Positions 1-50,894 of a stretch of 50,894 nucleotides of DNA are shown here, piece after piece; within the stretch, counting starts at the first letter, position 1, and each line of letters begins with the position of its first letter. Under the pieces are notes generated by a model, which saw only the letters and a program-made list of their open reading frames with translations, ran no database searches and was not told where the DNA came from. Origin of the DNA: a virus; the IMG/VR virus record IMGVR_UViG_3300031784_001757, positions 1 to 50,894 of that record; one strand, 5' to 3'. The translations under genes and the position numbers were made by a program.

Positions 1-450
1 GGTTTACGCAAACATTATTTAAATAATGTACAGAACTGGCCCCAACATAAGAGTAGAATATGTTTGAATAACCATGATGACTCAGAGGATTACGTACTAA
101 ATGCAGGGCAACGATTGATTTATACTGAGTTCAAGTATATGAATAGTATATTCAAAGATACTATATGGGAAGACACATTAAAGATTATTCCAGGGAAGAT
201 TGGACGTGCTAGAATAATGAATATGGGCCCAGCTAAGTTATTAACAATGCATAGAGATACTGAAGCACGGTGGCATATTGCGTTATTTACTGATCCTAGC
301 TGTGTTGCATATGATTTAGAAACTAATCAAGCATTCCATATACCAAGTGACGGATACTTATATAAATTGAATGCAAGAAGATTACATACTGTGTTTAACA
401 GTAGTAACAATGTAACCCGTACTCATTTAGTAGTGTGTGAATATGTATAA
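1..450 (+). CDS. Fe(II)/2-oxoglutarate oxygenase-like protein, 5' end outside window
   Basis: The reading frame is open from base 1, and codons before the TTG at 64 read as plausible protein (for example NNVQNWPQHKSRICL), so the gene very likely begins outside the window. The visible part has an MHRDTEARWHI segment (H-x-D), a later DGYLYKLNARRLHTVFN segment and a closing R-x-HLVV. That order matches the double-stranded beta-helix iron-binding pattern H-x-D...H and the 2-oxoglutarate-binding arginine of aspartyl/asparaginyl beta-hydroxylase-like enzymes. Phage proteins of this type are common but their substrates are mostly unknown. It overlaps the start of the next gene, so the two are probably co-transcribed. 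The family assignment is from motifs only; a cupin without hydroxylase activity is possible. Confidence 0.55.
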   Translation, partial: GLRKHYLNNVQNWPQHKSRICLNNHDDSEDYVLNAGQRLIYTEFKYMNSIFKDTIWEDTLKIIPGKIGRARIMNMGPAKLLTMHRDTEARWHIALFTDPSCVAYDLETNQAFHIPSDGYLYKLNARRLHTVFNSSNNVTRTHLVVCEYV

Positions 451-727
451 GAACTATTTTAAAATACATATTGGGGACAAAGAATTATTCAAAGATATAT
501 TGCCCAATACATCTTGGCAAGAGAAAGACATATTAGGTAAACTAATGGCTGACTATATCCCGTTAAGATTACATGAAATGATACCCGTTAGTGAGTATTA
601 TGAATGTAGATGGGATAGTATTGATAGTTACAATGAAGTTATCAATACTATTGAGTATAGTCAGATAATAAACAAGCTATTAGAGTATTCAGCTAACGTT
701 GAGTGGTTTGAGTTTCTGCCAAGCTAA
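443..727 (+). CDS. Hypothetical protein, about 94 aa
   Basis: A small acidic protein of unknown function, rich in Ile, Tyr and Glu, with no signal peptide, membrane segment or motif that I recognise. It starts inside the end of the preceding oxygenase-like gene; the ATG at 443 and a GTG at 437 are both possible, and neither has a clear Shine-Dalgarno sequence. Its last 39 bases overlap the end of the convergent minus-strand gene at 689-1108, so the two transcription units meet tail to tail here. The composition looks like real coding sequence and the tight coupling to the upstream gene supports it. Confidence 0.5.
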   Translation: MYKNYFKIHIGDKELFKDILPNTSWQEKDILGKLMADYIPLRLHEMIPVSEYYECRWDSIDSYNEVINTIEYSQIINKLLEYSANVEWFEFLPS

Positions 728-1108
728 GTTTTCTACACTATTATCTCTTATTTCATAGTTTTCTAATGTGGGGTAGAGCCAAATATTATCTACTAGATTG
801 TTCTTATCAAATGTATTGATAATATCTGCTACTTTAACAGGATCTATTTGTTTATGCATATACAGATAGATTGTAGTATAAACCTTTAAGCTATCAGTAA
901 ATCCGCTTTCAATCATTTTAGATAGTCCTATACCAGTATTAGTAGTATATCCCTCTAGACTCTCAATGGGCATTAACATGATAACTTTATTGCCTATAAT
1001 GTCTTTAGTGTAGTCATCACCGATGTTACTGACAATTGTATAATCTATTTCATTTAGATTATTGCGTACAATGTTATTGTACTCACAGTTGTTGCCGATA
1101 AAGTTCAT
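689..1108 (-). CDS. Hypothetical protein, 139 aa, downstream of a glycosyltransferase
   Basis: I do not recognise a family. The ATG at 1108 is chosen because AAGGA lies just upstream of it; a longer frame to 1213 would run deep inside the neighbouring glycosyltransferase gene and has no such site. The start overlaps the end of that gene by 26 bases, which suggests translational coupling. The protein begins MNFIGNNCEYNNIVRNN, mixes Ile, Asn and Asp, and has no evident membrane segment. Its position suggests a role linked to the glycosyltransferase, but this is inference only. It is the last gene of the long minus-strand array, and its end overlaps a convergent plus-strand gene. Confidence 0.55.
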   Translation of the reverse strand: MNFIGNNCEYNNIVRNNLNEIDYTIVSNIGDDYTKDIIGNKVIMLMPIESLEGYTTNTGIGLSKMIESGFTDSLKVYTTIYLYMHKQIDPVKVADIINTFDKNNLVDNIWLYPTLENYEIRDNSVENLAWQKLKPLNVS

Positions 1109-1742
1109 ATTCCTTGTTCCATATTGAGTTGTATTCAGTATTTTTATAGTTCGTAAACCATGGACCACCGTCAGTATAATGTAAAGCTTTAGGTGTTCCG
1201 GTACAATACCCAACTAAGTGATTCCAAGCAGTGTCTATTGATCCTATATGTTTATCGTCTAACCATTTAAATTGATGTAGATAATTTGGTTCCATATTGT
1301 TTACGTCTATATTTCTATTTAATATGTGTTCACAGTTGAATAGAATAAGACTAGACCAATTCTTTCTAGGATAAGAATATTGTGTTTTGTTATCCATTTT
1401 AATTGATGTTTTTGGTGTGTAGGCGTGTTTGACTACCATAACAGCATAGTCGTTATTAACTGTGTTGAATAGTTCATTTACATCAGTTAAGAACAAGAAA
1501 TCGCAGTCGCAGAACAATGCCCAGCCAGTATATTTATTAAGTAATGGCACCGTGAATCTAGTTAATGTAAATTCTGTACTAGCCTTATCGTCTATGGGCC
1601 TGGTGTAGATATGTTTGTCTCGTAGTTCCTGTTGAACTATGGGTAATACATTTACATTGCTATGTCGTAAGATGCTGTGTTTACATACTTCATAAACGTT
1701 ATTAAGCCTAGAATCATATCCAACATATACGTTATTTGTCAT
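1083..1742 (-). CDS. Glycosyltransferase with DxD motif (GT8-like nucleotide-sugar transferase)
   Basis: A 219-aa protein that should move a sugar from a nucleotide donor to an unknown acceptor in the cytoplasm. It opens with VYVGYDSR, as in GT-A fold enzymes that begin with a short beta strand, and carries GWALFCDCDFLFL around residues 73-85. The D79-C80-D81 triplet is the metal- and nucleotide-binding DxD motif. A later segment, HYTDGGPWF near residue 190, resembles the conserved His/Gly region after the catalytic domain in GT8-like enzymes. It stands apart from the main glycan island (10779-20131) but could act in the same pathway. It overlaps the upstream gene by 11 bases, so it is part of an operon. 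Confidence 0.7.
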   Translation of the reverse strand: MTNNVYVGYDSRLNNVYEVCKHSILRHSNVNVLPIVQQELRDKHIYTRPIDDKASTEFTLTRFTVPLLNKYTGWALFCDCDFLFLTDVNELFNTVNNDYAVMVVKHAYTPKTSIKMDNKTQYSYPRKNWSSLILFNCEHILNRNIDVNNMEPNYLHQFKWLDDKHIGSIDTAWNHLVGYCTGTPKALHYTDGGPWFTNYKNTEYNSIWNKEYELYRQQL

Positions 1743-2292
1743 CTACCACTATCCAGCCTAGTTTTAGTAAGTCTTCTCTAATTTCGTCTGTTACCGCACT
1801 TTCGGGAACAAAATTCTTACCTTGTATATAGTATTCTTGTTGTTCTTTAGTTAAGCTATTGAATTCATCGTCATCTAATATTTTACTATCTCTAATCCCA
1901 GAACAATACCAATCAATGTAATCACCCTTCTCTTGCATGTCGGCAATAATACCGCCGGCATGTCTCCAACTGCAACTCCATTTCTTTTCAGTCAGTATGG
2001 GCCATACATCATTCTTAGTAAAGTCATTGTTACACATAGAAGCATAAAGATGTTGTGCGTACACATTGTCTTTTTTGACTTTATCAACAATCCATTGAGT
2101 ACTACGCAAGTCGTACTCCATGTTGTCTATTTTCCATTCATATGTTTCTTCAAGGTCAAGCTGCCGTTGATGAGAACTTTTATAAAAGTCAATCATTTCT
2201 TCTGCTGATTCCACAGTTTTCTCACCCAGTTTAACTTTCTCAACTAGATTTTTTATTTGAAATGTCCCACGTTCTTTGCTTCTTACTATCAT
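1732..2292 (-). CDS. Conserved phage protein of unknown function, 186 aa
   Basis: The N-terminal half is charged and probably helical (residues about 15-85), followed by a distinct segment with WPILTEKKWSCSWRHAGGI around residues 97-115 and a tyrosine/tryptophan patch DYIDWYCSGI. I recall similar WxCSWR-type sequences in other phages, always unassigned. There is no signal peptide or membrane segment. Its ATG overlaps the stop of the upstream hydrolase gene in an ATGA arrangement, and it overlaps the next glycosyltransferase gene by 11 bases, so all three are translated from one message. No function can be given. Confidence 0.6.
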   Translation of the reverse strand: MIVRSKERGTFQIKNLVEKVKLGEKTVESAEEMIDFYKSSHQRQLDLEETYEWKIDNMEYDLRSTQWIVDKVKKDNVYAQHLYASMCNNDFTKNDVWPILTEKKWSCSWRHAGGIIADMQEKGDYIDWYCSGIRDSKILDDDEFNSLTKEQQEYYIQGKNFVPESAVTDEIREDLLKLGWIVVDDK

Positions 2293-2819
2293 TTTTTATA
2301 AATCTTACTATAGAATATATGGTTACCGATCTCTGCTACTTTACGATATGGCCAATTAGGTTGTACAGTGGTGTTATGAAAGAACAAGGTACTACGAGGT
2401 ACAACATCTTTATACATACCCAGTACCATTACTTCATATGCTGTTTGTAACGATTTAATGTATCGTGCATCACGTTTATTGGGTGGTGCTTTGTTCTCAC
2501 ATACCCAACTAAACTGACAGATTTTCTTATTGTCTATATTTGTAACTTGATTGATTACTTTACATGGGTTAGCACCAAAGCCATGACGCACTCTGTTTAA
2601 TACTACATGTGCTACGGCTGCTTGTCCTTTAAGTGGTTCACTGCCTGCTTCAAAGAATATGTTATTAGCCATGCATATTAGTTGTTTCATATCTACCATT
2701 TTGTTAGACAGAGAATTTTGCATGACGGGGACTACTGTTGTTTTGGGAAGTAATGTTCCAAGTAAAAGAATGGACATTACGATTAAAAACTTAAAGTTCT
2801 CTAATAGAGAAGTTTTCAT
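2289..2819 (-). CDS. Cell-wall hydrolase of the SleB family, membrane-anchored or exported
   Basis: This 176-aa protein matches the SleB-type hydrolase family, which cleaves peptidoglycan glycan strands. The conserved core is seen in ANNIFFEAGSEPLKGQAAVA (about residues 51-70), where Glu57 is the probable catalytic residue, followed by HVVLNRV and CQFSWVC. An N-terminal hydrophobic stretch (about residues 10-25) would act as a signal anchor, as in signal-arrest-release endolysins. I chose ATG 2819 because AAAGGA precedes it; an upstream ATG at 2837 has no ribosome binding site and lies at or before the predicted transcript start. It overlaps the next gene by four bases (ATGA). It may be the phage lysis enzyme or a lytic enzyme used at infection. 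Confidence 0.8.
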   Translation of the reverse strand: MKTSLLENFKFLIVMSILLLGTLLPKTTVVPVMQNSLSNKMVDMKQLICMANNIFFEAGSEPLKGQAAVAHVVLNRVRHGFGANPCKVINQVTNIDNKKICQFSWVCENKAPPNKRDARYIKSLQTAYEVMVLGMYKDVVPRSTLFFHNTTVQPNWPYRKVAEIGNHIFYSKIYKK

Positions 2820-2834
2820 ATTATTCCTTTCGTT

Positions 2835-2868
2835 CATATAGTATACACTATATGTGATAAGTACACAA
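2835..2868 (-). promoter_or_regulatory. Sigma70-like promoter with overlapping 8-bp inverted repeat before the SleB-type gene
   Basis: On the minus strand TTGTGT (2868-2863) and TATACT (2845-2840) are separated by exactly 17 bases, matching bacterial -35 (three of six) and -10 (five of six) elements. The predicted start, near 2833, would leave a short leader with AAAGGA before ATG 2819. The -10 element lies inside a perfect inverted repeat, CATATAGT and ACTATATG with a 4-base spacer (2835-2854), which could be an operator. A TATAAATT late-like sequence also occurs at 2883-2890 in the end of the upstream gene. All this is by pattern only. Confidence 0.35.
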
Positions 2869-2885
2869 CCTTAGTTTAACCGAAT

Positions 2886-4874
2886 TTATAGGTTATCCCA
2901 GCAGTCGCAGTTACATCTAATAACATCATCGATTGCTTCTAAAGGTGTATAGATTGATGGTATCACAGTAGTTGGAGCATATGTATACACATCAAGATTT
3001 TCGGGTATTAAGTTAGTTTCAGGGCTACCAGCTAAACTTCCCGGTATAGCTACCCCTGTCAATTTTGGTATACCCAAATTGTTTACAAACGTAATCGATA
3101 GCTTATTGTCAATATCATTATCTAATATGCCGCCGGCTAACATAATACGTTGTGCGTTGCGAATTTCTCGCATTAATCCTATGATACTTCTACCACCAAC
3201 GGTAGTAATGTCAGAGATTTTTTCCAATACATCAACACTCATTTCTGCTTGAGTTTCTGTTGCATATTGGTTAATCATATCTACAAAACTGTAGATATCA
3301 GCTAATGCGCCCACTGTATCCACTGATATAGTGTCGCTTCTAAGATCAATTTCTTTTTGAAGTTGTGTTCCTAGATCGTTCCATAATGTATTCAAGTATG
3401 CGGCATCAGTTGGGTTATTAGTCATGATAGCGGCTACTTCTGTATTTGCATCATTTATTAAACCTTGTAATGCTGTATATGGACCTGCAGTTAATAATAA
3501 ACTATTAATGTTAGCATATATTGTTGTTAGGTTAGATGATTGTAGTTTAAGAATATATGTTTGTATCTCATCTAATTTGTATGCATTACCCACTAATGCA
3601 CCAAAGAAGTCATACATAGTATACGTACCACTATCACCTGATCCATTTGCTATTTGTGCTAATGCAGGTGCTACAAGTGTTTGATTTGTTGGTACATCAG
3701 TATTATTAAGATTCAAGTCTTTCAATGTTTCCATATTAGCTACAACTTGTGCTAATTTTTGTACGTCCATTGAAGCAATATTTTTAATCTGTTGTATCGT
3801 TGTACTAAACGCATCACAGGCGGCTGCTATATCACTAGGAATAACATTGTTTAATCTTGTGCCATATGATAGTAATTGACTGTTTACTCCAGTGCCTTCA
3901 TATATCAAATAGTATGTTTTACTATTAGTAGGTAAATCTATTGAGTTGTATTTAGGTACGGTCAATGTTGAGTAACTGTTGGGGAATATCTTAATAGGGT
4001 TTAACAAATCTGCAAGAGTGTTTAATCCTTTTGTTTGACAGTTTAAAGGTATCAATACATTTTCTAAGTCAGTACCCATTATAATCTTATATGCTGTATA
4101 GATTTTCTTTTGTTGTTCTATAGTAGCGGGTGTAGTAGCTGTTAGAATACTTAATATTTCAGGAGAGGTTAGTCCTGTAGCTAGTAAAGCCAATGATACA
4201 GCTTTAGTGAATGCGTTATTAGCTTGTAGAGTTAGTAGCAAGTCAGCCGGGTTACCAAACGTTGCTATTTTCTTTAAGTCTAAAGCACGACCTAAGTTAA
4301 TTAGATCCTGTCCCCAATATATTGTAGATAGACTGACACCGGTAACGTCTCCGGTTACCAGATCATCCATGTTACTATATGCGCCTTTTAAGAAGTCTGC
4401 GCTATTGACCATGCTACTAATAACATCATTGTTGCTGTTTACATAGTTATGACATACCATATAGCTATTAACAAAGTCAGCATATGTTCCACCATTTGGG
4501 TGTAGTTCGTTATATGCTTGAATAGCTAATTGTGCAATAAATCCAAACTTATTATGAGTAGTAGATATTGATGTAGTGTAAGTAGTTGGTGGGGTATTAC
4601 CTAATGCACGTATAGATCCTGCACCTATACTGATTAGATTATCATATGTACCTTGAGTTATACCTGATCCAATTTTGCCCTGTGCATATATTGCTGAGAG
4701 CATAAGATTTAGCAAGCAAGTTGCACCAACTATACTTCCATAACTATATGTAGTAGGTGGTGTATAACCACCGGCATAGTCAGAGCTATACTGACCCTGC
4801 TTGAATCCTATGCTTTGCATTAATGAGCTTAAAACATTAAGACTCAGTGGAGTTTGTTTACCTGCTAGACTCAT
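2886..4874 (-). CDS. Probable virion structural protein, 662 aa, coupled to the PAAR spike gene
   Basis: A large protein of unknown family. It is rich in Thr, Asn, Ala and Leu with many predicted helices in the middle (for example near the VDVLEKISDITTVGG segment), begins MSLAGKQTPLSL and ends with a cysteine cluster CNCDCWDNL. There is no signal peptide. Its start codon overlaps the stop of the PAAR protein gene (ATGA), so the two are translationally coupled. In contractile phages PAAR proteins cap the membrane-piercing spike and are often encoded beside baseplate genes. I therefore infer a baseplate, spike-associated or injected protein. Nothing in the sequence identifies an enzyme activity, and an internal virion protein is equally possible. 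Confidence 0.5.
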   Translation of the reverse strand: MSLAGKQTPLSLNVLSSLMQSIGFKQGQYSSDYAGGYTPPTTYSYGSIVGATCLLNLMLSAIYAQGKIGSGITQGTYDNLISIGAGSIRALGNTPPTTYTTSISTTHNKFGFIAQLAIQAYNELHPNGGTYADFVNSYMVCHNYVNSNNDVISSMVNSADFLKGAYSNMDDLVTGDVTGVSLSTIYWGQDLINLGRALDLKKIATFGNPADLLLTLQANNAFTKAVSLALLATGLTSPEILSILTATTPATIEQQKKIYTAYKIIMGTDLENVLIPLNCQTKGLNTLADLLNPIKIFPNSYSTLTVPKYNSIDLPTNSKTYYLIYEGTGVNSQLLSYGTRLNNVIPSDIAAACDAFSTTIQQIKNIASMDVQKLAQVVANMETLKDLNLNNTDVPTNQTLVAPALAQIANGSGDSGTYTMYDFFGALVGNAYKLDEIQTYILKLQSSNLTTIYANINSLLLTAGPYTALQGLINDANTEVAAIMTNNPTDAAYLNTLWNDLGTQLQKEIDLRSDTISVDTVGALADIYSFVDMINQYATETQAEMSVDVLEKISDITTVGGRSIIGLMREIRNAQRIMLAGGILDNDIDNKLSITFVNNLGIPKLTGVAIPGSLAGSPETNLIPENLDVYTYAPTTVIPSIYTPLEAIDDVIRCNCDCWDNL

Positions 4875-5152
4875 GGGACGAATACATCAGGACTACCTTT
4901 TACGATACTATGACCGCAACTATTTCCTGACCCCACTCTGAGTACAGGTGAGCCTTCACAGAATACTGTTGGGCTACCTGATGTAGTAGTTGCGGCTCTA
5001 TGAGGAGGGTGTGATCGACCCCATGGTGAGTGGGGTGTCATAGTACTAACGTGTAGTCCTACTTTGATACCATTAGCAAATACAGTAGAAGCACCTCTGA
5101 CGATACCTCCACCTGCTTGATTCTGATCACCTACCCTACTCAATTTTGCCAT
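4871..5152 (-). CDS. PAAR-motif spike-tip protein (T4 gp5.4-like)
   Basis: A 93-aa protein with the hallmarks of PAAR domains: a Gly-rich opening (MAKLSRVGDQNQAGGGIVRG), repeated Val/Gly/Ser turns, and scattered His and Cys residues (GLHVS, TPHSP, SHPPHR, FCEG, SCGHS) able to form the zinc site. It ends in the typical IVKGSPDVFVP, where PAAR proteins close with a G-S-P-x-V/T-F/N type pattern. Family members form the sharp metal-bound tip of the contractile tail spike (T4 gp5.4). The length matches the family. A TTAGGT sequence overlapping the upstream stop codon provides the ribosome binding site, and its stop overlaps the 662-aa gene's start. Confidence 0.88.
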   Translation of the reverse strand: MAKLSRVGDQNQAGGGIVRGASTVFANGIKVGLHVSTMTPHSPWGRSHPPHRAATTTSGSPTVFCEGSPVLRVGSGNSCGHSIVKGSPDVFVP

Positions 5153-5153
5153 A

Positions 5154-5459
5154 TTAACCTAATATTAGTTTTTTATCAGGAATCTTAATTCCTGTTGTTG
5201 CTTCAATGTATTTCATCTTAATGCTATCTTCAGTCTCAGCATACATTGTAACGTTATTAGTATTTAGTCTGAATTCACCCTTCGGTTCTGCAGTAAATAC
5301 GCTAGGAATCATTTGCATACCCTGTTGCATAGGTGCAATAGAGACTGGTTCTTCAATTTCAATAAAGTCTCCACCGGATTGGATAACTTTAGCGATAAGT
5401 TCTTCTCCTGAGTTAAGTTTAAATGTATATACTTGATTTTGTTTTAGTGTTATTTGCAT
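5154..5459 (-). CDS. Small beta-rich protein, possibly Sm-like fold, 101 aa
   Basis: The first half, YTFKLNSGEELIAKVIQS followed by FIEIEEPVSI, has the strand-Gly-strand pattern expected of an Sm/LSm-like barrel. The second half (EFRLNTNNVTMYAETEDSIK) is amphipathic. I recall similar proteins in other T4-like phages without an assigned role. An RNA-binding (Hfq-like) role is only a guess from the fold resemblance, and a baseplate or chaperone role is possible given that the PAAR gene follows directly. Its ATG shares one base with the stop codon of the glutaredoxin gene (TAATG). Confidence 0.5.
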   Translation of the reverse strand: MQITLKQNQVYTFKLNSGEELIAKVIQSGGDFIEIEEPVSIAPMQQGMQMIPSVFTAEPKGEFRLNTNNVTMYAETEDSIKMKYIEATTGIKIPDKKLILG

Positions 5460-5689
5460 TAATTGCTTTCTATTAGTTTTTGTTTAAGTTCGGTGAATCC
5501 ACCGATCAATTCTCCATCTAAGAAGATTTGTGGTACTGTACGAGCAGTTGGCACTGCTTCTAATAATTCTTCTTTAGTGTATCCGTCACCGATCTTCTTT
5601 TCTTCAAATTCGATGCCTTTTTGTTTTAATAATGCCTTTGCTTGATCGCAATAAGGGCAGTGGTATTTACTCCATACGATTGCTTTCAT
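5459..5689 (-). CDS. Glutaredoxin
   Basis: A 76-aa glutaredoxin with the CPYC active site at residues 11-14 (HCPYCDQAKALL), the cis-proline TVPQIFLDGE segment and the GGFTELKQ glutathione-binding region. It would pass electrons from glutathione to disulfides, above all to the ribonucleotide reductase encoded at 6288-10306, as T4 does with its own small redoxin. ATG 5689 is preferred because AGAGG lies at the right distance; an in-frame ATG at 5707 would add six residues and run into the 47-aa gene upstream. Length is typical of small phage glutaredoxins. It overlaps the next gene by one base. Confidence 0.9.
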   Translation of the reverse strand: MKAIVWSKYHCPYCDQAKALLKQKGIEFEEKKIGDGYTKEELLEAVPTARTVPQIFLDGELIGGFTELKQKLIESN

Positions 5690-5697
5690 ATTACCTC

Positions 5698-5841
5698 TTA
5701 TTTCCAAAAGAATAATATTGCTTTTAGTTTATCAATATACTTTTGTAAGTATTTTGTTTGAATGTCTTTTGCGTATTGTGGTTGAGAGAAGTTCCAACCT
5801 ATAAATGCACCTACTACTATATAAAATAATGTTTCTAACAT
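5698..5841 (-). CDS. Small single-pass membrane peptide, 47 aa
   Basis: This gene is short but well supported. AAAGGAG lies upstream of ATG 5841, the frame is open for 47 codons and the TAA at 5698-5700 falls just before the glutaredoxin ribosome binding site. The peptide starts MLETLFYIVVGAFIGWNFSQ, which is one hydrophobic segment with a Gly-rich face. It then continues with a charged amphipathic helix containing YLQKYIDKLK and ends in a hydrophobic LFFWK. It probably sits in the inner membrane with the charged part in the cytoplasm. Its role is unknown; a lysis or membrane-remodelling peptide is one possibility. Its place between the RNR cluster and glutaredoxin gives no strong clue. Confidence 0.6.
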   Translation of the reverse strand: MLETLFYIVVGAFIGWNFSQPQYAKDIQTKYLQKYIDKLKAILFFWK

Positions 5842-5853
5842 ACCTTTTCTCCT

Positions 5854-6291
5854 TTATTGTTGTCCTAATAGTTTTTTCATTGTTCTTACGTGTACCCTAT
5901 CTTTTTCTTTTTCTTCTTCAGGAAGTTGTTCATAAGGTACATGTTGTGCGGCATTGTAATCTTGTTTGGGATTACGTCTCATCCATTGAATGTGTATATA
6001 TTCGCTAGCTTGTTCTTCATCATTAGGAAACTGTTTAACTGCTTCTAATGCGGCTTGACCGGCAGCTAAGTTTTCTTTCTGCCAATCAGGATGAATTTTG
6101 TTAAACGATTGATTGATATCACCTTCAGTACCATCACTATTCTTTTTAATTCTAGGCTTTGTACCGGTAGGATCATAATTCTTACGCCATTCTTCATGCG
6201 CTAAACTAGCAAATTTTGTGACTGGATCTTCATTAATTTGCATAGATTCATTAATCATGTTTAATTGTTTTCTAATATCTTTTTCTATCAC
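5854..6291 (-). CDS. RyR-domain-like phage protein, 145 aa
   Basis: The pattern FASLAHEEWRK near residues 27-37 and VPYEQLPEEEKEKDRVHVR near 118-136 resembles the RyR domain, which has an A-x-x-x-H-E-x-W helix and a P-[WY]-x-x-L-x-E-x-x-[KR]-x-x-[DN]-R helix. Such domains occur in phage proteins without a known role. Between the two lies an insertion containing IHPDWQKENLAAGQAALEAV. The start is a GTG that overlaps the TGA of nrdB (GTGA), with GAGGAG upstream, so it is coupled to nrdB. Co-transcription with the RNR genes suggests a function in the same period of infection, not necessarily in the same pathway. Confidence 0.5.
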   Translation of the reverse strand: MIEKDIRKQLNMINESMQINEDPVTKFASLAHEEWRKNYDPTGTKPRIKKNSDGTEGDINQSFNKIHPDWQKENLAAGQAALEAVKQFPNDEEQASEYIHIQWMRRNPKQDYNAAQHVPYEQLPEEEKEKDRVHVRTMKKLLGQQ

Positions 6292-7388
6292 AGTACTGGT
6301 AACTCCTCATAGTTAACTACATCTGACATAACGCCAATAACGTAGTTAGTAGATTCGTTTTCTTGTAACGCTGTTTGTTTCTTGTTAATGTTTACGTGCT
6401 TGTTGAACCATGGAATAGGACTAGACCTAGGATGATTCTCCGCATACTTAATACCTATTTCTTTTAGTTTAATAAATGCAGTATGGTCTACAAAGTCTTG
6501 TAAGATTTCTGCATTCAACCCAATGACTACACCTTTACTGAATAAGTATGTTGCCCATTCTTTTTCTTCTCTGATGACTTCCATATATAAACTATATACT
6601 TCTTTTTGCATTTCATTTGAAATTTGTACAAACTCGTTATCGTCTTTTGTAACATTATTAATTAACCATGCTGTCCATTCTGAGTGAAGCAACTCATCTT
6701 GCAGGATCAAAGAGATAATGTTTCCGTTACCAATGTAAATCTTGTTCTCTACCATAGCAAGACTTGTTGCAAAACTAACCATAAAGCGTAATGCTTCTAA
6801 TGCATAACTTGCATGTAGAGCCATCCAAATAGCTTTTTTATGTTCGTGTAGGTCTACTTCTATCCCTAATTCTTTCTTACAGTTAAGTTGATGTAGTGCT
6901 TCATAGTGACGACCTATGTTAGCTGCCATTCCCACAATCTCTGTAGTATCATGTATCTTATTAAATTCTTCTTTAGGCACTCCGTATACATTACGAATGA
7001 TGTGGCTATAACTCTTACTATGAATGCTTGTTTCAAAGAATCCCCAAGTAAGAGTTAACGCTTCGAGTTCCGGGATACTACACACAGGACCGAATACTTG
7101 GCTTGGGGCTCTACCTTGAATGCTATCAAGTGCCGTTTGACGTAACAGATTTGAAGTAAAAATATGTTTAATGGCATCACTTGATTCCTTATGGTCAATT
7201 TTATCTTTTGTCAGACTAATCTCTTCCGGTACCCAAAAGAAACCACGTGCTGTTTCTTCATACTTTTGTAATTTAGGATACTTTACTTCTTCGAATCTCT
7301 GTACTGTAACTGGGCCGGCTGGGTCCAAAAACATCTTACGTGACAGATAGTCTGTCTTTGTTGTTAAATTATATTGACTGGTGCTCAT
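6288..7388 (-). CDS. nrdB: Ribonucleotide reductase class Ia, small subunit (beta, R2)
   Basis: This 366-aa protein is the diiron radical subunit that works with NrdA to turn ribonucleoside diphosphates into deoxyribonucleotides. Visible ligands follow the family order: Asp62 in FWVPEEISLTKD, Glu119 and His123 in FFETSIHSKSYSHI, Glu198 in YALEALRF, and Glu232/His235 in LQDELLHSEW. Tyr127 is the expected radical tyrosine. Length matches other phage NrdB proteins. The Glu119-to-His123 spacing is one residue longer than the E-x-x-H that I recall for the E. coli and T4 enzymes. The ATG overlaps the TGA of the exported Cys-rich gene (ATGA), with AAGGT upstream. Confidence 0.95.
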   Translation of the reverse strand: MSTSQYNLTTKTDYLSRKMFLDPAGPVTVQRFEEVKYPKLQKYEETARGFFWVPEEISLTKDKIDHKESSDAIKHIFTSNLLRQTALDSIQGRAPSQVFGPVCSIPELEALTLTWGFFETSIHSKSYSHIIRNVYGVPKEEFNKIHDTTEIVGMAANIGRHYEALHQLNCKKELGIEVDLHEHKKAIWMALHASYALEALRFMVSFATSLAMVENKIYIGNGNIISLILQDELLHSEWTAWLINNVTKDDNEFVQISNEMQKEVYSLYMEVIREEKEWATYLFSKGVVIGLNAEILQDFVDHTAFIKLKEIGIKYAENHPRSSPIPWFNKHVNINKKQTALQENESTNYVIGVMSDVVNYEELPVL

Positions 7389-7969
7389 TTTTTACCTTTT
7401 GTTTGTATTTTATTTTCAAAAACATTAGGTGCTGCTACGGGGTGTTTCGCACATGCTTTTGGATCTCCCTGTCCTGCTTCAGTTAAGAAATCAACTCCTT
7501 TTTGAATTTGATTGATTGGGCATTTGCAACTAGCTGTTTGTGTTCCATTGATAGTTTTATCATATGTACATACCATACTCCAGCAATTTGTGCTACCGGC
7601 TGCTAACTCTCCAGGACATGATTGAACAGTGGCTCTAGTTGCACTCTTTGGCTTTTGTACAAAGTTACTTGCTTCTTGTGGATAGAATACTTTAGGTGCA
7701 AACAAACTCCATACGCTGTTAGCATCAGGGGCGGCACAACTACCCTTCATATTTCCACCTGTCAAATCAGCAATAGCCAAACCTTCAAGTACAGGACATG
7801 TACAACTTACTTCAGGCCATACTTGTCCGTCATTGGTTGTAATAGTTTTTCCAGTAGTTTTACAAGTAGAGGCTGCACATAGTGCATACTTACCGTTACA
7901 CAATGCAATTTCTTGTGCTTGTGCATTACCGAATATAAAAAGTGATAAGATTAATAATAGTTTTTTCAT
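7385..7969 (-). CDS. Exported cysteine-rich protein with two related halves, between nrdB and nrdA
   Basis: The first 18 residues form a clear Sec signal peptide (MKKLLLILSLFIFGNAQA) with an A-x-A cleavage site, so the mature protein should reach the periplasm or outside. The mature part has two similar halves (about residues 22-80 and 115-180). Each has six cysteines in the order C...C...C...C-x-C-P...C, seen as SCTCPV in the first half and SCKCPI in the second, so an internal duplication is likely, stabilised by disulfides. I do not recognise the family. It is odd to find an exported protein between the two RNR genes. Ribosome binding site AAAGGA overlaps the nrdA stop codon, and its own TGA overlaps the nrdB start, so all three are coupled. 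Confidence 0.7.
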   Translation of the reverse strand: MKKLLLILSLFIFGNAQAQEIALCNGKYALCAASTCKTTGKTITTNDGQVWPEVSCTCPVLEGLAIADLTGGNMKGSCAAPDANSVWSLFAPKVFYPQEASNFVQKPKSATRATVQSCPGELAAGSTNCWSMVCTYDKTINGTQTASCKCPINQIQKGVDFLTEAGQGDPKACAKHPVAAPNVFENKIQTKGKK

Positions 7970-7978
7970 GTTTTTCCT

Positions 7979-10306
7979 TTATAGAACGCAACTTTCGCAA
8001 TATTCTTCATCTTCAATTGCATCTAATTTAATGAAGGGTATTACATTATTTTCTTCAGATAGAGCAGCCTTTGAACCCATTTTGTTAATCAAGCTGTAGT
8101 ATACCGTTTTAATACCCCACTTATAAGCAAGCATTAAGTTCTTGCTAATCAATGTACCGGGTACTTTACCTTTATCAAAGAATGCAGGGTTATAGAATGT
8201 GTTAGTACTAATCGATTGGTCGATGTATGCTGCCAGTACTGCCGCAGTTTTTAAATATTCTACACAATCTTTTTGATCCCACATCAACTGATAGCGGTTC
8301 TTTAATCTTTTGTATTCTGGAACAACTTGTACAAAACTACCTGCTTTAGATTCTTTTACACTAATCATTTCCATTGGCATCTCAATGCCATTTGTTGAGT
8401 TTAATACTACTGAGCTAGATTCAACAGGTGCTATAGCCATTAGTGTAGCATTACGGATACCATGTTTCAGTAGTTTTTGACGAAGTAGTTCCCAATCCAT
8501 ACTAGGTGTAAAGTCTGTTAGTTCATCTACACCTTTGTTTCTACGTTCCCAGGGAAATATACCTTTGCCATAATATGTTTGTGCAGACTTCTCACAAGCA
8601 CCTTTTTCTTCTGCTAACTCTACTGATGTTTCAGTTAGATAGAATGCCTGATGTTCCATCCAACGTTTAACTTCTGCTAGTGCTTCTTTCTCACCGTATT
8701 TGTAATTACGTTTTGCATGCCAGTAAGCTAAATTAGTAATACCAACTCCTAAAGGCTCAAAGTCTAGATTAGCTAGTTTACTTTGAACGCTCAAGAAGTC
8801 TTGGTAACTTAGGAGATTGCTTAGTGAACGTACTAATACTCTACAAGCCTTACGCATCTCTTGTGGTGTTCTAAATGCACCCCAGTTAATGCTACCCAAT
8901 GTACATAGGGCTATGCGTCCTGTCTCGTCTTCAATTCGCTGAAAAGGCTTAGTAGGTAATAGTATCTCTTGGCACAAGTTACTTTGATAAATCGGATCAA
9001 CGGTTGTATCAAACGGTCCTTGATTGATAACGTTATCAATGTTAACCATATAGATACGACCAGTATCTGTTCTTTCTTTAAGAATACCATTCTTAAAAAT
9101 CTCTACTGCCGATATCGTTTTCTTTTTGATACCACGCTTGTGTTCGTACATAGTGTATAGTTTTTCAAACTCAGCACTATCTCTGTAATATGCTTCATAT
9201 AGATCAGGTACTTCATGTGGATCAAACAATGTCATATTCTCATTGTTACGATAACGATTCCAGAACATCTTATTGACTACAACACTATAGTCCATTTGAC
9301 GTACACGTGTTTCTTCTGTACCTTGATTGTTCTTCAATACAATTAAATCTTCAAACTGATAGTGCCATACTGGGAATGTAACTGTGCAACTTGCATTACG
9401 TACACCACCTTGACTGCAACTACGTAGATCACCAAACCATTTCTTCAAGAAAGGAATCATGCCTGTATGTTTGATTTCTCCGTTACGAATAGGTGAGCCT
9501 AGTGGGCGAATGCGCCCAATCTCTAATCCTATGCCAGCACGTTTGCTAGCATACTTTGCCATCATTTCACCAGCCGCAAAAATACTATCGAGAGTATCAT
9601 CACTAGAAATAAGAACACAGGAACTAAACTGCTTGGTAGTAGTACCGAGACCAGCAAGAACTGGAGTAGCGAGGGTAAAATGACCATCGCTCGCACATTC
9701 ATAATATTCTTTAACATATTTTAGTCTCTTTTCTATTGGTTCATTGTGGAATGCCGTTGCGGCTGCTATTGCATAACGAATCTGAGGAGTCTCATAAATT
9801 TGACCAGTAGCACGGTTCTGTACTAAGTACTTTTCTGCTAGTTGAGCGATAGCCGCATAGGTGTAATTTTCGTCCTTACTATGGTCTATAAACAAATCAA
9901 TGATATCCCATTCCTCTTTAGTATACCATTTTAATAGTTCATCAGTGTACATACCTAATTCTATATTCTTTTTAACAATTTCATATAGCGCTGGAGGTGT
10001 GTAATTACCGTATACTTCTTTACGTAGCATAGAGACCTTTTGTCTACCTGCTACATATTGATAGTTAACGTTGTTAATGTCTGGGTTTTCTGTTTCATCA
10101 ATCAAGTTTACCATTGCTTTAAGCAATAGTTCATCGATTGTTTTTGTGCTCATTCCATCATGTAATTCTATTTGAGCTTTGATTTCTATCATGCTAGGGC
10201 TTACGTTATCTATGCCTTTGCATCCAAAACTTACTTGTCTTTGTATTTTACTAATATCTAGTGGTACTATTTTGCCGTTACGTTTAACTACATTTATGTT
10301 GTTCAT
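7979..10306 (-). CDS. nrdA: Ribonucleotide reductase class Ia, large subunit (alpha, R1)
   Basis: A full-length 775-aa catalytic subunit. The N-terminal ATP-cone (about residues 4-95, starting VVKRNGKIVPLDISKIQRQV) provides allosteric control of activity. Active-site residues are in place: Cys230 (QFSSCVLIS), Asn443, Cys445 and Glu447 (QSNLCQEILLP), and Cys468 (ALCTLGSINW). The TVYYSL segment holds the radical-transfer tyrosines. The tail EEYCESCVL carries the Cys770/Cys773 pair that is re-reduced by glutaredoxin. It makes dNDPs for phage DNA synthesis with NrdB. An ACAGGT sequence precedes the ATG. No intron, intein or homing endonuclease interrupts it, although phage nrd genes are frequent targets. 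Confidence 0.97.
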   Translation of the reverse strand: MNNINVVKRNGKIVPLDISKIQRQVSFGCKGIDNVSPSMIEIKAQIELHDGMSTKTIDELLLKAMVNLIDETENPDINNVNYQYVAGRQKVSMLRKEVYGNYTPPALYEIVKKNIELGMYTDELLKWYTKEEWDIIDLFIDHSKDENYTYAAIAQLAEKYLVQNRATGQIYETPQIRYAIAAATAFHNEPIEKRLKYVKEYYECASDGHFTLATPVLAGLGTTTKQFSSCVLISSDDTLDSIFAAGEMMAKYASKRAGIGLEIGRIRPLGSPIRNGEIKHTGMIPFLKKWFGDLRSCSQGGVRNASCTVTFPVWHYQFEDLIVLKNNQGTEETRVRQMDYSVVVNKMFWNRYRNNENMTLFDPHEVPDLYEAYYRDSAEFEKLYTMYEHKRGIKKKTISAVEIFKNGILKERTDTGRIYMVNIDNVINQGPFDTTVDPIYQSNLCQEILLPTKPFQRIEDETGRIALCTLGSINWGAFRTPQEMRKACRVLVRSLSNLLSYQDFLSVQSKLANLDFEPLGVGITNLAYWHAKRNYKYGEKEALAEVKRWMEHQAFYLTETSVELAEEKGACEKSAQTYYGKGIFPWERRNKGVDELTDFTPSMDWELLRQKLLKHGIRNATLMAIAPVESSSVVLNSTNGIEMPMEMISVKESKAGSFVQVVPEYKRLKNRYQLMWDQKDCVEYLKTAAVLAAYIDQSISTNTFYNPAFFDKGKVPGTLISKNLMLAYKWGIKTVYYSLINKMGSKAALSEENNVIPFIKLDAIEDEEYCESCVL

Positions 10307-10316
10307 TTTTTACCTG

Positions 10317-10751
10317 TTATAATTTTTTATGCAATTCAGCAACGCTAATTCGGCGTTTGATTGTAAAATCTGTTGAATTTATATTTACTACCATATCGGG
10401 CCAGTAATTAAGTACATATTTTGCACTATCAACCAAGACTAATACTACATCTTCTCCACTTAAATCTGTTGCTTCTGCTATTTCAATGTCGGAAATTCCT
10501 ATCAATAACAGAGTATAACACATTCCTAGTGCTCTTGCAACAGTACAATAGGTGTTTTCTACCAAAAGATCCCATGGTCCGGGCCACCGATCACTATCAA
10601 ATAAATGCAAATGGTGATTGACTAATGGGGCATTTTGCCACCATTTGTCCACTTCTATACATTTAGTCTTAACATCACTATCTTCTAGTTTTTCTCTTAA
10701 TTTGTACCAGTCGCTGAGCCTGGTATCATAATTCAATTGGAATACATTCAT
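10317..10751 (-). CDS. Conserved phage protein of unknown function, 144 aa
   Basis: The centre has an aromatic, histidine-rich segment (PLVNHHLHLFDSDRWPGPWD, about residues 42-61) followed by ENTYCTVARALGMCYTLLL. The C-terminal half predicts beta strands (VVLVLVDSAKYVLNYWP). I have an impression of similar sequences in other marine phages but know of no function. The HHLH and FDSDRW residues could bind a metal, though this is speculative. No membrane segment is convincing. The start has no Shine-Dalgarno sequence and directly follows an 8-bp inverted repeat whose right arm ends on the A of the start codon, which may limit translation. It sits between the glycan island and nrdA. Confidence 0.6.
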   Translation of the reverse strand: MNVFQLNYDTRLSDWYKLREKLEDSDVKTKCIEVDKWWQNAPLVNHHLHLFDSDRWPGPWDLLVENTYCTVARALGMCYTLLLIGISDIEIAEATDLSGEDVVLVLVDSAKYVLNYWPDMVVNINSTDFTIKRRISVAELHKKL

Positions 10752-10770
10752 TAGATAACTACTTATCTAA
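10751..10770 (-). promoter_or_regulatory. 8-bp inverted repeat touching the start codon of the 144-aa gene
   Basis: TTAGATAA and TTATCTAA form a perfect stem with a 4-base loop. In the minus-strand RNA the 3' arm ends on the A of the AUG at 10751, and no ribosome binding site is seen upstream. It could reduce initiation or mark the end of the glf message 9 bases upstream. There is no T-run after it, so it is not a standard terminator. The stem has little GC and may be weak. Confidence 0.3.
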
Positions 10771-10778
10771 ATTAAAAA

Positions 10779-11789
10779 TTAGTTGATGTTTTCTTGTTTC
10801 ATATAACTATGTACCGTATCTAATGAGGAGCTAATAGCCATATGCATATCAATGTATACGTACATTCCACAACGTCCAATAAACGTATTCTTTGGATTCT
10901 CTATCTCTCTATACTTCTTATATAAATCTCTATACGTGTCAATCGGGTAATAACGTTCATTGTTGTTATCTTTGTAATCACATGGTTCTTCAAACGTCAA
11001 AGTAGTATTACCGGTCTTAATATTATTGGGTAACTTATTCCATTCAGTCATTCTAGTAAACGACCCATTATCAGTAAAGTTAACTACAGTAGTGGGCAAC
11101 AAATTTGGTAACGGGAATGTTATAGAATGAAACTTGATAGACCTATATGGTAATTCTCCATGCACAAAATCATAATAAACATCAATGGGCATAGAGTTAA
11201 AGATATGGTCATAACTATTTTCCATACTTTTATCAAATAGGGTGTTTAACTTAACTGTTATATTAGGATGATTTAGTATGTTAGTGAATAAAGTAGTATA
11301 TCCATGAGTAGGCAAGTATTGATATTCATCTCTAAAATATCTATCATCGTCATTATCTCTAGTACTAACTCTATTCAATACATCTTTGCTTAATGTTTTA
11401 TAATGTTCTCCCCACATCTTTTTGCTATAGGGTTCAAAGAAAGTTCTATATACATCTTCTTTCTTAACTGTTTGCAATGTAGTTGTATTGACTGGAAACG
11501 GAACATATTTTCCGCTTTCTAGTAATGCCAATACATGATGTTCATAGAATGTCCATTCAGTAAACTTACTAACCCAATCAAATACTTTTTTATTGCTAGT
11601 ATGAAATATGTGCGGACCATACTTGTGTATACGTAATCCATGCTCATTAATATAATCATATGCATTACCACCTATATGATCTCTGCTATCTATAACTGTT
11701 ACAGTATAATCATTTTCAGCTAGTTCACGTGCGATAGTAGCTCCAGCAAAGCCAGCGCCTACTATTAAGATATTTTGTTTTGTTCCCAT
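10779..11789 (-). CDS. glf: UDP-galactopyranose mutase
   Basis: A 336-aa FAD enzyme that converts UDP-galactopyranose to UDP-galactofuranose, the donor for galactofuranose in surface glycans. The FAD-binding Rossmann motif is at residues 8-36 (ILIVGAGFAGATIARELAEN), ending in the acidic TVTVID. The family's GGNAYDY, KYGPHIFHTSN and KMWG segments follow, and FIGRCGMYVYIDMHMAIS near the C-terminus is the FAD/substrate-closing region. Length is slightly short for the family (about 370-400 aa in bacteria). It overlaps the upstream GT2 gene by 25 bases and is the last gene of the glycan island. A galactofuranosyl transferase is expected nearby, and one of the glycosyltransferases upstream may serve. 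Confidence 0.92.
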   Translation of the reverse strand: MGTKQNILIVGAGFAGATIARELAENDYTVTVIDSRDHIGGNAYDYINEHGLRIHKYGPHIFHTSNKKVFDWVSKFTEWTFYEHHVLALLESGKYVPFPVNTTTLQTVKKEDVYRTFFEPYSKKMWGEHYKTLSKDVLNRVSTRDNDDDRYFRDEYQYLPTHGYTTLFTNILNHPNITVKLNTLFDKSMENSYDHIFNSMPIDVYYDFVHGELPYRSIKFHSITFPLPNLLPTTVVNFTDNGSFTRMTEWNKLPNNIKTGNTTLTFEEPCDYKDNNNERYYPIDTYRDLYKKYREIENPKNTFIGRCGMYVYIDMHMAISSSLDTVHSYMKQENIN

Positions 11790-12568
11790 AATTCGTTTGC
11801 ATCCGCTACATAAAAAGATATATCTTTAATTTGTCCCAAATGAATTGCCAGTGTTTTCATTGGCATTAGTATTTTAACATCTTGTTGTTGCCATATATGA
11901 CTAATAGTATTACCTTCCCAATATCCATCTATTGTTCCTATGTCTAATAATGAATAGAAATTTTCTTTATACTTTTTAAACAGTGATACTGGAATCATAA
12001 ACGATTCATGCGTAAACCATGTTGTCCTATAATATCTATCAGGACCTGGCAATACTAAACATTCTCTTACATATGTATCATTAAATTCATTAAATGGATG
12101 ATAATATAATTGAGTAAAATCTTGTGGGAATATGCCAATTGAAACGTCAGGTGCGGTTATCTGTTGAAAATAGTCATATGCCTCTATCATCTTACTAATA
12201 GTATCAGTATAGTGCAAGTAATCATCTTCTACCAAATAAACCAACTCATCATCGGGTAGTTGACTAATATAGTCTAATGCTATTTTTAAACTATATCTAG
12301 ATTTTTGTTTTATGTCTTTGAATGTAATGGATGGGTCTATTACAACATCATGAACTGATGCACCTTCATAAAACTCATGCACAAACTGTTTTGTTTCTAC
12401 TGAAGAATCATCATCTATTACATGTAAGCTAAAGGCCTGACCGTAATGAGTTAATGAAGTTACTAGTGATTTATAGCACCGTTTTACACAATCATCTTTT
12501 TGAACAATACGATTACTTGCTATTGAGGCTTTATCACATGTTCTTAGTACTACATTCAACTTTTGCAT
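11765..12568 (-). CDS. Glycosyltransferase, GT2-like
   Basis: A 267-aa GT-A fold transferase. The first strand and loop are LNVVLRTCDKAS, followed by the nucleotide-binding LHVIDDDSSVET segment (about residues 48-59) and a second acidic motif LVYLVEDDYLHY (about 109-120), which fits the DxD/EDD metal site of family 2. Later histidines and tryptophans (HIWQQQ, AIHLGQI) are consistent with a small phage transferase. It is translationally coupled on both sides: one-base overlap with the kinase-nucleotidylyltransferase gene (TAATG) and 25-base overlap with glf. It may transfer galactofuranose made by Glf, but the acceptor and sugar cannot be told from sequence. Confidence 0.7.
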   Translation of the reverse strand: MQKLNVVLRTCDKASIASNRIVQKDDCVKRCYKSLVTSLTHYGQAFSLHVIDDDSSVETKQFVHEFYEGASVHDVVIDPSITFKDIKQKSRYSLKIALDYISQLPDDELVYLVEDDYLHYTDTISKMIEAYDYFQQITAPDVSIGIFPQDFTQLYYHPFNEFNDTYVRECLVLPGPDRYYRTTWFTHESFMIPVSLFKKYKENFYSLLDIGTIDGYWEGNTISHIWQQQDVKILMPMKTLAIHLGQIKDISFYVADANELWEQNKIS

Positions 12569-13362
12569 TACTTCAAGCCTAAGATTTTACGAATACCTGT
12601 AGCACTGATAGCATGGGTTTTTTCATCAAATATTTCTTGTTCAATCTTATAACCAACATCACGCCCGTACGTAATATTGACGATGTTTGGTACAACTTGA
12701 ATCTCATATTGCCCTTGATACAATGGATCCAAATCACGTTTAATAAATGACTTAACCTTTTCTATTTCAAATGGGTTACTACCTTGCCAGCCCTGACAGT
12801 CACGAATTTGAATAACAACTTGACCTGTTTTAGCAATAGCACGTTCAAACAAAGCACGATGACCTTCGTGCCATGGCTGCCAACGACCTAACATTTGTAC
12901 AGTTTCTTTTTTCCAGTCAAATGTGGGTCTACGCCTATTGTCATGTAGATGTGCAAAAATGAATTCACTCCATTTTTCACTGTTTTGTTCTGTGATGCGA
13001 AAGTCATATACTTCAGGCTGGATAAATGCTTTGTTGGTATCTTCGTATCTACCTTCTTTAATTGTATCAACCCATATAGTCCAATCAGCTTTGAAATTAT
13101 TACGCATCTCAACTAGTGGTGCAACAAAATCACATATTACATACTCTATGTCAGTCATTGCATCTGCTAGTTCACGCATACGCAAGCTTTGACGTATACG
13201 TCCTTCTTTGCTAAAGTCCCAATCATTATATTTTTTACGTACATCATCGGCATTGAGCCAAGCTACACGTTTGTTAGTTGTTTGTAGATGCCCAAGTAAA
13301 TGTTGAGCCAGATGAGTTTTGCCTGAGCCCGGCAAGCCCATAATAAGAATACGCTGTGTCAT
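12568..13362 (-). CDS. Fusion of APS-kinase-like P-loop kinase and HxGH nucleotidylyltransferase
   Basis: The N-terminal half (1 to about 145) has a P-loop GLPGSGKT at residues 9-16, then VAWLNADDVRKKYNDWDFS and FVAPLVEMRNNF, the layout of adenylylsulfate kinases, which make PAPS from APS. The C-terminal half (about 155-264) is a small nucleotidylyltransferase of the cytidylyltransferase-like superfamily, with GRWQPWHEGH (HxGH at 165-168) and ISATGIRKIL at 252-261. Bifunctional PAPS synthetases join APS kinase to ATP sulfurylase, which also belongs to this superfamily. A compact sulfate-activating enzyme is therefore possible, but NMN- or sugar-type nucleotidyl transfer is equally compatible. 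A sulfotransferase is encoded two genes upstream. Translation start is masked by the hairpin at 13360-13407. Confidence 0.75.
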   Translation of the reverse strand: MTQRILIMGLPGSGKTHLAQHLLGHLQTTNKRVAWLNADDVRKKYNDWDFSKEGRIRQSLRMRELADAMTDIEYVICDFVAPLVEMRNNFKADWTIWVDTIKEGRYEDTNKAFIQPEVYDFRITEQNSEKWSEFIFAHLHDNRRRPTFDWKKETVQMLGRWQPWHEGHRALFERAIAKTGQVVIQIRDCQGWQGSNPFEIEKVKSFIKRDLDPLYQGQYEIQVVPNIVNITYGRDVGYKIEQEIFDEKTHAISATGIRKILGLK

Positions 13363-13407
13363 GTTATCTCCGTTAGATATAAAAATATTTATAACAGAGA
13401 TAACATG
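13360..13407 (-). promoter_or_regulatory. 16-bp stem-loop masking the start of the kinase gene, with a late promoter in its loop
   Basis: In the minus-strand RNA, CAUGUUAUCUCUGUUA (13407-13392) pairs with UAACGGAGAUAACAUG (13375-13360): 16 pairs, one of them G-U, with a 16-base loop. The 3' arm contains both the Shine-Dalgarno GGAG and the AUG start codon of the gene at 12568-13362. The late promoter TATAAATA at 13393-13386 overlaps the end of the 5' arm, so transcription from it should begin near 13380, in the loop. Such transcripts lack the 5' arm and leave the ribosome binding site free, whereas read-through transcripts should be silent. T4 gene e and soc are controlled this way. Confidence 0.72.
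13386..13393 (-). promoter_or_regulatory. T4-type late promoter TATAAATA before the kinase-nucleotidylyltransferase gene
   Basis: Perfect match to the T4 late consensus TATAAATA on the minus strand. With the usual spacing, +1 falls near 13380 and the leader before AUG 13362 is about 18 bases and holds GGAG. It implies a phage-encoded late sigma factor of the gp55 type, which is outside this window. Confidence 0.65.
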
Positions 13408-13417
13408 TCTGTATATT

Positions 13418-13834
13418 TTACATCAATGCGTCAACATCTTCATGTGTGGTTGCGGCATCAATTTCGGCTAATCGTGCTGTTAATGTTGTTTTGGCTGTAG
13501 TTATTGCAGTAATGTCAAATTCTTCAGATGGGTTAGCACTCATTTGAAGTCTCATTTGAGTTTGTACTACCTTTTGGAATTGTTCATTAGCTTGCCCAAC
13601 TAATGTACCTTTACGTTCATCAACACTTAAATCACGTTTACCCCAAACAATTTCTGCTGGAGTTTTAGTAATATCAAAAGTGTGAGTTGTCATAATTTCA
13701 CGGTTAGGTGTTAGGTCAGGAGTAACCTCAACTGCTTCACGCCATCCATCTTGTCCTACGGGAGGTGTAGTGTCCCAGCATTCTACTACTGCATCGGCTA
13801 CTATTTTTACCCAATATCCTGTTTTAATTGCCAT
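13418..13834 (-). CDS. Small probable tail-associated protein, 138 aa
   Basis: A protein starting MAIKTGYWVKIVADAVVECW with TTPPVGQDGWREAVEVTP, then a helical C-terminal half with LSVDERKGTL and an acidic end. The N-terminal strand-rich part with Trp, Pro and Gly, followed by helices with Arg/Asp, resembles the tail-fibre-associated and assembly-chaperone-like proteins in this window (33396-33905, 40763-41116), so a tail role is plausible. It lies between the kinase-nucleotidylyltransferase and the sulfotransferase fusion, so it could also belong to the glycan island. AAAGGA precedes ATG 13834, and a late promoter lies 57 bases upstream inside the end of the preceding gene. Confidence 0.55.
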   Translation of the reverse strand: MAIKTGYWVKIVADAVVECWDTTPPVGQDGWREAVEVTPDLTPNREIMTTHTFDITKTPAEIVWGKRDLSVDERKGTLVGQANEQFQKVVQTQMRLQMSANPSEEFDITAITTAKTTLTARLAEIDAATTHEDVDALM

Positions 13835-13855
13835 ATTAATGTTCCTTTGTAGTAT

Positions 13856-15643
13856 TTATTCTTCATCTAAGTGAGTTTCAGCAATAAATTTATTTATATC
13901 TGTATTGATGTCAGTAAAGACGGTTGTCCAATCTCCAAAAGTTTTTTGTCTATATAATCGTACACAACCATACCATTCAGTTGTATTACCGGGTTTAGCC
14001 CATAGATAGTATGGTAGGATAGGTACTATAATCCAAGTTGATACACCCATTGAAGCTGACAAATGTGCTATACTAGTACAAGAAGATATAACCAAATCAC
14101 ATGTACTGATTGCATAAGCTGTCTCTTCCCAGTGACTTAACGGAACTTCATTAATCCATTGTGGTCTATGTTCTGAACCCAAATCACGTTGTAATGATAT
14201 AAATTCTACATCATCATTCTTAATTGCTTCAAAGAAGGGATTTGGTGGAAATATCCTATGTTGTTCATGTTCAAAGTCTGGGTTACCTTGCCAACGCACA
14301 CCTATACGTAATTTCTTACCGTGTTTATTTCTAGTTCTAATGATATATGGATTGCCGTCGACATTTTTATATTCCATACCTAAGAACACAGGTGCAGACA
14401 TACTAGGTAACCAGAAGTCGTGTACTACCCCAAATATAGCTTCGTGTTGAATTACTGCCACTACCCCCTTAACATTACGGAATAGTGTTGCAAGTTGTCC
14501 TGAGCAAGCTACAATAACTTCACATCCTCTATCAGCTATTTCTCTAGCAAATCTAACAGAATGAATTTGATCGCCTAATCCACCCTCAAGGTTTAGTAGT
14601 ACAGTTCCTTTACTGAAACCATCCCATAACGGCATAGGTGATTTAGGTGGTTCGTTACCAAATACTTTTTCTAATCTGCCGCGATACAACAGTTTATGAC
14701 CTTCTAGTAAATTGCCCTTCCACATCTCATACCAACCACGATTAAAAGCAGCACGATTATTCCAAGGTTCTTCTATTGCTAGCTTTTCCCCTATCTTGTT
14801 TCCTTCTTCAAAATTACCTACTATACCAGCCGCCAGTTGCAAATCTAAATCATGTATTGGACGACTGTTCGGTCCTTCTCCTAACCAGAATCTTGGTTGT
14901 ACAAAATCTCTGTGATGTCTACCCAGCACTTGTTCTGCTTTTTGATTATGCTGTTTAGCTAATATAGGTTGAATGTCATGCAGACCTTTGACTTCCCAAA
15001 CTTCTTCATCACGTTCTCGTAGACCTGTACCATCGATATTATTAAAATCATATCCATCAAAATCAGATAGTTCTAAGAAGTCATGTATTCTTTTTAATTG
15101 TTTTTTTGGATTGTTAATTAAGTCATCGTAATCAACAAACAGAATACATTCAGGTGCAAATCTATATCCAGACTCTAATAATTGATATGATTCTTTTATA
15201 TGTTTAACCAAGTAGTCATTATGTATAAAGTCATTAATATCAGTTGGTTTAGCGACACGTACCATACTTGCTACACAATCAGGTACGTTTCTTACTGTAG
15301 CGATAATTTTTGGTTTATGCCCTAGAACTTGAGCCATAGTAGGGATGTTTACTGGGCTTACCCAGCCACGTGCTTTATCTAGTATAATTGGTTTATTGAT
15401 ATGAATATATTTTTCTTCGCAGATAGTTCTTAGAATTCGTTGAATTTCTTTTTTTTGATCTACTGTATCTTTAGTAGATGATTTGACTGGTAGAGAATCT
15501 GCCCAAGCACGTAGAGTACCAATCAACATGTCTAGTAACCCACTAGTAGAAGATGCATGGATATCAGGATGTTGATTTAGAATTCCAGCTAAAACAGTTG
15601 AACCACTTCGAGGTAGACCGGAAAGAAAGTATATATTTTTCAT
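13856..15643 (-). CDS. Sulfotransferase fused to GT9-like glycosyltransferase
   Basis: A 595-aa fusion. Residues 1 to about 240 form a PAPS-dependent sulfotransferase: FLSGLPRSGSTVLAG (7-21) is the 5'-phosphosulfate loop, and IIATVRNVPDCVASMVR (113-129), with Arg118 and Ser126, is the 3'-phosphate site. Residues 301 onward begin FNRGWYEMWKGNLLEG, a TPR-like stretch, then a GT-B domain with LLNLEGGLGDQIHSVRF (350-366) and LVISSCTSIAHLSASMG, as in heptosyltransferase-like GT9 proteins. The same two segments occur in the 573-aa protein at 18410. It could add a sugar and then sulfate it. The ATG lacks an obvious Shine-Dalgarno sequence. Confidence 0.8.
   Translation of the reverse strand: MKNIYFLSGLPRSGSTVLAGILNQHPDIHASSTSGLLDMLIGTLRAWADSLPVKSSTKDTVDQKKEIQRILRTICEEKYIHINKPIILDKARGWVSPVNIPTMAQVLGHKPKIIATVRNVPDCVASMVRVAKPTDINDFIHNDYLVKHIKESYQLLESGYRFAPECILFVDYDDLINNPKKQLKRIHDFLELSDFDGYDFNNIDGTGLRERDEEVWEVKGLHDIQPILAKQHNQKAEQVLGRHHRDFVQPRFWLGEGPNSRPIHDLDLQLAAGIVGNFEEGNKIGEKLAIEEPWNNRAAFNRGWYEMWKGNLLEGHKLLYRGRLEKVFGNEPPKSPMPLWDGFSKGTVLLNLEGGLGDQIHSVRFAREIADRGCEVIVACSGQLATLFRNVKGVVAVIQHEAIFGVVHDFWLPSMSAPVFLGMEYKNVDGNPYIIRTRNKHGKKLRIGVRWQGNPDFEHEQHRIFPPNPFFEAIKNDDVEFISLQRDLGSEHRPQWINEVPLSHWEETAYAISTCDLVISSCTSIAHLSASMGVSTWIIVPILPYYLWAKPGNTTEWYGCVRLYRQKTFGDWTTVFTDINTDINKFIAETHLDEE
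13891..13898 (-). promoter_or_regulatory. T4-type late promoter TATAAATA inside the end of the sulfotransferase gene
   Basis: Perfect TATAAATA on the minus strand, 57 bases before the ATG of the 138-aa gene at 13834. A start near 13885 gives a leader of about 50 bases ending in AAAGGA. Its position inside the upstream coding end is common for phage late promoters. Confidence 0.5.
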
Positions 15644-15678
15644 AGAGATATTTAGAACTATCCCTATATTACAAAATA

Positions 15679-16503
15679 TTAATTGGGTGGATTCTTACCT
15701 AATGCTTCAAGTAACTTTGCTTTAAGCATACTATCTAATGGGACATTCTGATATATATAAGTTAATATACCACGTACTTGAGTATAACGTTCATCTTTAT
15801 GAGTATGGTTAATAAACACTATACCACACGTTACATAGTTTTCTAAATCTTGTATTTTATAATAATGCGTTAATAGATACCACAATGTCCAACAGTTAGT
15901 TGGATTTGTCTCATACTCGTCCTTCAACATCTTTATATACAATTCAGGACGAGATTGTTTCTTGAAATCTTGGTCATGAATCAAGTAGATATCTTTGTTA
16001 TATATCTCAACTTCATATCTATCTTTATGCTTGAACCAAAGATGTTCATATATGGGTTGTGCCCAAATATAATCATGCCTACGATGTATCTTGTTAGTTC
16101 CTAAAAAGTTAGGTGGACCAACTCTAACGTTTTCAGTATATAAATCTAGTCTATCGCATGAAATATTAGTAACAGTAGGATTTACTTCTATTGTCTTTTT
16201 CATTTCAGTCAATACGTTGATACTAAAATATTCATCTAAGTCAGGACTTAAACACCAATCTACATCAGTGGGAATCATATCTAAGTTATAGTTACGTGCT
16301 ACATTGAATATCCATGGGGTAAATATCTTTTGTTCAATTATAAGATTACTATCTGTTTTTGCAGCCTCTTGAAACTTTTCCCAAGTCCCGTCTGTTGAAC
16401 CGGTATCAAGTATAACTCTGTATGTAAGGTCTTTGGTATAATATAACCATTTCTCTACATATTGTAGCTCGTTTTTACATATTGTGTATGCCGCTGTTTT
16501 CAT
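15679..16503 (-). CDS. Glycosyltransferase, GT2-like
   Basis: A 274-aa family-2-type transferase. TICKNELQYVEKWLYY follows the opening strand, RVILDTGSTDGTWEKF (about residues 29-44) is the classic GT2 nucleotide-binding loop, and WCLSPDLDEYFS (about 83-94) holds the metal-binding DLD. The C-terminal third is helical, with TPR-like spacing (LWYLLTHYYKI), as in other small phage glycosyltransferases of this kind. Its start overlaps the end of the methyltransferase gene upstream by four bases. It belongs to the glycan island; donor and acceptor are unknown. Confidence 0.8.
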   Translation of the reverse strand: MKTAAYTICKNELQYVEKWLYYTKDLTYRVILDTGSTDGTWEKFQEAAKTDSNLIIEQKIFTPWIFNVARNYNLDMIPTDVDWCLSPDLDEYFSINVLTEMKKTIEVNPTVTNISCDRLDLYTENVRVGPPNFLGTNKIHRRHDYIWAQPIYEHLWFKHKDRYEVEIYNKDIYLIHDQDFKKQSRPELYIKMLKDEYETNPTNCWTLWYLLTHYYKIQDLENYVTCGIVFINHTHKDERYTQVRGILTYIYQNVPLDSMLKAKLLEALGKNPPN

Positions 16504-17105
16504 TCTTGTGTTTTGATAAATGCTGTTTGTGATCCGTCAGGGATATTTAATATGTTCAGTTTATGCCAGTTACATTGAATAAACATCTCTACCGCCATTC
16601 GTACACTCATCTGTGCTGATTGTGTACCGTTCTTATCTGTGTAACGCCAAGTAGTAGTATCATCACATAGAATAACTCCTCCTACATGTAGTATCTTCCA
16701 AGCTAATACTAAGTCAGTTAATACTTCACTTGCTTTGTGATCTCCGTCGATGTAGATAAACTCTGCTTTAACATTAGTGTTAATCAAATCCATCAAACCA
16801 TCTGTACTAAATTTTGAAATATATGTTACATTCTTATGTTCGTTTGTTTCGAGGTTATCTAAAAAATTTTGTTTTACTACATTAAAATCTTCACTCATAT
16901 CATTACTGCCGACATGAGGATCAATTGCGTAAATGTTAAGATTCTTATTGTATAGAGTAAGTTGGTCACTCATCCAAAATGTAGTAGAACCTTCGAACAC
17001 ACCCACTTCTACAATTGTGTTAGGTACACCATATGTTTGTACTAGATGACCAATGTTAACCATTGCACCCTTACCGCAATTGAAATCCATACTAAATTTG
17101 TACAT
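16500..17105 (-). CDS. SAM-dependent methyltransferase, class I (Methyltransf_24-like)
   Basis: A 201-aa Rossmann-fold methyltransferase. Motif I is TIVEVGVFEGSTTFW (about residues 30-44), the acidic end of strand 2 is YAIDPHVG (about 79-86), and FIYIDGDHKASEV (about 116-128) plus GGVILCDDTTTW (about 142-153) match the IDGDH and CDD signatures of the Methyltransf_24/CmcI-like group. Such enzymes often methylate sugars or sugar-linked groups in cell-surface and antibiotic pathways. It shares one base with the neighbouring methyltransferase and overlaps the GT2 gene by four, so it lies inside the glycan operon. O-methylation of a surface sugar is the best inference. Confidence 0.8.
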   Translation of the reverse strand: MYKFSMDFNCGKGAMVNIGHLVQTYGVPNTIVEVGVFEGSTTFWMSDQLTLYNKNLNIYAIDPHVGSNDMSEDFNVVKQNFLDNLETNEHKNVTYISKFSTDGLMDLINTNVKAEFIYIDGDHKASEVLTDLVLAWKILHVGGVILCDDTTTWRYTDKNGTQSAQMSVRMAVEMFIQCNWHKLNILNIPDGSQTAFIKTQE

Positions 17106-17710
17106 TATTGCTTTCTATATATAACTATATTTTTTTCAGGATTAATATAGGGTGTTTCTTTGACCTTAGTCAAATGTTTCTCTATCTCAGTAAACACATT
17201 GAAGTTATCGTTATTCCAAATCACGTAACCTTTTTCATCTACATCACTAGGAACAAATCTGTTATCTTCATTTACTAAAACTAAGTATCCATTGGGTTTT
17301 AGCGTGTTGACTAAATTTTCTATCTCTTGTTTTGGATTCTCTACGTGCTGTAATACAAATACTGCTAGACACACATCTATTGAATTGTTGTCAGGTAGCT
17401 GTGATATTATTTTAAACTTACGTGGGTTACTGACATATAATGTAGCAAAAGTTTTCATGCTTTCGCTAATATCATAACCCAATACAGAACAATCAAACTT
17501 GTTTACAATATTTTTACTAACACGTCCCATGCCACAACCAAAGTCTAAAACAATCGATTCGTTAGTAATAATATTTTCGTTAGCTATTATATCAACTAAA
17601 AATTCAGTTTCTTTGCAAAACTTTTCTGGTTTGTCAGCCTCGAAACTAAGAACCACATTCATTGCTTGGGTGATTGTGGTTACATCAAATGTTTCTTTGA
17701 TATATCTCAT
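17105..17710 (-). CDS. SAM-dependent methyltransferase, class I (type 11-like)
   Basis: A 201-aa methyltransferase with motif I IVLDFGCGMGRVSKNIV (about residues 53-69), motif II SVLGYDISESM (about 75-85), then VCLAVFVLQHVENP (motif IV, about 110-123) and LKPNGYLVLVNED (motif V). The order and length fit the Methyltransf_11/25 group. No second domain is present. It overlaps the GT25-type gene upstream by four bases and touches the second methyltransferase gene downstream. Two adjacent methyltransferases of different subfamilies in a glycan operon suggest methylation at two positions, or on two molecules; the substrate cannot be told. Confidence 0.82.
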   Translation of the reverse strand: MRYIKETFDVTTITQAMNVVLSFEADKPEKFCKETEFLVDIIANENIITNESIVLDFGCGMGRVSKNIVNKFDCSVLGYDISESMKTFATLYVSNPRKFKIISQLPDNNSIDVCLAVFVLQHVENPKQEIENLVNTLKPNGYLVLVNEDNRFVPSDVDEKGYVIWNNDNFNVFTEIEKHLTKVKETPYINPEKNIVIYRKQ

Positions 17711-18426
17711 GTTACAAGTTTGTCGTTGCGTTCAGTAGTTCTACCGGTCAATGGTCTAGCAAGAATAGTTGTGTCTGTTGTTACATTAATATTTTTATCA
17801 TAAGCAAACATGCCCTGATGTGTAATGTTGAACAAGTCTGCTCTCATCATAATATCTAATGGAGCACAAATTCCCATCTTCAATACATGAGCAATCAAGT
17901 TCTTTGCCATTAACGGATCGATTGCATATGCATGGGCACGACAGATAAACAGATAGTTAGGGCCTTCACTAGCATGCGGTGGAATAGTTGGATGTATTCC
18001 CCAGCCTTGCTCTGCCCATTCAGCACCACCTAGATAGCATATTGAGTTTACTGAATCATATGATGTAAACTTTTTAGTCATAATGCTATCATGTTCAAGT
18101 ATAACAATAGGCTTATCGATCTTAGCACAATGAATCCACAAGCTGATATGACTTAATGCACAAGCAACTTCACCTCTAGTTAAGTAGTGGTCAGTAATCT
18201 TTAGCATTTTAATAACTGAATCACCTACACTATGATCGGGTACTGTGATTTCAGGGCCAATGCCATTAAAGGCATCCCACACTTTATATTGCATACCTGC
18301 ATTCATACAACTGAGTTGACATCGTTTAGAATACCTCTCAGAAGATTCATTACCTTTTACAGTAATGATGTAAGCGTGTTCTACTTCAAAATCACGCTTG
18401 TAAAATAAATTAAGATTTGTGTCCAT
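17707..18426 (-). CDS. Glycosyltransferase, GT25-like
   Basis: A 239-aa protein resembling family 25 (lipooligosaccharide-type) transferases. It has an N-terminal AYIITVKGNESSERYSKR segment, as in the I-N-L-x-R-x-x-x-R start of the family, LTRGEVACALSHISLW (about residues 81-96), and PIVILEHDSIMT (about 104-115). In most GT25 proteins the last motif reads L-E-D-D, so LEHD is a variant at the metal site; activity may be altered or the second acid may come from elsewhere. The C-terminal half with CAPLDIMM matches the conserved P-x-D region. It overlaps the 573-aa fusion gene upstream by 17 bases. Confidence 0.7.
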   Translation of the reverse strand: MDTNLNLFYKRDFEVEHAYIITVKGNESSERYSKRCQLSCMNAGMQYKVWDAFNGIGPEITVPDHSVGDSVIKMLKITDHYLTRGEVACALSHISLWIHCAKIDKPIVILEHDSIMTKKFTSYDSVNSICYLGGAEWAEQGWGIHPTIPPHASEGPNYLFICRAHAYAIDPLMAKNLIAHVLKMGICAPLDIMMRADLFNITHQGMFAYDKNINVTTDTTILARPLTGRTTERNDKLVT

Positions 18427-20131
18427 CTAGTGCCCGTTTAAATTCAGTATAGTCGATACGACCTGGTTTATGTACTTGAATTAACATTCTAGTTGATAAT
18501 GCTACATTATTCAAGTGATTTAGGGCATGATTAAGTTCTTCTTGGGTGATGGTACCATTTGATAGGCGTTGTTGATATGGGTCAGTGTATTCAAACTGGA
18601 CATCACATACTTCAATATCAATGTCTTCTTCAAATGCTAGTAATGAATCACTTTCACCTTTATTTGCTTTTTCAAACATATGACGTTTGTTAAACAAGTT
18701 AAACATAGCAACCGTAATTAAACGTTTGTGTGTTGGGTCATCTAATGCTGTATCGCATCTCCAATGTGGTGTTTGTATTTCCCAAACAGCACCGTTCTCG
18801 CTTACACGATATAGTTCTTTAATAACATCAATAAAGTCTCTACCAGTCTCACCCAGATGTTCTAAAATATCTTTAGCAACAACGTGTGAGTATTCATTGT
18901 CTTTCCACGGCCAGGGTAGAACGCTTAAATCAACATGTTCATCTGCATCAATGAATGTTGATTTGTCAACGTTAACAAAACCATCAAACTTTTTAAAGCC
19001 ACAACCTAAGTTTAGTTTCTTAGTGATACGATCTTCATCTGGTTGATCGATATGTTTCAAGTTGAAACGTGCTTCTAGTGCAGTATAAAGACTTTGAAAT
19101 GTTGGGTTCCATTTCTTAGGATCGGTTTGTCTAAAGATTTGTACGCACTTATAGTATGGACTTGTGTTAGAATCAGGTGAACCAGATGTCCAAGTATGGT
19201 ATGGAAGAATAGGAACGATGACCCATGTTTCTTTACCCATTGCGGCTGCTAAGTGTGCAACGCTAGTACAAGATGAGATAACAATATCCATGTTAGCAAT
19301 AGCTGCCATTGTATCTTCCCAACTTAACAAGAAATGTTGCAAGTCAGTTACATTCTCTGGCAATTGAATAATGTTATGATCCTTTTGCAAGCTATAAATT
19401 TGTAGTTCATCATACTTTGTTAAGTTAGTAATAAAGTTCTCTGGGAACTTTCTAAATTGTTGATGTTCAAACTTTGGATTACCCGCCCAACGAATACCAA
19501 CTTTAATCTTTTCACTATTGACAAATGTTTTCCAAATTTCTGTACTATCTGGTTTAGCAGTTAAGTATGGACCATTAGGAAAGTCTGAGAACTCATGACC
19601 GGCTACCCAACCGGCACTAAAGCCCGGTACCCAAAAGTCATGAGGTACTGTATGTGCTTGATTGCGTAGTATAACTTGATCCACACCTTCAATACGTTCA
19701 AATACAGAAACTAGTTCAGGGGCACATGCAATGTATACTGCCTTTGCACCTTGCTTCTTAAAGCTAGTTGCAAAACGTGCGTGAATGATTTCATCTCCGT
19801 AACCACCTTCTAGTGATACAATGATAGATTTATTATTGATAGAATGTTTTTCTGGGTTAAAGATTGGTGCATCTGTTTTCAGAGGAGGGCTACCATATAC
19901 ATTTAAGAAACGTCCGTTCTCTAGTAATTGACAACCTTTTTTATAATCACCATCTTGAATTAAGAACCAGCCGCGGTTGAAGCAATGTCGCATCCAAATA
20001 TCTTCAGTATTAACTCCTTTAGCATCTAGTATTTTTTTAGGGCCTATGTTTTCTAATTTGTCTGAAAGCTGTCTGGCCTCTTGATGTTTACCTTCCAATT
20101 GAAGTTTGAGCATCATGTCTATTTCGTGCAT
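18410..20131 (-). CDS. GT9-like glycosyltransferase fused to a SAM methyltransferase
   Basis: A 573-aa fusion with three parts. Residues 1-100 are TPR-like (FNRGWFLIQDGDYKKG at 51-66). Residues 103-355 are a GT-B, heptosyltransferase-like domain with VSLEGGYGDEIIHARF and IVISSCTSVAHLAAAMG. Residues 372 to about 520 are a methyltransferase with KLNLGCGFKKFDGFVNVD and VVAKDILEHLG. The transferase part is a clear paralogue of the C-terminal half of the 595-aa protein at 13856, in which the extra domain is an N-terminal sulfotransferase. The protein should act on a surface glycan. GGAG sits before ATG 20131, and a late promoter lies 63 bases upstream, so this is the first gene of the glycan island. 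Confidence 0.82.
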   Translation of the reverse strand: MHEIDMMLKLQLEGKHQEARQLSDKLENIGPKKILDAKGVNTEDIWMRHCFNRGWFLIQDGDYKKGCQLLENGRFLNVYGSPPLKTDAPIFNPEKHSINNKSIIVSLEGGYGDEIIHARFATSFKKQGAKAVYIACAPELVSVFERIEGVDQVILRNQAHTVPHDFWVPGFSAGWVAGHEFSDFPNGPYLTAKPDSTEIWKTFVNSEKIKVGIRWAGNPKFEHQQFRKFPENFITNLTKYDELQIYSLQKDHNIIQLPENVTDLQHFLLSWEDTMAAIANMDIVISSCTSVAHLAAAMGKETWVIVPILPYHTWTSGSPDSNTSPYYKCVQIFRQTDPKKWNPTFQSLYTALEARFNLKHIDQPDEDRITKKLNLGCGFKKFDGFVNVDKSTFIDADEHVDLSVLPWPWKDNEYSHVVAKDILEHLGETGRDFIDVIKELYRVSENGAVWEIQTPHWRCDTALDDPTHKRLITVAMFNLFNKRHMFEKANKGESDSLLAFEEDIDIEVCDVQFEYTDPYQQRLSNGTITQEELNHALNHLNNVALSTRMLIQVHKPGRIDYTEFKRALDGHKS

Positions 20132-20170
20132 ATTTTCTCCGTTGTATGTTTAATTTGGCAGTGCCGACGT

Positions 20171-20208
20171 TTTTGTCTATAAAACTGTAAAGTTATTTAT
20201 AGACAAAA
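20171..20208 (-). promoter_or_regulatory. 13-bp perfect inverted repeat carrying a late promoter
   Basis: TTTTGTCTATAAA (20171-20183) and TTTATAGACAAAA (20196-20208) are exact inverse copies with a 12-base spacer. It is the only notable feature in the 94-base gap between the RCC1 gene and the 573-aa gene. On the minus strand the 5' arm overlaps TATAAATA, so late transcripts should begin in the loop near 20188 and lack the 5' arm. Read-through RNA from the giant gene could fold here. There is no T-run after the stem, so it is not a classic terminator. Confidence 0.55.
20194..20201 (-). promoter_or_regulatory. T4-type late promoter TATAAATA before the glycan island
   Basis: Perfect consensus on the minus strand, 63 bases before ATG 20131. 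It would start the first gene of the glycan operon separately from the giant upstream gene. Confidence 0.6.
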
Positions 20209-20225
20209 CACTAGGTTGATTAATT

Positions 20226-23200
20226 TTACTTAGTAATACCGAAGTGGTTGTAACCATTTGATACTGTGCCAGCAGATATACCTACTGCAGTAATTATAGG
20301 TCTTATTGGACGGTTGTCATTGAATCCCCATTCATATAATACATTGTTAGGATCAACTAACAATGTATTATTAAAGTTAGCTGATACTTGTGTCCAAGAT
20401 GATGAGCCAATTTGAGTAGGTATACTGTACATATTAGGTGGTACAAGTGATTGATTATTACCTATTTGTACCGGGCTTGATCTACTAATTCTATCGTTCA
20501 CCCCAAGCTGTCCACTATTATTTAGACCCCATGTAGCCATTTTACCATCAACTATAATCAATCCTTGACTTGCATTATTACTAACGGATAATATTGGACT
20601 AACATAAGTACCTATTTGCACAGGGGCACTACGGGGTACCTGATCACCTAATCCAAGTTGACCACTAGCATTAATACCCCAACCAAATAAGTAACCATCA
20701 CTACGTATACCTAATTGATATCCGTTTTGCGTTGAAATATTAGTCCAGCTATCAGATGTTGTAGGTAAGAATACTGGACTTAAGGCAGGTAATACGGAAT
20801 AAATACCTAATTGACCTGTATTATTTCTTCCCCATGTGTACAATCCATATAATAAATCAAGACCTGTAGTAGAGTCGCGGCCGGCTGATACCATAGCCCA
20901 ACTACTTGTACCAATTTGTACTGGACTACTACGATTTGAAGTATTAGCATCACCTATTTGTCCGTTTGAATTCAGTCCCCATGCAAATAACAATTTATCA
21001 CTGCGTATTCCTGCCGTATGATTAAAACCAGAACTAACAGATGTCCAGCTAAATGCACCAAGTTGTACAGGGCTACTACGCCAACTTATATCATTTAATC
21101 CTAGCTCGCCAGAATTGTTTCCTCCCCAAACGTACAATAGTCCAGTTGAGGTAATTGCGGCTGCGTGGCTCCATCCTGCTGAAATAACACTCCAGCTACT
21201 ACTACCGATCTGTACCGGACTACTTCTAGATAATTGTGCATTATCACCTATTTGACCATTAGTACCTAGACCCCACATAAACAATGCGCCATCACTTCTT
21301 ATGGCTCCACGTCCTCTATTAGAAATACTGAGCCATGTACTACCCGTTGCAATTTGCACTGGACTATTTCTGGATATTACATTATTTTGTGCTAACTCAC
21401 CATTTGTGTTTGCTCCCCAAGCAAATAGTCTATTAGTAGCATCAAGAGCCAAAAAGGTAGCAAGACCAAGTGTTGATGCTACTGCTATCCAACTACTTGT
21501 ACCAACTTGTACTGGACTACTTCTGTTAACTGAATCACCTAATCCCAGTTGACCTACTGCATTATCACCCCAACTCCATAATGTACCATCACTACGTATT
21601 GCAGCCATTGATGAAGTGCCGACAGATACCTGAGTCCAACTACTTGTACCAACTTGTACTGGACTACTACGATGTACTAGGTCATTTAAACCTAGCTCGC
21701 CAGAATTGTTTTGGCCCCACATAAATAGCGCACCATCACTACGAATGGCTGCACTTGTAAGGCTATTTATATTAACTTGACTCCAGCTAAACGCAGCTGG
21801 TTTACTTGTATTGGTTAAGTAAGTTTGTTGTATTTGGGCACTAGTAAATGAGTTAACTTGTACAGGGCTACTTCTATGAATTACTGATCTATCACCTAGT
21901 TGACCATTAGAGTTGCCACCCCAAGTAAACAATAAATTGTTTGAATTAATAGCTCCTACGGTAGAACCACCTGCACTAACCATAGTCCAGCTTGCACCAA
22001 TTTGTACTGGACTACTTCTACTTAATTGTGCATTATCACCTATTTGACCAGTAGTACCTAGACCCCATACAAACAATCTCTTGTCTACTGTCAATGCTGT
22101 GTTGTAAGAGTTACCGGCACTAACTTGTGACCAGCTACTTGTACCAATTTGAATAGGTACTGATTTACTAATAATAGTATTATCACCTAATTGACCATTA
22201 GTACCTAATCCCCAAGCCCATAGTGTATTATCACTACGTATGCCAATTGTTGTGGCTGCACCTGCACTAATTGCATTCCATGATTCAGTTACCGATCGGA
22301 CAAACATCGGGCTACTTCTAGCTCCTATTGTTTCACCTAATCCAAGTTGTCCACTAGAATTTTGACCCCAAATATAAAGTTGTTTATTTGTAAATGAGAT
22401 TGCCATAATTACTCCAGGATTAGTTCCTGAACTAACTTTTGACCAGGTGCTTGTACCAATTTGTACAGGACTACTACGATGCACTGTATCATTTAATCCT
22501 AATTGACCGTTAGTATTAAGTCCCCAAGCCCATAATGTGTTATCCGCTTTTATAGCAGAAGTTGACCAAGCTGAGCCAGCAGATACACTTGTCCAACTAC
22601 TTGTACCAACTTGTACCGGGACAAGCGCACTGGAGGAGTTGCCGGTGCCAAGAGCGCCAAACACGCCAAAACCACAAGCCCATAGCGAGCCGGTGGTTTT
22701 TATAGCCATAAAATATCCTGCACCAGACGAGACTTGTTGCCAATTAGTATCAGTACCAACTTGTACTGGGCTACTGCGTGGGATACCAGACTGATTTTGA
22801 CCGAGCGCGCCGGATGCCGCATCTCCCCAAGACCATAATGTTCCATCTAAGCGTATGCCGTACATATTTGTACTGCCATCTGGGCTGCCTGCACTGATTT
22901 GGGACCAGCTACTTGTACCAACTTGTACAGGACTACTACGATTTATTGTATCATTTAAACCTAATTGACCAGTAGCGTTATTTCCCCAACTAAATAATGC
23001 ACCATCAATACGTAAGGCGGCTGCTATTCCAGTTCCTGCATTAGTACTTCCAGTTCCTCCTGAAATCATAGTCCAGCTACTTGTACCAACTTGCACTGGA
23101 CTACTGCGATGTTCTCGGTCATTTAAACCAAGCTGTCCATTGACATTAGCTCCCCAACTCCATAACGTGTTGTCTATACGAATTGCATAGGTTGCTCCAT

Positions 23201-26200
23201 TACCGACAGATACCTGAGTCCAACTACTTGTACCAACTTGTACCGGGCTATACACAGCAGTAATAGAATTTAGCCCTAATTGACCATAATTATTCAGACC
23301 CCATATAAATAACGCACCATCATTACGTATTGCTGCCAATGTTCCGAGATTGCCGCTTGCACTAATTTGTGTCCAACTAAACCCAGTTTTACCTGTATTA
23401 GTAAGATATGTTTGTTGTATTTGTTCAGTAGTAAACGTACTAATTTGTACAGGGCTACTACGATTAGCAATAGTACCCAATCCTAGCTGGCCTGATCCGC
23501 CTGCTCCCCAACCATATAATAAGTTATCAGAAGATATACCAAATGTAGTAAGGTCTGTAGTAGTTGTTATACCACCTGCACTAATTTGTGTCCAACTACT
23601 TGTACCAACTTGTATCGGGATACTACGATGTAATGTATTATTTGAACCCAAATTACCATCATCATTATCACCCCACGTGAACAATAAGCCATCACTACGA
23701 ATAGCTGCCACATGACCGGCAGATGCTGTTGCTTTAGTCCAACTATATGCAGTAAATGTATTGGCAGCTGTATTACCCCAACCATACAATTTGTTATTTG
23801 TCTGTATACCTACATTATGATAATAACCTGCACTAATTTTACTCCACGCATCAGTACCGATCTTTTTAGGCATTGAAACGTAACTTGCAATTTGTACTGG
23901 GCTACTACGATGTAGCATATCATTTAAACCCAATTGCCCAGAGTTATTGTCACCCCATCCATATAATAATATATTCCCATCATGTGTACCAATGGTAGAA
24001 GTGCTGCCAGCAGAGATAAAAGACCAACTACTAGTACTTATTAATGTTGGAGTACTACGATTCACTGTATCATTTAAACCTAATTGACCATAGCCATTAT
24101 TTCCCCATGCATATAATAATTTGTTACTTGTTCTACCAACCATAAACGAAGTACCAACTGATATTTGAGACCAACTACTAATGCCAACTTGTACTGGAAT
24201 ACTTCTGGAAAAAACAGTATTGTTACCCAATTGACCGCTACTATTAGCTCCCCACGTGAACAATAAGCCATCACTACGAATTGCTGCCGATGCGTAAAGA
24301 CCTTGCATTGATATTTGGTTCCAAGAATCATTCGCAGTACGGATGAAAACTGGGCTACTACGATTTATTGAATCATTTAAACCAAGTTGTCCGATATTGT
24401 TATTTCCCCAACTAAATAGTTGTTTGCTAGTATTTTCTATAGCTACTATATGGTCAGCTAGTCCATTAATGTTGAACCAACTACTTGTGCCAACTTGTAC
24501 AGGACTACTACGATGTATCCTATCATTTAAACCTAATTGACCGTTAGTATTACTACCCCACGCCCACAATGTATTGTCGCTTCGTATGGCTAGTGTCTGA
24601 AGTACTCCTGAAGCAACTGATGTCCAGCTACTTGTGCCAACTTGCACTGGACTACTTCTGTTAAAAATATCATTTAAACCAAGTTGTCCGGTAGTGTTAA
24701 GTCCCCAAGTCCATAAATTATTATTAGACGATATTGCTGCCATAGCCGATTGACCAACTGACACTTGAGTCCAGCTACTTGTACCTATTTGAGTTGGACT
24801 ACTACGATGTATCCTATCATTTAATCCTAGTTTTCCATCAGCATTACTGCCCCATGTAAACAATATACCATTGATACTCAATGCAGCGGTAGCACCATTA
24901 TTAGCTCTAACTTGAGTCCAGCTACTTGTACCAACTTGCACCGGACTACTTCTGTGTATAATATCATTTAAACCAAGTTGTCCGATATTGTTATTTCCCC
25001 AACTAAATAATGCACCATCACTCCTTATTGCAGACACACAATATTGACCGGCTGCAACAATTGTCCAACTACTAGTACCAATTTGTACAGGACTACTACG
25101 ATTTATTGTATCATTTAAACCAAGTTGTCCGATATTGTTAAGTCCCCAAGTAAATAGTGCACCATCAATGCGTACAGCGTATGCAAATTCTTCTGCTCCG
25201 ACTGACACTTGAGTCCAACTACTTGTACCAATTTGTACTGGGCTAGATTTATTAACTGTAGTAGTGTCTCCTAGACCACCCCAAAAGCCTAAACCCCACA
25301 TAAACAATGCGCCATCACTTCTTATGGCTCCGGTAGTAACAGCCCCACTAGTTCCATTAGCACTTATTGATGTCCAACTATAGGTTGATGATCCTGTATT
25401 TGTTAAGTATGTATTTTGTTGTTCAAGGGTGGTTATTGATGTGACTTGCACTGGACTAGATATATTATTGCTGTTTGATCCGATACCCAATTGTCCATTT
25501 GTATTGTTACCCCAAGCCCAAAGTGTACCGTCACTTTTTATGGCACTTACTCCGTAGGATGACCAACGACTATCAATCATTATCCAGCTGCTTGTACCAA
25601 CTTGTACAGGACTACTTCTGTTAAATCCACTTGTGGGCGCATTTATGCCTAACTGTCCGTAAAGATTAGTACCCCAAGTCCATAAACTACCATCATTGCG
25701 TATAGCACCGTTTCCACCTACTATAGTCCATGAATTATCTGTACCAATTTGGGTTGGACTACTACGATGTATCCTATCATTTAAACCCAGGTTTCCATTA
25801 GTATTAAGTCCCCAAGCCCATAATGTACCATCACTACGTATTGCAGTAGTCCAAGATTCGGCAGTATTAACCATAGACCAGCTACTTGTACCAACTTGCA
25901 CTGGACTACTTCTGTTAAAAATATCATTTAAACCAAGTTGTCCGATATTGTTAAGTCCCCAAGTCCATAATGTACCATCACTTTTTATACCAGTAAATTT
26001 ACTACTTTCATTAGTTAAACTAGTCCATGACGATGTGATATCATTAGTTAATAGATAGTTAGTTAACGTTTGTAAACTATCATAAACCCATGGTTGATAT
26101 TGCAATCCCCAACCATATAGTGAGTTATCAGATGCAATAGCTAGTGAGTGTACATTACCTGCACTGATTTGTGACCAACTGCTACTACCAATTTGTGTTG

Positions 26201-29200
26201 GACTACTACGATTTGAGCCGCTATTATCTACTTGATATGAACTATTGTTACCCCAACCAAATAATTGATTAGTACTAGTTAATGCAAGAACGTGATTTAC
26301 ACCTGCACTAACTTGTGACCAACTACTAGCACCAATTTGTGTTGGGCTATTTATGTATGGTGTTGCACCAAGTTGTACAGGACTACTACGAGGTTCTAAC
26401 CAACTACCTGATATAGTTACAGGGTTAAACGGTATACCTAATTGGCCATAATCATTGGCACCCCAGAAATATGCTCTACCATCAGTAGTGATACCACCGA
26501 CTGTTCCAGCGCCGGCATTAACAACAACCCAATTACTTGTACCTACTAGTACTGGGGTACTACGATGTACCTGATCACCTAATCCGAGTTGTCCACCAGT
26601 ATTAAATCCCCAAGTAAATAGTTTTCCATCGGATCTAACAGCGGTTGACATCGACATTCCAGCACCAACACTTATCCAAGAATCATTCATTGAGCGAATG
26701 AATACCGGGCTACTTCTGCTTGTTAAGTTTAATGTACCTAACTCACCGATAGTACCGTTACCCCAAGTAAACAATGCGTTACCTGTATCGGCTGCAGTAA
26801 TACCTAACACGTTAGTAAGGCCAGTTACCATTGTCCAGCTAGTTGAACCAATTTGTAAAGGTGTTAATTTAGAAGTATTAGTACCATCACCGAATGTTCC
26901 ATATGTATTGTTACCCCATGCAAATAGTAAACCATCACTTCGTATTGCCAAAAACCCCATAACAATTAAACCAATTGTAGTCCAAGAATCTGCTACTGAA
27001 CGAATAAATACTGGGCTGGATCTAGAAACAAGAAAACCGTTACCCATTTGACCATTGGAATTGCTGCCCCAAGTAAACAGTTGTCTATTTTGATCAAGTG
27101 CGGTTATCGCAGTACCTGCATTAACGGTAGTCCAACTACCTGTACCTGTAGTAAGAGTAGGGCTATAATAATAAGTTGCTCCTAAGCTATCACCCATTTG
27201 GCCTGCGGTGCCCAAGCCCCACATATATAGTAAATTATTACTTATACCAGCTGTGATTGTACTTGCAGTTACTACACTCCAACTACTTGTACCAATTTGT
27301 ACTGGACTACTACGATGTTGTGTAGAATCCGGAGTTCCTAACACACCATTAGTACCTGCACCCCATGTGAATAATGAGCCTCCACTACGTATAGCTACTG
27401 TCCATGAGGCACCAGATGCTACTTGAGTCCAACTACTTGTACCAATTTGTACTGGGTTACTACGATGTTGAGTAGTACCATCACCTAGTTGTCCAAATGT
27501 GTTTACTCCCCATGCATATAGTGCACCAGTTGTACGTATAGCAGTACTTACATTACCTGCAAAATAAACTTTTGACCATGTGTTTTCAGTACCAATTTGT
27601 ACTGGGCTACTACGATGTATCCTATCATTTAATCCCAGTTGACCTAAATCATTAAAACCCCAACTCCATAATGTACCATCATTACGAACACCTAATATTG
27701 TACCGCCGGATGCGTAGTAGTTAGGGCCTGTTGCAACAGCAGTCCAGATGCTTGCACCAATTTGTGTTGGACTACTACGATGTATCCTATCATTTAATCC
27801 CAGTTGACCTGAATCATTAGAACCCCAACTCCATAATGTACCATCACTACGTATTGCAGCCGTTGTTCGTTCAAATGTTGCTACTGTCAACCAACTACTT
27901 GTACCAACCTGTACAGGACTACTTCTGCTTTGTACATCATTTAGTCCTAATCCACCATAAAATCCTTGGCCCCATGCAAACAATAATCCGTCATTACGAA
28001 TAGCAAACGTTGTATCTTGATTAGTTACTACAGTAGACCAACTGTAGCCAGTCTTACCTGTTTTTGTCAAATATGCCTGTTGTTCTGCAGGTGAAGTGAA
28101 CGAAACAATTTGTACAGGGCTTGTTCGTGCATTAATAGATGAATCACCCAATGCGCCGCCTGATTGTTGACCCCAAGTGAACAATGCACCATCACTACGT
28201 ATAGCACCAGTTGCGGTGGCATTCACACCTACGGCCACAGTAGTCCAATTACTTGTACCAATTTGTACTGGGCTACTACGATGTTGAGTAGTACCATCAC
28301 CTAGTTGACTGGCGCCGCCATACCCCCATGCAAATAATTTACTATCAGTTCGTATTGCAAGTGTGGTATTAATTTCTGCTGACACCAGTGTCCAACTGTT
28401 ACCTGTACCTACTTGTACTGGGCTACTTCTAGCAATAATATCGTTTACTCCAAGCTGACCATAATTATTCAGACCCCAACCATATAACTTACCATCCAGT
28501 GTAATAGCAAAGGTAGATGTAGCAATCCCCCCTATAGATGGCACAAATGACCAACTACTTGAACCAATTTGAACTGGACTACTACGATGTACTAGGTCAT
28601 TTAAACCTAATTGACCATTTGTATTGCTTCCCCAAATAAATAACAATCCGTCACTTCTAATAGCGTAAGTATGACTAACACCAGCAGCAATACCACTCCA
28701 ATTACTTGTGCCAACTTGCACCGGACTACTTCTGTGTATAATATCATTTAAACCAAGTTGTCCGGTAGTATTAAGTCCCCATGCAAATAACTTACTATCG
28801 CTACGAATAGCAAATGAATTAGAGTAACCTGCACTTACTTTAGTCCAGCTCAATGTTCTAGGTTTACCTGTACTAGTTGACCAAGCAATTTCATCAGCTA
28901 ATGTAAACAATGATGTTATTATAACAGGGTTTTCGAATATACCTCCACTACCATTTGTACCTAATTGCCCATTGGCATTGTTACCCCAACCATATAAAAC
29001 ATTGTTATTGTCTAACGCAAGAACGTGATTTACACCTGCACTAACTTGTGACCAACTACTAGCACCAATTTGTACTGGACTACTACGATGTACCTGATCA
29101 CCTAATCCGAGTTGTCCACCAGTATTATTTCCCCATGACCATAGTGTTTTATTGTCATGTATTGCTAGTGTAAAATTGACACCTTGTGTAACTTGGTACC

Positions 29201-32200
29201 AATTATGCGTAGTTGCATTTACCTGCACCGGGCTACTAGTATTTACTACACTGTTAATACCTAATTCACCAACTGTATTACCGCCCCATGCATAGATATA
29301 ACCGTTACCATTACTATTGTCTTGTATTATTCCCATGCGTCCAGCAACCATAGTCCAACTACTTGTACCAATTTGTACTGGGCTAGATTTATTAACTGTA
29401 GTAGTGTCTCCTAGACCACCATACGTGTTGTTACCCCATGCAAATAATGCGCCATCACTACGAATTGCAGAGACTACATATGCACTAACAATATTACCAG
29501 ATTGACTTGAACTAACCATAAGCCAACTACTTGTACCAATTTGTACTGGGCTACTTCTATTTGTAGTGTCATTGATACCCAATTGGCCTGTGGAATTATC
29601 TCCCCAAGACCATAATTTATTATTAATATCAATACTAAAAGCGTTACTAAAACCGGCGGCTAACTTCTTCCATTTACCTGTACCAATTTGTACCGGGCTA
29701 CTGCGATGCACGGTGTCATCTTCACCTAATTCTCCTACTGCATTATCACCCCATGACCATAATGTTCCATCTAATCTTATACCATATGAGGATGAGTCTA
29801 ATCCAGCTACTGCAGAAGTCCAAAATAAATTACCAATTTGTACTGGGCTACTGCGAGCCACAACAGTATTATCTCCTACTTGACCAATAGTATTGGCTCC
29901 CCATGCAAACAATCTGCCATCAACAGTAATACCCACAGGAGTAAGATTTCCTGCAGAAATAACATTCCAGAGACTTGTACCAACTTGTACTGGACTACTT
30001 CTAAGTACGGCGGTTGTATTTGCACCTAATGCACCGACTGAATTATCAGATCCCCATGACCAGAGTGTTCTGTCACTACGTATGGCAAACAAAAATCCAC
30101 GTCCAGCACTAAGTGCAGTCCAACTACTTGTACCAACTTGTACTGGACTACTGCGATGTACTAGATTATTTGTACCTAACTGACCATATGTATTACTACC
30201 CCAAGTCCATAAACTACCATTACTTCGTATACCTGCTGCAGTTTGTGTTCCATCTACCGGCGTACTAGAGCCTGATAGATATGTCCAACTTAATAAATCT
30301 TTACCTAACTGTATTGGCTGTGATTTAGATATAATATTGCTGTCTCCTAATACGCCAGAGTCACCTTGACCCCACAACCATAGTGTATTATCATTTCGTA
30401 TACCTGCAATGTGCAATGAATTAGGAGTTCCTATACCTATACCTGTCCAAGAATCATTCATAGAACGAATAAAGACCGGTGATGATCTATGCGTTGTGTT
30501 GTTCTCCCCTAGTTGTCCGTTGGTGCCAGTGCCCCATGTAAATAATTGCCCTGATGAGTCAATACCCACACTAGTTGATCCTCCACCAGGTACTAGACTC
30601 CAACTACTTGTAGTAATTTGTTGGGGAATCGTTGTAGTACCCGGAACTGATCGACCATTTGCGCCATTATTATACAGCCCCCATTTAAATAATAATCCAT
30701 CACTCCGTATAGCAGAGTACAAATCATCACCTGCACTTACGTATGTCCATGAATCTTTACCTGAAATAATGAATACTGGGCTACTACGTGAAATACTATT
30801 ACCTTCGCCTACATATTGTCCAAGGCCCCAAGACCATAACATACCATTACTGTCAATAGCGGCAGCAAATCCACCTACCATATTCCAACTGTTAGCACCA
30901 CCAATACTTACAGGGCTACTAACGTTAATAGTTTGAGCAATATTAGCACCTAATTCTGATTGTCCATTATATCCCCACGCCCATAATGACCCATCTATTC
31001 GTCTTCCGTACATAGCAGGGTAACCACCGTTAACTTGAGACCATAAATTTGTACCAATTTGAACTGGACTACTACGAGATACTATGTCATTTAAACCTAA
31101 TTGGCCATATGTATTATCACCCCAAGTAAATAATCTGTTATCTGAAGTAATACCCGAGCTAGCATTAAGGTAACTGTTTATCATAGTCCAGCTACTTGTG
31201 CCAACTTGTACTGGGCTACTTCTATAAACTTTATCGTTTAATCCCAGTTGTCCGTATGTATTATCACCCCATGTCCATAAACTACCATCATTGCGTATAG
31301 CCAGGGATTGTGATCCTATAGCGGAGACCATGATCCAGCTACTTGTACCAACTTGCACTGGGCTACTACGCCAATTTGTATCATTTAATCCCAATGAACC
31401 GAGACCGTTATATCCCCAGGCCCATAGTGATCCGTTATTTTTAATAGCCAGAGCCTGAAAGCCACCATTAACATGTGTCCAATTATAATCTGTACCAACT
31501 TGTACTGGACTACTTCTATGAACTTTATCGTTTAATCCCAGTTGTCCGTATGTATTATCACCCCATGTCCATAAACTACCATCATTACGAATTGCAAATG
31601 TAGAACCATTGCCTAATATTGCCGTAGTCCAACTACTTGTACCAATTTGTACAGGACTAGACCTGTCGTTAGTGGAGTTTATACCTAGTTGCCCGTAACC
31701 ATTAGAGCCCCAGGCAAATAATTTACCATCATTACGTATAGCTAACTTATTGGCTGAGCCACCATTTATATATACCCAACTAGTTCCAGTTGAACCTATT
31801 GTAGTTAAATATGAATTATATGAAACTGTTAATGGAGATGTTGTTAGTGCAGTAATTTGTACTGGACTACTTCTTGATATACCATAACCATCGCCAATAT
31901 ACGTTCCATGGCCCCATGTGTATAATTCGCCCCCCGTGGTTATTCCCATAGTCATGTTTTTACCACTAGTAATCATAGCCCAACTATCTATACCAATTAG
32001 TACAGGACTAGACCTGCTGATAGTGGAGTTTATACCTAGTTGCCCGTTTGTATTACTACCCCAGGCAAATAACGCACCACTGACAGTTATACCGGCCATC
32101 ATGTCGGTGCCAGCACTAACCATAAGCCAATTACTTGTACCAACTTGTACTGGACTACTACGATGTACCTGATCACCTAATCCGAGTAGTCCACCAGTAT

Positions 32201-33392
32201 TATTTCCCCATGACCATAACTTTTGATTTGAATCTATAGCGGCACTATTTGGAGAGGGAATACCACCGTTTTGAATCAATTTACTCCAGGTACCTGTACC
32301 AATTTGTACCGGACTACTTCTATGTAGAATATTATTTAAACCAAGTTCTCCAAAAGTATTACCACCCCATGACCATAATGTATTATCTGCACGTAGTGCT
32401 AGTGCAGTTCCGTAACTACCCATGTTTCCATTAACTGAAATACTAGTCCAGCTACTTGTACCAATTTGTACCGGACTACTACGATGTATCCTATCATTTA
32501 ATCCTAATTCTCCATGGGAATTAGATCCCCAAGCAAATAATACACCGTCATTTCTTATAGCAAATAGTGAACCTATTTGATTATATGCTACTGTAGTCCA
32601 ACTACGCTGTGCTATAGCTATACTACTTGTATATGATTTTTGTATTTGAGATGTACTTAATGAACCAGTTAATGTTGGACTGGAAAGCTGTGTGGTATTA
32701 TTGTTACCGGATTGGCCTTGGGAAACATTACCCCAAACAAACAACAAGTTGTCATTACGCACCCCAAAACGACCGCTGGAGGTGCCTGCTGCACCACCTA
32801 ATGCAATCCAACTACTTGTACCAATTTGTACTGGACTACTTCTAGAGATAAGAGTATTATCACCCAATTGTCCTTCACCATTTCGACCCCAAGCCCATAG
32901 TGTGCCATTTGATTTTATAGCTATACTATTAATACCGGTTAATACCTGAGTCCAGCTTGAAGGTTCCCCCCATACTGATGACATACTATTATTACCAAGT
33001 TGACCATTAAAGCCTAAACCCCAAGCATATATTAGTCCATTATAATCAATAGCATAAGAAGTGTCACCGTTAGCACTAACCTTACTCCAATTATTAATCC
33101 CAAGTTGTACTGGGCTACTACGATGTACTAAGGTGACATCATTGTTACCTAATTGACCATATGTATTAGCACCCCAAGCGAATAGTTTGCCATCACTTCG
33201 AATGCCTATTGTATGACTTAAACCGCTTGCTATCTGACTCCATGACTGTGCACCAATCAATGCAGGACTAGATTTAAAAGTTCTATCTTCTGTACCTAAT
33301 TGACCCCATGTATTGTCACCAAACATGTATAATGATTCTACATCTACTCCCGTTGAGGGCTGGACAGTTAATAACCACTTTTCTAATGACAT
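20226..33392 (-). CDS. Giant RCC1-repeat protein, 4388 aa, probable phage adhesin
   Basis: One uninterrupted frame of 13.2 kb. By hand I count about 84 repeats of the RCC1 (beta-propeller blade) type, each about 50 residues, with the pattern WAWGxNxxGQLGLND, HRSSPVQ, GTSSW and AIRSDGxL. Seven blades normally close one RCC1 propeller, so about twelve could line up. Longer inserts with QQTYLTNTGKT occur in some repeats, and another repeat subtype contains FIRSMNDSW. No signal peptide, membrane segment or catalytic domain is visible. It lies in the tail-fibre region and is flanked by tail-associated genes, so an extended receptor-binding or virion-surface protein is inferred. GGTGGG precedes the ATG. 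Confidence 0.85.
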   Translation of the reverse strand: MSLEKWLLTVQPSTGVDVESLYMFGDNTWGQLGTEDRTFKSSPALIGAQSWSQIASGLSHTIGIRSDGKLFAWGANTYGQLGNNDVTLVHRSSPVQLGINNWSKVSANGDTSYAIDYNGLIYAWGLGFNGQLGNNSMSSVWGEPSSWTQVLTGINSIAIKSNGTLWAWGRNGEGQLGDNTLISRSSPVQIGTSSWIALGGAAGTSSGRFGVRNDNLLFVWGNVSQGQSGNNNTTQLSSPTLTGSLSTSQIQKSYTSSIAIAQRSWTTVAYNQIGSLFAIRNDGVLFAWGSNSHGELGLNDRIHRSSPVQIGTSSWTSISVNGNMGSYGTALALRADNTLWSWGGNTFGELGLNNILHRSSPVQIGTGTWSKLIQNGGIPSPNSAAIDSNQKLWSWGNNTGGLLGLGDQVHRSSPVQVGTSNWLMVSAGTDMMAGITVSGALFAWGSNTNGQLGINSTISRSSPVLIGIDSWAMITSGKNMTMGITTGGELYTWGHGTYIGDGYGISRSSPVQITALTTSPLTVSYNSYLTTIGSTGTSWVYINGGSANKLAIRNDGKLFAWGSNGYGQLGINSTNDRSSPVQIGTSSWTTAILGNGSTFAIRNDGSLWTWGDNTYGQLGLNDKVHRSSPVQVGTDYNWTHVNGGFQALAIKNNGSLWAWGYNGLGSLGLNDTNWRSSPVQVGTSSWIMVSAIGSQSLAIRNDGSLWTWGDNTYGQLGLNDKVYRSSPVQVGTSSWTMINSYLNASSGITSDNRLFTWGDNTYGQLGLNDIVSRSSPVQIGTNLWSQVNGGYPAMYGRRIDGSLWAWGYNGQSELGANIAQTINVSSPVSIGGANSWNMVGGFAAAIDSNGMLWSWGLGQYVGEGNSISRSSPVFIISGKDSWTYVSAGDDLYSAIRSDGLLFKWGLYNNGANGRSVPGTTTIPQQITTSSWSLVPGGGSTSVGIDSSGQLFTWGTGTNGQLGENNTTHRSSPVFIRSMNDSWTGIGIGTPNSLHIAGIRNDNTLWLWGQGDSGVLGDSNIISKSQPIQLGKDLLSWTYLSGSSTPVDGTQTAAGIRSNGSLWTWGSNTYGQLGTNNLVHRSSPVQVGTSSWTALSAGRGFLFAIRSDRTLWSWGSDNSVGALGANTTAVLRSSPVQVGTSLWNVISAGNLTPVGITVDGRLFAWGANTIGQVGDNTVVARSSPVQIGNLFWTSAVAGLDSSSYGIRLDGTLWSWGDNAVGELGEDDTVHRSSPVQIGTGKWKKLAAGFSNAFSIDINNKLWSWGDNSTGQLGINDTTNRSSPVQIGTSSWLMVSSSQSGNIVSAYVVSAIRSDGALFAWGNNTYGGLGDTTTVNKSSPVQIGTSSWTMVAGRMGIIQDNSNGNGYIYAWGGNTVGELGINSVVNTSSPVQVNATTHNWYQVTQGVNFTLAIHDNKTLWSWGNNTGGQLGLGDQVHRSSPVQIGASSWSQVSAGVNHVLALDNNNVLYGWGNNANGQLGTNGSGGIFENPVIITSLFTLADEIAWSTSTGKPRTLSWTKVSAGYSNSFAIRSDSKLFAWGLNTTGQLGLNDIIHRSSPVQVGTSNWSGIAAGVSHTYAIRSDGLLFIWGSNTNGQLGLNDLVHRSSPVQIGSSSWSFVPSIGGIATSTFAITLDGKLYGWGLNNYGQLGVNDIIARSSPVQVGTGNSWTLVSAEINTTLAIRTDSKLFAWGYGGASQLGDGTTQHRSSPVQIGTSNWTTVAVGVNATATGAIRSDGALFTWGQQSGGALGDSSINARTSPVQIVSFTSPAEQQAYLTKTGKTGYSWSTVVTNQDTTFAIRNDGLLFAWGQGFYGGLGLNDVQSRSSPVQVGTSSWLTVATFERTTAAIRSDGTLWSWGSNDSGQLGLNDRIHRSSPTQIGASIWTAVATGPNYYASGGTILGVRNDGTLWSWGFNDLGQLGLNDRIHRSSPVQIGTENTWSKVYFAGNVSTAIRTTGALYAWGVNTFGQLGDGTTQHRSNPVQIGTSSWTQVASGASWTVAIRSGGSLFTWGAGTNGVLGTPDSTQHRSSPVQIGTSSWSVVTASTITAGISNNLLYMWGLGTAGQMGDSLGATYYYSPTLTTGTGSWTTVNAGTAITALDQNRQLFTWGSNSNGQMGNGFLVSRSSPVFIRSVADSWTTIGLIVMGFLAIRSDGLLFAWGNNTYGTFGDGTNTSKLTPLQIGSTSWTMVTGLTNVLGITAADTGNALFTWGNGTIGELGTLNLTSRSSPVFIRSMNDSWISVGAGMSMSTAVRSDGKLFTWGFNTGGQLGLGDQVHRSTPVLVGTSNWVVVNAGAGTVGGITTDGRAYFWGANDYGQLGIPFNPVTISGSWLEPRSSPVQLGATPYINSPTQIGASSWSQVSAGVNHVLALTSTNQLFGWGNNSSYQVDNSGSNRSSPTQIGSSSWSQISAGNVHSLAIASDNSLYGWGLQYQPWVYDSLQTLTNYLLTNDITSSWTSLTNESSKFTGIKSDGTLWTWGLNNIGQLGLNDIFNRSSPVQVGTSSWSMVNTAESWTTAIRSDGTLWAWGLNTNGNLGLNDRIHRSSPTQIGTDNSWTIVGGNGAIRNDGSLWTWGTNLYGQLGINAPTSGFNRSSPVQVGTSSWIMIDSRWSSYGVSAIKSDGTLWAWGNNTNGQLGIGSNSNNISSPVQVTSITTLEQQNTYLTNTGSSTYSWTSISANGTSGAVTTGAIRSDGALFMWGLGFWGGLGDTTTVNKSSPVQIGTSSWTQVSVGAEEFAYAVRIDGALFTWGLNNIGQLGLNDTINRSSPVQIGTSSWTIVAAGQYCVSAIRSDGALFSWGNNNIGQLGLNDIIHRSSPVQVGTSSWTQVRANNGATAALSINGILFTWGSNADGKLGLNDRIHRSSPTQIGTSSWTQVSVGQSAMAAISSNNNLWTWGLNTTGQLGLNDIFNRSSPVQVGTSSWTSVASGVLQTLAIRSDNTLWAWGSNTNGQLGLNDRIHRSSPVQVGTSSWFNINGLADHIVAIENTSKQLFSWGNNNIGQLGLNDSINRSSPVFIRTANDSWNQISMQGLYASAAIRSDGLLFTWGANSSGQLGNNTVFSRSIPVQVGISSWSQISVGTSFMVGRTSNKLLYAWGNNGYGQLGLNDTVNRSTPTLISTSSWSFISAGSTSTIGTHDGNILLYGWGDNNSGQLGLNDMLHRSSPVQIASYVSMPKKIGTDAWSKISAGYYHNVGIQTNNKLYGWGNTAANTFTAYSWTKATASAGHVAAIRSDGLLFTWGDNDDGNLGSNNTLHRSIPIQVGTSSWTQISAGGITTTTDLTTFGISSDNLLYGWGAGGSGQLGLGTIANRSSPVQISTFTTEQIQQTYLTNTGKTGFSWTQISASGNLGTLAAIRNDGALFIWGLNNYGQLGLNSITAVYSPVQVGTSSWTQVSVGNGATYAIRIDNTLWSWGANVNGQLGLNDREHRSSPVQVGTSSWTMISGGTGSTNAGTGIAAALRIDGALFSWGNNATGQLGLNDTINRSSPVQVGTSSWSQISAGSPDGSTNMYGIRLDGTLWSWGDAASGALGQNQSGIPRSSPVQVGTDTNWQQVSSGAGYFMAIKTTGSLWACGFGVFGALGTGNSSSALVPVQVGTSSWTSVSAGSAWSTSAIKADNTLWAWGLNTNGQLGLNDTVHRSSPVQIGTSTWSKVSSGTNPGVIMAISFTNKQLYIWGQNSSGQLGLGETIGARSSPMFVRSVTESWNAISAGAATTIGIRSDNTLWAWGLGTNGQLGDNTIISKSVPIQIGTSSWSQVSAGNSYNTALTVDKRLFVWGLGTTGQIGDNAQLSRSSPVQIGASWTMVSAGGSTVGAINSNNLLFTWGGNSNGQLGDRSVIHRSSPVQVNSFTSAQIQQTYLTNTSKPAAFSWSQVNINSLTSAAIRSDGALFMWGQNNSGELGLNDLVHRSSPVQVGTSSWTQVSVGTSSMAAIRSDGTLWSWGDNAVGQLGLGDSVNRSSPVQVGTSSWIAVASTLGLATFLALDATNRLFAWGANTNGELAQNNVISRNSPVQIATGSTWLSISNRGRGAIRSDGALFMWGLGTNGQIGDNAQLSRSSPVQIGSSSWSVISAGWSHAAAITSTGLLYVWGGNNSGELGLNDISWRSSPVQLGAFSWTSVSSGFNHTAGIRSDKLLFAWGLNSNGQIGDANTSNRSSPVQIGTSSWAMVSAGRDSTTGLDLLYGLYTWGRNNTGQLGIYSVLPALSPVFLPTTSDSWTNISTQNGYQLGIRSDGYLFGWGINASGQLGLGDQVPRSAPVQIGTYVSPILSVSNNASQGLIIVDGKMATWGLNNSGQLGVNDRISRSSPVQIGNNQSLVPPNMYSIPTQIGSSSWTQVSANFNNTLLVDPNNVLYEWGFNDNRPIRPIITAVGISAGTVSNGYNHFGITK
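25212..25280 (-). repeat. 69-bp direct repeat within the RCC1 gene, copy A
   Basis: Identical base for base to 29352-29420, 4.1 kb away in the same gene. It spans the SSW-to-SSPVQ part of a blade and its VNK-type variant. Exact identity is more than protein similarity requires and suggests recent duplication or gene conversion. Confidence 0.8.
26284..26340 (-). repeat. 57-bp direct repeat within the RCC1 gene, copy A
   Basis: Identical to 29017-29073. It encodes IGASSWSQVSAGVNHVLAL, a segment next to the YGWG/FGWG-type blades that also mark the very end of the protein. Confidence 0.8.
29017..29073 (-). repeat. 57-bp direct repeat within the RCC1 gene, copy B
   Basis: Second copy of 26284-26340. 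The flanks diverge on the 5' side immediately (DNNN versus TSTN at protein level), so the two share a block and not merely a blade consensus. Confidence 0.8.
29352..29420 (-). repeat. 69-bp direct repeat within the RCC1 gene, copy B
   Basis: Second copy of the sequence at 25212-25280. Both encode a blade with the unusual TTTVNKSSPVQIG variant in place of the common NDxxHRSSPVQ, and the sequence differs immediately on each side. Confidence 0.8.
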
Positions 33393-33395
33393 ACT

Positions 33396-33905
33396 TTACC
33401 CACCAAACTCTGGCCAAATAATGTTAAACGGATCTGTCTGTGTAGTAATATCAGCTAATGCTTGCATATATGCATCCATTAATGTTAAATTATCTACAGG
33501 TGTTTCGCCCAGTCTAACTTGTCTATCATAACGAGTATATCTCCACTCAAATGATGACATTCTAGTATCACGTTCACCTCTTATTAGGTTCCATTGTGCA
33601 TTAGTACTAAATTCTTGTTGTAATTGTATATCCTCTGGAGTAGGTTCATATACTGCAAATCTTGGTAACTCAATAATGTCCATTGTCTCATATGCTACAC
33701 CATCAGAAAAATATTGTCTAGGGTTATCTATTTTTTGTGTTTCTGGATTATATTCAGGATACGCTTTAACTAAAGTATACCAACCAACAGACAATCTTTC
33801 TTCTTCAGTAAATACATGAAAATTACTGATGTTTTTCCAATTATTTGGAATAAGGTCATATACACCTTCTATGTTACCGTCAACTACATGTGCATAATTA
33901 GCCAT
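33396..33905 (-). CDS. Phage tail-fibre assembly chaperone-like protein, 169 aa
   Basis: The N-terminal half (YAHVVDGNIEGVYDLIP, then GWYTLVKAYPEYNPETQ) resembles small tail-fibre-associated proteins. The C-terminal half has WNLIRGERDTRMSSFEWRYT, then DAYMQALADITTQTDPFNI and a closing WPEFGG. That order (R-x-x-R-D, then an F/DW, then W/YRQALRDI, then W-P) is typical of phage tail assembly chaperone (APC-like) families, which help fold or attach a fibre. It sits directly upstream of the giant RCC1 gene with a 3-base gap and may be its chaperone. Its ATG shares one base with the stop of the 130-aa gene. Confidence 0.7.
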   Translation of the reverse strand: MANYAHVVDGNIEGVYDLIPNNWKNISNFHVFTEEERLSVGWYTLVKAYPEYNPETQKIDNPRQYFSDGVAYETMDIIELPRFAVYEPTPEDIQLQQEFSTNAQWNLIRGERDTRMSSFEWRYTRYDRQVRLGETPVDNLTLMDAYMQALADITTQTDPFNIIWPEFGG

Positions 33906-34297
33906 TATAAATTCTGCCCTGAAATGAATGCTTGCCAGTTTGTACCACCATCAACTGTAAAGAACGCAAAAACGTCTTCTTTACCATTAGATGAAGTTAG
34001 TGTAGGAGCCGTACCTGTTGGCCAATGAAAGCTTGCAGGCCATGTGACTGACCGTGCTGTTCCGTCTGCTGTAAAGATTAATACAAATGAACTTACTCTT
34101 CCTGATGCTTGTATATTAGACAATGTTATAGAAGTTATATTTGCGTTTAATGCCACTGTAAATACTGCGGCTGTGTTTAGATTTAGTGCCAAGGCGCCTG
34201 CAGAAATAGTTGCGGCCGCACTTACTTCTGCTGAATTATTAGGTAAAAATATTTTATTATCGTCAATGACGGTTGAACTGCTTACTTTTATGGCCAT
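33905..34297 (-). CDS. Small tail-fibre-like structural protein, 130 aa
   Basis: A beta-rich protein (MAIKVSSSTVIDDNKIFLP, then ALALNLNTAAVFTVALNANI) with a C-terminal part containing GTARSVTWPASFHWPTG and AFFTVDGGTNWQAFISGQ. Such Ser/Thr/Ala-rich, Trp-containing endings occur in tips of tail fibres of T4-like phages. There is no signal peptide. A GATAAATA late-like promoter lies 28 bases upstream with AAAGGAG before the ATG, so it likely heads the unit that includes the chaperone-like gene and the RCC1 gene. The structural role is inferred from composition and location. Confidence 0.6.
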   Translation of the reverse strand: MAIKVSSSTVIDDNKIFLPNNSAEVSAAATISAGALALNLNTAAVFTVALNANITSITLSNIQASGRVSSFVLIFTADGTARSVTWPASFHWPTGTAPTLTSSNGKEDVFAFFTVDGGTNWQAFISGQNL

Positions 34298-34324
34298 CTT
34301 CGCTCCTTTGAACTCGGCTACTAC

Positions 34325-34332
34325 TATTTATC
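34325..34332 (-). promoter_or_regulatory. Late-promoter-like GATAAATA before the 130-aa gene
   Basis: One mismatch to TATAAATA. A start near 34319 gives a leader of about 22 bases with AAAGGAG before ATG 34297. It overlaps the very end of the 979-aa fibre gene. It would drive the 130-aa, chaperone-like and giant RCC1 genes. Confidence 0.45.
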
Positions 34333-37267
34333 TTTTTTTAAGAGCGTCTATATCCTCTTGCTGTTTTTTCACGGCTTCTATTAAGAATGCAATTATTGGT
34401 ATATAATTAACAGCTTTCTGTCCTTGTTGATTTGTATTTACAAGTTCAGGTAGTATCTTCTCAACCATCTGCGCCATTAGACCATATGATTTCTTTTTAC
34501 TATCAGCCCAATTGAATCCCATACCAAACAACTGTGACAATACTGCCATTGGATCAGTTATTGATTCCTGATTCTCTTTCAATGTAGCGTCAGACAATGT
34601 GTTTAAGTCTGTAACAGTTAATGTACCTGTACCAGGAACAAACTGTAGCTTAGTTGATGATATGCCAGCTGTTAAGAAACCACCAGAAGAACTTGTAGCA
34701 TATACAGGATAATATGTTGTGCCAGAACCCGTATCATCTGTAATAGTGGGAATAGCTTGAGACCAAGTTAAATTACCCGTACCGTCTGTCTTTAAGAAAT
34801 GATTAGCTGTTCCATTAGCAATGTGAATATTTGATACTGAACCCAAGTTAACATTGCTAACATTTGCAAAGTTGACTGTGTTAGTAGTAAAGTTGACCGT
34901 GCCGGTAGTAAAATTAACTGTGGTGGCAGCATTACTTACCGTTAATCCAGTTAGTGCGCCTACACTAGTAATATTAGGTTGACTTGATGCACTAGATACA
35001 ATAGTACCATAGAAGTAGTTAGCACTAATATAATTAGCGCCAATGATGTTACCAGTAATATTTGCATTACCAGCTATGATGTTACCAGTAATATTTGCGT
35101 TACCAGTAACAGATGTACCTGTACTTGTAACAACTAATATGTTAGCGTTTCCGCCTGCGCTAACTGTTACATTACCATTAGCTGAAGGTATGTTAATATT
35201 GCTATTACCATTACTGAATAAACCAGTGAAGTAGTTTGCACTAATCAAGTTAGCACCAGTAATACTACCGCCTGCCCCTGCGCCAGCACTAATATTATTA
35301 GCAATCACATTGCCTGTAGAGGTTAATGTTCCTGCTACATTAATACCTGTACCAGTAACAACTAGGATGTTAGCATTTCCAACAGCACTGATATTAACAT
35401 TGCCGTTTGCAGATGGTATATTTACATTACTATTACCATTACTAATAGATGATCCGCCGCCTCCGCCACCTGATTGTGCAACCCACGATAAGCTTCCTGC
35501 TCCGTCAGTCTGTAATACGTAGCCATTAGTTCCACCTGTAATAACTACATTACCAACTGCACCTAAATTACTTTGACCGGTTACATTTAATGTACCAGAT
35601 ACATTTACCCCAGTTCCAGTAACTATAGCAGTAGTATTACCTACAGCAGTAATATTGATATTACCATTTGCGGCTGGAATAGACACTGCACTGTTACCAT
35701 TTCCTAAGGTAGAGCTTGAACTTATACTTACCCAAGCTAAATTACCTGTGCCATCTGTTTGTAGATATTGACTACTGGAACCGCCGGTAATTCTAACATT
35801 ACCTACATTTCCTAAATTAGCAGTAGTGGTTGCAACAAAGTTATTTGCTGTAAGAGTTGTAGTTGTTTTATTAAATGTCAACCCTGCATTGCCGCCAAAA
35901 GTACTACCATCATTAAATTGAATAAATGTATTACTTCCACCTGGTGTTCCGCCGCCACCAAAAGACCATGCAACACCATTAGCATATAGTAAGTTGTCAG
36001 TTAATACATTACCTGCACTTATATTACCTGTAACCGCTAAGTTACTTAATGTACCAACACTAGTAATGTTTGGTTGTGCATTAGTATAAACAGTACTAGA
36101 AACTAATGCGTTCGCTACTTGACCTGAAACATTAGCACCAGCTACACTATTAGCAGTTGCCGCAAATGAAACTTCACCTGAAACATTAGCACCAGCTACA
36201 CTATTTGCAGTACTTGCATATGCGACCGCGCCTGAAACATTAGCACCAGCTACACTATTTGCAGTACTTGCATATGCGACCGCGCCTGAAACATTAGCAC
36301 CAGCTACACTATTAGCAGTTGCCGCAAATGAAACTTCACCTGAAACATTAGCACCAGCTACACTATTTGCAGTACTTGCATATGCGACCGCGCCTGAAAC
36401 ATTAGCACCAGCTACTGAATATGCAGTGTTTGCAACGTTTGCATTTGCTACAAAACCGGTTACATTAGCACCAGCTACACTATTAGCAGTTGCCGCAAAT
36501 GAAACTTCACCTGAAACATTAGCACCAGCTACTGCATTAGCTGTAGTAGCATATGTTGCCAATCCAACACTTATATTTGCAATATTAGCATCAGTTACAA
36601 CAATATTACCATTCATGCCACCATGAGCAGAACATTGGTATTTGTAATTACCTGTTATACCATATGGAACTTTCCAATATAATGTTCCTGATATTTGTCC
36701 TTGAGCTGAAGTAGTAGATAATACTGTTCCTGTACTATCAACATGTTCTAAGCCAGTACTGTAATTTGCGCCACCACTTGTTTGAATTAAGAATGGATGT
36801 CCTGATACATTCAAATTAAATGCTAATGTTTGACCACTAGTAACATATAATGCAGGATTGACTGTAGCACCATATTGGTCAAAAATATACCCGGAAGATC
36901 CACTAGCAGTGACATTTAGTCGTGTTGTGCCTTGCAGATATAATTTATCTGTACTTAGTCCGGCTGTGGTAAAAGTTGTGATATTACCAAAAGTTAATGC
37001 ACTTAATTGACTACCATTACCGGTAAAGAAGTTAGCTGTTGCTAGATTACCTAAATTAGCATTACCGGATGTGATATTGCCTGTTATAGCTAAACTTGTT
37101 AGTGTACCGACACTTGTTATATTTGGTTGTGCGGCTGTGGTTAGAGTTCCAGTAACATAATTAGCACTAACTAAATTAGCACCATTGATGTTACTAGCTG
37201 TTACATTGGCAAAGGTGTAATTATCAGTTGTATCTAAATTAAACGGTTGTAACTTTGTAATTGCCAT
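34328..37267 (-). CDS. Tail fibre with cupredoxin-like domain and S74-type C-terminal chaperone
   Basis: A 979-aa fibre. Residues 1-100 share the MAITKLQPFNLDTT opening and the NANLGN/FTGNGSxL repeats with the other fibres. Residues about 112-227 form a cupredoxin-like domain with His157, Cys212, His215 and Met218 (YKYQCSAHGGMNGNIVV), the set of type-1 copper ligands. Then come 18-residue VAGANVSG repeats and further fibre repeats. The last about 90 residues match the S74 intramolecular chaperone: LSDATLKENQE, with Ser892 and Lys897 as the expected self-cleavage pair, then GLMAQMVEKILPELV and VNYIPIIAFLIEAVKKQ. Such chaperones trimerise the fibre and then cut themselves off before Ser. Confidence 0.85.
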   Translation of the reverse strand: MAITKLQPFNLDTTDNYTFANVTASNINGANLVSANYVTGTLTTAAQPNITSVGTLTSLAITGNITSGNANLGNLATANFFTGNGSQLSALTFGNITTFTTAGLSTDKLYLQGTTRLNVTASGSSGYIFDQYGATVNPALYVTSGQTLAFNLNVSGHPFLIQTSGGANYSTGLEHVDSTGTVLSTTSAQGQISGTLYWKVPYGITGNYKYQCSAHGGMNGNIVVTDANIANISVGLATYATTANAVAGANVSGEVSFAATANSVAGANVTGFVANANVANTAYSVAGANVSGAVAYASTANSVAGANVSGEVSFAATANSVAGANVSGAVAYASTANSVAGANVSGAVAYASTANSVAGANVSGEVSFAATANSVAGANVSGQVANALVSSTVYTNAQPNITSVGTLSNLAVTGNISAGNVLTDNLLYANGVAWSFGGGGTPGGSNTFIQFNDGSTFGGNAGLTFNKTTTTLTANNFVATTTANLGNVGNVRITGGSSSQYLQTDGTGNLAWVSISSSSTLGNGNSAVSIPAANGNINITAVGNTTAIVTGTGVNVSGTLNVTGQSNLGAVGNVVITGGTNGYVLQTDGAGSLSWVAQSGGGGGGSSISNGNSNVNIPSANGNVNISAVGNANILVVTGTGINVAGTLTSTGNVIANNISAGAGAGGSITGANLISANYFTGLFSNGNSNINIPSANGNVTVSAGGNANILVVTSTGTSVTGNANITGNIIAGNANITGNIIGANYISANYFYGTIVSSASSQPNITSVGALTGLTVSNAATTVNFTTGTVNFTTNTVNFANVSNVNLGSVSNIHIANGTANHFLKTDGTGNLTWSQAIPTITDDTGSGTTYYPVYATSSSGGFLTAGISSTKLQFVPGTGTLTVTDLNTLSDATLKENQESITDPMAVLSQLFGMGFNWADSKKKSYGLMAQMVEKILPELVNTNQQGQKAVNYIPIIAFLIEAVKKQQEDIDALKKR
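36123..36446 (-). repeat. Tandem 54-bp repeat, six copies, in the 979-aa fibre gene
   Basis: The same 54-base unit begins at 36123, 36177, 36231, 36285, 36339 and 36393. Two versions alternate, encoding GEVSFAATANSVAGANVS and GAVAYASTANSVAGANVS. The sixth unit runs into a variant (NVTGFVANANV). The exact 54-base phase keeps the reading frame, so copy number could change without harm. Confidence 0.85.
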
Positions 37268-37294
37268 GTAGTAGTTCTCTTAATATAATCCATC

Positions 37295-37343
37295 TATGTA
37301 TTTAATCCAATTTGTTTTGTAACAGTTACACAGTTATTTCAAT
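37295..37343. repeat. 49-bp repeat shared with 40732-40780, copy A
   Basis: Perfectly identical to the copy before the 633-aa fibre gene. It contains the late-like ATTAAATA, a TGTAACAGTTACA palindrome and the last codons (EITV stop) of the 117-aa gene. At this site that gene is missing, so the copy is a scar of module duplication. Confidence 0.85.
37299..37306 (-). promoter_or_regulatory. Late-promoter-like ATTAAATA before the 979-aa fibre gene
   Basis: Six of eight match to TATAAATA on the minus strand, 32 bases before ATG 37267. The same sequence lies before the 633-aa fibre gene, and ACTAAATA lies before the 1122-aa fibre and the 117-aa gene, which points to a shared late signal. Confidence 0.4.
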
Positions 37344-37362
37344 ATAATGTATCTTCATTCCA
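37326..37362 (-). pseudogene. Remnant of the 3' end of a 117-aa-type tail gene
   Basis: Reading backward from the TAA, the last codons give IEITV, the ending of the protein at 40763-41116. The bases before it (GGAATGAAGATAC region) still resemble the WDEETTSWIEITV coding sequence but with indels, and no start or open frame remains. This and the two repeat/promoter features are the only content of the 129-base gap 37268-37396. Confidence 0.45.
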
Positions 37363-37396
37363 CGAATTATTTTAGTGTGTTGTTAATTTTATTCTT

Positions 37397-38407
37397 TTAA
37401 GTTGATGAATATCCTGCGGCTGCAAGATAATATCTAGCAGTACCGACACCTGCTGTATCACTTGCAACAACTCCTGTGTTACTTACTAAGTTGGTTATTG
37501 AATATACTACGCCAGAATTATTACCACCATATCCAAAAATAGCCTTATCTGTTCCATAACCTGCGGCTCCTAAACTATCTCTATCAGTACCAACACCTGT
37601 AGTATCAGTAGCTACAACACCTGTGTTTGATACTAGATTGGTTATTGCTGTTACACCAGTACCACCTGAAACTTCGCCATAACCAAATATAGCCTTATCC
37701 CCGCCATAGCCTGCGGCTGCTAAAGTACCTCTAGCAGTACCGACACCTGCAGTATCAGTAGAAACAACACCGGTGTTTGATACTAGATTGGTTATTGATC
37801 GATAAAGTCCACCATTGTTACCATATCCAAATAGTGCTTTATCACTACCATACCCGGCGGCTGCTAGTGAATGTCTTGCAGTACCGACGCCTGCAGTATC
37901 ACTAGCAACTACACCTGTATTTGATACTAAGTTGGTGATTGCGGTTACTGATGCACTAGCTCCATATCCAAATATAGCTTTATCAGTACCATAACCTGCG
38001 GCTGCTAATCCACTTCTAGCAGTTCCTACTCCAGCAGTATCACTAGCAACTACACCGGTATTTGATACTAGGTTGGTTACCGACACACCGAACGCAGCAC
38101 CAGTCCCATATCCAAATATAGCCTTATCACCACCATAACCAGCGGCTGCTAGTGAATTTCTAGGAGTGCCTACACCAGTAACGTCTGCGGCTACTACACC
38201 GGTATTACTTACTAGGTTGGTTATTGATACATAAGCACTAGCGTATCCATATCCAAATATAGCTTTCTGTGTGCCAGGACTAGGCGGCAGAGGCCAGTTA
38301 TTGGCTTGTTTAGCTTGCATCTGTTGAGTAGCGTTGTAAAATCCAGAATTTGATGCGGCATTAACCTGTGTAGCAGACATTACACCGCCATAATATCTTT
38401 TAACCAT
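37397..38407 (-). CDS. Kelch-like six-repeat propeller protein, 336 aa
   Basis: After an N-terminal segment (MVKRYYGGVMSATQVNAASN, with a Pro-rich PLPPSPGTQ) come six repeats of about 43-48 residues: KAIFGYG, a variable stretch, TNLVSNTGVVA, DTAGVGTAR and LAAAGYG. The variable stretch lies right after FGYG in each repeat and is the only part that changes freely, while the rest is nearly constant. The R..xAAAGYGxDKAxFGYG order is like kelch motifs, so a six-bladed propeller with a variable face is likely. It lies among fibre genes, and a receptor-binding role is inferred. A related gene begins beyond the right end (49850-50894). GAGGAT lies 12 bases upstream of the ATG. Confidence 0.65.
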   Translation of the reverse strand: MVKRYYGGVMSATQVNAASNSGFYNATQQMQAKQANNWPLPPSPGTQKAIFGYGYASAYVSITNLVSNTGVVAADVTGVGTPRNSLAAAGYGGDKAIFGYGTGAAFGVSVTNLVSNTGVVASDTAGVGTARSGLAAAGYGTDKAIFGYGASASVTAITNLVSNTGVVASDTAGVGTARHSLAAAGYGSDKALFGYGNNGGLYRSITNLVSNTGVVSTDTAGVGTARGTLAAAGYGGDKAIFGYGEVSGGTGVTAITNLVSNTGVVATDTTGVGTDRDSLGAAGYGTDKAIFGYGGNNSGVVYSITNLVSNTGVVASDTAGVGTARYYLAAAGYSST

Positions 38408-38408
38408 T

Positions 38409-38780
38409 TTAGCTTATATCCTCATAACTGCAAGTAACACATAATGTGTTAGCTGTACCGGCTATAGCTCCTAAACTACTGTTTTCTTCTAAGTAATACT
38501 GACTTGTTTTATCAATAACATTTAATGTGCTATTGCTAGGAACACTTACATTACCCACAAGTTGAAATAATGTTCCACCAACGTTGGCTGCATTGTAATA
38601 ACCAACTGTTACATTGGCTGCGTTAGCTCCATAGTTTGCTACGTTTAATACGTTTACTTTTAAGCATTTTCCACTACCGCTAGCATTGTTTAATACTGTA
38701 GTTGCACTTGTTGTTGTTAGGTTTGCACCCGTTGTTTTACCATTGATTGTTGTTGCACTGATTATGTTTGGTGCTGCCAT
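38409..38780 (-). CDS. Small virion-associated protein, 123 aa
   Basis: The protein starts MAAPNIISATTINGKTTGAN, with a beta-rich body containing VTVGYYNAANVGGTLFQLVG and SVPSNSTLNVIDK, and a C-terminal CVTCSYEDIS. I recall proteins of this type next to tail fibres in T4-like marine phages, where they look like small fibre-tip or decoration proteins. ATG 38780 is chosen over 38792 because GGAGGAT precedes it at the right distance. It overlaps the end of the 633-aa fibre gene only marginally. Function is inferred from company and composition. Confidence 0.6.
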   Translation of the reverse strand: MAAPNIISATTINGKTTGANLTTTSATTVLNNASGSGKCLKVNVLNVANYGANAANVTVGYYNAANVGGTLFQLVGNVSVPSNSTLNVIDKTSQYYLEENSSLGAIAGTANTLCVTCSYEDIS

Positions 38781-38781
38781 A

Positions 38782-40683
38782 TTATCCTCCAAATATTAAT
38801 GAATAGCCTACTGCGGCAGCTGATGATGCTCCACCACCGCCTCCAGCGGTTAAATTGATTGTTGTTACTTCTATATAACTGCCATTTGCAGGGGCACTGC
38901 TGAATGTGATGTTTGCTCCAGATAATGTATAATCTGAACGTAATACTGTTACACCATTATAGTTAACACTAGTTTGATTTATGCCAATTGGAGTAGTGCT
39001 TAAAGTAAATATTGTTTGTACACCATTACCAGTAAAGTTATCTACTGTTACGTTTGCCGCATTACCACCACTTTGTGCCACCCAATCTAAGTTACCCGCA
39101 CCATCTGTACTTAATACATAATTAGCAGTACCGCCGGTTATACGAACATTACCTACATTACCTAAACTGATGTTAGATCCGGTAAACGTTACATTACCAG
39201 TAGTATTCAATGTTCCAGAAATATTAGCACCTGTACCAGTAACAGTTACAATATTTGCATTACCAACAGCACTCATTGTGATATTGCCATTAGCTGTTGA
39301 AATACTTACATTGCTATTGCCATTACTAATATTACTTGGATTAGTACTTACTGTAGACCAACTTAAATTACCAGATCCATCTGTCTGTAGATATTGTCCA
39401 TTTGAGCCACCGGTAATATGTACATTACTTACTGGACCTAATGCTATATTAGCAGTAGTTGTAAAGTTTACTACCCCGGTTGCATTACTTACTGTTAATC
39501 CAAGCAATGATCCAACCGTTGTTATATTTGGTTGTGCATTTGTATATACTGTACCGGATACTAATGCATTGGCTACTTGCCCACTAACATTAGCCCCTGC
39601 TACACTATTAGCAGTTGTTGCAAATGTAGATAAATTAGCAGTACCATATAAGTTACCAGTAAAGTAATTAGCGGTAACACTATTACCTAAGTTTGCATTG
39701 CTGGCTGTTATGTTGCCTGAAGCAGTAAATGTGTTGGCTGAAATAACATTGACATTAGATACATTACCACCTGACCCAGATGTAACAATATTACCAACTG
39801 TTGCATTACCTGTTACATTTAGTGTTCCTGCTACATTAACACCCGTGCCTGTTACAATTAAGATATTTGCATTACCTGCTACACTAGTTGTTACATTACC
39901 GTTTGCAGATACTAATACATTACTGTTCCCATTTACAATAGTATTACCTGCACTAACTGTAATACCAGTTAATAAACTACCATTGCCAGTAAAGAAATTA
40001 GCCGATACATTATTGCCTAAATTAGCATTACCTGATGTAATATTACCCGTTACATCTAAACTTGTTAGTGTACCAACACTTGTGATGTTTGGTTGTGCGG
40101 CTGTATATACAGTACCTGCAACTAACGCATTACCAACTTGACCAGTTACGTTAGCACCTGCTACTGAAGTTGCTGTAACTCCGGTTAACAAGCTACCATT
40201 TCCAGTGAAGAAGTTAGCTGATATATTGTTGCCTAAATTAGCATTACCAGAAGTGATATTACCACTTACACTTAAACTACTTAATGTACCAATTGAGGTT
40301 ATATTTGGTTGAGCTGCCGTTGTTAGTGAACCACCCAATGTTGTTGCTAGTACATCTGTGGCACCCAAATTGCCTACATTAGCATTACCGGTACTGTTTA
40401 GTGTACCGGATACATTTACGCCGGTGCCAGTAACAATGAATATATTACTGTTTCCTGCAACACTTGTCGTTACATTGCCATTGGCTGCTACCGTTACATT
40501 GCTATTGCCATTAACAATACTATTACCTGCGCTTACTGTAATACCCGTTAATAAGCTACCATTACCTACAAAGAAATTAGCTGTAGCCGCATTTCCTAAA
40601 TTAGCATTAGTTGTGGTAATATTGGCAAAGGTGTAATTAGCGGTTGTATCTAAATTGAACGGTTGTAATTTTGTAATTGCCAT
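38782..40683 (-). CDS. Tail-fibre-like protein, 633 aa
   Basis: The opening MAITKLQPFNLDTTANYTFA is nearly identical to that of the 979-aa fibre. The body consists of NANLGNxxxANFFTGNGSLL, SVGTLTSLxVTGNITSG and AGANVSGQVANALVSGTVYT repeats, typical of long beta-structured phage fibres. The C-terminal section DNFTGNGVQTIFTLSTTPIG to INLTAGGGGG is shared with the 1122-aa fibre, in part base for base. It ends in a short Gly/Ala tail and lacks an S74 chaperone, so folding must depend on another protein or on the small genes beside it. The start has an AAGAGA sequence upstream. Confidence 0.8.
   Translation of the reverse strand: MAITKLQPFNLDTTANYTFANITTTNANLGNAATANFFVGNGSLLTGITVSAGNSIVNGNSNVTVAANGNVTTSVAGNSNIFIVTGTGVNVSGTLNSTGNANVGNLGATDVLATTLGGSLTTAAQPNITSIGTLSSLSVSGNITSGNANLGNNISANFFTGNGSLLTGVTATSVAGANVTGQVGNALVAGTVYTAAQPNITSVGTLTSLDVTGNITSGNANLGNNVSANFFTGNGSLLTGITVSAGNTIVNGNSNVLVSANGNVTTSVAGNANILIVTGTGVNVAGTLNVTGNATVGNIVTSGSGGNVSNVNVISANTFTASGNITASNANLGNSVTANYFTGNLYGTANLSTFATTANSVAGANVSGQVANALVSGTVYTNAQPNITTVGSLLGLTVSNATGVVNFTTTANIALGPVSNVHITGGSNGQYLQTDGSGNLSWSTVSTNPSNISNGNSNVSISTANGNITMSAVGNANIVTVTGTGANISGTLNTTGNVTFTGSNISLGNVGNVRITGGTANYVLSTDGAGNLDWVAQSGGNAANVTVDNFTGNGVQTIFTLSTTPIGINQTSVNYNGVTVLRSDYTLSGANITFSSAPANGSYIEVTTINLTAGGGGGASSAAAVGYSLIFGG
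38954..39051. repeat. 98-bp repeat shared between two fibre genes, copy A
   Basis: Identical base for base to 46510-46607. It encodes the VDNFTGNGVQTIFTLS to TSVNYNG part of the 633-aa fibre. Flanks differ, so recombination or recent copying of this block is likely. Confidence 0.85.
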
Positions 40684-40731
40684 GCATTGTTTCTCTTATT
40701 AGTATAATTGGATTAATTTTATAACCCCATG

Positions 40732-40780
40732 TATGTATTTAATCCAATTTGTTTTGTAACAGTTACACAGTTATTTCAAT
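40732..40780. repeat. 49-bp repeat shared with 37295-37343, copy B
   Basis: The intact version: here the block includes the stop and last codons of the complete 117-aa gene at 40763-41116 and the leader of the 633-aa fibre gene. It contains TGTAACAGTTACA, a 13-base palindrome that overlaps the stop codon. Confidence 0.85.
40736..40743 (-). promoter_or_regulatory. Late-promoter-like ATTAAATA before the 633-aa fibre gene
   Basis: Same sequence and context as at 37299-37306. A second candidate, TATAAAAT, lies at 40716-40723, 33 bases before ATG 40683. Either could serve. Confidence 0.35.
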
Positions 40781-41116
40781 CCAAGATGTTGTTTCTTCAT
40801 CCCAACTATACATTTTATCATCATCTGGCATTGGTATAGGCGCTTCCCATAAGCATGTAGTTTCATTTAATACCCAACTATTATATGGTTTTGGTGGAAT
40901 AAATGCATCTCTAGTATTATCATATGTATAGCCTATACCAGCATAATTTTTACGTAATGGTGTACCACCTTGAGTATGTACACCTCCAGATGTGTTATAG
41001 CTTGTTTGAATCCAGCTATTTGGATCTCCAAATAGACCTGTATCTACCACATCTTGTTCTATTACGATTACTTGTGTAACGATGTTATTTTCATCTATTT
41101 GTGCAAAATGACTCAT
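40763..41116 (-). CDS. Conserved T4-like phage protein, 117 aa, tail region
   Basis: MSHFAQIDENNIVTQVIVIE opens the protein, followed by WIQTSYN, RKNYAGIGYTYDNTRDAFIP, PKPYNSWVLNE and a closing YSWDEETTSWIEITV. I recall this arrangement as a very common small protein of cyanophages and other marine T4-like phages, encoded near tail fibres; its role is not established. The order of strands and the Tyr/Trp/Pro-rich centre suggest a compact beta domain. A TAGGAAAT sequence precedes ATG 41116. A remnant of a second copy lies at 37326-37362. Confidence 0.7.
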   Translation of the reverse strand: MSHFAQIDENNIVTQVIVIEQDVVDTGLFGDPNSWIQTSYNTSGGVHTQGGTPLRKNYAGIGYTYDNTRDAFIPPKPYNSWVLNETTCLWEAPIPMPDDDKMYSWDEETTSWIEITV

Positions 41117-41134
41117 TTTTTATTTCCTATACTA

Positions 41135-41142
41135 TATTTAGT
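41135..41142 (-). promoter_or_regulatory. Late-promoter-like ACTAAATA before the 117-aa gene
   Basis: Two mismatches to TATAAATA. It lies 19 bases from the start codon, which would give a very short leader containing AGGAAAT. It sits in the 50-base gap after the LamG protein gene. Confidence 0.3.
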
Positions 41143-41166
41143 AGCATAATCATTGATTGTATTACA

Positions 41167-44100
41167 TTAAAAGAGCTGAAATGCACTTGTTGGTGGGGTG
41201 AAGTTACTTGTATAACGTGCATAACCTTTTGTTATTCTGAGGTCATCCATGTAACCATTAAACGAGGAAATTACTGATCCAGAGGATGCATATCCTATGT
41301 ATATGGTACTACCAGATCCATTCAGAATGTAATTAGATGCTACTGTCTGTGGAGATGAATTAGCTACACCATTTAAATAAAGTGTTATTGAAGTGCCCGA
41401 TCTAACTAAGGCACCGTGATTCCAACTATTTGCAGATACTGCCGTTTGATGTGTAAGAGTATAGTTAGTTGACCCATTAGATATATCGGCAGCAAATGTG
41501 GATGTTCCAAGACGTATACTCCAGCCAATAACGGCTACCGTATCACCGGTTCGTTGCGCTATAAAAGCTTGATTTGCTATAGCAACAGTAGTGGCATAAA
41601 ACCAAAACTCAATAGTAAAGTTACCTGTGTTAAATGCACCTGTTTGTCCTGCAGGTAGTATCAGATAATCACCGGTGCCATCAAAACTCATACTACTTCC
41701 GCCAAACTTACTTACTGCTGTACTTAGTTTAGCATCAGCAACAGTTTCCATGTTATTCATCATTGCGGCATCGTATATACCTGCACTGGTCATATTAGTT
41801 AGTAATACTGTATTTTGTACTGCGGTTAGTGGTTGTGTAGGTGGTACGAAATTTGAAATATATACTGCGGTACCTTTTACAACACGCACATCTGACAAGT
41901 AACCTGTGATTTTTACATCAGCGTCAACTGGGCTACTTCCAATACTACATCTATTATCAGTAAAATTAGTTGATGAGCTTGTATTGGTAGCCACTGCTAC
42001 TCCATCTAAGTACGCTGTTAAAGTAGTAGATTTTCTAACTATTGCTAAGTGATACCATCTGCCTGTTGTAACAATTGCATTAGATAAAATTGCACTACCG
42101 CCATTCCATACTTGAATTTTACCAGAGTCAACAATACCTAAAAAGAATCCAGTACTAGACCCCGCAGCAGTTCTAAAATCTAGAATACACTGGGCCGTAT
42201 TACTTGTGGTTAAATAGAAATTTGCTTCTACAGTAAAATCCCCAGCACCAAGTGCTAGTGCTGAATTATTGGGAGTTATTAAATTGTCCCCAGTACCATC
42301 AAAATAACCACTACCACCTATTGTACTTGGTGTATAGCCATTAGTTGTTGCACTAGTAAACCCAAATGGGTTTTGTATTGTTGGTTTACTATCCCCTGCG
42401 GCAGTAATCGTAAAGTTGTTTGTACTGTTATCTATAAATGTTGGTGATTGACAGGTTAATAAACTTGTATTCGCAATTGCTGTTAGTGGGCTTGTCGGTG
42501 GGGTGAATGTTGCGGTATAGACGGCTGTCCCATTAACAATTCGTAGGTTGGATATATAACCTGTAAATGGTGAATTAACTGTTGGATTAACGGCAGCTCC
42601 AATAATTGTAGGTGAAGTATTTGTATAAATTGCTGATGCGCTTGTAGATGTAGTACCAGCAACACCGTTTAGATATGGAGTAAAAGTGCTTCCGTTTCTT
42701 ACCAACGCTACATGAATCCAAGTATTTACTGAAATATTACCAAAAGATACCCCACTTGCAATATTCCATGTGCTACCGTTTGAACTTAGGTAGTAGTTTA
42801 GAGTACCAGTTGAGGCTGTGTAAAGGGCGTAATTTATAGTTGATCCACTTTGATATGCACTAAGTAATTGTTGCCCAGATGCAACACTTGAAAAATATGC
42901 CCAAAATTCAATTGTGAAATTATTACTACCTAATTGCCCGCCAGCACTATATGGAGCACTAACATAATCCCCCGTACCATCAAAATAACCACTATAACTT
43001 GTTGGGGTTACTGATGATGGATTGAATGGACTAAATCGTTGTACACTAGTATCACCGGCTTTTGTAATAGTAAAGTTGTTTATACTGTTATCTATAAAAC
43101 GAGATGATTGGCAGGTTAATAAAACAGTATTTGTTATTGGTGTTAGTGGTGTTGTAGGTGGTGTAAATGTAGTTGTATATAATGCTGTGCCTTTTACTAT
43201 ACGAAAATTTGAAATATACCCTGGAAAGTAAGAACCATTAAATGATGCTTCTCTGCCAATGTTAAAAAAGGAACCAGCATTTAAATAAGGTTGAAAATTT
43301 TGATTAGCGGCAGTAGCTACAACAACGCCATTTAAATAAATTTTTGTTGTACCACTGCTTCTAACTAGAGCAGTATGATTCCACACATTACGTGTACAAG
43401 CAGTAGTTGCTGTAAGTAAAGTCACAGTAACTCCATCTGGGTACATACTAAAGTTTAAAAATCCTGAAGGATCTATGTAAAAATAGTAACTACGTGCAGA
43501 ATTTGAACCTGTTGCAAGACCAAATAACATTGGATAGTTAGCAAAATTTGCACCAGTATGATTAAACCAACACTCCACGGTAAAATTACCAGTATTAAAA
43601 TCAAATGCAGTATTATATGGAGTAGATAAGTAATCAGTTGTACCATTTAAAGATGCAGACCAGTTACCACCATAAGGACTAAATGTACCTTGAGTAGCAT
43701 TACCAGCACGTGTAACTAAAAAGTTGTTTGTACTGTTATCTAAGAAAGTACTATTGTTTACTGGTTGATTGTTTTGTAATGTTAATAAACTTGTATTTGC
43801 TATAGCGGTTAAGGGTGCTGAGGGTGGGGTGAATGTTGTTGTATATACTGCTGTACCTTTAACTACACGCAAATCAGTAATAGATCCTAAAAAGAATCCA
43901 CCAACACCTTCACCCAAACAACCGATATACATGCCATTGGTAGCACCAGCTGAATATGCACCGGCGGTTGTATATGTACTGCCACTCTGTACACCATTTA
44001 CAAATAACTTCATTGAAGATCCAGAACGAGTTAATGCAACATGATTCCATTGACTATTGGCTACCGGTATTGTACCTGTAATAACAATCCCTGCACTAGG

Positions 44101-45999
44101 AACTTGTATGCACAGGTTTGATGTAATCCCGCTGCCATCATAAAACAATGCGTCTAGGTAGGTTCCGGACCCTGATCCAAAAGACCAAAGTCTTCGGCCG
44201 TATGGATCCAATGAAATTGTAGATGTGTTAACCCAACACTCTATGCAAAAGTCCGCATCAAATGAAAGGGCTGCATTGGCGGGTGCCTTTATATAATCCC
44301 CAGTACCATCAAAGTATCCACTACCATAACTACTATAAGATGTGTTTGGTATGAATGGGTCAAATGCACTTATTGATGTATTACCATAAACTGTTAAAGT
44401 AAAGTTGTTTGTACTGTTATCTATAAAACGATTACTCTGACAAGTTAATAATCGGGTACCTGATATAGCTGTTAATGGTATTGTTGAAGGAGTAAATGCA
44501 GATGTATATACTGCTGTTCCGTTAACTACTCTAGCATTTGAAATGTATCCAGTTACTGTTAGTTCACTTGCGGCAACGTTGGAATAACCAACACTTAACC
44601 CTTGGCTTAGATCAGATTGAGCATATGCACTAGTTCCTGTCGCTATTGAAACACCGTTTCTATATATTGTATAGTTATTACCACTTCTAACAACTGCTAC
44701 ATGATACCAAGTACCCACAGCCCAACCACTAGTTGATCCTTGTTGAATTAATACTTGATTGCCACCCGATCTAGCAACAACATATGTTAATCCATTCGTT
44801 GTATCATAATATAAAATTGTTCTGTCGGAAGTACCAGATCCTATAATACAAGAAGCTGATGCTAATGATGAGAAATTAACCCAAGCCTCCCATGTAAAAT
44901 CAGTATTTACAAGATTTCCAGATCCAGCCGGCGTCAATAAACCATCTTGTGTACCATCAAAATAATTACTATAATAGCCCGGTGTGTATGGATTAAAATT
45001 GTTCGGCTTTGTATCACCATTAATAGTTACTGCAAAGTTATTTGTACTTGCATCATCTACGAATGTTGTGCTTGCTCCCGGTATCAATAATGTATTATAC
45101 TCAAAGTATGGATCATTCGCTACTGTAATACTCCAATTGATAGTTCTCACAGCAGTACGATTTGTTGTCGCAGCCGTAGCTGTTAACAATGTACTACTAT
45201 CAGCTATTACCGTTGGTGTACCAGATATATTAGCACCACTTAAACTCAATCCAGTTGGTAGTGCATTAGCACTATAACTAACAGCATAACCAGCGGCATC
45301 AGTCGCACTTAATGTTACATTAGCTATAGCACTATCTACCGCACTTGTATATGTTGTATTATTTGCTGGACTAACCCAGGTAACAGCATCAGTATTAATC
45401 GTTAAACTAAAACTTCTAGTACTATCTTGTAATTGAGCATCAGTTGCTTGTATCGTAAATGAATATGTTGTGCTACTACTATCTATCGGAGCTGTACCAG
45501 TTATAACACCATTAGCATATAATGTAGAACCAGTCGGTAATGAACCAGAAAATAATGAATAAGTTATTGGTGCATCACCAGAAGCTACAACAGTGTTTGA
45601 TATACTTGTTGTCTCATAATAACTACCTAATGTACCTGCACTTGTTGTCCAAGTTGGTAACACACTATAAATGATACCAGGAATAAATATTGCGGTACCT
45701 CCATCGGGATTTACTGCGTAAATTGTATATGTGCCTGCACTTTTTGCTGGGCTTGTAAAGGTTAACCGATTTGGACTAACATACGTAACTACTGCTACAG
45801 CACTACCATCAAATGTGATTGTTGCACCCGGTAAAAAGCCAGTACCGTTTATTTGTACTGTTTGTCCACCAGCTGGATCTAGTGCAGTATCATCTAATCC
45901 ACCAACACTATAACTAGTTATAGTTGGAGGTAAAGGTTTTAATGCGTTAATGACACTTACGCTAGTTACAAGGTCATTTACAACTGAGGTTATACTCAT
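41167..45999 (-). CDS. Large adhesin-like protein with IPT/TIG, Ig-like and six LamG-like domains, 1610 aa
   Basis: The N-terminus has an IPT/TIG-type domain (PTITSYSVGGLDDTALDPAG to GTYTIYAVNPDG, about residues 22-110), then one or two Ig-like putative domains (SYYETTSISNTVVASGDAPI). Six concanavalin-like LamG_3 domains of about 220 residues follow. Each starts near YFDGTGDYI or a variant and has FTVEAWVNF-like and WYHVAVVRSG segments, then NGVxxATG and ISNARVVNGTAVYTSAFTPS. Between domains, LLTCQSxRFIDNSTNNFTIT recurs. LamG domains bind carbohydrate or protein ligands, so glycan receptor binding is likely. There is no signal peptide. The ATG overlaps the stop of the 109-aa gene. Confidence 0.82.
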   Translation of the reverse strand: MSITSVVNDLVTSVSVINALKPLPPTITSYSVGGLDDTALDPAGGQTVQINGTGFLPGATITFDGSAVAVVTYVSPNRLTFTSPAKSAGTYTIYAVNPDGGTAIFIPGIIYSVLPTWTTSAGTLGSYYETTSISNTVVASGDAPITYSLFSGSLPTGSTLYANGVITGTAPIDSSSTTYSFTIQATDAQLQDSTRSFSLTINTDAVTWVSPANNTTYTSAVDSAIANVTLSATDAAGYAVSYSANALPTGLSLSGANISGTPTVIADSSTLLTATAATTNRTAVRTINWSITVANDPYFEYNTLLIPGASTTFVDDASTNNFAVTINGDTKPNNFNPYTPGYYSNYFDGTQDGLLTPAGSGNLVNTDFTWEAWVNFSSLASASCIIGSGTSDRTILYYDTTNGLTYVVARSGGNQVLIQQGSTSGWAVGTWYHVAVVRSGNNYTIYRNGVSIATGTSAYAQSDLSQGLSVGYSNVAASELTVTGYISNARVVNGTAVYTSAFTPSTIPLTAISGTRLLTCQSNRFIDNSTNNFTLTVYGNTSISAFDPFIPNTSYSSYGSGYFDGTGDYIKAPANAALSFDADFCIECWVNTSTISLDPYGRRLWSFGSGSGTYLDALFYDGSGITSNLCIQVPSAGIVITGTIPVANSQWNHVALTRSGSSMKLFVNGVQSGSTYTTAGAYSAGATNGMYIGCLGEGVGGFFLGSITDLRVVKGTAVYTTTFTPPSAPLTAIANTSLLTLQNNQPVNNSTFLDNSTNNFLVTRAGNATQGTFSPYGGNWSASLNGTTDYLSTPYNTAFDFNTGNFTVECWFNHTGANFANYPMLFGLATGSNSARSYYFYIDPSGFLNFSMYPDGVTVTLLTATTACTRNVWNHTALVRSSGTTKIYLNGVVVATAANQNFQPYLNAGSFFNIGREASFNGSYFPGYISNFRIVKGTALYTTTFTPPTTPLTPITNTVLLTCQSSRFIDNSINNFTITKAGDTSVQRFSPFNPSSVTPTSYSGYFDGTGDYVSAPYSAGGQLGSNNFTIEFWAYFSSVASGQQLLSAYQSGSTINYALYTASTGTLNYYLSSNGSTWNIASGVSFGNISVNTWIHVALVRNGSTFTPYLNGVAGTTSTSASAIYTNTSPTIIGAAVNPTVNSPFTGYISNLRIVNGTAVYTATFTPPTSPLTAIANTSLLTCQSPTFIDNSTNNFTITAAGDSKPTIQNPFGFTSATTNGYTPSTIGGSGYFDGTGDNLITPNNSALALGAGDFTVEANFYLTTSNTAQCILDFRTAAGSSTGFFLGIVDSGKIQVWNGGSAILSNAIVTTGRWYHLAIVRKSTTLTAYLDGVAVATNTSSSTNFTDNRCSIGSSPVDADVKITGYLSDVRVVKGTAVYISNFVPPTQPLTAVQNTVLLTNMTSAGIYDAAMMNNMETVADAKLSTAVSKFGGSSMSFDGTGDYLILPAGQTGAFNTGNFTIEFWFYATTVAIANQAFIAQRTGDTVAVIGWSIRLGTSTFAADISNGSTNYTLTHQTAVSANSWNHGALVRSGTSITLYLNGVANSSPQTVASNYILNGSGSTIYIGYASSGSVISSFNGYMDDLRITKGYARYTSNFTPPTSAFQLF

Positions 46000-46325
46000 G
46001 TTAACTCTGACCCAAATAAACTAAAACTTACTGTAGTTGTATTAGCTCTTACTGTAACTACATCTGTTGTTGCTAATGTAATACCAATAGTCATTGTAAT
46101 ACTATCATTAGCATTCACGTTAGTATCATATGAAATATACTGTGAAGCTCCAATTGATGCTCCAGCTGGTCTTACTGCTACACGAAATGTTGCGGCACTT
46201 GCTGCCTGATTACAAATTACAATTGTACTACACACTGCTGAAGTCGATGCTGGTACTGTATACAAATCTGTATTTGTATTTGCTGCTGGGTTACTTTGCC
46301 CTAAAACTTTATATGTGATTGCCAT
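45996..46325 (-). CDS. Small virion-associated protein, 109 aa
   Basis: A beta-rich protein beginning MAITYKVLGQSNPAANTNTD, with AVCSTIVICNQAASAATFRV and a Ser/Thr-rich end containing NTTTVSFSLFGSELT. I recall similar small proteins of about 110 residues as structural proteins in T4-like marine phages. There are no membrane or signal features. TAAGGAA precedes the ATG at 46325, and its TGA overlaps the start of the LamG protein gene in an ATGA arrangement, so it may be a partner or chaperone of that adhesin. Confidence 0.6.
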   Translation of the reverse strand: MAITYKVLGQSNPAANTNTDLYTVPASTSAVCSTIVICNQAASAATFRVAVRPAGASIGASQYISYDTNVNANDSITMTIGITLATTDVVTVRANTTTVSFSLFGSELT

Positions 46326-46334
46326 GTTATTTCC

Positions 46335-49300
46335 TTATGCTCCCATTAATAAGAACGGGCTTAATAAATCTTGTGCTGTTATTCCTCCACCACCTCCACC
46401 GGAAGTGAGATTTATAGTGGTTACTTCAATTAAACTACCATTTTCAGGTGCACTACTAAATGTAATATTAGCGTTAGCTAATGTATAATCAGTACGCAAT
46501 ACTGTAGCTCCATTATAGTTAACACTAGTTTGATTTATGCCAATTGGAGTAGTGCTTAAAGTAAATATTGTTTGTACACCATTACCAGTAAAGTTATCTA
46601 CTGTTACATTTGCACCACCAGGTGGTGCTACCCAACTTAAGTTACCTGCACCATCTGTGTTAAGCACATAATTTGCTGTACCACCAGATATATGTAAATT
46701 AGCGATAGCCCCCAATGTAACGTTAGCGGTAGTTGTAAAATCAACTACACCAGATGCATTACTTACTGTTAAACCAGTTAATGATCCTATACTAGTTATA
46801 TTTGGCTGTGCATTAGTGTATACTGTACCTGAAACTAATGCGTTACTTACTTGACCAGAGATATTCGCTCCGGCTATTGCATTGGCAGTTGTAGCAAATG
46901 TTGCTAAACCAACAGCACCAGTTACATTTGCACCTTGTATGTTACTTAAATTATTACCACTACCAATAAAGAAATTAGCGGTAGTTGTATTACCTAAATT
47001 AGCATTACCGGATGTGATATTACCGGTAACACCTAAACTTGTTAATGTACCAACTGACGTAATGTTTGGTTGAGCATTTGTATATACTGTGCCGGCTACT
47101 AATGCGTTAGCTACCTGTCCAGAAACATTACCACCTGCTACTGCATTTGCAGTTGTTGCATATGTAGCTAAGTTAGCTGTTCCATAGAGATTACCAATGA
47201 AGTAATTAGCTGTTGCGGCATTGCCTAAGTTAGCATTACTTACAGTAATATTACCAGTAGCAATAAAAGTATTTGCCGAGATAACATTAGCATTACCAAT
47301 ATTACCACCTGAGCCAGTAGTATTAATATTGCCGGCGGTGATATTACCAGTAGCAATGAATGTGTTTGCACTAATAACATTGACGTTACTAATGTTACCA
47401 CCTGAACCGGCTGTGATTAAATTACCAACTGTTGCATTTCCTGTAACGTTTAATGTGCCTGCAACATTAACACCTGTACCAGTTACAATCACAATATTTG
47501 CATTACCGGCTACACTAGTTGTTACATTGCCGTTTGCGGCTACTAATACATTGCTATTTCCACTTACAATTGTATTGCCTGCGCTTACTGTAATATCAGT
47601 TAATAAACTACCATTACCAGTAAAGAAATTAGCTGTAACTAAGTTACCTAAGTTAGCATTGCCAGAAGTGATATTTCCAGTAACATCTAAACTAGTTAGT
47701 GTCCCAACTGAAGTGATATTTGGCTGTGCGTTAGTATAGACCGTACCTGCTACTAATGCGTTAGCTACTTGACCAGAAACATTTGCGCCCGCAACTGCAT
47801 ATGCATTTAATGCATTGCCTACATTACCGGATACATTAGCACCAGCTACTGCATTTGCAGTTGTTGCATAAGCTACTGCTCCGGTTACGTTACTACCAGT
47901 AACACTAAACGCATTACCTGCATAGTTAGCATAATTAGCATTACTTGATGTAGCTGCTGTTATACCTGTTAGTTGACTACCATTACCTATGAAATAACTG
48001 GCACGTACATTGCCCAAGCTGTTAAAAGTTACTACTTCACTTGATACTGAAACATTACTACCAAACGCAAATTCTGCATTTGAATTATCCCACCCAATAA
48101 ATGCGTCTACTGGTGCTGATGTGTAGTAATGTAATAATGTGCCCCTATCTTTCCCGTCATTGCTTGATAGAGGTGCAGCGTTTACTCCACCACCTAATTC
48201 AATGATAGGATCTTCAACTGTTAGTGTTTCTACATTGATATAGCTAGTGTTTCCACTTACAACTAAATTACCAGCAACTACTGCATTTCCGGATATACTT
48301 AAATCAGTTAATGTACCGACTGATGTAATATTAGGTTGTGCATTAGTGTAGACTGTACCTGCTACTAATGCGTTAGCTACTTGTCCAGATACATTCGCTC
48401 CTGCAACTGAATTTGCAGTTGTTGCAGTTGTTGCTAAATTAGCTGTACCATATAAGTTACCAATAAAGAAATTAGCTGTTACTGCATTACCTAAATTAGC
48501 ATTACCAGAAGTGATATTACCAGTAGCAATAAATGTATTAGCTGAGATAACATTAACATTGCTAACGTTACCACCTGAACCGGCTGTGATTAAATTACCA
48601 ACTGTTGCATTTCCTGTAACGTTTAATGTGCCTGCGACATTAACACCTGTACCAGTTATAACTAATATGTTTGCATTACCTGATACGCTAGTTGTTACAT
48701 TGCCGTTTGCAGAAACAAGTACATTGCTATTTCCACTTACAATAGTATTACCAGCACTAACTGTAATACCAGTTAATAAACTACCATTACCAGTAAAGAA
48801 ATTAGCTGTAACTAAGTTACCTAAGTTAGCATTTCCAGAAGTGATATTGCCGGTTGCTGATAGGCTACTTAATGTACCTACACTTGTAATATTTGGCTGT
48901 GATGCTGTAGTTACGGTACTAGCTGTGGTAGCACTTGATACAGCACCTGTAACATTTGCACCTTGAATATTACTTAAATTATTACCTGATCCAATAAAGA
49001 AATTAGCTGTTACTACATTACCTAAATTAGCATTACCAGAAGTGATATTACCACTAGCAATAAATGTATTAGCTGAGATAACATTAACATTGCTAACGTT
49101 ACCACCTGAACCACTAGTAGTTAAATTACCAACAGTTGTATTACCGGTAACATTTAACGTGCCTGTGATGTTTGCACCGGTACCAGTTATAACTAATATG
49201 TTTGCATTACCTACAGCACTAATATTAACATTTCCATTACTTGATGGAATGTTAACATTACTATTACCATTACTGATATTACTTGTTGACCCGCTAGCTA

Positions 49301-49703
49301 CAGTAGACCAAGACAGTATACCAGAACCATCTGTTTGTAAATATTGTCCATTAGAGCCACCGGTGATCCGAACATTACCCACTGGACCTAGTGCCACGTT
49401 ACTTGCACCGGTTAAGTTAATAGTACCTGTACTTGTTAATCCAGTTAGTGTACCAACACTTGTTATATTTGGTTGTGAGGCAGTATATACAGTACCTGAT
49501 ATAAGTGCATTACCAACTTGTCCGGATATATTACCAGCTGGTAAATTTGTTAAGTTAGCACCACTACCGCTGAAATAGTTTGCTTGTGCAAGATTACCGA
49601 GATTAGCATTGAGCGAGGATAGGTTACCCGTAGCCGTCACGTTGTTGAACGTAAAGTTAGCACTTGCATTTACAAGATTTGGCTCGATTTTAGTAATTGA
49701 CAT
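46335..49703 (-). CDS. Long tail fibre, 1122 aa
   Basis: The first residues, MSITKIEPNLVNASANFTFN, resemble the starts of the other two fibres. The body alternates NITSGNANLGNLVTANFF, SAGNTIVSGNSNVLVSANGN and TVGNLTTSGSGGNVSNV-type repeats, i.e. a long fibrous beta structure. Near the middle (about residues 485-580) is a globular insert with VEDPIIELGGGVNAAPL, DGKDRGTLLHYYTS and AFIGWDNSNAEF, seen in T4-like cyanophage fibres. The C-terminus repeats the DNFTGNGVQTIFTLS block of the 633-aa fibre, then GGGGGGITAQDLLSPFLLMG. No S74 chaperone is present. The leader has only a weak AAAAGA ribosome site. Confidence 0.8.
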   Translation of the reverse strand: MSITKIEPNLVNASANFTFNNVTATGNLSSLNANLGNLAQANYFSGSGANLTNLPAGNISGQVGNALISGTVYTASQPNITSVGTLTGLTSTGTINLTGASNVALGPVGNVRITGGSNGQYLQTDGSGILSWSTVASGSTSNISNGNSNVNIPSSNGNVNISAVGNANILVITGTGANITGTLNVTGNTTVGNLTTSGSGGNVSNVNVISANTFIASGNITSGNANLGNVVTANFFIGSGNNLSNIQGANVTGAVSSATTASTVTTASQPNITSVGTLSSLSATGNITSGNANLGNLVTANFFTGNGSLLTGITVSAGNTIVSGNSNVLVSANGNVTTSVSGNANILVITGTGVNVAGTLNVTGNATVGNLITAGSGGNVSNVNVISANTFIATGNITSGNANLGNAVTANFFIGNLYGTANLATTATTANSVAGANVSGQVANALVAGTVYTNAQPNITSVGTLTDLSISGNAVVAGNLVVSGNTSYINVETLTVEDPIIELGGGVNAAPLSSNDGKDRGTLLHYYTSAPVDAFIGWDNSNAEFAFGSNVSVSSEVVTFNSLGNVRASYFIGNGSQLTGITAATSSNANYANYAGNAFSVTGSNVTGAVAYATTANAVAGANVSGNVGNALNAYAVAGANVSGQVANALVAGTVYTNAQPNITSVGTLTSLDVTGNITSGNANLGNLVTANFFTGNGSLLTDITVSAGNTIVSGNSNVLVAANGNVTTSVAGNANIVIVTGTGVNVAGTLNVTGNATVGNLITAGSGGNISNVNVISANTFIATGNITAGNINTTGSGGNIGNANVISANTFIATGNITVSNANLGNAATANYFIGNLYGTANLATYATTANAVAGGNVSGQVANALVAGTVYTNAQPNITSVGTLTSLGVTGNITSGNANLGNTTTANFFIGSGNNLSNIQGANVTGAVGLATFATTANAIAGANISGQVSNALVSGTVYTNAQPNITSIGSLTGLTVSNASGVVDFTTTANVTLGAIANLHISGGTANYVLNTDGAGNLSWVAPPGGANVTVDNFTGNGVQTIFTLSTTPIGINQTSVNYNGATVLRTDYTLANANITFSSAPENGSLIEVTTINLTSGGGGGGITAQDLLSPFLLMGA
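46510..46607. repeat. 98-bp repeat shared between two fibre genes, copy B
   Basis: Second copy of 38954-39051, in the 1122-aa fibre gene. The amino acid similarity continues on both sides but the bases differ there. Confidence 0.85.
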
Positions 49704-49715
49704 GGTATCTTTTAA

Positions 49716-49748
49716 TTATAAACACACATAGCGCACTATTTGTGACAT
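49716..49748 (-). other. Possible 10-codon upstream reading frame before the 1122-aa fibre gene
   Basis: ATG 49748 has a better ribosome site (TAGGAGAT) than the fibre gene itself and opens a frame MSQIVRYVCL before a TAA at 49716. The fibre ATG follows 12 bases later. It could be a leader peptide or a chance frame; nothing else supports it. Confidence 0.25.
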
Positions 49749-49766
49749 ATTTAATCTCCTATTATG

Positions 49767-49774
49767 TATTTAGT
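49767..49774 (-). promoter_or_regulatory. Late-promoter-like ACTAAATA before the 1122-aa fibre gene
   Basis: In the 146-base gap 49704-49849, ACTAAATACATAAT matches the ATTAAATACATA sequences before the other two fibre genes. A start near 49761 would place TAGGAG and the short upstream frame in the leader. Nothing else recognisable is in the gap. Confidence 0.4.
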
Positions 49775-49849
49775 CAACGGATTTACACATTGATACAGTA
49801 AGTATGGGTTAGTTATTGTTATAATTTGTTTCCTTTATAATAAATGTGT

Positions 49850-50894
49850 TTACGATAATGAATACCCCGCGGCCGCTAGATAACGTCTAGCAGTACCTAC
49901 ACCAGTAACATTATTACCAACTACACCTGTGTTTGATACTAGATTAGTTACTGATAAATCACCACTGACGCCAGCTCCATATCCAAATATAGCTTTATCA
50001 GTACCATAACCTGCGGCTGCTAATCCCTGCCTAGCAGTACCAACACCTGTGACGTCTGTGGCCACAACGCCTGTATTTGATACTAGGTTGGTAATTGAAA
50101 GATTAGTTCCATTACTACCATAACCAAAAATAGCTTTATCTGTACCATAACCTGCGGCCGCAAGTGAGAATCTACCAGTACCAACACCTGCGGTATCAGT
50201 TGCTACTACACCAGTATTTGATACTAGGTTGGTTATTGTGGTATTTGATACACCAGAGCCTCCATATCCAAATATCGCTTTATCACCTCCATAACCTGCG
50301 GCTGCCAATTCACTTCTAGTAGTACCTACACCTGCCGTATCACTAGCAACTACACCCGTATTTGATACTAGATTGGTCATTGATCTTTTGGTAGTTGGTG
50401 AGAAAGTAGTTCCATAACCAAAGATAGCTTTATCACCACCATAGCCTGCTGCCGCTAGAAAACATCTAGCAGTACCTACACCTGCAGTGTCAGTAGCAAC
50501 TACACCTGTGTTTGATACTAGATTGACCATATTTACCTGTCCTACGTCGGTGTCGCCATATCCAAATATAGCTTTATCACCACCATAACCTGCGGCTGCT
50601 AGACCTCGTCTAGCAGTACCTACACCTGCGGTATTTGTAGCGACTACACCCGTATTATTTACTAGATTGGTTATTGAATATCGTGTGCCAGACTGACTGC
50701 TGCCATAACCAAATATAGCTTTTGTAGTTCCAGTAATTGGTGAATCTGTTGTGATACTATTACTTGATGCACTTGGACTACTTGTTCCAATACTATTTGT
50801 AGCAGTTACGGTAAATGTATAACTTGTACTTGCCGCTAATCCAGTTACTGTAATAGTACCACTACCTGCTTGACTTAGTGTACCAGTGATACCA
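49850..50894 (-). CDS. Kelch-like six-repeat protein with FN3-like domain, 5' end outside window
   Basis: The frame is open from the window end to TAA at 49850, with no start needed inside; the internal Met at 50530 lies within a repeat and is not the true start. From the right: a fibronectin-III-like stretch (GTITVTGLAASTSYTFTVTA, then NSIGTSSPSASSNSI), then six repeats of the KAIFGYG...TNLVSNTGVVA...GVGTAR...LAAAGYG type, ending RRYLAAAGYSLS. The repeats are close paralogues of the 336-aa protein at 37397. FN3 domains commonly link fibre or adhesin parts. Six blades again fit a six-bladed propeller, with the variable loop after each FGYG. The N-terminal attachment part lies beyond the window. 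Confidence 0.7.
   Translation of the reverse strand, partial: GITGTLSQAGSGTITVTGLAASTSYTFTVTATNSIGTSSPSASSNSITTDSPITGTTKAIFGYGSSQSGTRYSITNLVNNTGVVATNTAGVGTARRGLAAAGYGGDKAIFGYGDTDVGQVNMVNLVSNTGVVATDTAGVGTARCFLAAAGYGGDKAIFGYGTTFSPTTKRSMTNLVSNTGVVASDTAGVGTTRSELAAAGYGGDKAIFGYGGSGVSNTTITNLVSNTGVVATDTAGVGTGRFSLAAAGYGTDKAIFGYGSNGTNLSITNLVSNTGVVATDVTGVGTARQGLAAAGYGTDKAIFGYGAGVSGDLSVTNLVSNTGVVGNNVTGVGTARRYLAAAGYSLS

What the first reader, a model, noticed from the sequence alone, without database searches (positions are those of the whole stretch)
13360..13407. Late-transcription-gated RNA switch over the start of the kinase-nucleotidylyltransferase gene
A 16-pair stem (one G-U) covers both the Shine-Dalgarno GGAG and the AUG. 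The perfect late promoter TATAAATA overlaps the 5' arm, and its expected start (about 13380) lies in the loop. Late transcripts therefore lack the masking arm, while read-through RNA from the upstream genes should be blocked. The same logic is established for T4 gene e and a few other T4 genes; I know of no report on a sulfate- or nucleotide-activating gene. It would restrict this enzyme to late infection.
Basis: partly seen in the sequence, partly recalled or inferred. Interest (0 to 1): 0.75.

Follow-up and report, generated by a model that had tools for sequence, protein, structure and literature searches.

The report
Promoter-embedded hairpin masking a phage gene's start
In an uncultivated T4-like virus of bacteria, the RNA for one enzyme gene should be readable only when it is made from the gene's own late promoter, because longer RNAs fold a 16-pair hairpin over the ribosome landing site; this is the trick known from phage T4's lysis gene, and sequence statistics suggest several other genes in this virus group use it too.

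Summary
On the minus strand, 13407-13392 pairs with 13375-13360 (15 Watson-Crick pairs and one G-U). The stem covers the Shine-Dalgarno GGAG (13371-13368) and the AUG (13362-13360). TATAAATA (13393-13386) places the expected start at 13380, inside the loop. It is the top inverted repeat listed in the window; fold z = -5.7. Opening the start site costs about 15.4 kcal/mol in read-through RNA and 2.8 in the predicted late RNA. T4 genes e, 49 and I-TevII give 13-15 versus 0.4-4 in the same kind of calculation.

Relatives encode a gp55-type late sigma factor, and ATAAATA is the most enriched 7-mer before their genes, so the late promoter is credible. Kinase orthologues with this leader keep promoter, spacing and a core helix of about seven pairs over the Shine-Dalgarno, but not the AUG mask.

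The device recurs. Late-promoter genes pair with their own upstream arm better than with swapped arms; genes without a late promoter do not. Leaders of the baseplate-wedge gene gp6 covary across phages.

"Restricted to late infection" is not shown: the upstream gene has its own late promoter, so the stem may silence any read-through RNA. No experiment was possible.

The parts
13392..13407 (-). 5' (masking) arm of the hairpin, CATGTTATCTCTGTTA
   Evidence: sequence and fold
13376..13391 (-). 16-nt loop, holding most of the late promoter and the expected start site
13360..13375 (-). 3' arm, TAACGGAGATAACATG, containing the Shine-Dalgarno and the AUG
13386..13393 (-). T4-type late promoter octamer TATAAATA
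   Evidence: motif class enriched upstream of genes in relatives
13380..13380 (-). expected late transcription start (+1), six bases after the octamer
   Evidence: inferred from T4 late promoter geometry (general knowledge); not mapped
13368..13371 (-). Shine-Dalgarno GGAG, five bases before the AUG
12568..13362 (-). regulated gene: P-loop (APS-kinase-like) kinase fused to an NMN/cytidylyl-transferase-like domain, 264 aa, phrog_10255
13418..13834 (-). upstream 138-aa gene, no family match; source of read-through RNA (no terminator seen between it and the kinase gene)
13853..13860 (-). AATAAATA, probable late promoter of the upstream gene

Best explanation
A start-site-dependent translation gate of the T4 gene e type. 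RNA that reads into the kinase-nucleotidylyltransferase gene from upstream folds a 16-pair hairpin that buries the Shine-Dalgarno and the AUG, so ribosomes cannot load. RNA started at the late promoter, whose octamer sits at the top of the 5' arm and whose expected start lies in the loop, lacks that arm and is translated. Shown by sequence and computation: the stem, the promoter, their geometry, their partial conservation, and recurrence with covariation on other late-promoter genes of the lineage. Inferred: the start at 13380, the actual block, and the benefit. The consequence I think most likely is that the enzyme is made only from its own gp55-dependent promoter. That means late, and at a level uncoupled from the upstream genes.
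For: Hairpin z -5.7 and first in the list of inverted repeats in the window. Opening of Shine-Dalgarno plus AUG: 15.4 kcal/mol in read-through RNA, 2.8 in predicted late RNA. T4 positive controls with the same kind of calculation: e 15.4/4.3, gene 49 12.8/3.1, I-TevII 13.1/0.4. ATAAATA is the most enriched 7-mer 15-55 nt before genes in seven contigs (86 seen, 5.1 expected), with a main cluster at about 23-31 nt before the start codon. gp55-type late sigma factor in G003, phrog_12791 E = 1.7e-70, with a near-identical protein in G002. The other kinase loci that carry this promoter leader keep the promoter, TTTTTATATC and a core Shine-Dalgarno helix; predicted chance that GGAG is unpaired in read-through RNA 0.03, and 0.3-0.7 in late RNA. 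Swap test on 58 distinct late-promoter genes: own arm -7.51 vs swapped -6.33 kcal/mol, z -4.0, 0 of 5000; reversed-arm and downstream controls show none; 198 genes without a late promoter show none (z +0.4). Without the kinase and gp6 the effect is weaker but remains (z -2.7, 23 of 5000). gp6 leaders thinned to under 70% identity (n = 24): z -5.8, controls flat.
Against: No transcript or translation data. The core helix does not vary among most kinase orthologues, so there is no compensatory change in this gene itself, and the AUG-covering extension was found in one virus only. Most kinase homologues (L008-L081) sit in other contexts without this leader. The upstream gene also appears to be late, so a timing benefit is unproven. 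The late RNA itself can form a weak five-pair stem over part of the Shine-Dalgarno (predicted unpaired 0.41).
Confidence: 0.75

Rival explanations
1. The long perfect stem is largely a mutational by-product. Template switching within an older quasi-palindrome (TATCTCT..GGAGATA) copied one arm onto the other in this virus, and the 16-pair form has no selected role beyond the short helix.
For: Compared with L002-L007 nearly all leader differences fall in the arms and all increase complementarity, in a leader that is otherwise almost identical. The long form was found only in the window virus. Coding identities are similar between all lineages (82-87%), which makes the window form the likely derived one. 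Template switching at quasi-palindromes is an established mutation route (general knowledge).
Against: Both outer and inner extensions are present on either side of an unchanged U-G pair, which one copying event does not give simply. Even the short form masks the Shine-Dalgarno. Origin by template switching would not exclude the regulatory effect.
Confidence: 0.12
2. The hairpin serves RNA stability or processing of the upstream message (3'-end protection or a nuclease site), and the masking of the start is incidental.
For: It begins 10 nt after the upstream stop codon. A second promoter-embedding hairpin in the window (20208-20171, 13 pairs) does not reach the Shine-Dalgarno of its gene, so such stems can exist without start masking.
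Against: No U-run follows, so it is not an intrinsic terminator. The arm placement relative to Shine-Dalgarno and AUG recurs on unrelated genes and covaries with the start region.
Confidence: 0.07
3. The palindrome is a DNA operator for a protein that controls the late promoter.
For: Inverted repeat overlapping a promoter; I-TevI represses its own late promoter by binding there (PMC2988022).
Against: A 16-nt spacer between arms is long for a dimer site. On gp6 the arms change sequence between phages while pairing with the start region is kept, which is a mark of RNA pairing. No shared operator sequence was seen.
Confidence: 0.05

Closest known systems
T4 gene e (lysozyme) leader
   Same: Late promoter within the region encoding the 5' arm; long upstream-initiated transcripts form a Shine-Dalgarno-masking helix; late RNA lacks the arm; about 100-fold repression reported (PMC3014915). 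Computed opening energies are close to the window's.
   Different: Here the gene is a kinase-nucleotidylyltransferase in an uncultivated phage, the stem also covers the whole AUG, there is one late promoter, not two, and no measurement exists. In gene e the blocked RNA is early; here the upstream gene looks late.
Hairpin-gated homing endonuclease genes: T4 I-TevI, I-TevII, I-TevIII, segB; Aeh1 mobE
   Same: Same geometry of late promoter, hairpin and ribosome binding site (PMC2988022); I-TevII reproduced here. GIY-YIG homing endonuclease genes with the same device were also found among the relatives (G002 80137, G003 168255).
   Different: Those are mobile, potentially harmful nucleases inside early or middle units; this is a metabolic or surface-modification type gene among glycosyltransferase and sulfotransferase genes.
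PeSL mobile regulatory cassettes of T4-type phages (early promoter plus stem-loop)
   Same: A promoter with a stem-loop at a module boundary: homology to relatives starts at the upstream stop codon (13420) and the upstream genes differ.
   Different: Late, not early, promoter; no terminator; the stem masks the start codon. The original paper was not available here, so this comparison rests on general knowledge.

Membership tests
T4 gene e-type late-promoter/RBS hairpin switch | RNA helix that sequesters the Shine-Dalgarno and/or AUG in long transcripts | tested here: met
T4 gene e-type late-promoter/RBS hairpin switch | Late promoter placed so that its transcript lacks the 5' arm | tested here: met
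   octamer 13393-13386, expected +1 at 13380 in the loop; start site itself not mapped
T4 gene e-type late-promoter/RBS hairpin switch | Phage uses gp55-type late transcription | tested here: met
   Met in relatives: gp55-type protein and promoter motif enrichment. The window itself is a fragment without that region.
T4 gene e-type late-promoter/RBS hairpin switch | Gene lies on earlier (early or middle) transcripts that must be kept silent | tested here: inconclusive
   No terminator before the gene, but sigma-70-like sites are at chance level and the upstream gene has its own late promoter
T4 gene e-type late-promoter/RBS hairpin switch | Measured repression of upstream-initiated RNA and translation of late RNA | not testable with these tools
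   needs 5' end mapping and reporters
Intrinsic terminator | G+C-rich stem followed by a U-run | tested here: not met
   3' arm is followed by ACACAG; not in the terminator list
Sulfate-activating enzyme (PAPS synthetase type) | APS kinase plus ATP sulfurylase domains | tested here: not met
   N-terminal domain APS-kinase-like (Pfam PF01583, E 1e-11), C-terminal domain matches NMN/cytidylyl-transferases, not ATP sulfurylase

The most novel reading that the evidence does not exclude
In this group of uncultivated T4-like phages, promoter-embedded start-masking hairpins are a general rule for a subset of late genes (baseplate wedge gp6, a tail-fibre-like gene, homing endonucleases, the kinase). 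Translation would be licensed by which promoter made the RNA, not by time, which would decouple the dose of each protein from polycistronic late read-through.
Probability: 0.35. Interest if true: 0.65.

Novelty: new member of a known kind. Interest (0 to 1): 0.5.

Why it matters
It places the T4 gene e logic on a kinase-nucleotidylyltransferase gene, which I know of only from lysis, capsid, recombination and homing-endonuclease genes. It also gives statistical evidence that the logic is recurrent in a lineage known from metagenomes, including covariation on the core baseplate gene gp6. Phage gene order would then under-predict which late genes are expressed together, and transcription data alone would mislead. 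It also makes a specific prediction testable in any cultured relative: read-through RNA of these genes carries few initiating ribosomes.

Tried and rejected
DNA similarity to cultured phages for 12500-14000: no match. Protein search in cultured phages found only homologues at about 40% identity in other phage groups. Genome-wide excess of TATAAATA: none, 5 in the window against 11 expected, and relatives are no higher than the reversed control; the motif is enriched by position, not in total. A guessed PHROG family number for the late sigma factor was wrong and uninformative; a T4 gp55 protein query then found it. The scan for TATAAATATTTTTATATC gave no further kinase leaders beyond those already known. 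The terminator reading was rejected. The T4-wide swap test was too small to be significant (17 genes, z -1.4), and T4 genes without a TATAAATA promoter also deviate slightly (z -2.2), although the known T4 cases are recovered one by one. The swap tests used a simple ORF caller with Shine-Dalgarno-based start choice, so some starts may be wrong.

Full report
What is there. On the minus strand the sequence between the upstream 138-aa gene (stop at 13420-13418) and the kinase gene (ATG at 13362) is TAAAATATACAGACATGTTATCTCTGTTATAAATATTTTTATATCTAACGGAGATAACATG. CATGTTATCTCTGTTA (13407-13392) pairs with TAACGGAGATAACATG (13375-13360) with one G-U. The stem covers GGAG and AUG. TATAAATA is 13393-13386 and the expected +1 is A13380 in the loop. 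Fold energy -21.8 kcal/mol, z -5.7. It is first in the list of inverted repeats of the window.

Is the promoter real? The octamer as such is not over-represented in total. Its position is telling. In seven contigs (the window and six relatives that share the leader), ATAAATA is the most enriched 7-mer in the region 15-55 nt before predicted starts (86 against 5.1 expected), mainly as GATAAATA, with a main cluster at about 23-31 nt before the start codon. Two of the relatives encode near-identical gp55-type late sigma factors; the G003 copy matches phrog_12791, E = 1.7e-70. The kinase promoter, 31 nt before the AUG, fits this class. The start at 13380 is inferred from T4 geometry (general knowledge) and not mapped.

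Energetics. Freeing Shine-Dalgarno and AUG costs 15.4 kcal/mol in a read-through RNA and 2.8 in an RNA that starts at 13380. T4 genes known to be gated this way give 15.4/4.3 (e), 12.8/3.1 (49) and 13.1/0.4 (I-TevII) in a closely similar calculation. The late RNA keeps a weak five-pair stem (UAUCU/AGAUA), so its start is not perfectly open.

Relatives of this gene. The best 80 of 593 related kinase genes were fetched. L002-L007 share the leader; pattern scans added further contigs with it, one of them (L110) the same virus as the window and most of the others with the same short leader type. These leaders keep CTCT..TATAAATATTTTTATATC and a Shine-Dalgarno helix of about seven pairs (TATCTCT/GGAGATA; in L003 a variant with a bulge), while the AUG is mostly exposed (unpaired 0.5-0.7). 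The upstream genes differ between relatives and homology to the window begins at the upstream stop codon, so leader and gene appear to have moved as a unit (inference). The window differs from the others mainly in the arms, where all changes add complementarity. That points to selection for a stronger stem, or to template switching, or both. The other homologues have unrelated upstream DNA.

Recurrence. Among late-promoter genes of the same contigs, several unrelated ones have a start-masking arm next to or overlapping the promoter: a tail-fibre-like gene (G001 7542), a gene of unknown function (G003 330644, 11 pairs), the baseplate wedge gene gp6 (G003 75067, G002 67812), two homing endonuclease genes (G002 80137, G003 168255), and possibly a radical-SAM gene (G002 32208). 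Swap test: own arm -7.51 against -6.33 kcal/mol for arms taken from other genes, z -4.0, n = 58. Reversed arms and downstream segments show no such effect, nor do 198 genes without a late promoter. Removing kinase and gp6 leaves z -2.7. For gp6, 61 unique leaders from different phages give z -7.5, and 24 leaders thinned to under 70% identity give z -5.8, with flat controls. The pairing is kept while the sequence changes, for example TCTCGGTT/AACCGAGA in L257, CTCTTTTC/GAAAAGAG in L259, GTGTTTTC/GAGAACAC in L212. T4's own gene 6 has no such leader.

What it does. The best reading is a start-site-dependent translation gate as in T4 gene e. The time claim needs care. The upstream gene carries its own late promoter (AATAAATA, 13860-13853), another lies at 20202, no terminator stands before the kinase gene, and sigma-70-like sites are at chance level. 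So the blocked RNA may be mostly late read-through. The gate would then set dose and independence rather than time. A ribosome stopping at the upstream UAA should reach about the base of the stem but not open it (inference from footprint size), so translational coupling probably does not relieve the block.

The gene product. Residues 5-92 are APS-kinase-like; residues about 153-225 match NMN adenylyltransferase and cytidylyltransferase families. No ATP sulfurylase match was found. A role in nucleotide-sugar or surface-glycan chemistry, next to sulfotransferase, glycosyltransferase and UDP-galactopyranose mutase genes, is a guess.

Known or new. The mechanism is established for T4 e, soc, 49, I-TevI and others, and for homing endonucleases of T4 and Aeh1 (PMC3014915, PMC2988022). 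The papers that could be searched here showed no report for a kinase-nucleotidylyltransferase gene or for gp6, but subscription journals were not covered. I class it as a new member of a known kind. The part with more weight is the recurrence in the lineage.

Noticed in passing
window 20171-20208, minus strand: A 13-pair perfect stem (TTTTGTCTATAAA / TTTATAGACAAAA) embeds another late promoter (CTATAAATA, 20202-20194), but its 3' arm ends about 30 nt before the Shine-Dalgarno of the 18410-20131 gene. It is neither a start mask nor a terminator; role unknown.
   Followed up: partly
L202-L281, about 60 nt before the gp6-like baseplate wedge gene: Leaders of a core structural gene across many phages combine a GATAAATA late promoter with arms that pair with the start region and covary (thinned z -5.8).
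   Followed up: yes
L104 5292-5322 and L090 2529-2559: Two further viral contigs have the TATCTC-TATAAATA-GAGATA architecture directly before an endonuclease-like gene (one GIY-YIG-like, one HNH-like by eye), as expected from T4 homing endonucleases.
   Followed up: no
L083, L085, L099, L102, L112, L113, L116, L119, L120: A near-identical TATCTCTGTTATAAATACATATATAAGAGATA stem recurs in nine other viral contigs without an obvious gene start behind it; unrelated context, meaning unknown.
   Followed up: no
G002, G003, G004, G005 before MAIEIGPGW/MALVIEGGW genes: A short stem AGTGTGATAAATACACT surrounds the late promoter itself without covering the Shine-Dalgarno; conserved among these paralogues.
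   Followed up: no
window 20226-33392, minus strand: A 4388-aa reading frame whose N-terminus reads like an RCC1-type repeat (by eye), in a run of tail-fibre-like genes.
   Followed up: no
window 13856-15643 and 18410-20131, minus strand: A sulfotransferase-domain protein of 595 aa and a large methyltransferase-like protein lie among glycosyltransferase genes next to the tail fibre region, which suggests virion or host surface modification.
   Followed up: no

Follow-up and report, generated by a model that had tools for sequence, protein, structure and literature searches.

The giant RCC1 gene and its neighbours

The window, the whole stretch of 50,894 nucleotides analysed here (IMG/VR record IMGVR_UViG_3300031784_001757), carries a 13.2 kb gene that a preliminary description had read as one open frame consisting almost wholly of RCC1 repeats, with no other domain. 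The frame was found to be single and intact from ATG to TAA (4388 aa), but it lies on the minus strand, and the plus-strand translation of 20226-33392 has many stops. A search with the RCC1 profiles proposed in that description gave 76 matching stretches for PF00415 (1808 bits, E = 0) and 908 bits for PF13540. No domain other than RCC1 was found by Pfam in the giant frame, which has only a short leader beside its repeats, so that the composition claimed for the protein was borne out. All 79 RCC1 matches obtained in the whole record fall inside this frame. As judged by these profiles and by a blade number that is a multiple of seven, the protein belongs to the RCC1/BLIP-II superfamily of seven-bladed propellers.

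The count of 84 blades given previously was reproduced by anchoring on the invariant W-G turn and again with a model built from the window's own repeats (domain E < 0.01). Laxer cut-offs gave 83-86 blades, and blade counts of long arrays therefore carry an error of 1-2. A counter with added regular-expression anchors was dropped because of false blades in single propellers. The blade consensus is VSAGASTTLAIRSDGTLFAWGLNTNGQLGLNDTIHRSSPVQIGTSSWTQ (49 residues). An extra insert of ~18-20 residues (roughly FTSxxxQQxYLTNTGKTGxSW) was observed in about seven of the blades. The inserts follow blades 5, 10, 29, 34, 51, 64 and 74, and long inserts were rejected as ring boundaries, since these positions are not spaced by seven. 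The first blade starts at its third strand (LYMFG); a leader similar to that of the window protein, MLLEKWLL, is present in the related contigs L011 and L158, and an ending like VSNGYNHFGITK was also found in single-propeller relatives.

Table 1. Features of the giant RCC1 gene and of the genes around it in the window
Feature	Position	Strand	Details
Family 25 glycosyltransferase	17707..18426	(-)	
573-aa protein	18410..20131	(-)	methyltransferase-like region; directly downstream of the RCC1 gene
Giant RCC1 gene	20226..33392	(-)	4388 aa, 462 kDa calculated, 84 RCC1 blades, expected to form twelve seven-bladed propellers
C-terminal strands of the RCC1 protein, VSNGYNHFGITK	20229..20264	(-)	first half of a blade; expected velcro closing the last propeller
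Segment modelled as a closed seven-bladed propeller, residues ~503-860	30813..31886	(-)	AlphaFold2 and structural match to UVR8
N-terminal leader, residues 1-19 (MSLEKWLLTVQ...)	33336..33392	(-)	short predicted helix at 4-9, low model confidence there
Tail assembly chaperone, 169 aa	33396..33905	(-)	Phage_tail_APC (PF16778); separated from the RCC1 gene by 3 nt, upstream position conserved in relatives
Tail-fibre C-terminal domain, 130 aa	33905..34297	(-)	phrog_9017 tail fiber protein
Tail fibre, 979 aa	34328..37267	(-)	gp9-type baseplate connector region close to the N terminus; C-terminal Peptidase_S74 chaperone
Virion/baseplate-type protein, 1610 aa	41167..45999	(-)	six LamG/ConA-like lectin stretches

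The order of tail-fibre domain, chaperone and RCC1 gene is repeated in four contigs of divergent viruses (L158, L127, L153 and L125), and in L158 a tail fibre of 2061 aa ends in a domain like the 130-aa piece of the window. The cultured Synechococcus phage BUCT-ZZ01 has a tail fiber protein, a chaperone-like protein and RCC1 in the same succession. A homolog of the 573-aa protein follows the RCC1 gene in L011, L158, L153 and L125. Among viral RCC1 genes, a chaperone-like gene lies directly upstream of 19 of 69 that encode multiple propellers versus 0 of 194 that encode a single one. Propeller number differs among the viruses with this cassette, which have 14 blades in BUCT-ZZ01, ~28 in L127, L153 and L158, and 84 in the window. 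The RCC1 gene thus occupies the position in a tail-fibre cluster that is looked for in a tail-fibre or receptor-binding protein, adjoining a fibre piece and a PF16778 chaperone in a conserved arrangement. A tail attachment domain gave no confident Pfam match in the protein, which has just the 19-residue leader. Given the lack of a recognisable attachment domain, the protein is termed tail-associated and is not filed as a tail fibre.

Two proteins of another repeat, of the AGYGGDKAIFGYG type, are encoded in the tail region at 37397-38407 and 49850-50530; the former had no match in Pfam. Glycosyltransferase, sulfotransferase, methyltransferase and other sugar-type genes (10779-20131) adjoin the tail genes, and a similar set of sugar-type genes stands beside the RCC1 genes of cyanophage S-SRM01 (L030).

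Blade numbers and ring architecture

An ortholog of 4384 aa, also with 84 blades, was found in four IMG/VR contigs from four metagenomes (L009, L011, L016 and L026). These represent one virus, the gene being 99.95-100% identical among them. The window protein and the ortholog share 68% identity, with gaps all of at most 8 residues and no indel of a whole blade, and the blade number has therefore been kept while the sequence changed. Since L016 carries the gene for a major capsid protein of T4 type (PF07068, E 1.4e-99), the window most likely derives from a T4-like myovirus of bacteria.

Relatives were taken from viral and bacterial collections, and the same models served to count their blades. 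In 223 of 270 complete non-redundant viral RCC1 frames the blade number is exactly divisible by seven, with 7 blades in 190 of them, 14 in 13, 21 in 11 and 28 in five, followed by frames with 35, 42, 42 and 49. For uninterrupted arrays of more than eight blades, exact multiples of seven make up 30 of 49 in viruses (binomial p 5e-14 against an expectation of 1/7) and 47 of 50 in bacteria; many other long arrays fall 1-2 blades off a multiple of seven, which is within the counting error. RCC1 genes encoding several propellers are frequent in both bacteria and viruses, and the earlier view of RCC1 proteins as single propellers for the most part was too narrow. In single-propeller relatives the chain starts with strand three of a blade and finishes with strands one and two of another, which is the known closing arrangement of RCC1 propellers. 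Taken together, the multiples of seven and the starts and ends of the relatives within a blade make closed seven-bladed propellers, strung together without seams, the best reading, and a twelve-ring architecture is considered highly probable for the window protein.

A model of residues 1-860 was obtained with AlphaFold2 from 27 sequences, the fourteen-blade relatives being left out because they were misregistered in the alignment. Its mean pLDDT was 76.6, with residues ~600-780 at pLDDT >=90. An earlier model of residues 1-1190 from 16 sequences (mean pLDDT 56) was discarded; its structural comparison was middling. In the model of residues 1-860, a closed ring of seven four-stranded blades was formed by residues ~503-860 only. 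This ring matched UVR8 with Z 46.9 and an rmsd of 1.5-1.6 Å over 325 residues, and HERC2, RPGR and RCC1 with Z 36-44. The confident segment of the model speaks for closed rings. The ring comprises blades 10-16, as compared with blades 8-14 predicted by the N-terminal register, which indicates that the ends of the fragment affect where model rings close. Boundary profiles gave p = 0.15 for the window protein and 0.57 for the ortholog, by a procedure that recovered the known register in just 59 of 111 calibration proteins. Window blades that are seven apart were no more alike than others (lag-7 similarity, z 0.4), and hence no trace of recent whole-propeller copying was seen. Structure prediction, suggested in the preliminary description for overlapping pieces of 400 residues, thus yielded for residues 1-860 one closed seven-bladed ring, which is out of the N-terminal register. 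Of the twelve propellers envisaged there, the number agrees with the multiples of seven in the relatives and with the modelled ring, whereas any exact boundaries drawn between the twelve rings would be putative.

An open solenoid, or one irregular superhelix in place of closed seven-bladed rings, would be in keeping with the absence of linkers between blades, with sequence similarity that has no seven-blade periodicity and with those parts of the two models that are not clearly closed. However, such a structure gives no reason for multiples of seven among the relatives, and the one confident segment is a closed ring; we regard it as quite improbable. Still less credence can be given to an artefact in which repeats were collapsed or expanded by the assembler, even for a highly repetitive gene of 13 kb from a metagenome contig. 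No exact repeat in the gene is longer than 69 nt, its first 1872 nt are matched at 100% identity by an independent contig, and the 84 blades recur in the diverged ortholog, in four contigs. Mis-assembly of the giant gene is thus unlikely.

Long RCC1 arrays of other forms were observed in further contigs. Contig IMGVR_UViG_3300042691_016421 (L155, L296) has three consecutive RCC1 frames of 3289, 3107 and 5169 aa, with about 58, 61 and 98-99 blades. At each of the two joints the stop overlaps the start, and proteins one and two both end within a blade, after GQIGNNT and GQLGDGT, which suggests that the propeller string is split over coupled genes, or broken. In L139 (4577-24112), RCC1 frames of 1985 and 4525 aa lie in the same reading frame, joined TAA-ATG, and the first ends within a blade at GQLGF, almost the same place as in L296. 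L019 (1-25881) has a frame with an open 5' end and a length of >=8626 aa, whose ~75 RCC1 blades are interspersed with other segments, each some 80-770 residues long.

Divergence and proposed function

Between the window and L011, dN/dS was 0.30 for the RCC1 gene, 0.26 for the tail fibre and 0.36 for the LamG protein, and 0.03-0.10 for ten other genes, including those for the chaperone and a glycosyltransferase; as synonymous sites are partly saturated, these values are relative only. Loops were assigned to faces on the basis that, in an antiparallel blade of four strands, successive loops alternate between the two faces. In the one ortholog pair, mapped on the modelled blade, 46% of sites were changed in face-1 loops versus 25% in face-2 loops (odds ratio 2.5, p 3e-19, with residues not strictly independent), and all positions with >=60% change lie in face-1 loops. 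Such one-face variability would be as expected of a binding face under changing demands, although in any protein long loops are the more variable ones.

A single chain is proposed to form twelve seven-bladed RCC1-type beta-propellers, arranged in a virion protein like beads on a string. Each ring would be closed by velcro, strands three and four of one blade pairing with strands one and two of another, and on this proposal neighbouring rings would be linked by a short turn only. The protein would be made within the tail-fibre cassette, after the tail-fibre end piece and the tail assembly chaperone, and would be anchored on the tail or on its fibres. It would present twelve binding faces that resemble one another without being identical. 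The variable loops, concentrated on one face, may bind ligands repeated on the cell surface, probably glycans, and the total avidity would be high. Presence in the virion, site of attachment and ligand are what we infer for the window protein. A structural, receptor-binding role is supported indirectly by the tail cassette, the accelerated divergence of one face, the virion proteomics of relatives and the occurrence of RCC1 on T7-type fibres. A multivalent tail adhesin with twelve propellers, each with its own variable face, is on balance the probable function.

The same architecture could serve another end, such as decorating the virion or tail, spacing, or stiffening or shielding a fibre, with no part in host binding. 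The identification by mass spectrometry of coliphage W70 RCC1 proteins W70_237-239 (phrog_4219) in virions (PMC11370258), and of Cronobacter phage GAP32 gp1 as a virion protein (PMC5259590), does not prove binding, and the conservation of 84 blades at 68% identity suggests that a fixed length matters. Against decoration, the rate of divergence of the RCC1 gene resembles that of the tail fibre and LamG genes, the variability is biased to one face, and T7-type fibres carry RCC1 at their receptor-binding end, so that a purely decorative or mechanical function is judged unlikely. RCC1 proteins of phages have also been given an intracellular part, acting on DNA or on host regulation, as implied by the name regulator of chromosome condensation and by the PHROG category DNA, RNA and nucleotide metabolism, and as proposed by the authors of the phAPEC6 study, who suggested a DNA-ordering role (PMC7247149). 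The place of the gene in a tail cassette, the finding of the W70 proteins in virions, the joining of RCC1 to a T7-type tail-fibre domain in relatives and a rapid divergence specific to the gene all argue against such a part, which would seem very unlikely for the window protein.

If the adhesin reading is correct, reach and valency would scale with the number of propellers in a modular receptor-binding design. Tentatively, since the odds appear slightly against it, T4-like viruses may have a whole class of modular multi-propeller adhesins with one to at least a dozen RCC1 rings per chain, varying by whole seven-blade units and with a variable face to each ring. The heads of such an adhesin would be lectin-like and strung in a row, in contrast to the trimeric tip that is usual in tail fibres. 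The blade numbers in sevens amount to a simple architectural rule.

Comparison with known RCC1 proteins

Phage RCC1 proteins, long ones included, are already known from databases under a misleading name, and RCC1 tail fibres exist. Databases file the phage RCC1 proteins under chromosome condensation or nucleotide metabolism, whereas the evidence here puts the multi-propeller group in the tail cluster. No papers on RCC1 propeller strings as tail proteins, or on a rule of sevens, were found in the open literature searched. A search of predicted viral structures matched RCC1 proteins of uncultured phages, tail fibres of PollyC and Littlefix, and GAP32 gp1. The idea that RCC1 proteins give rise to tail whiskers was dropped, as phage CBB has whiskers yet lacks a homolog of GAP32 gp1 (PMC5259590).

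The solved seven-bladed domains of UVR8, HERC2, RPGR and human RCC1 have the same fold as the confident segment of the window protein (Z 36-47), but each has one ring per solved domain and a eukaryotic role, with none in a virion. Multi-propeller RCC1 proteins of bacteria (Hymenobacter, Chryseobacterium, Myxococcus and others) likewise have blades in multiples of seven, from 14 to 35; they are encoded by cellular genes and, in a sample of 79 loci, form shorter strings than that of the window.

Among phages, the window protein strongly matches phrog_4219, and this family, phrog_7220 and phrog_16766, which take in W70_237-239 and with which GAP32 gp1 may be compared, have the same repeat. Phages of the W70 type have several short RCC1 genes, whereas in the window 84 blades are fused in one gene beside a tail chaperone. 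In the Pseudomonas phages PollyC (gp38) and Ppr_SeaP3 (SeaP3_12), a T7-type tail-fibre N-terminal domain, for which the PF03906 match in PollyC is slightly below the cut-off, is followed by C-terminal RCC1 repeats at the tail-fibre locus. The repeats are shared with the window protein and lie distal to the attachment domain, but there is about one propeller per chain, as against 84 blades in the window protein, which lacks any recognisable domain of this kind. The RCC1 protein of BUCT-ZZ01 (UTS52180.1, annotated as a BNR repeat domain protein) is likewise multi-propeller and is encoded in the same order of tail fibre, chaperone and RCC1 as in the window, with 14 blades as compared with 84.
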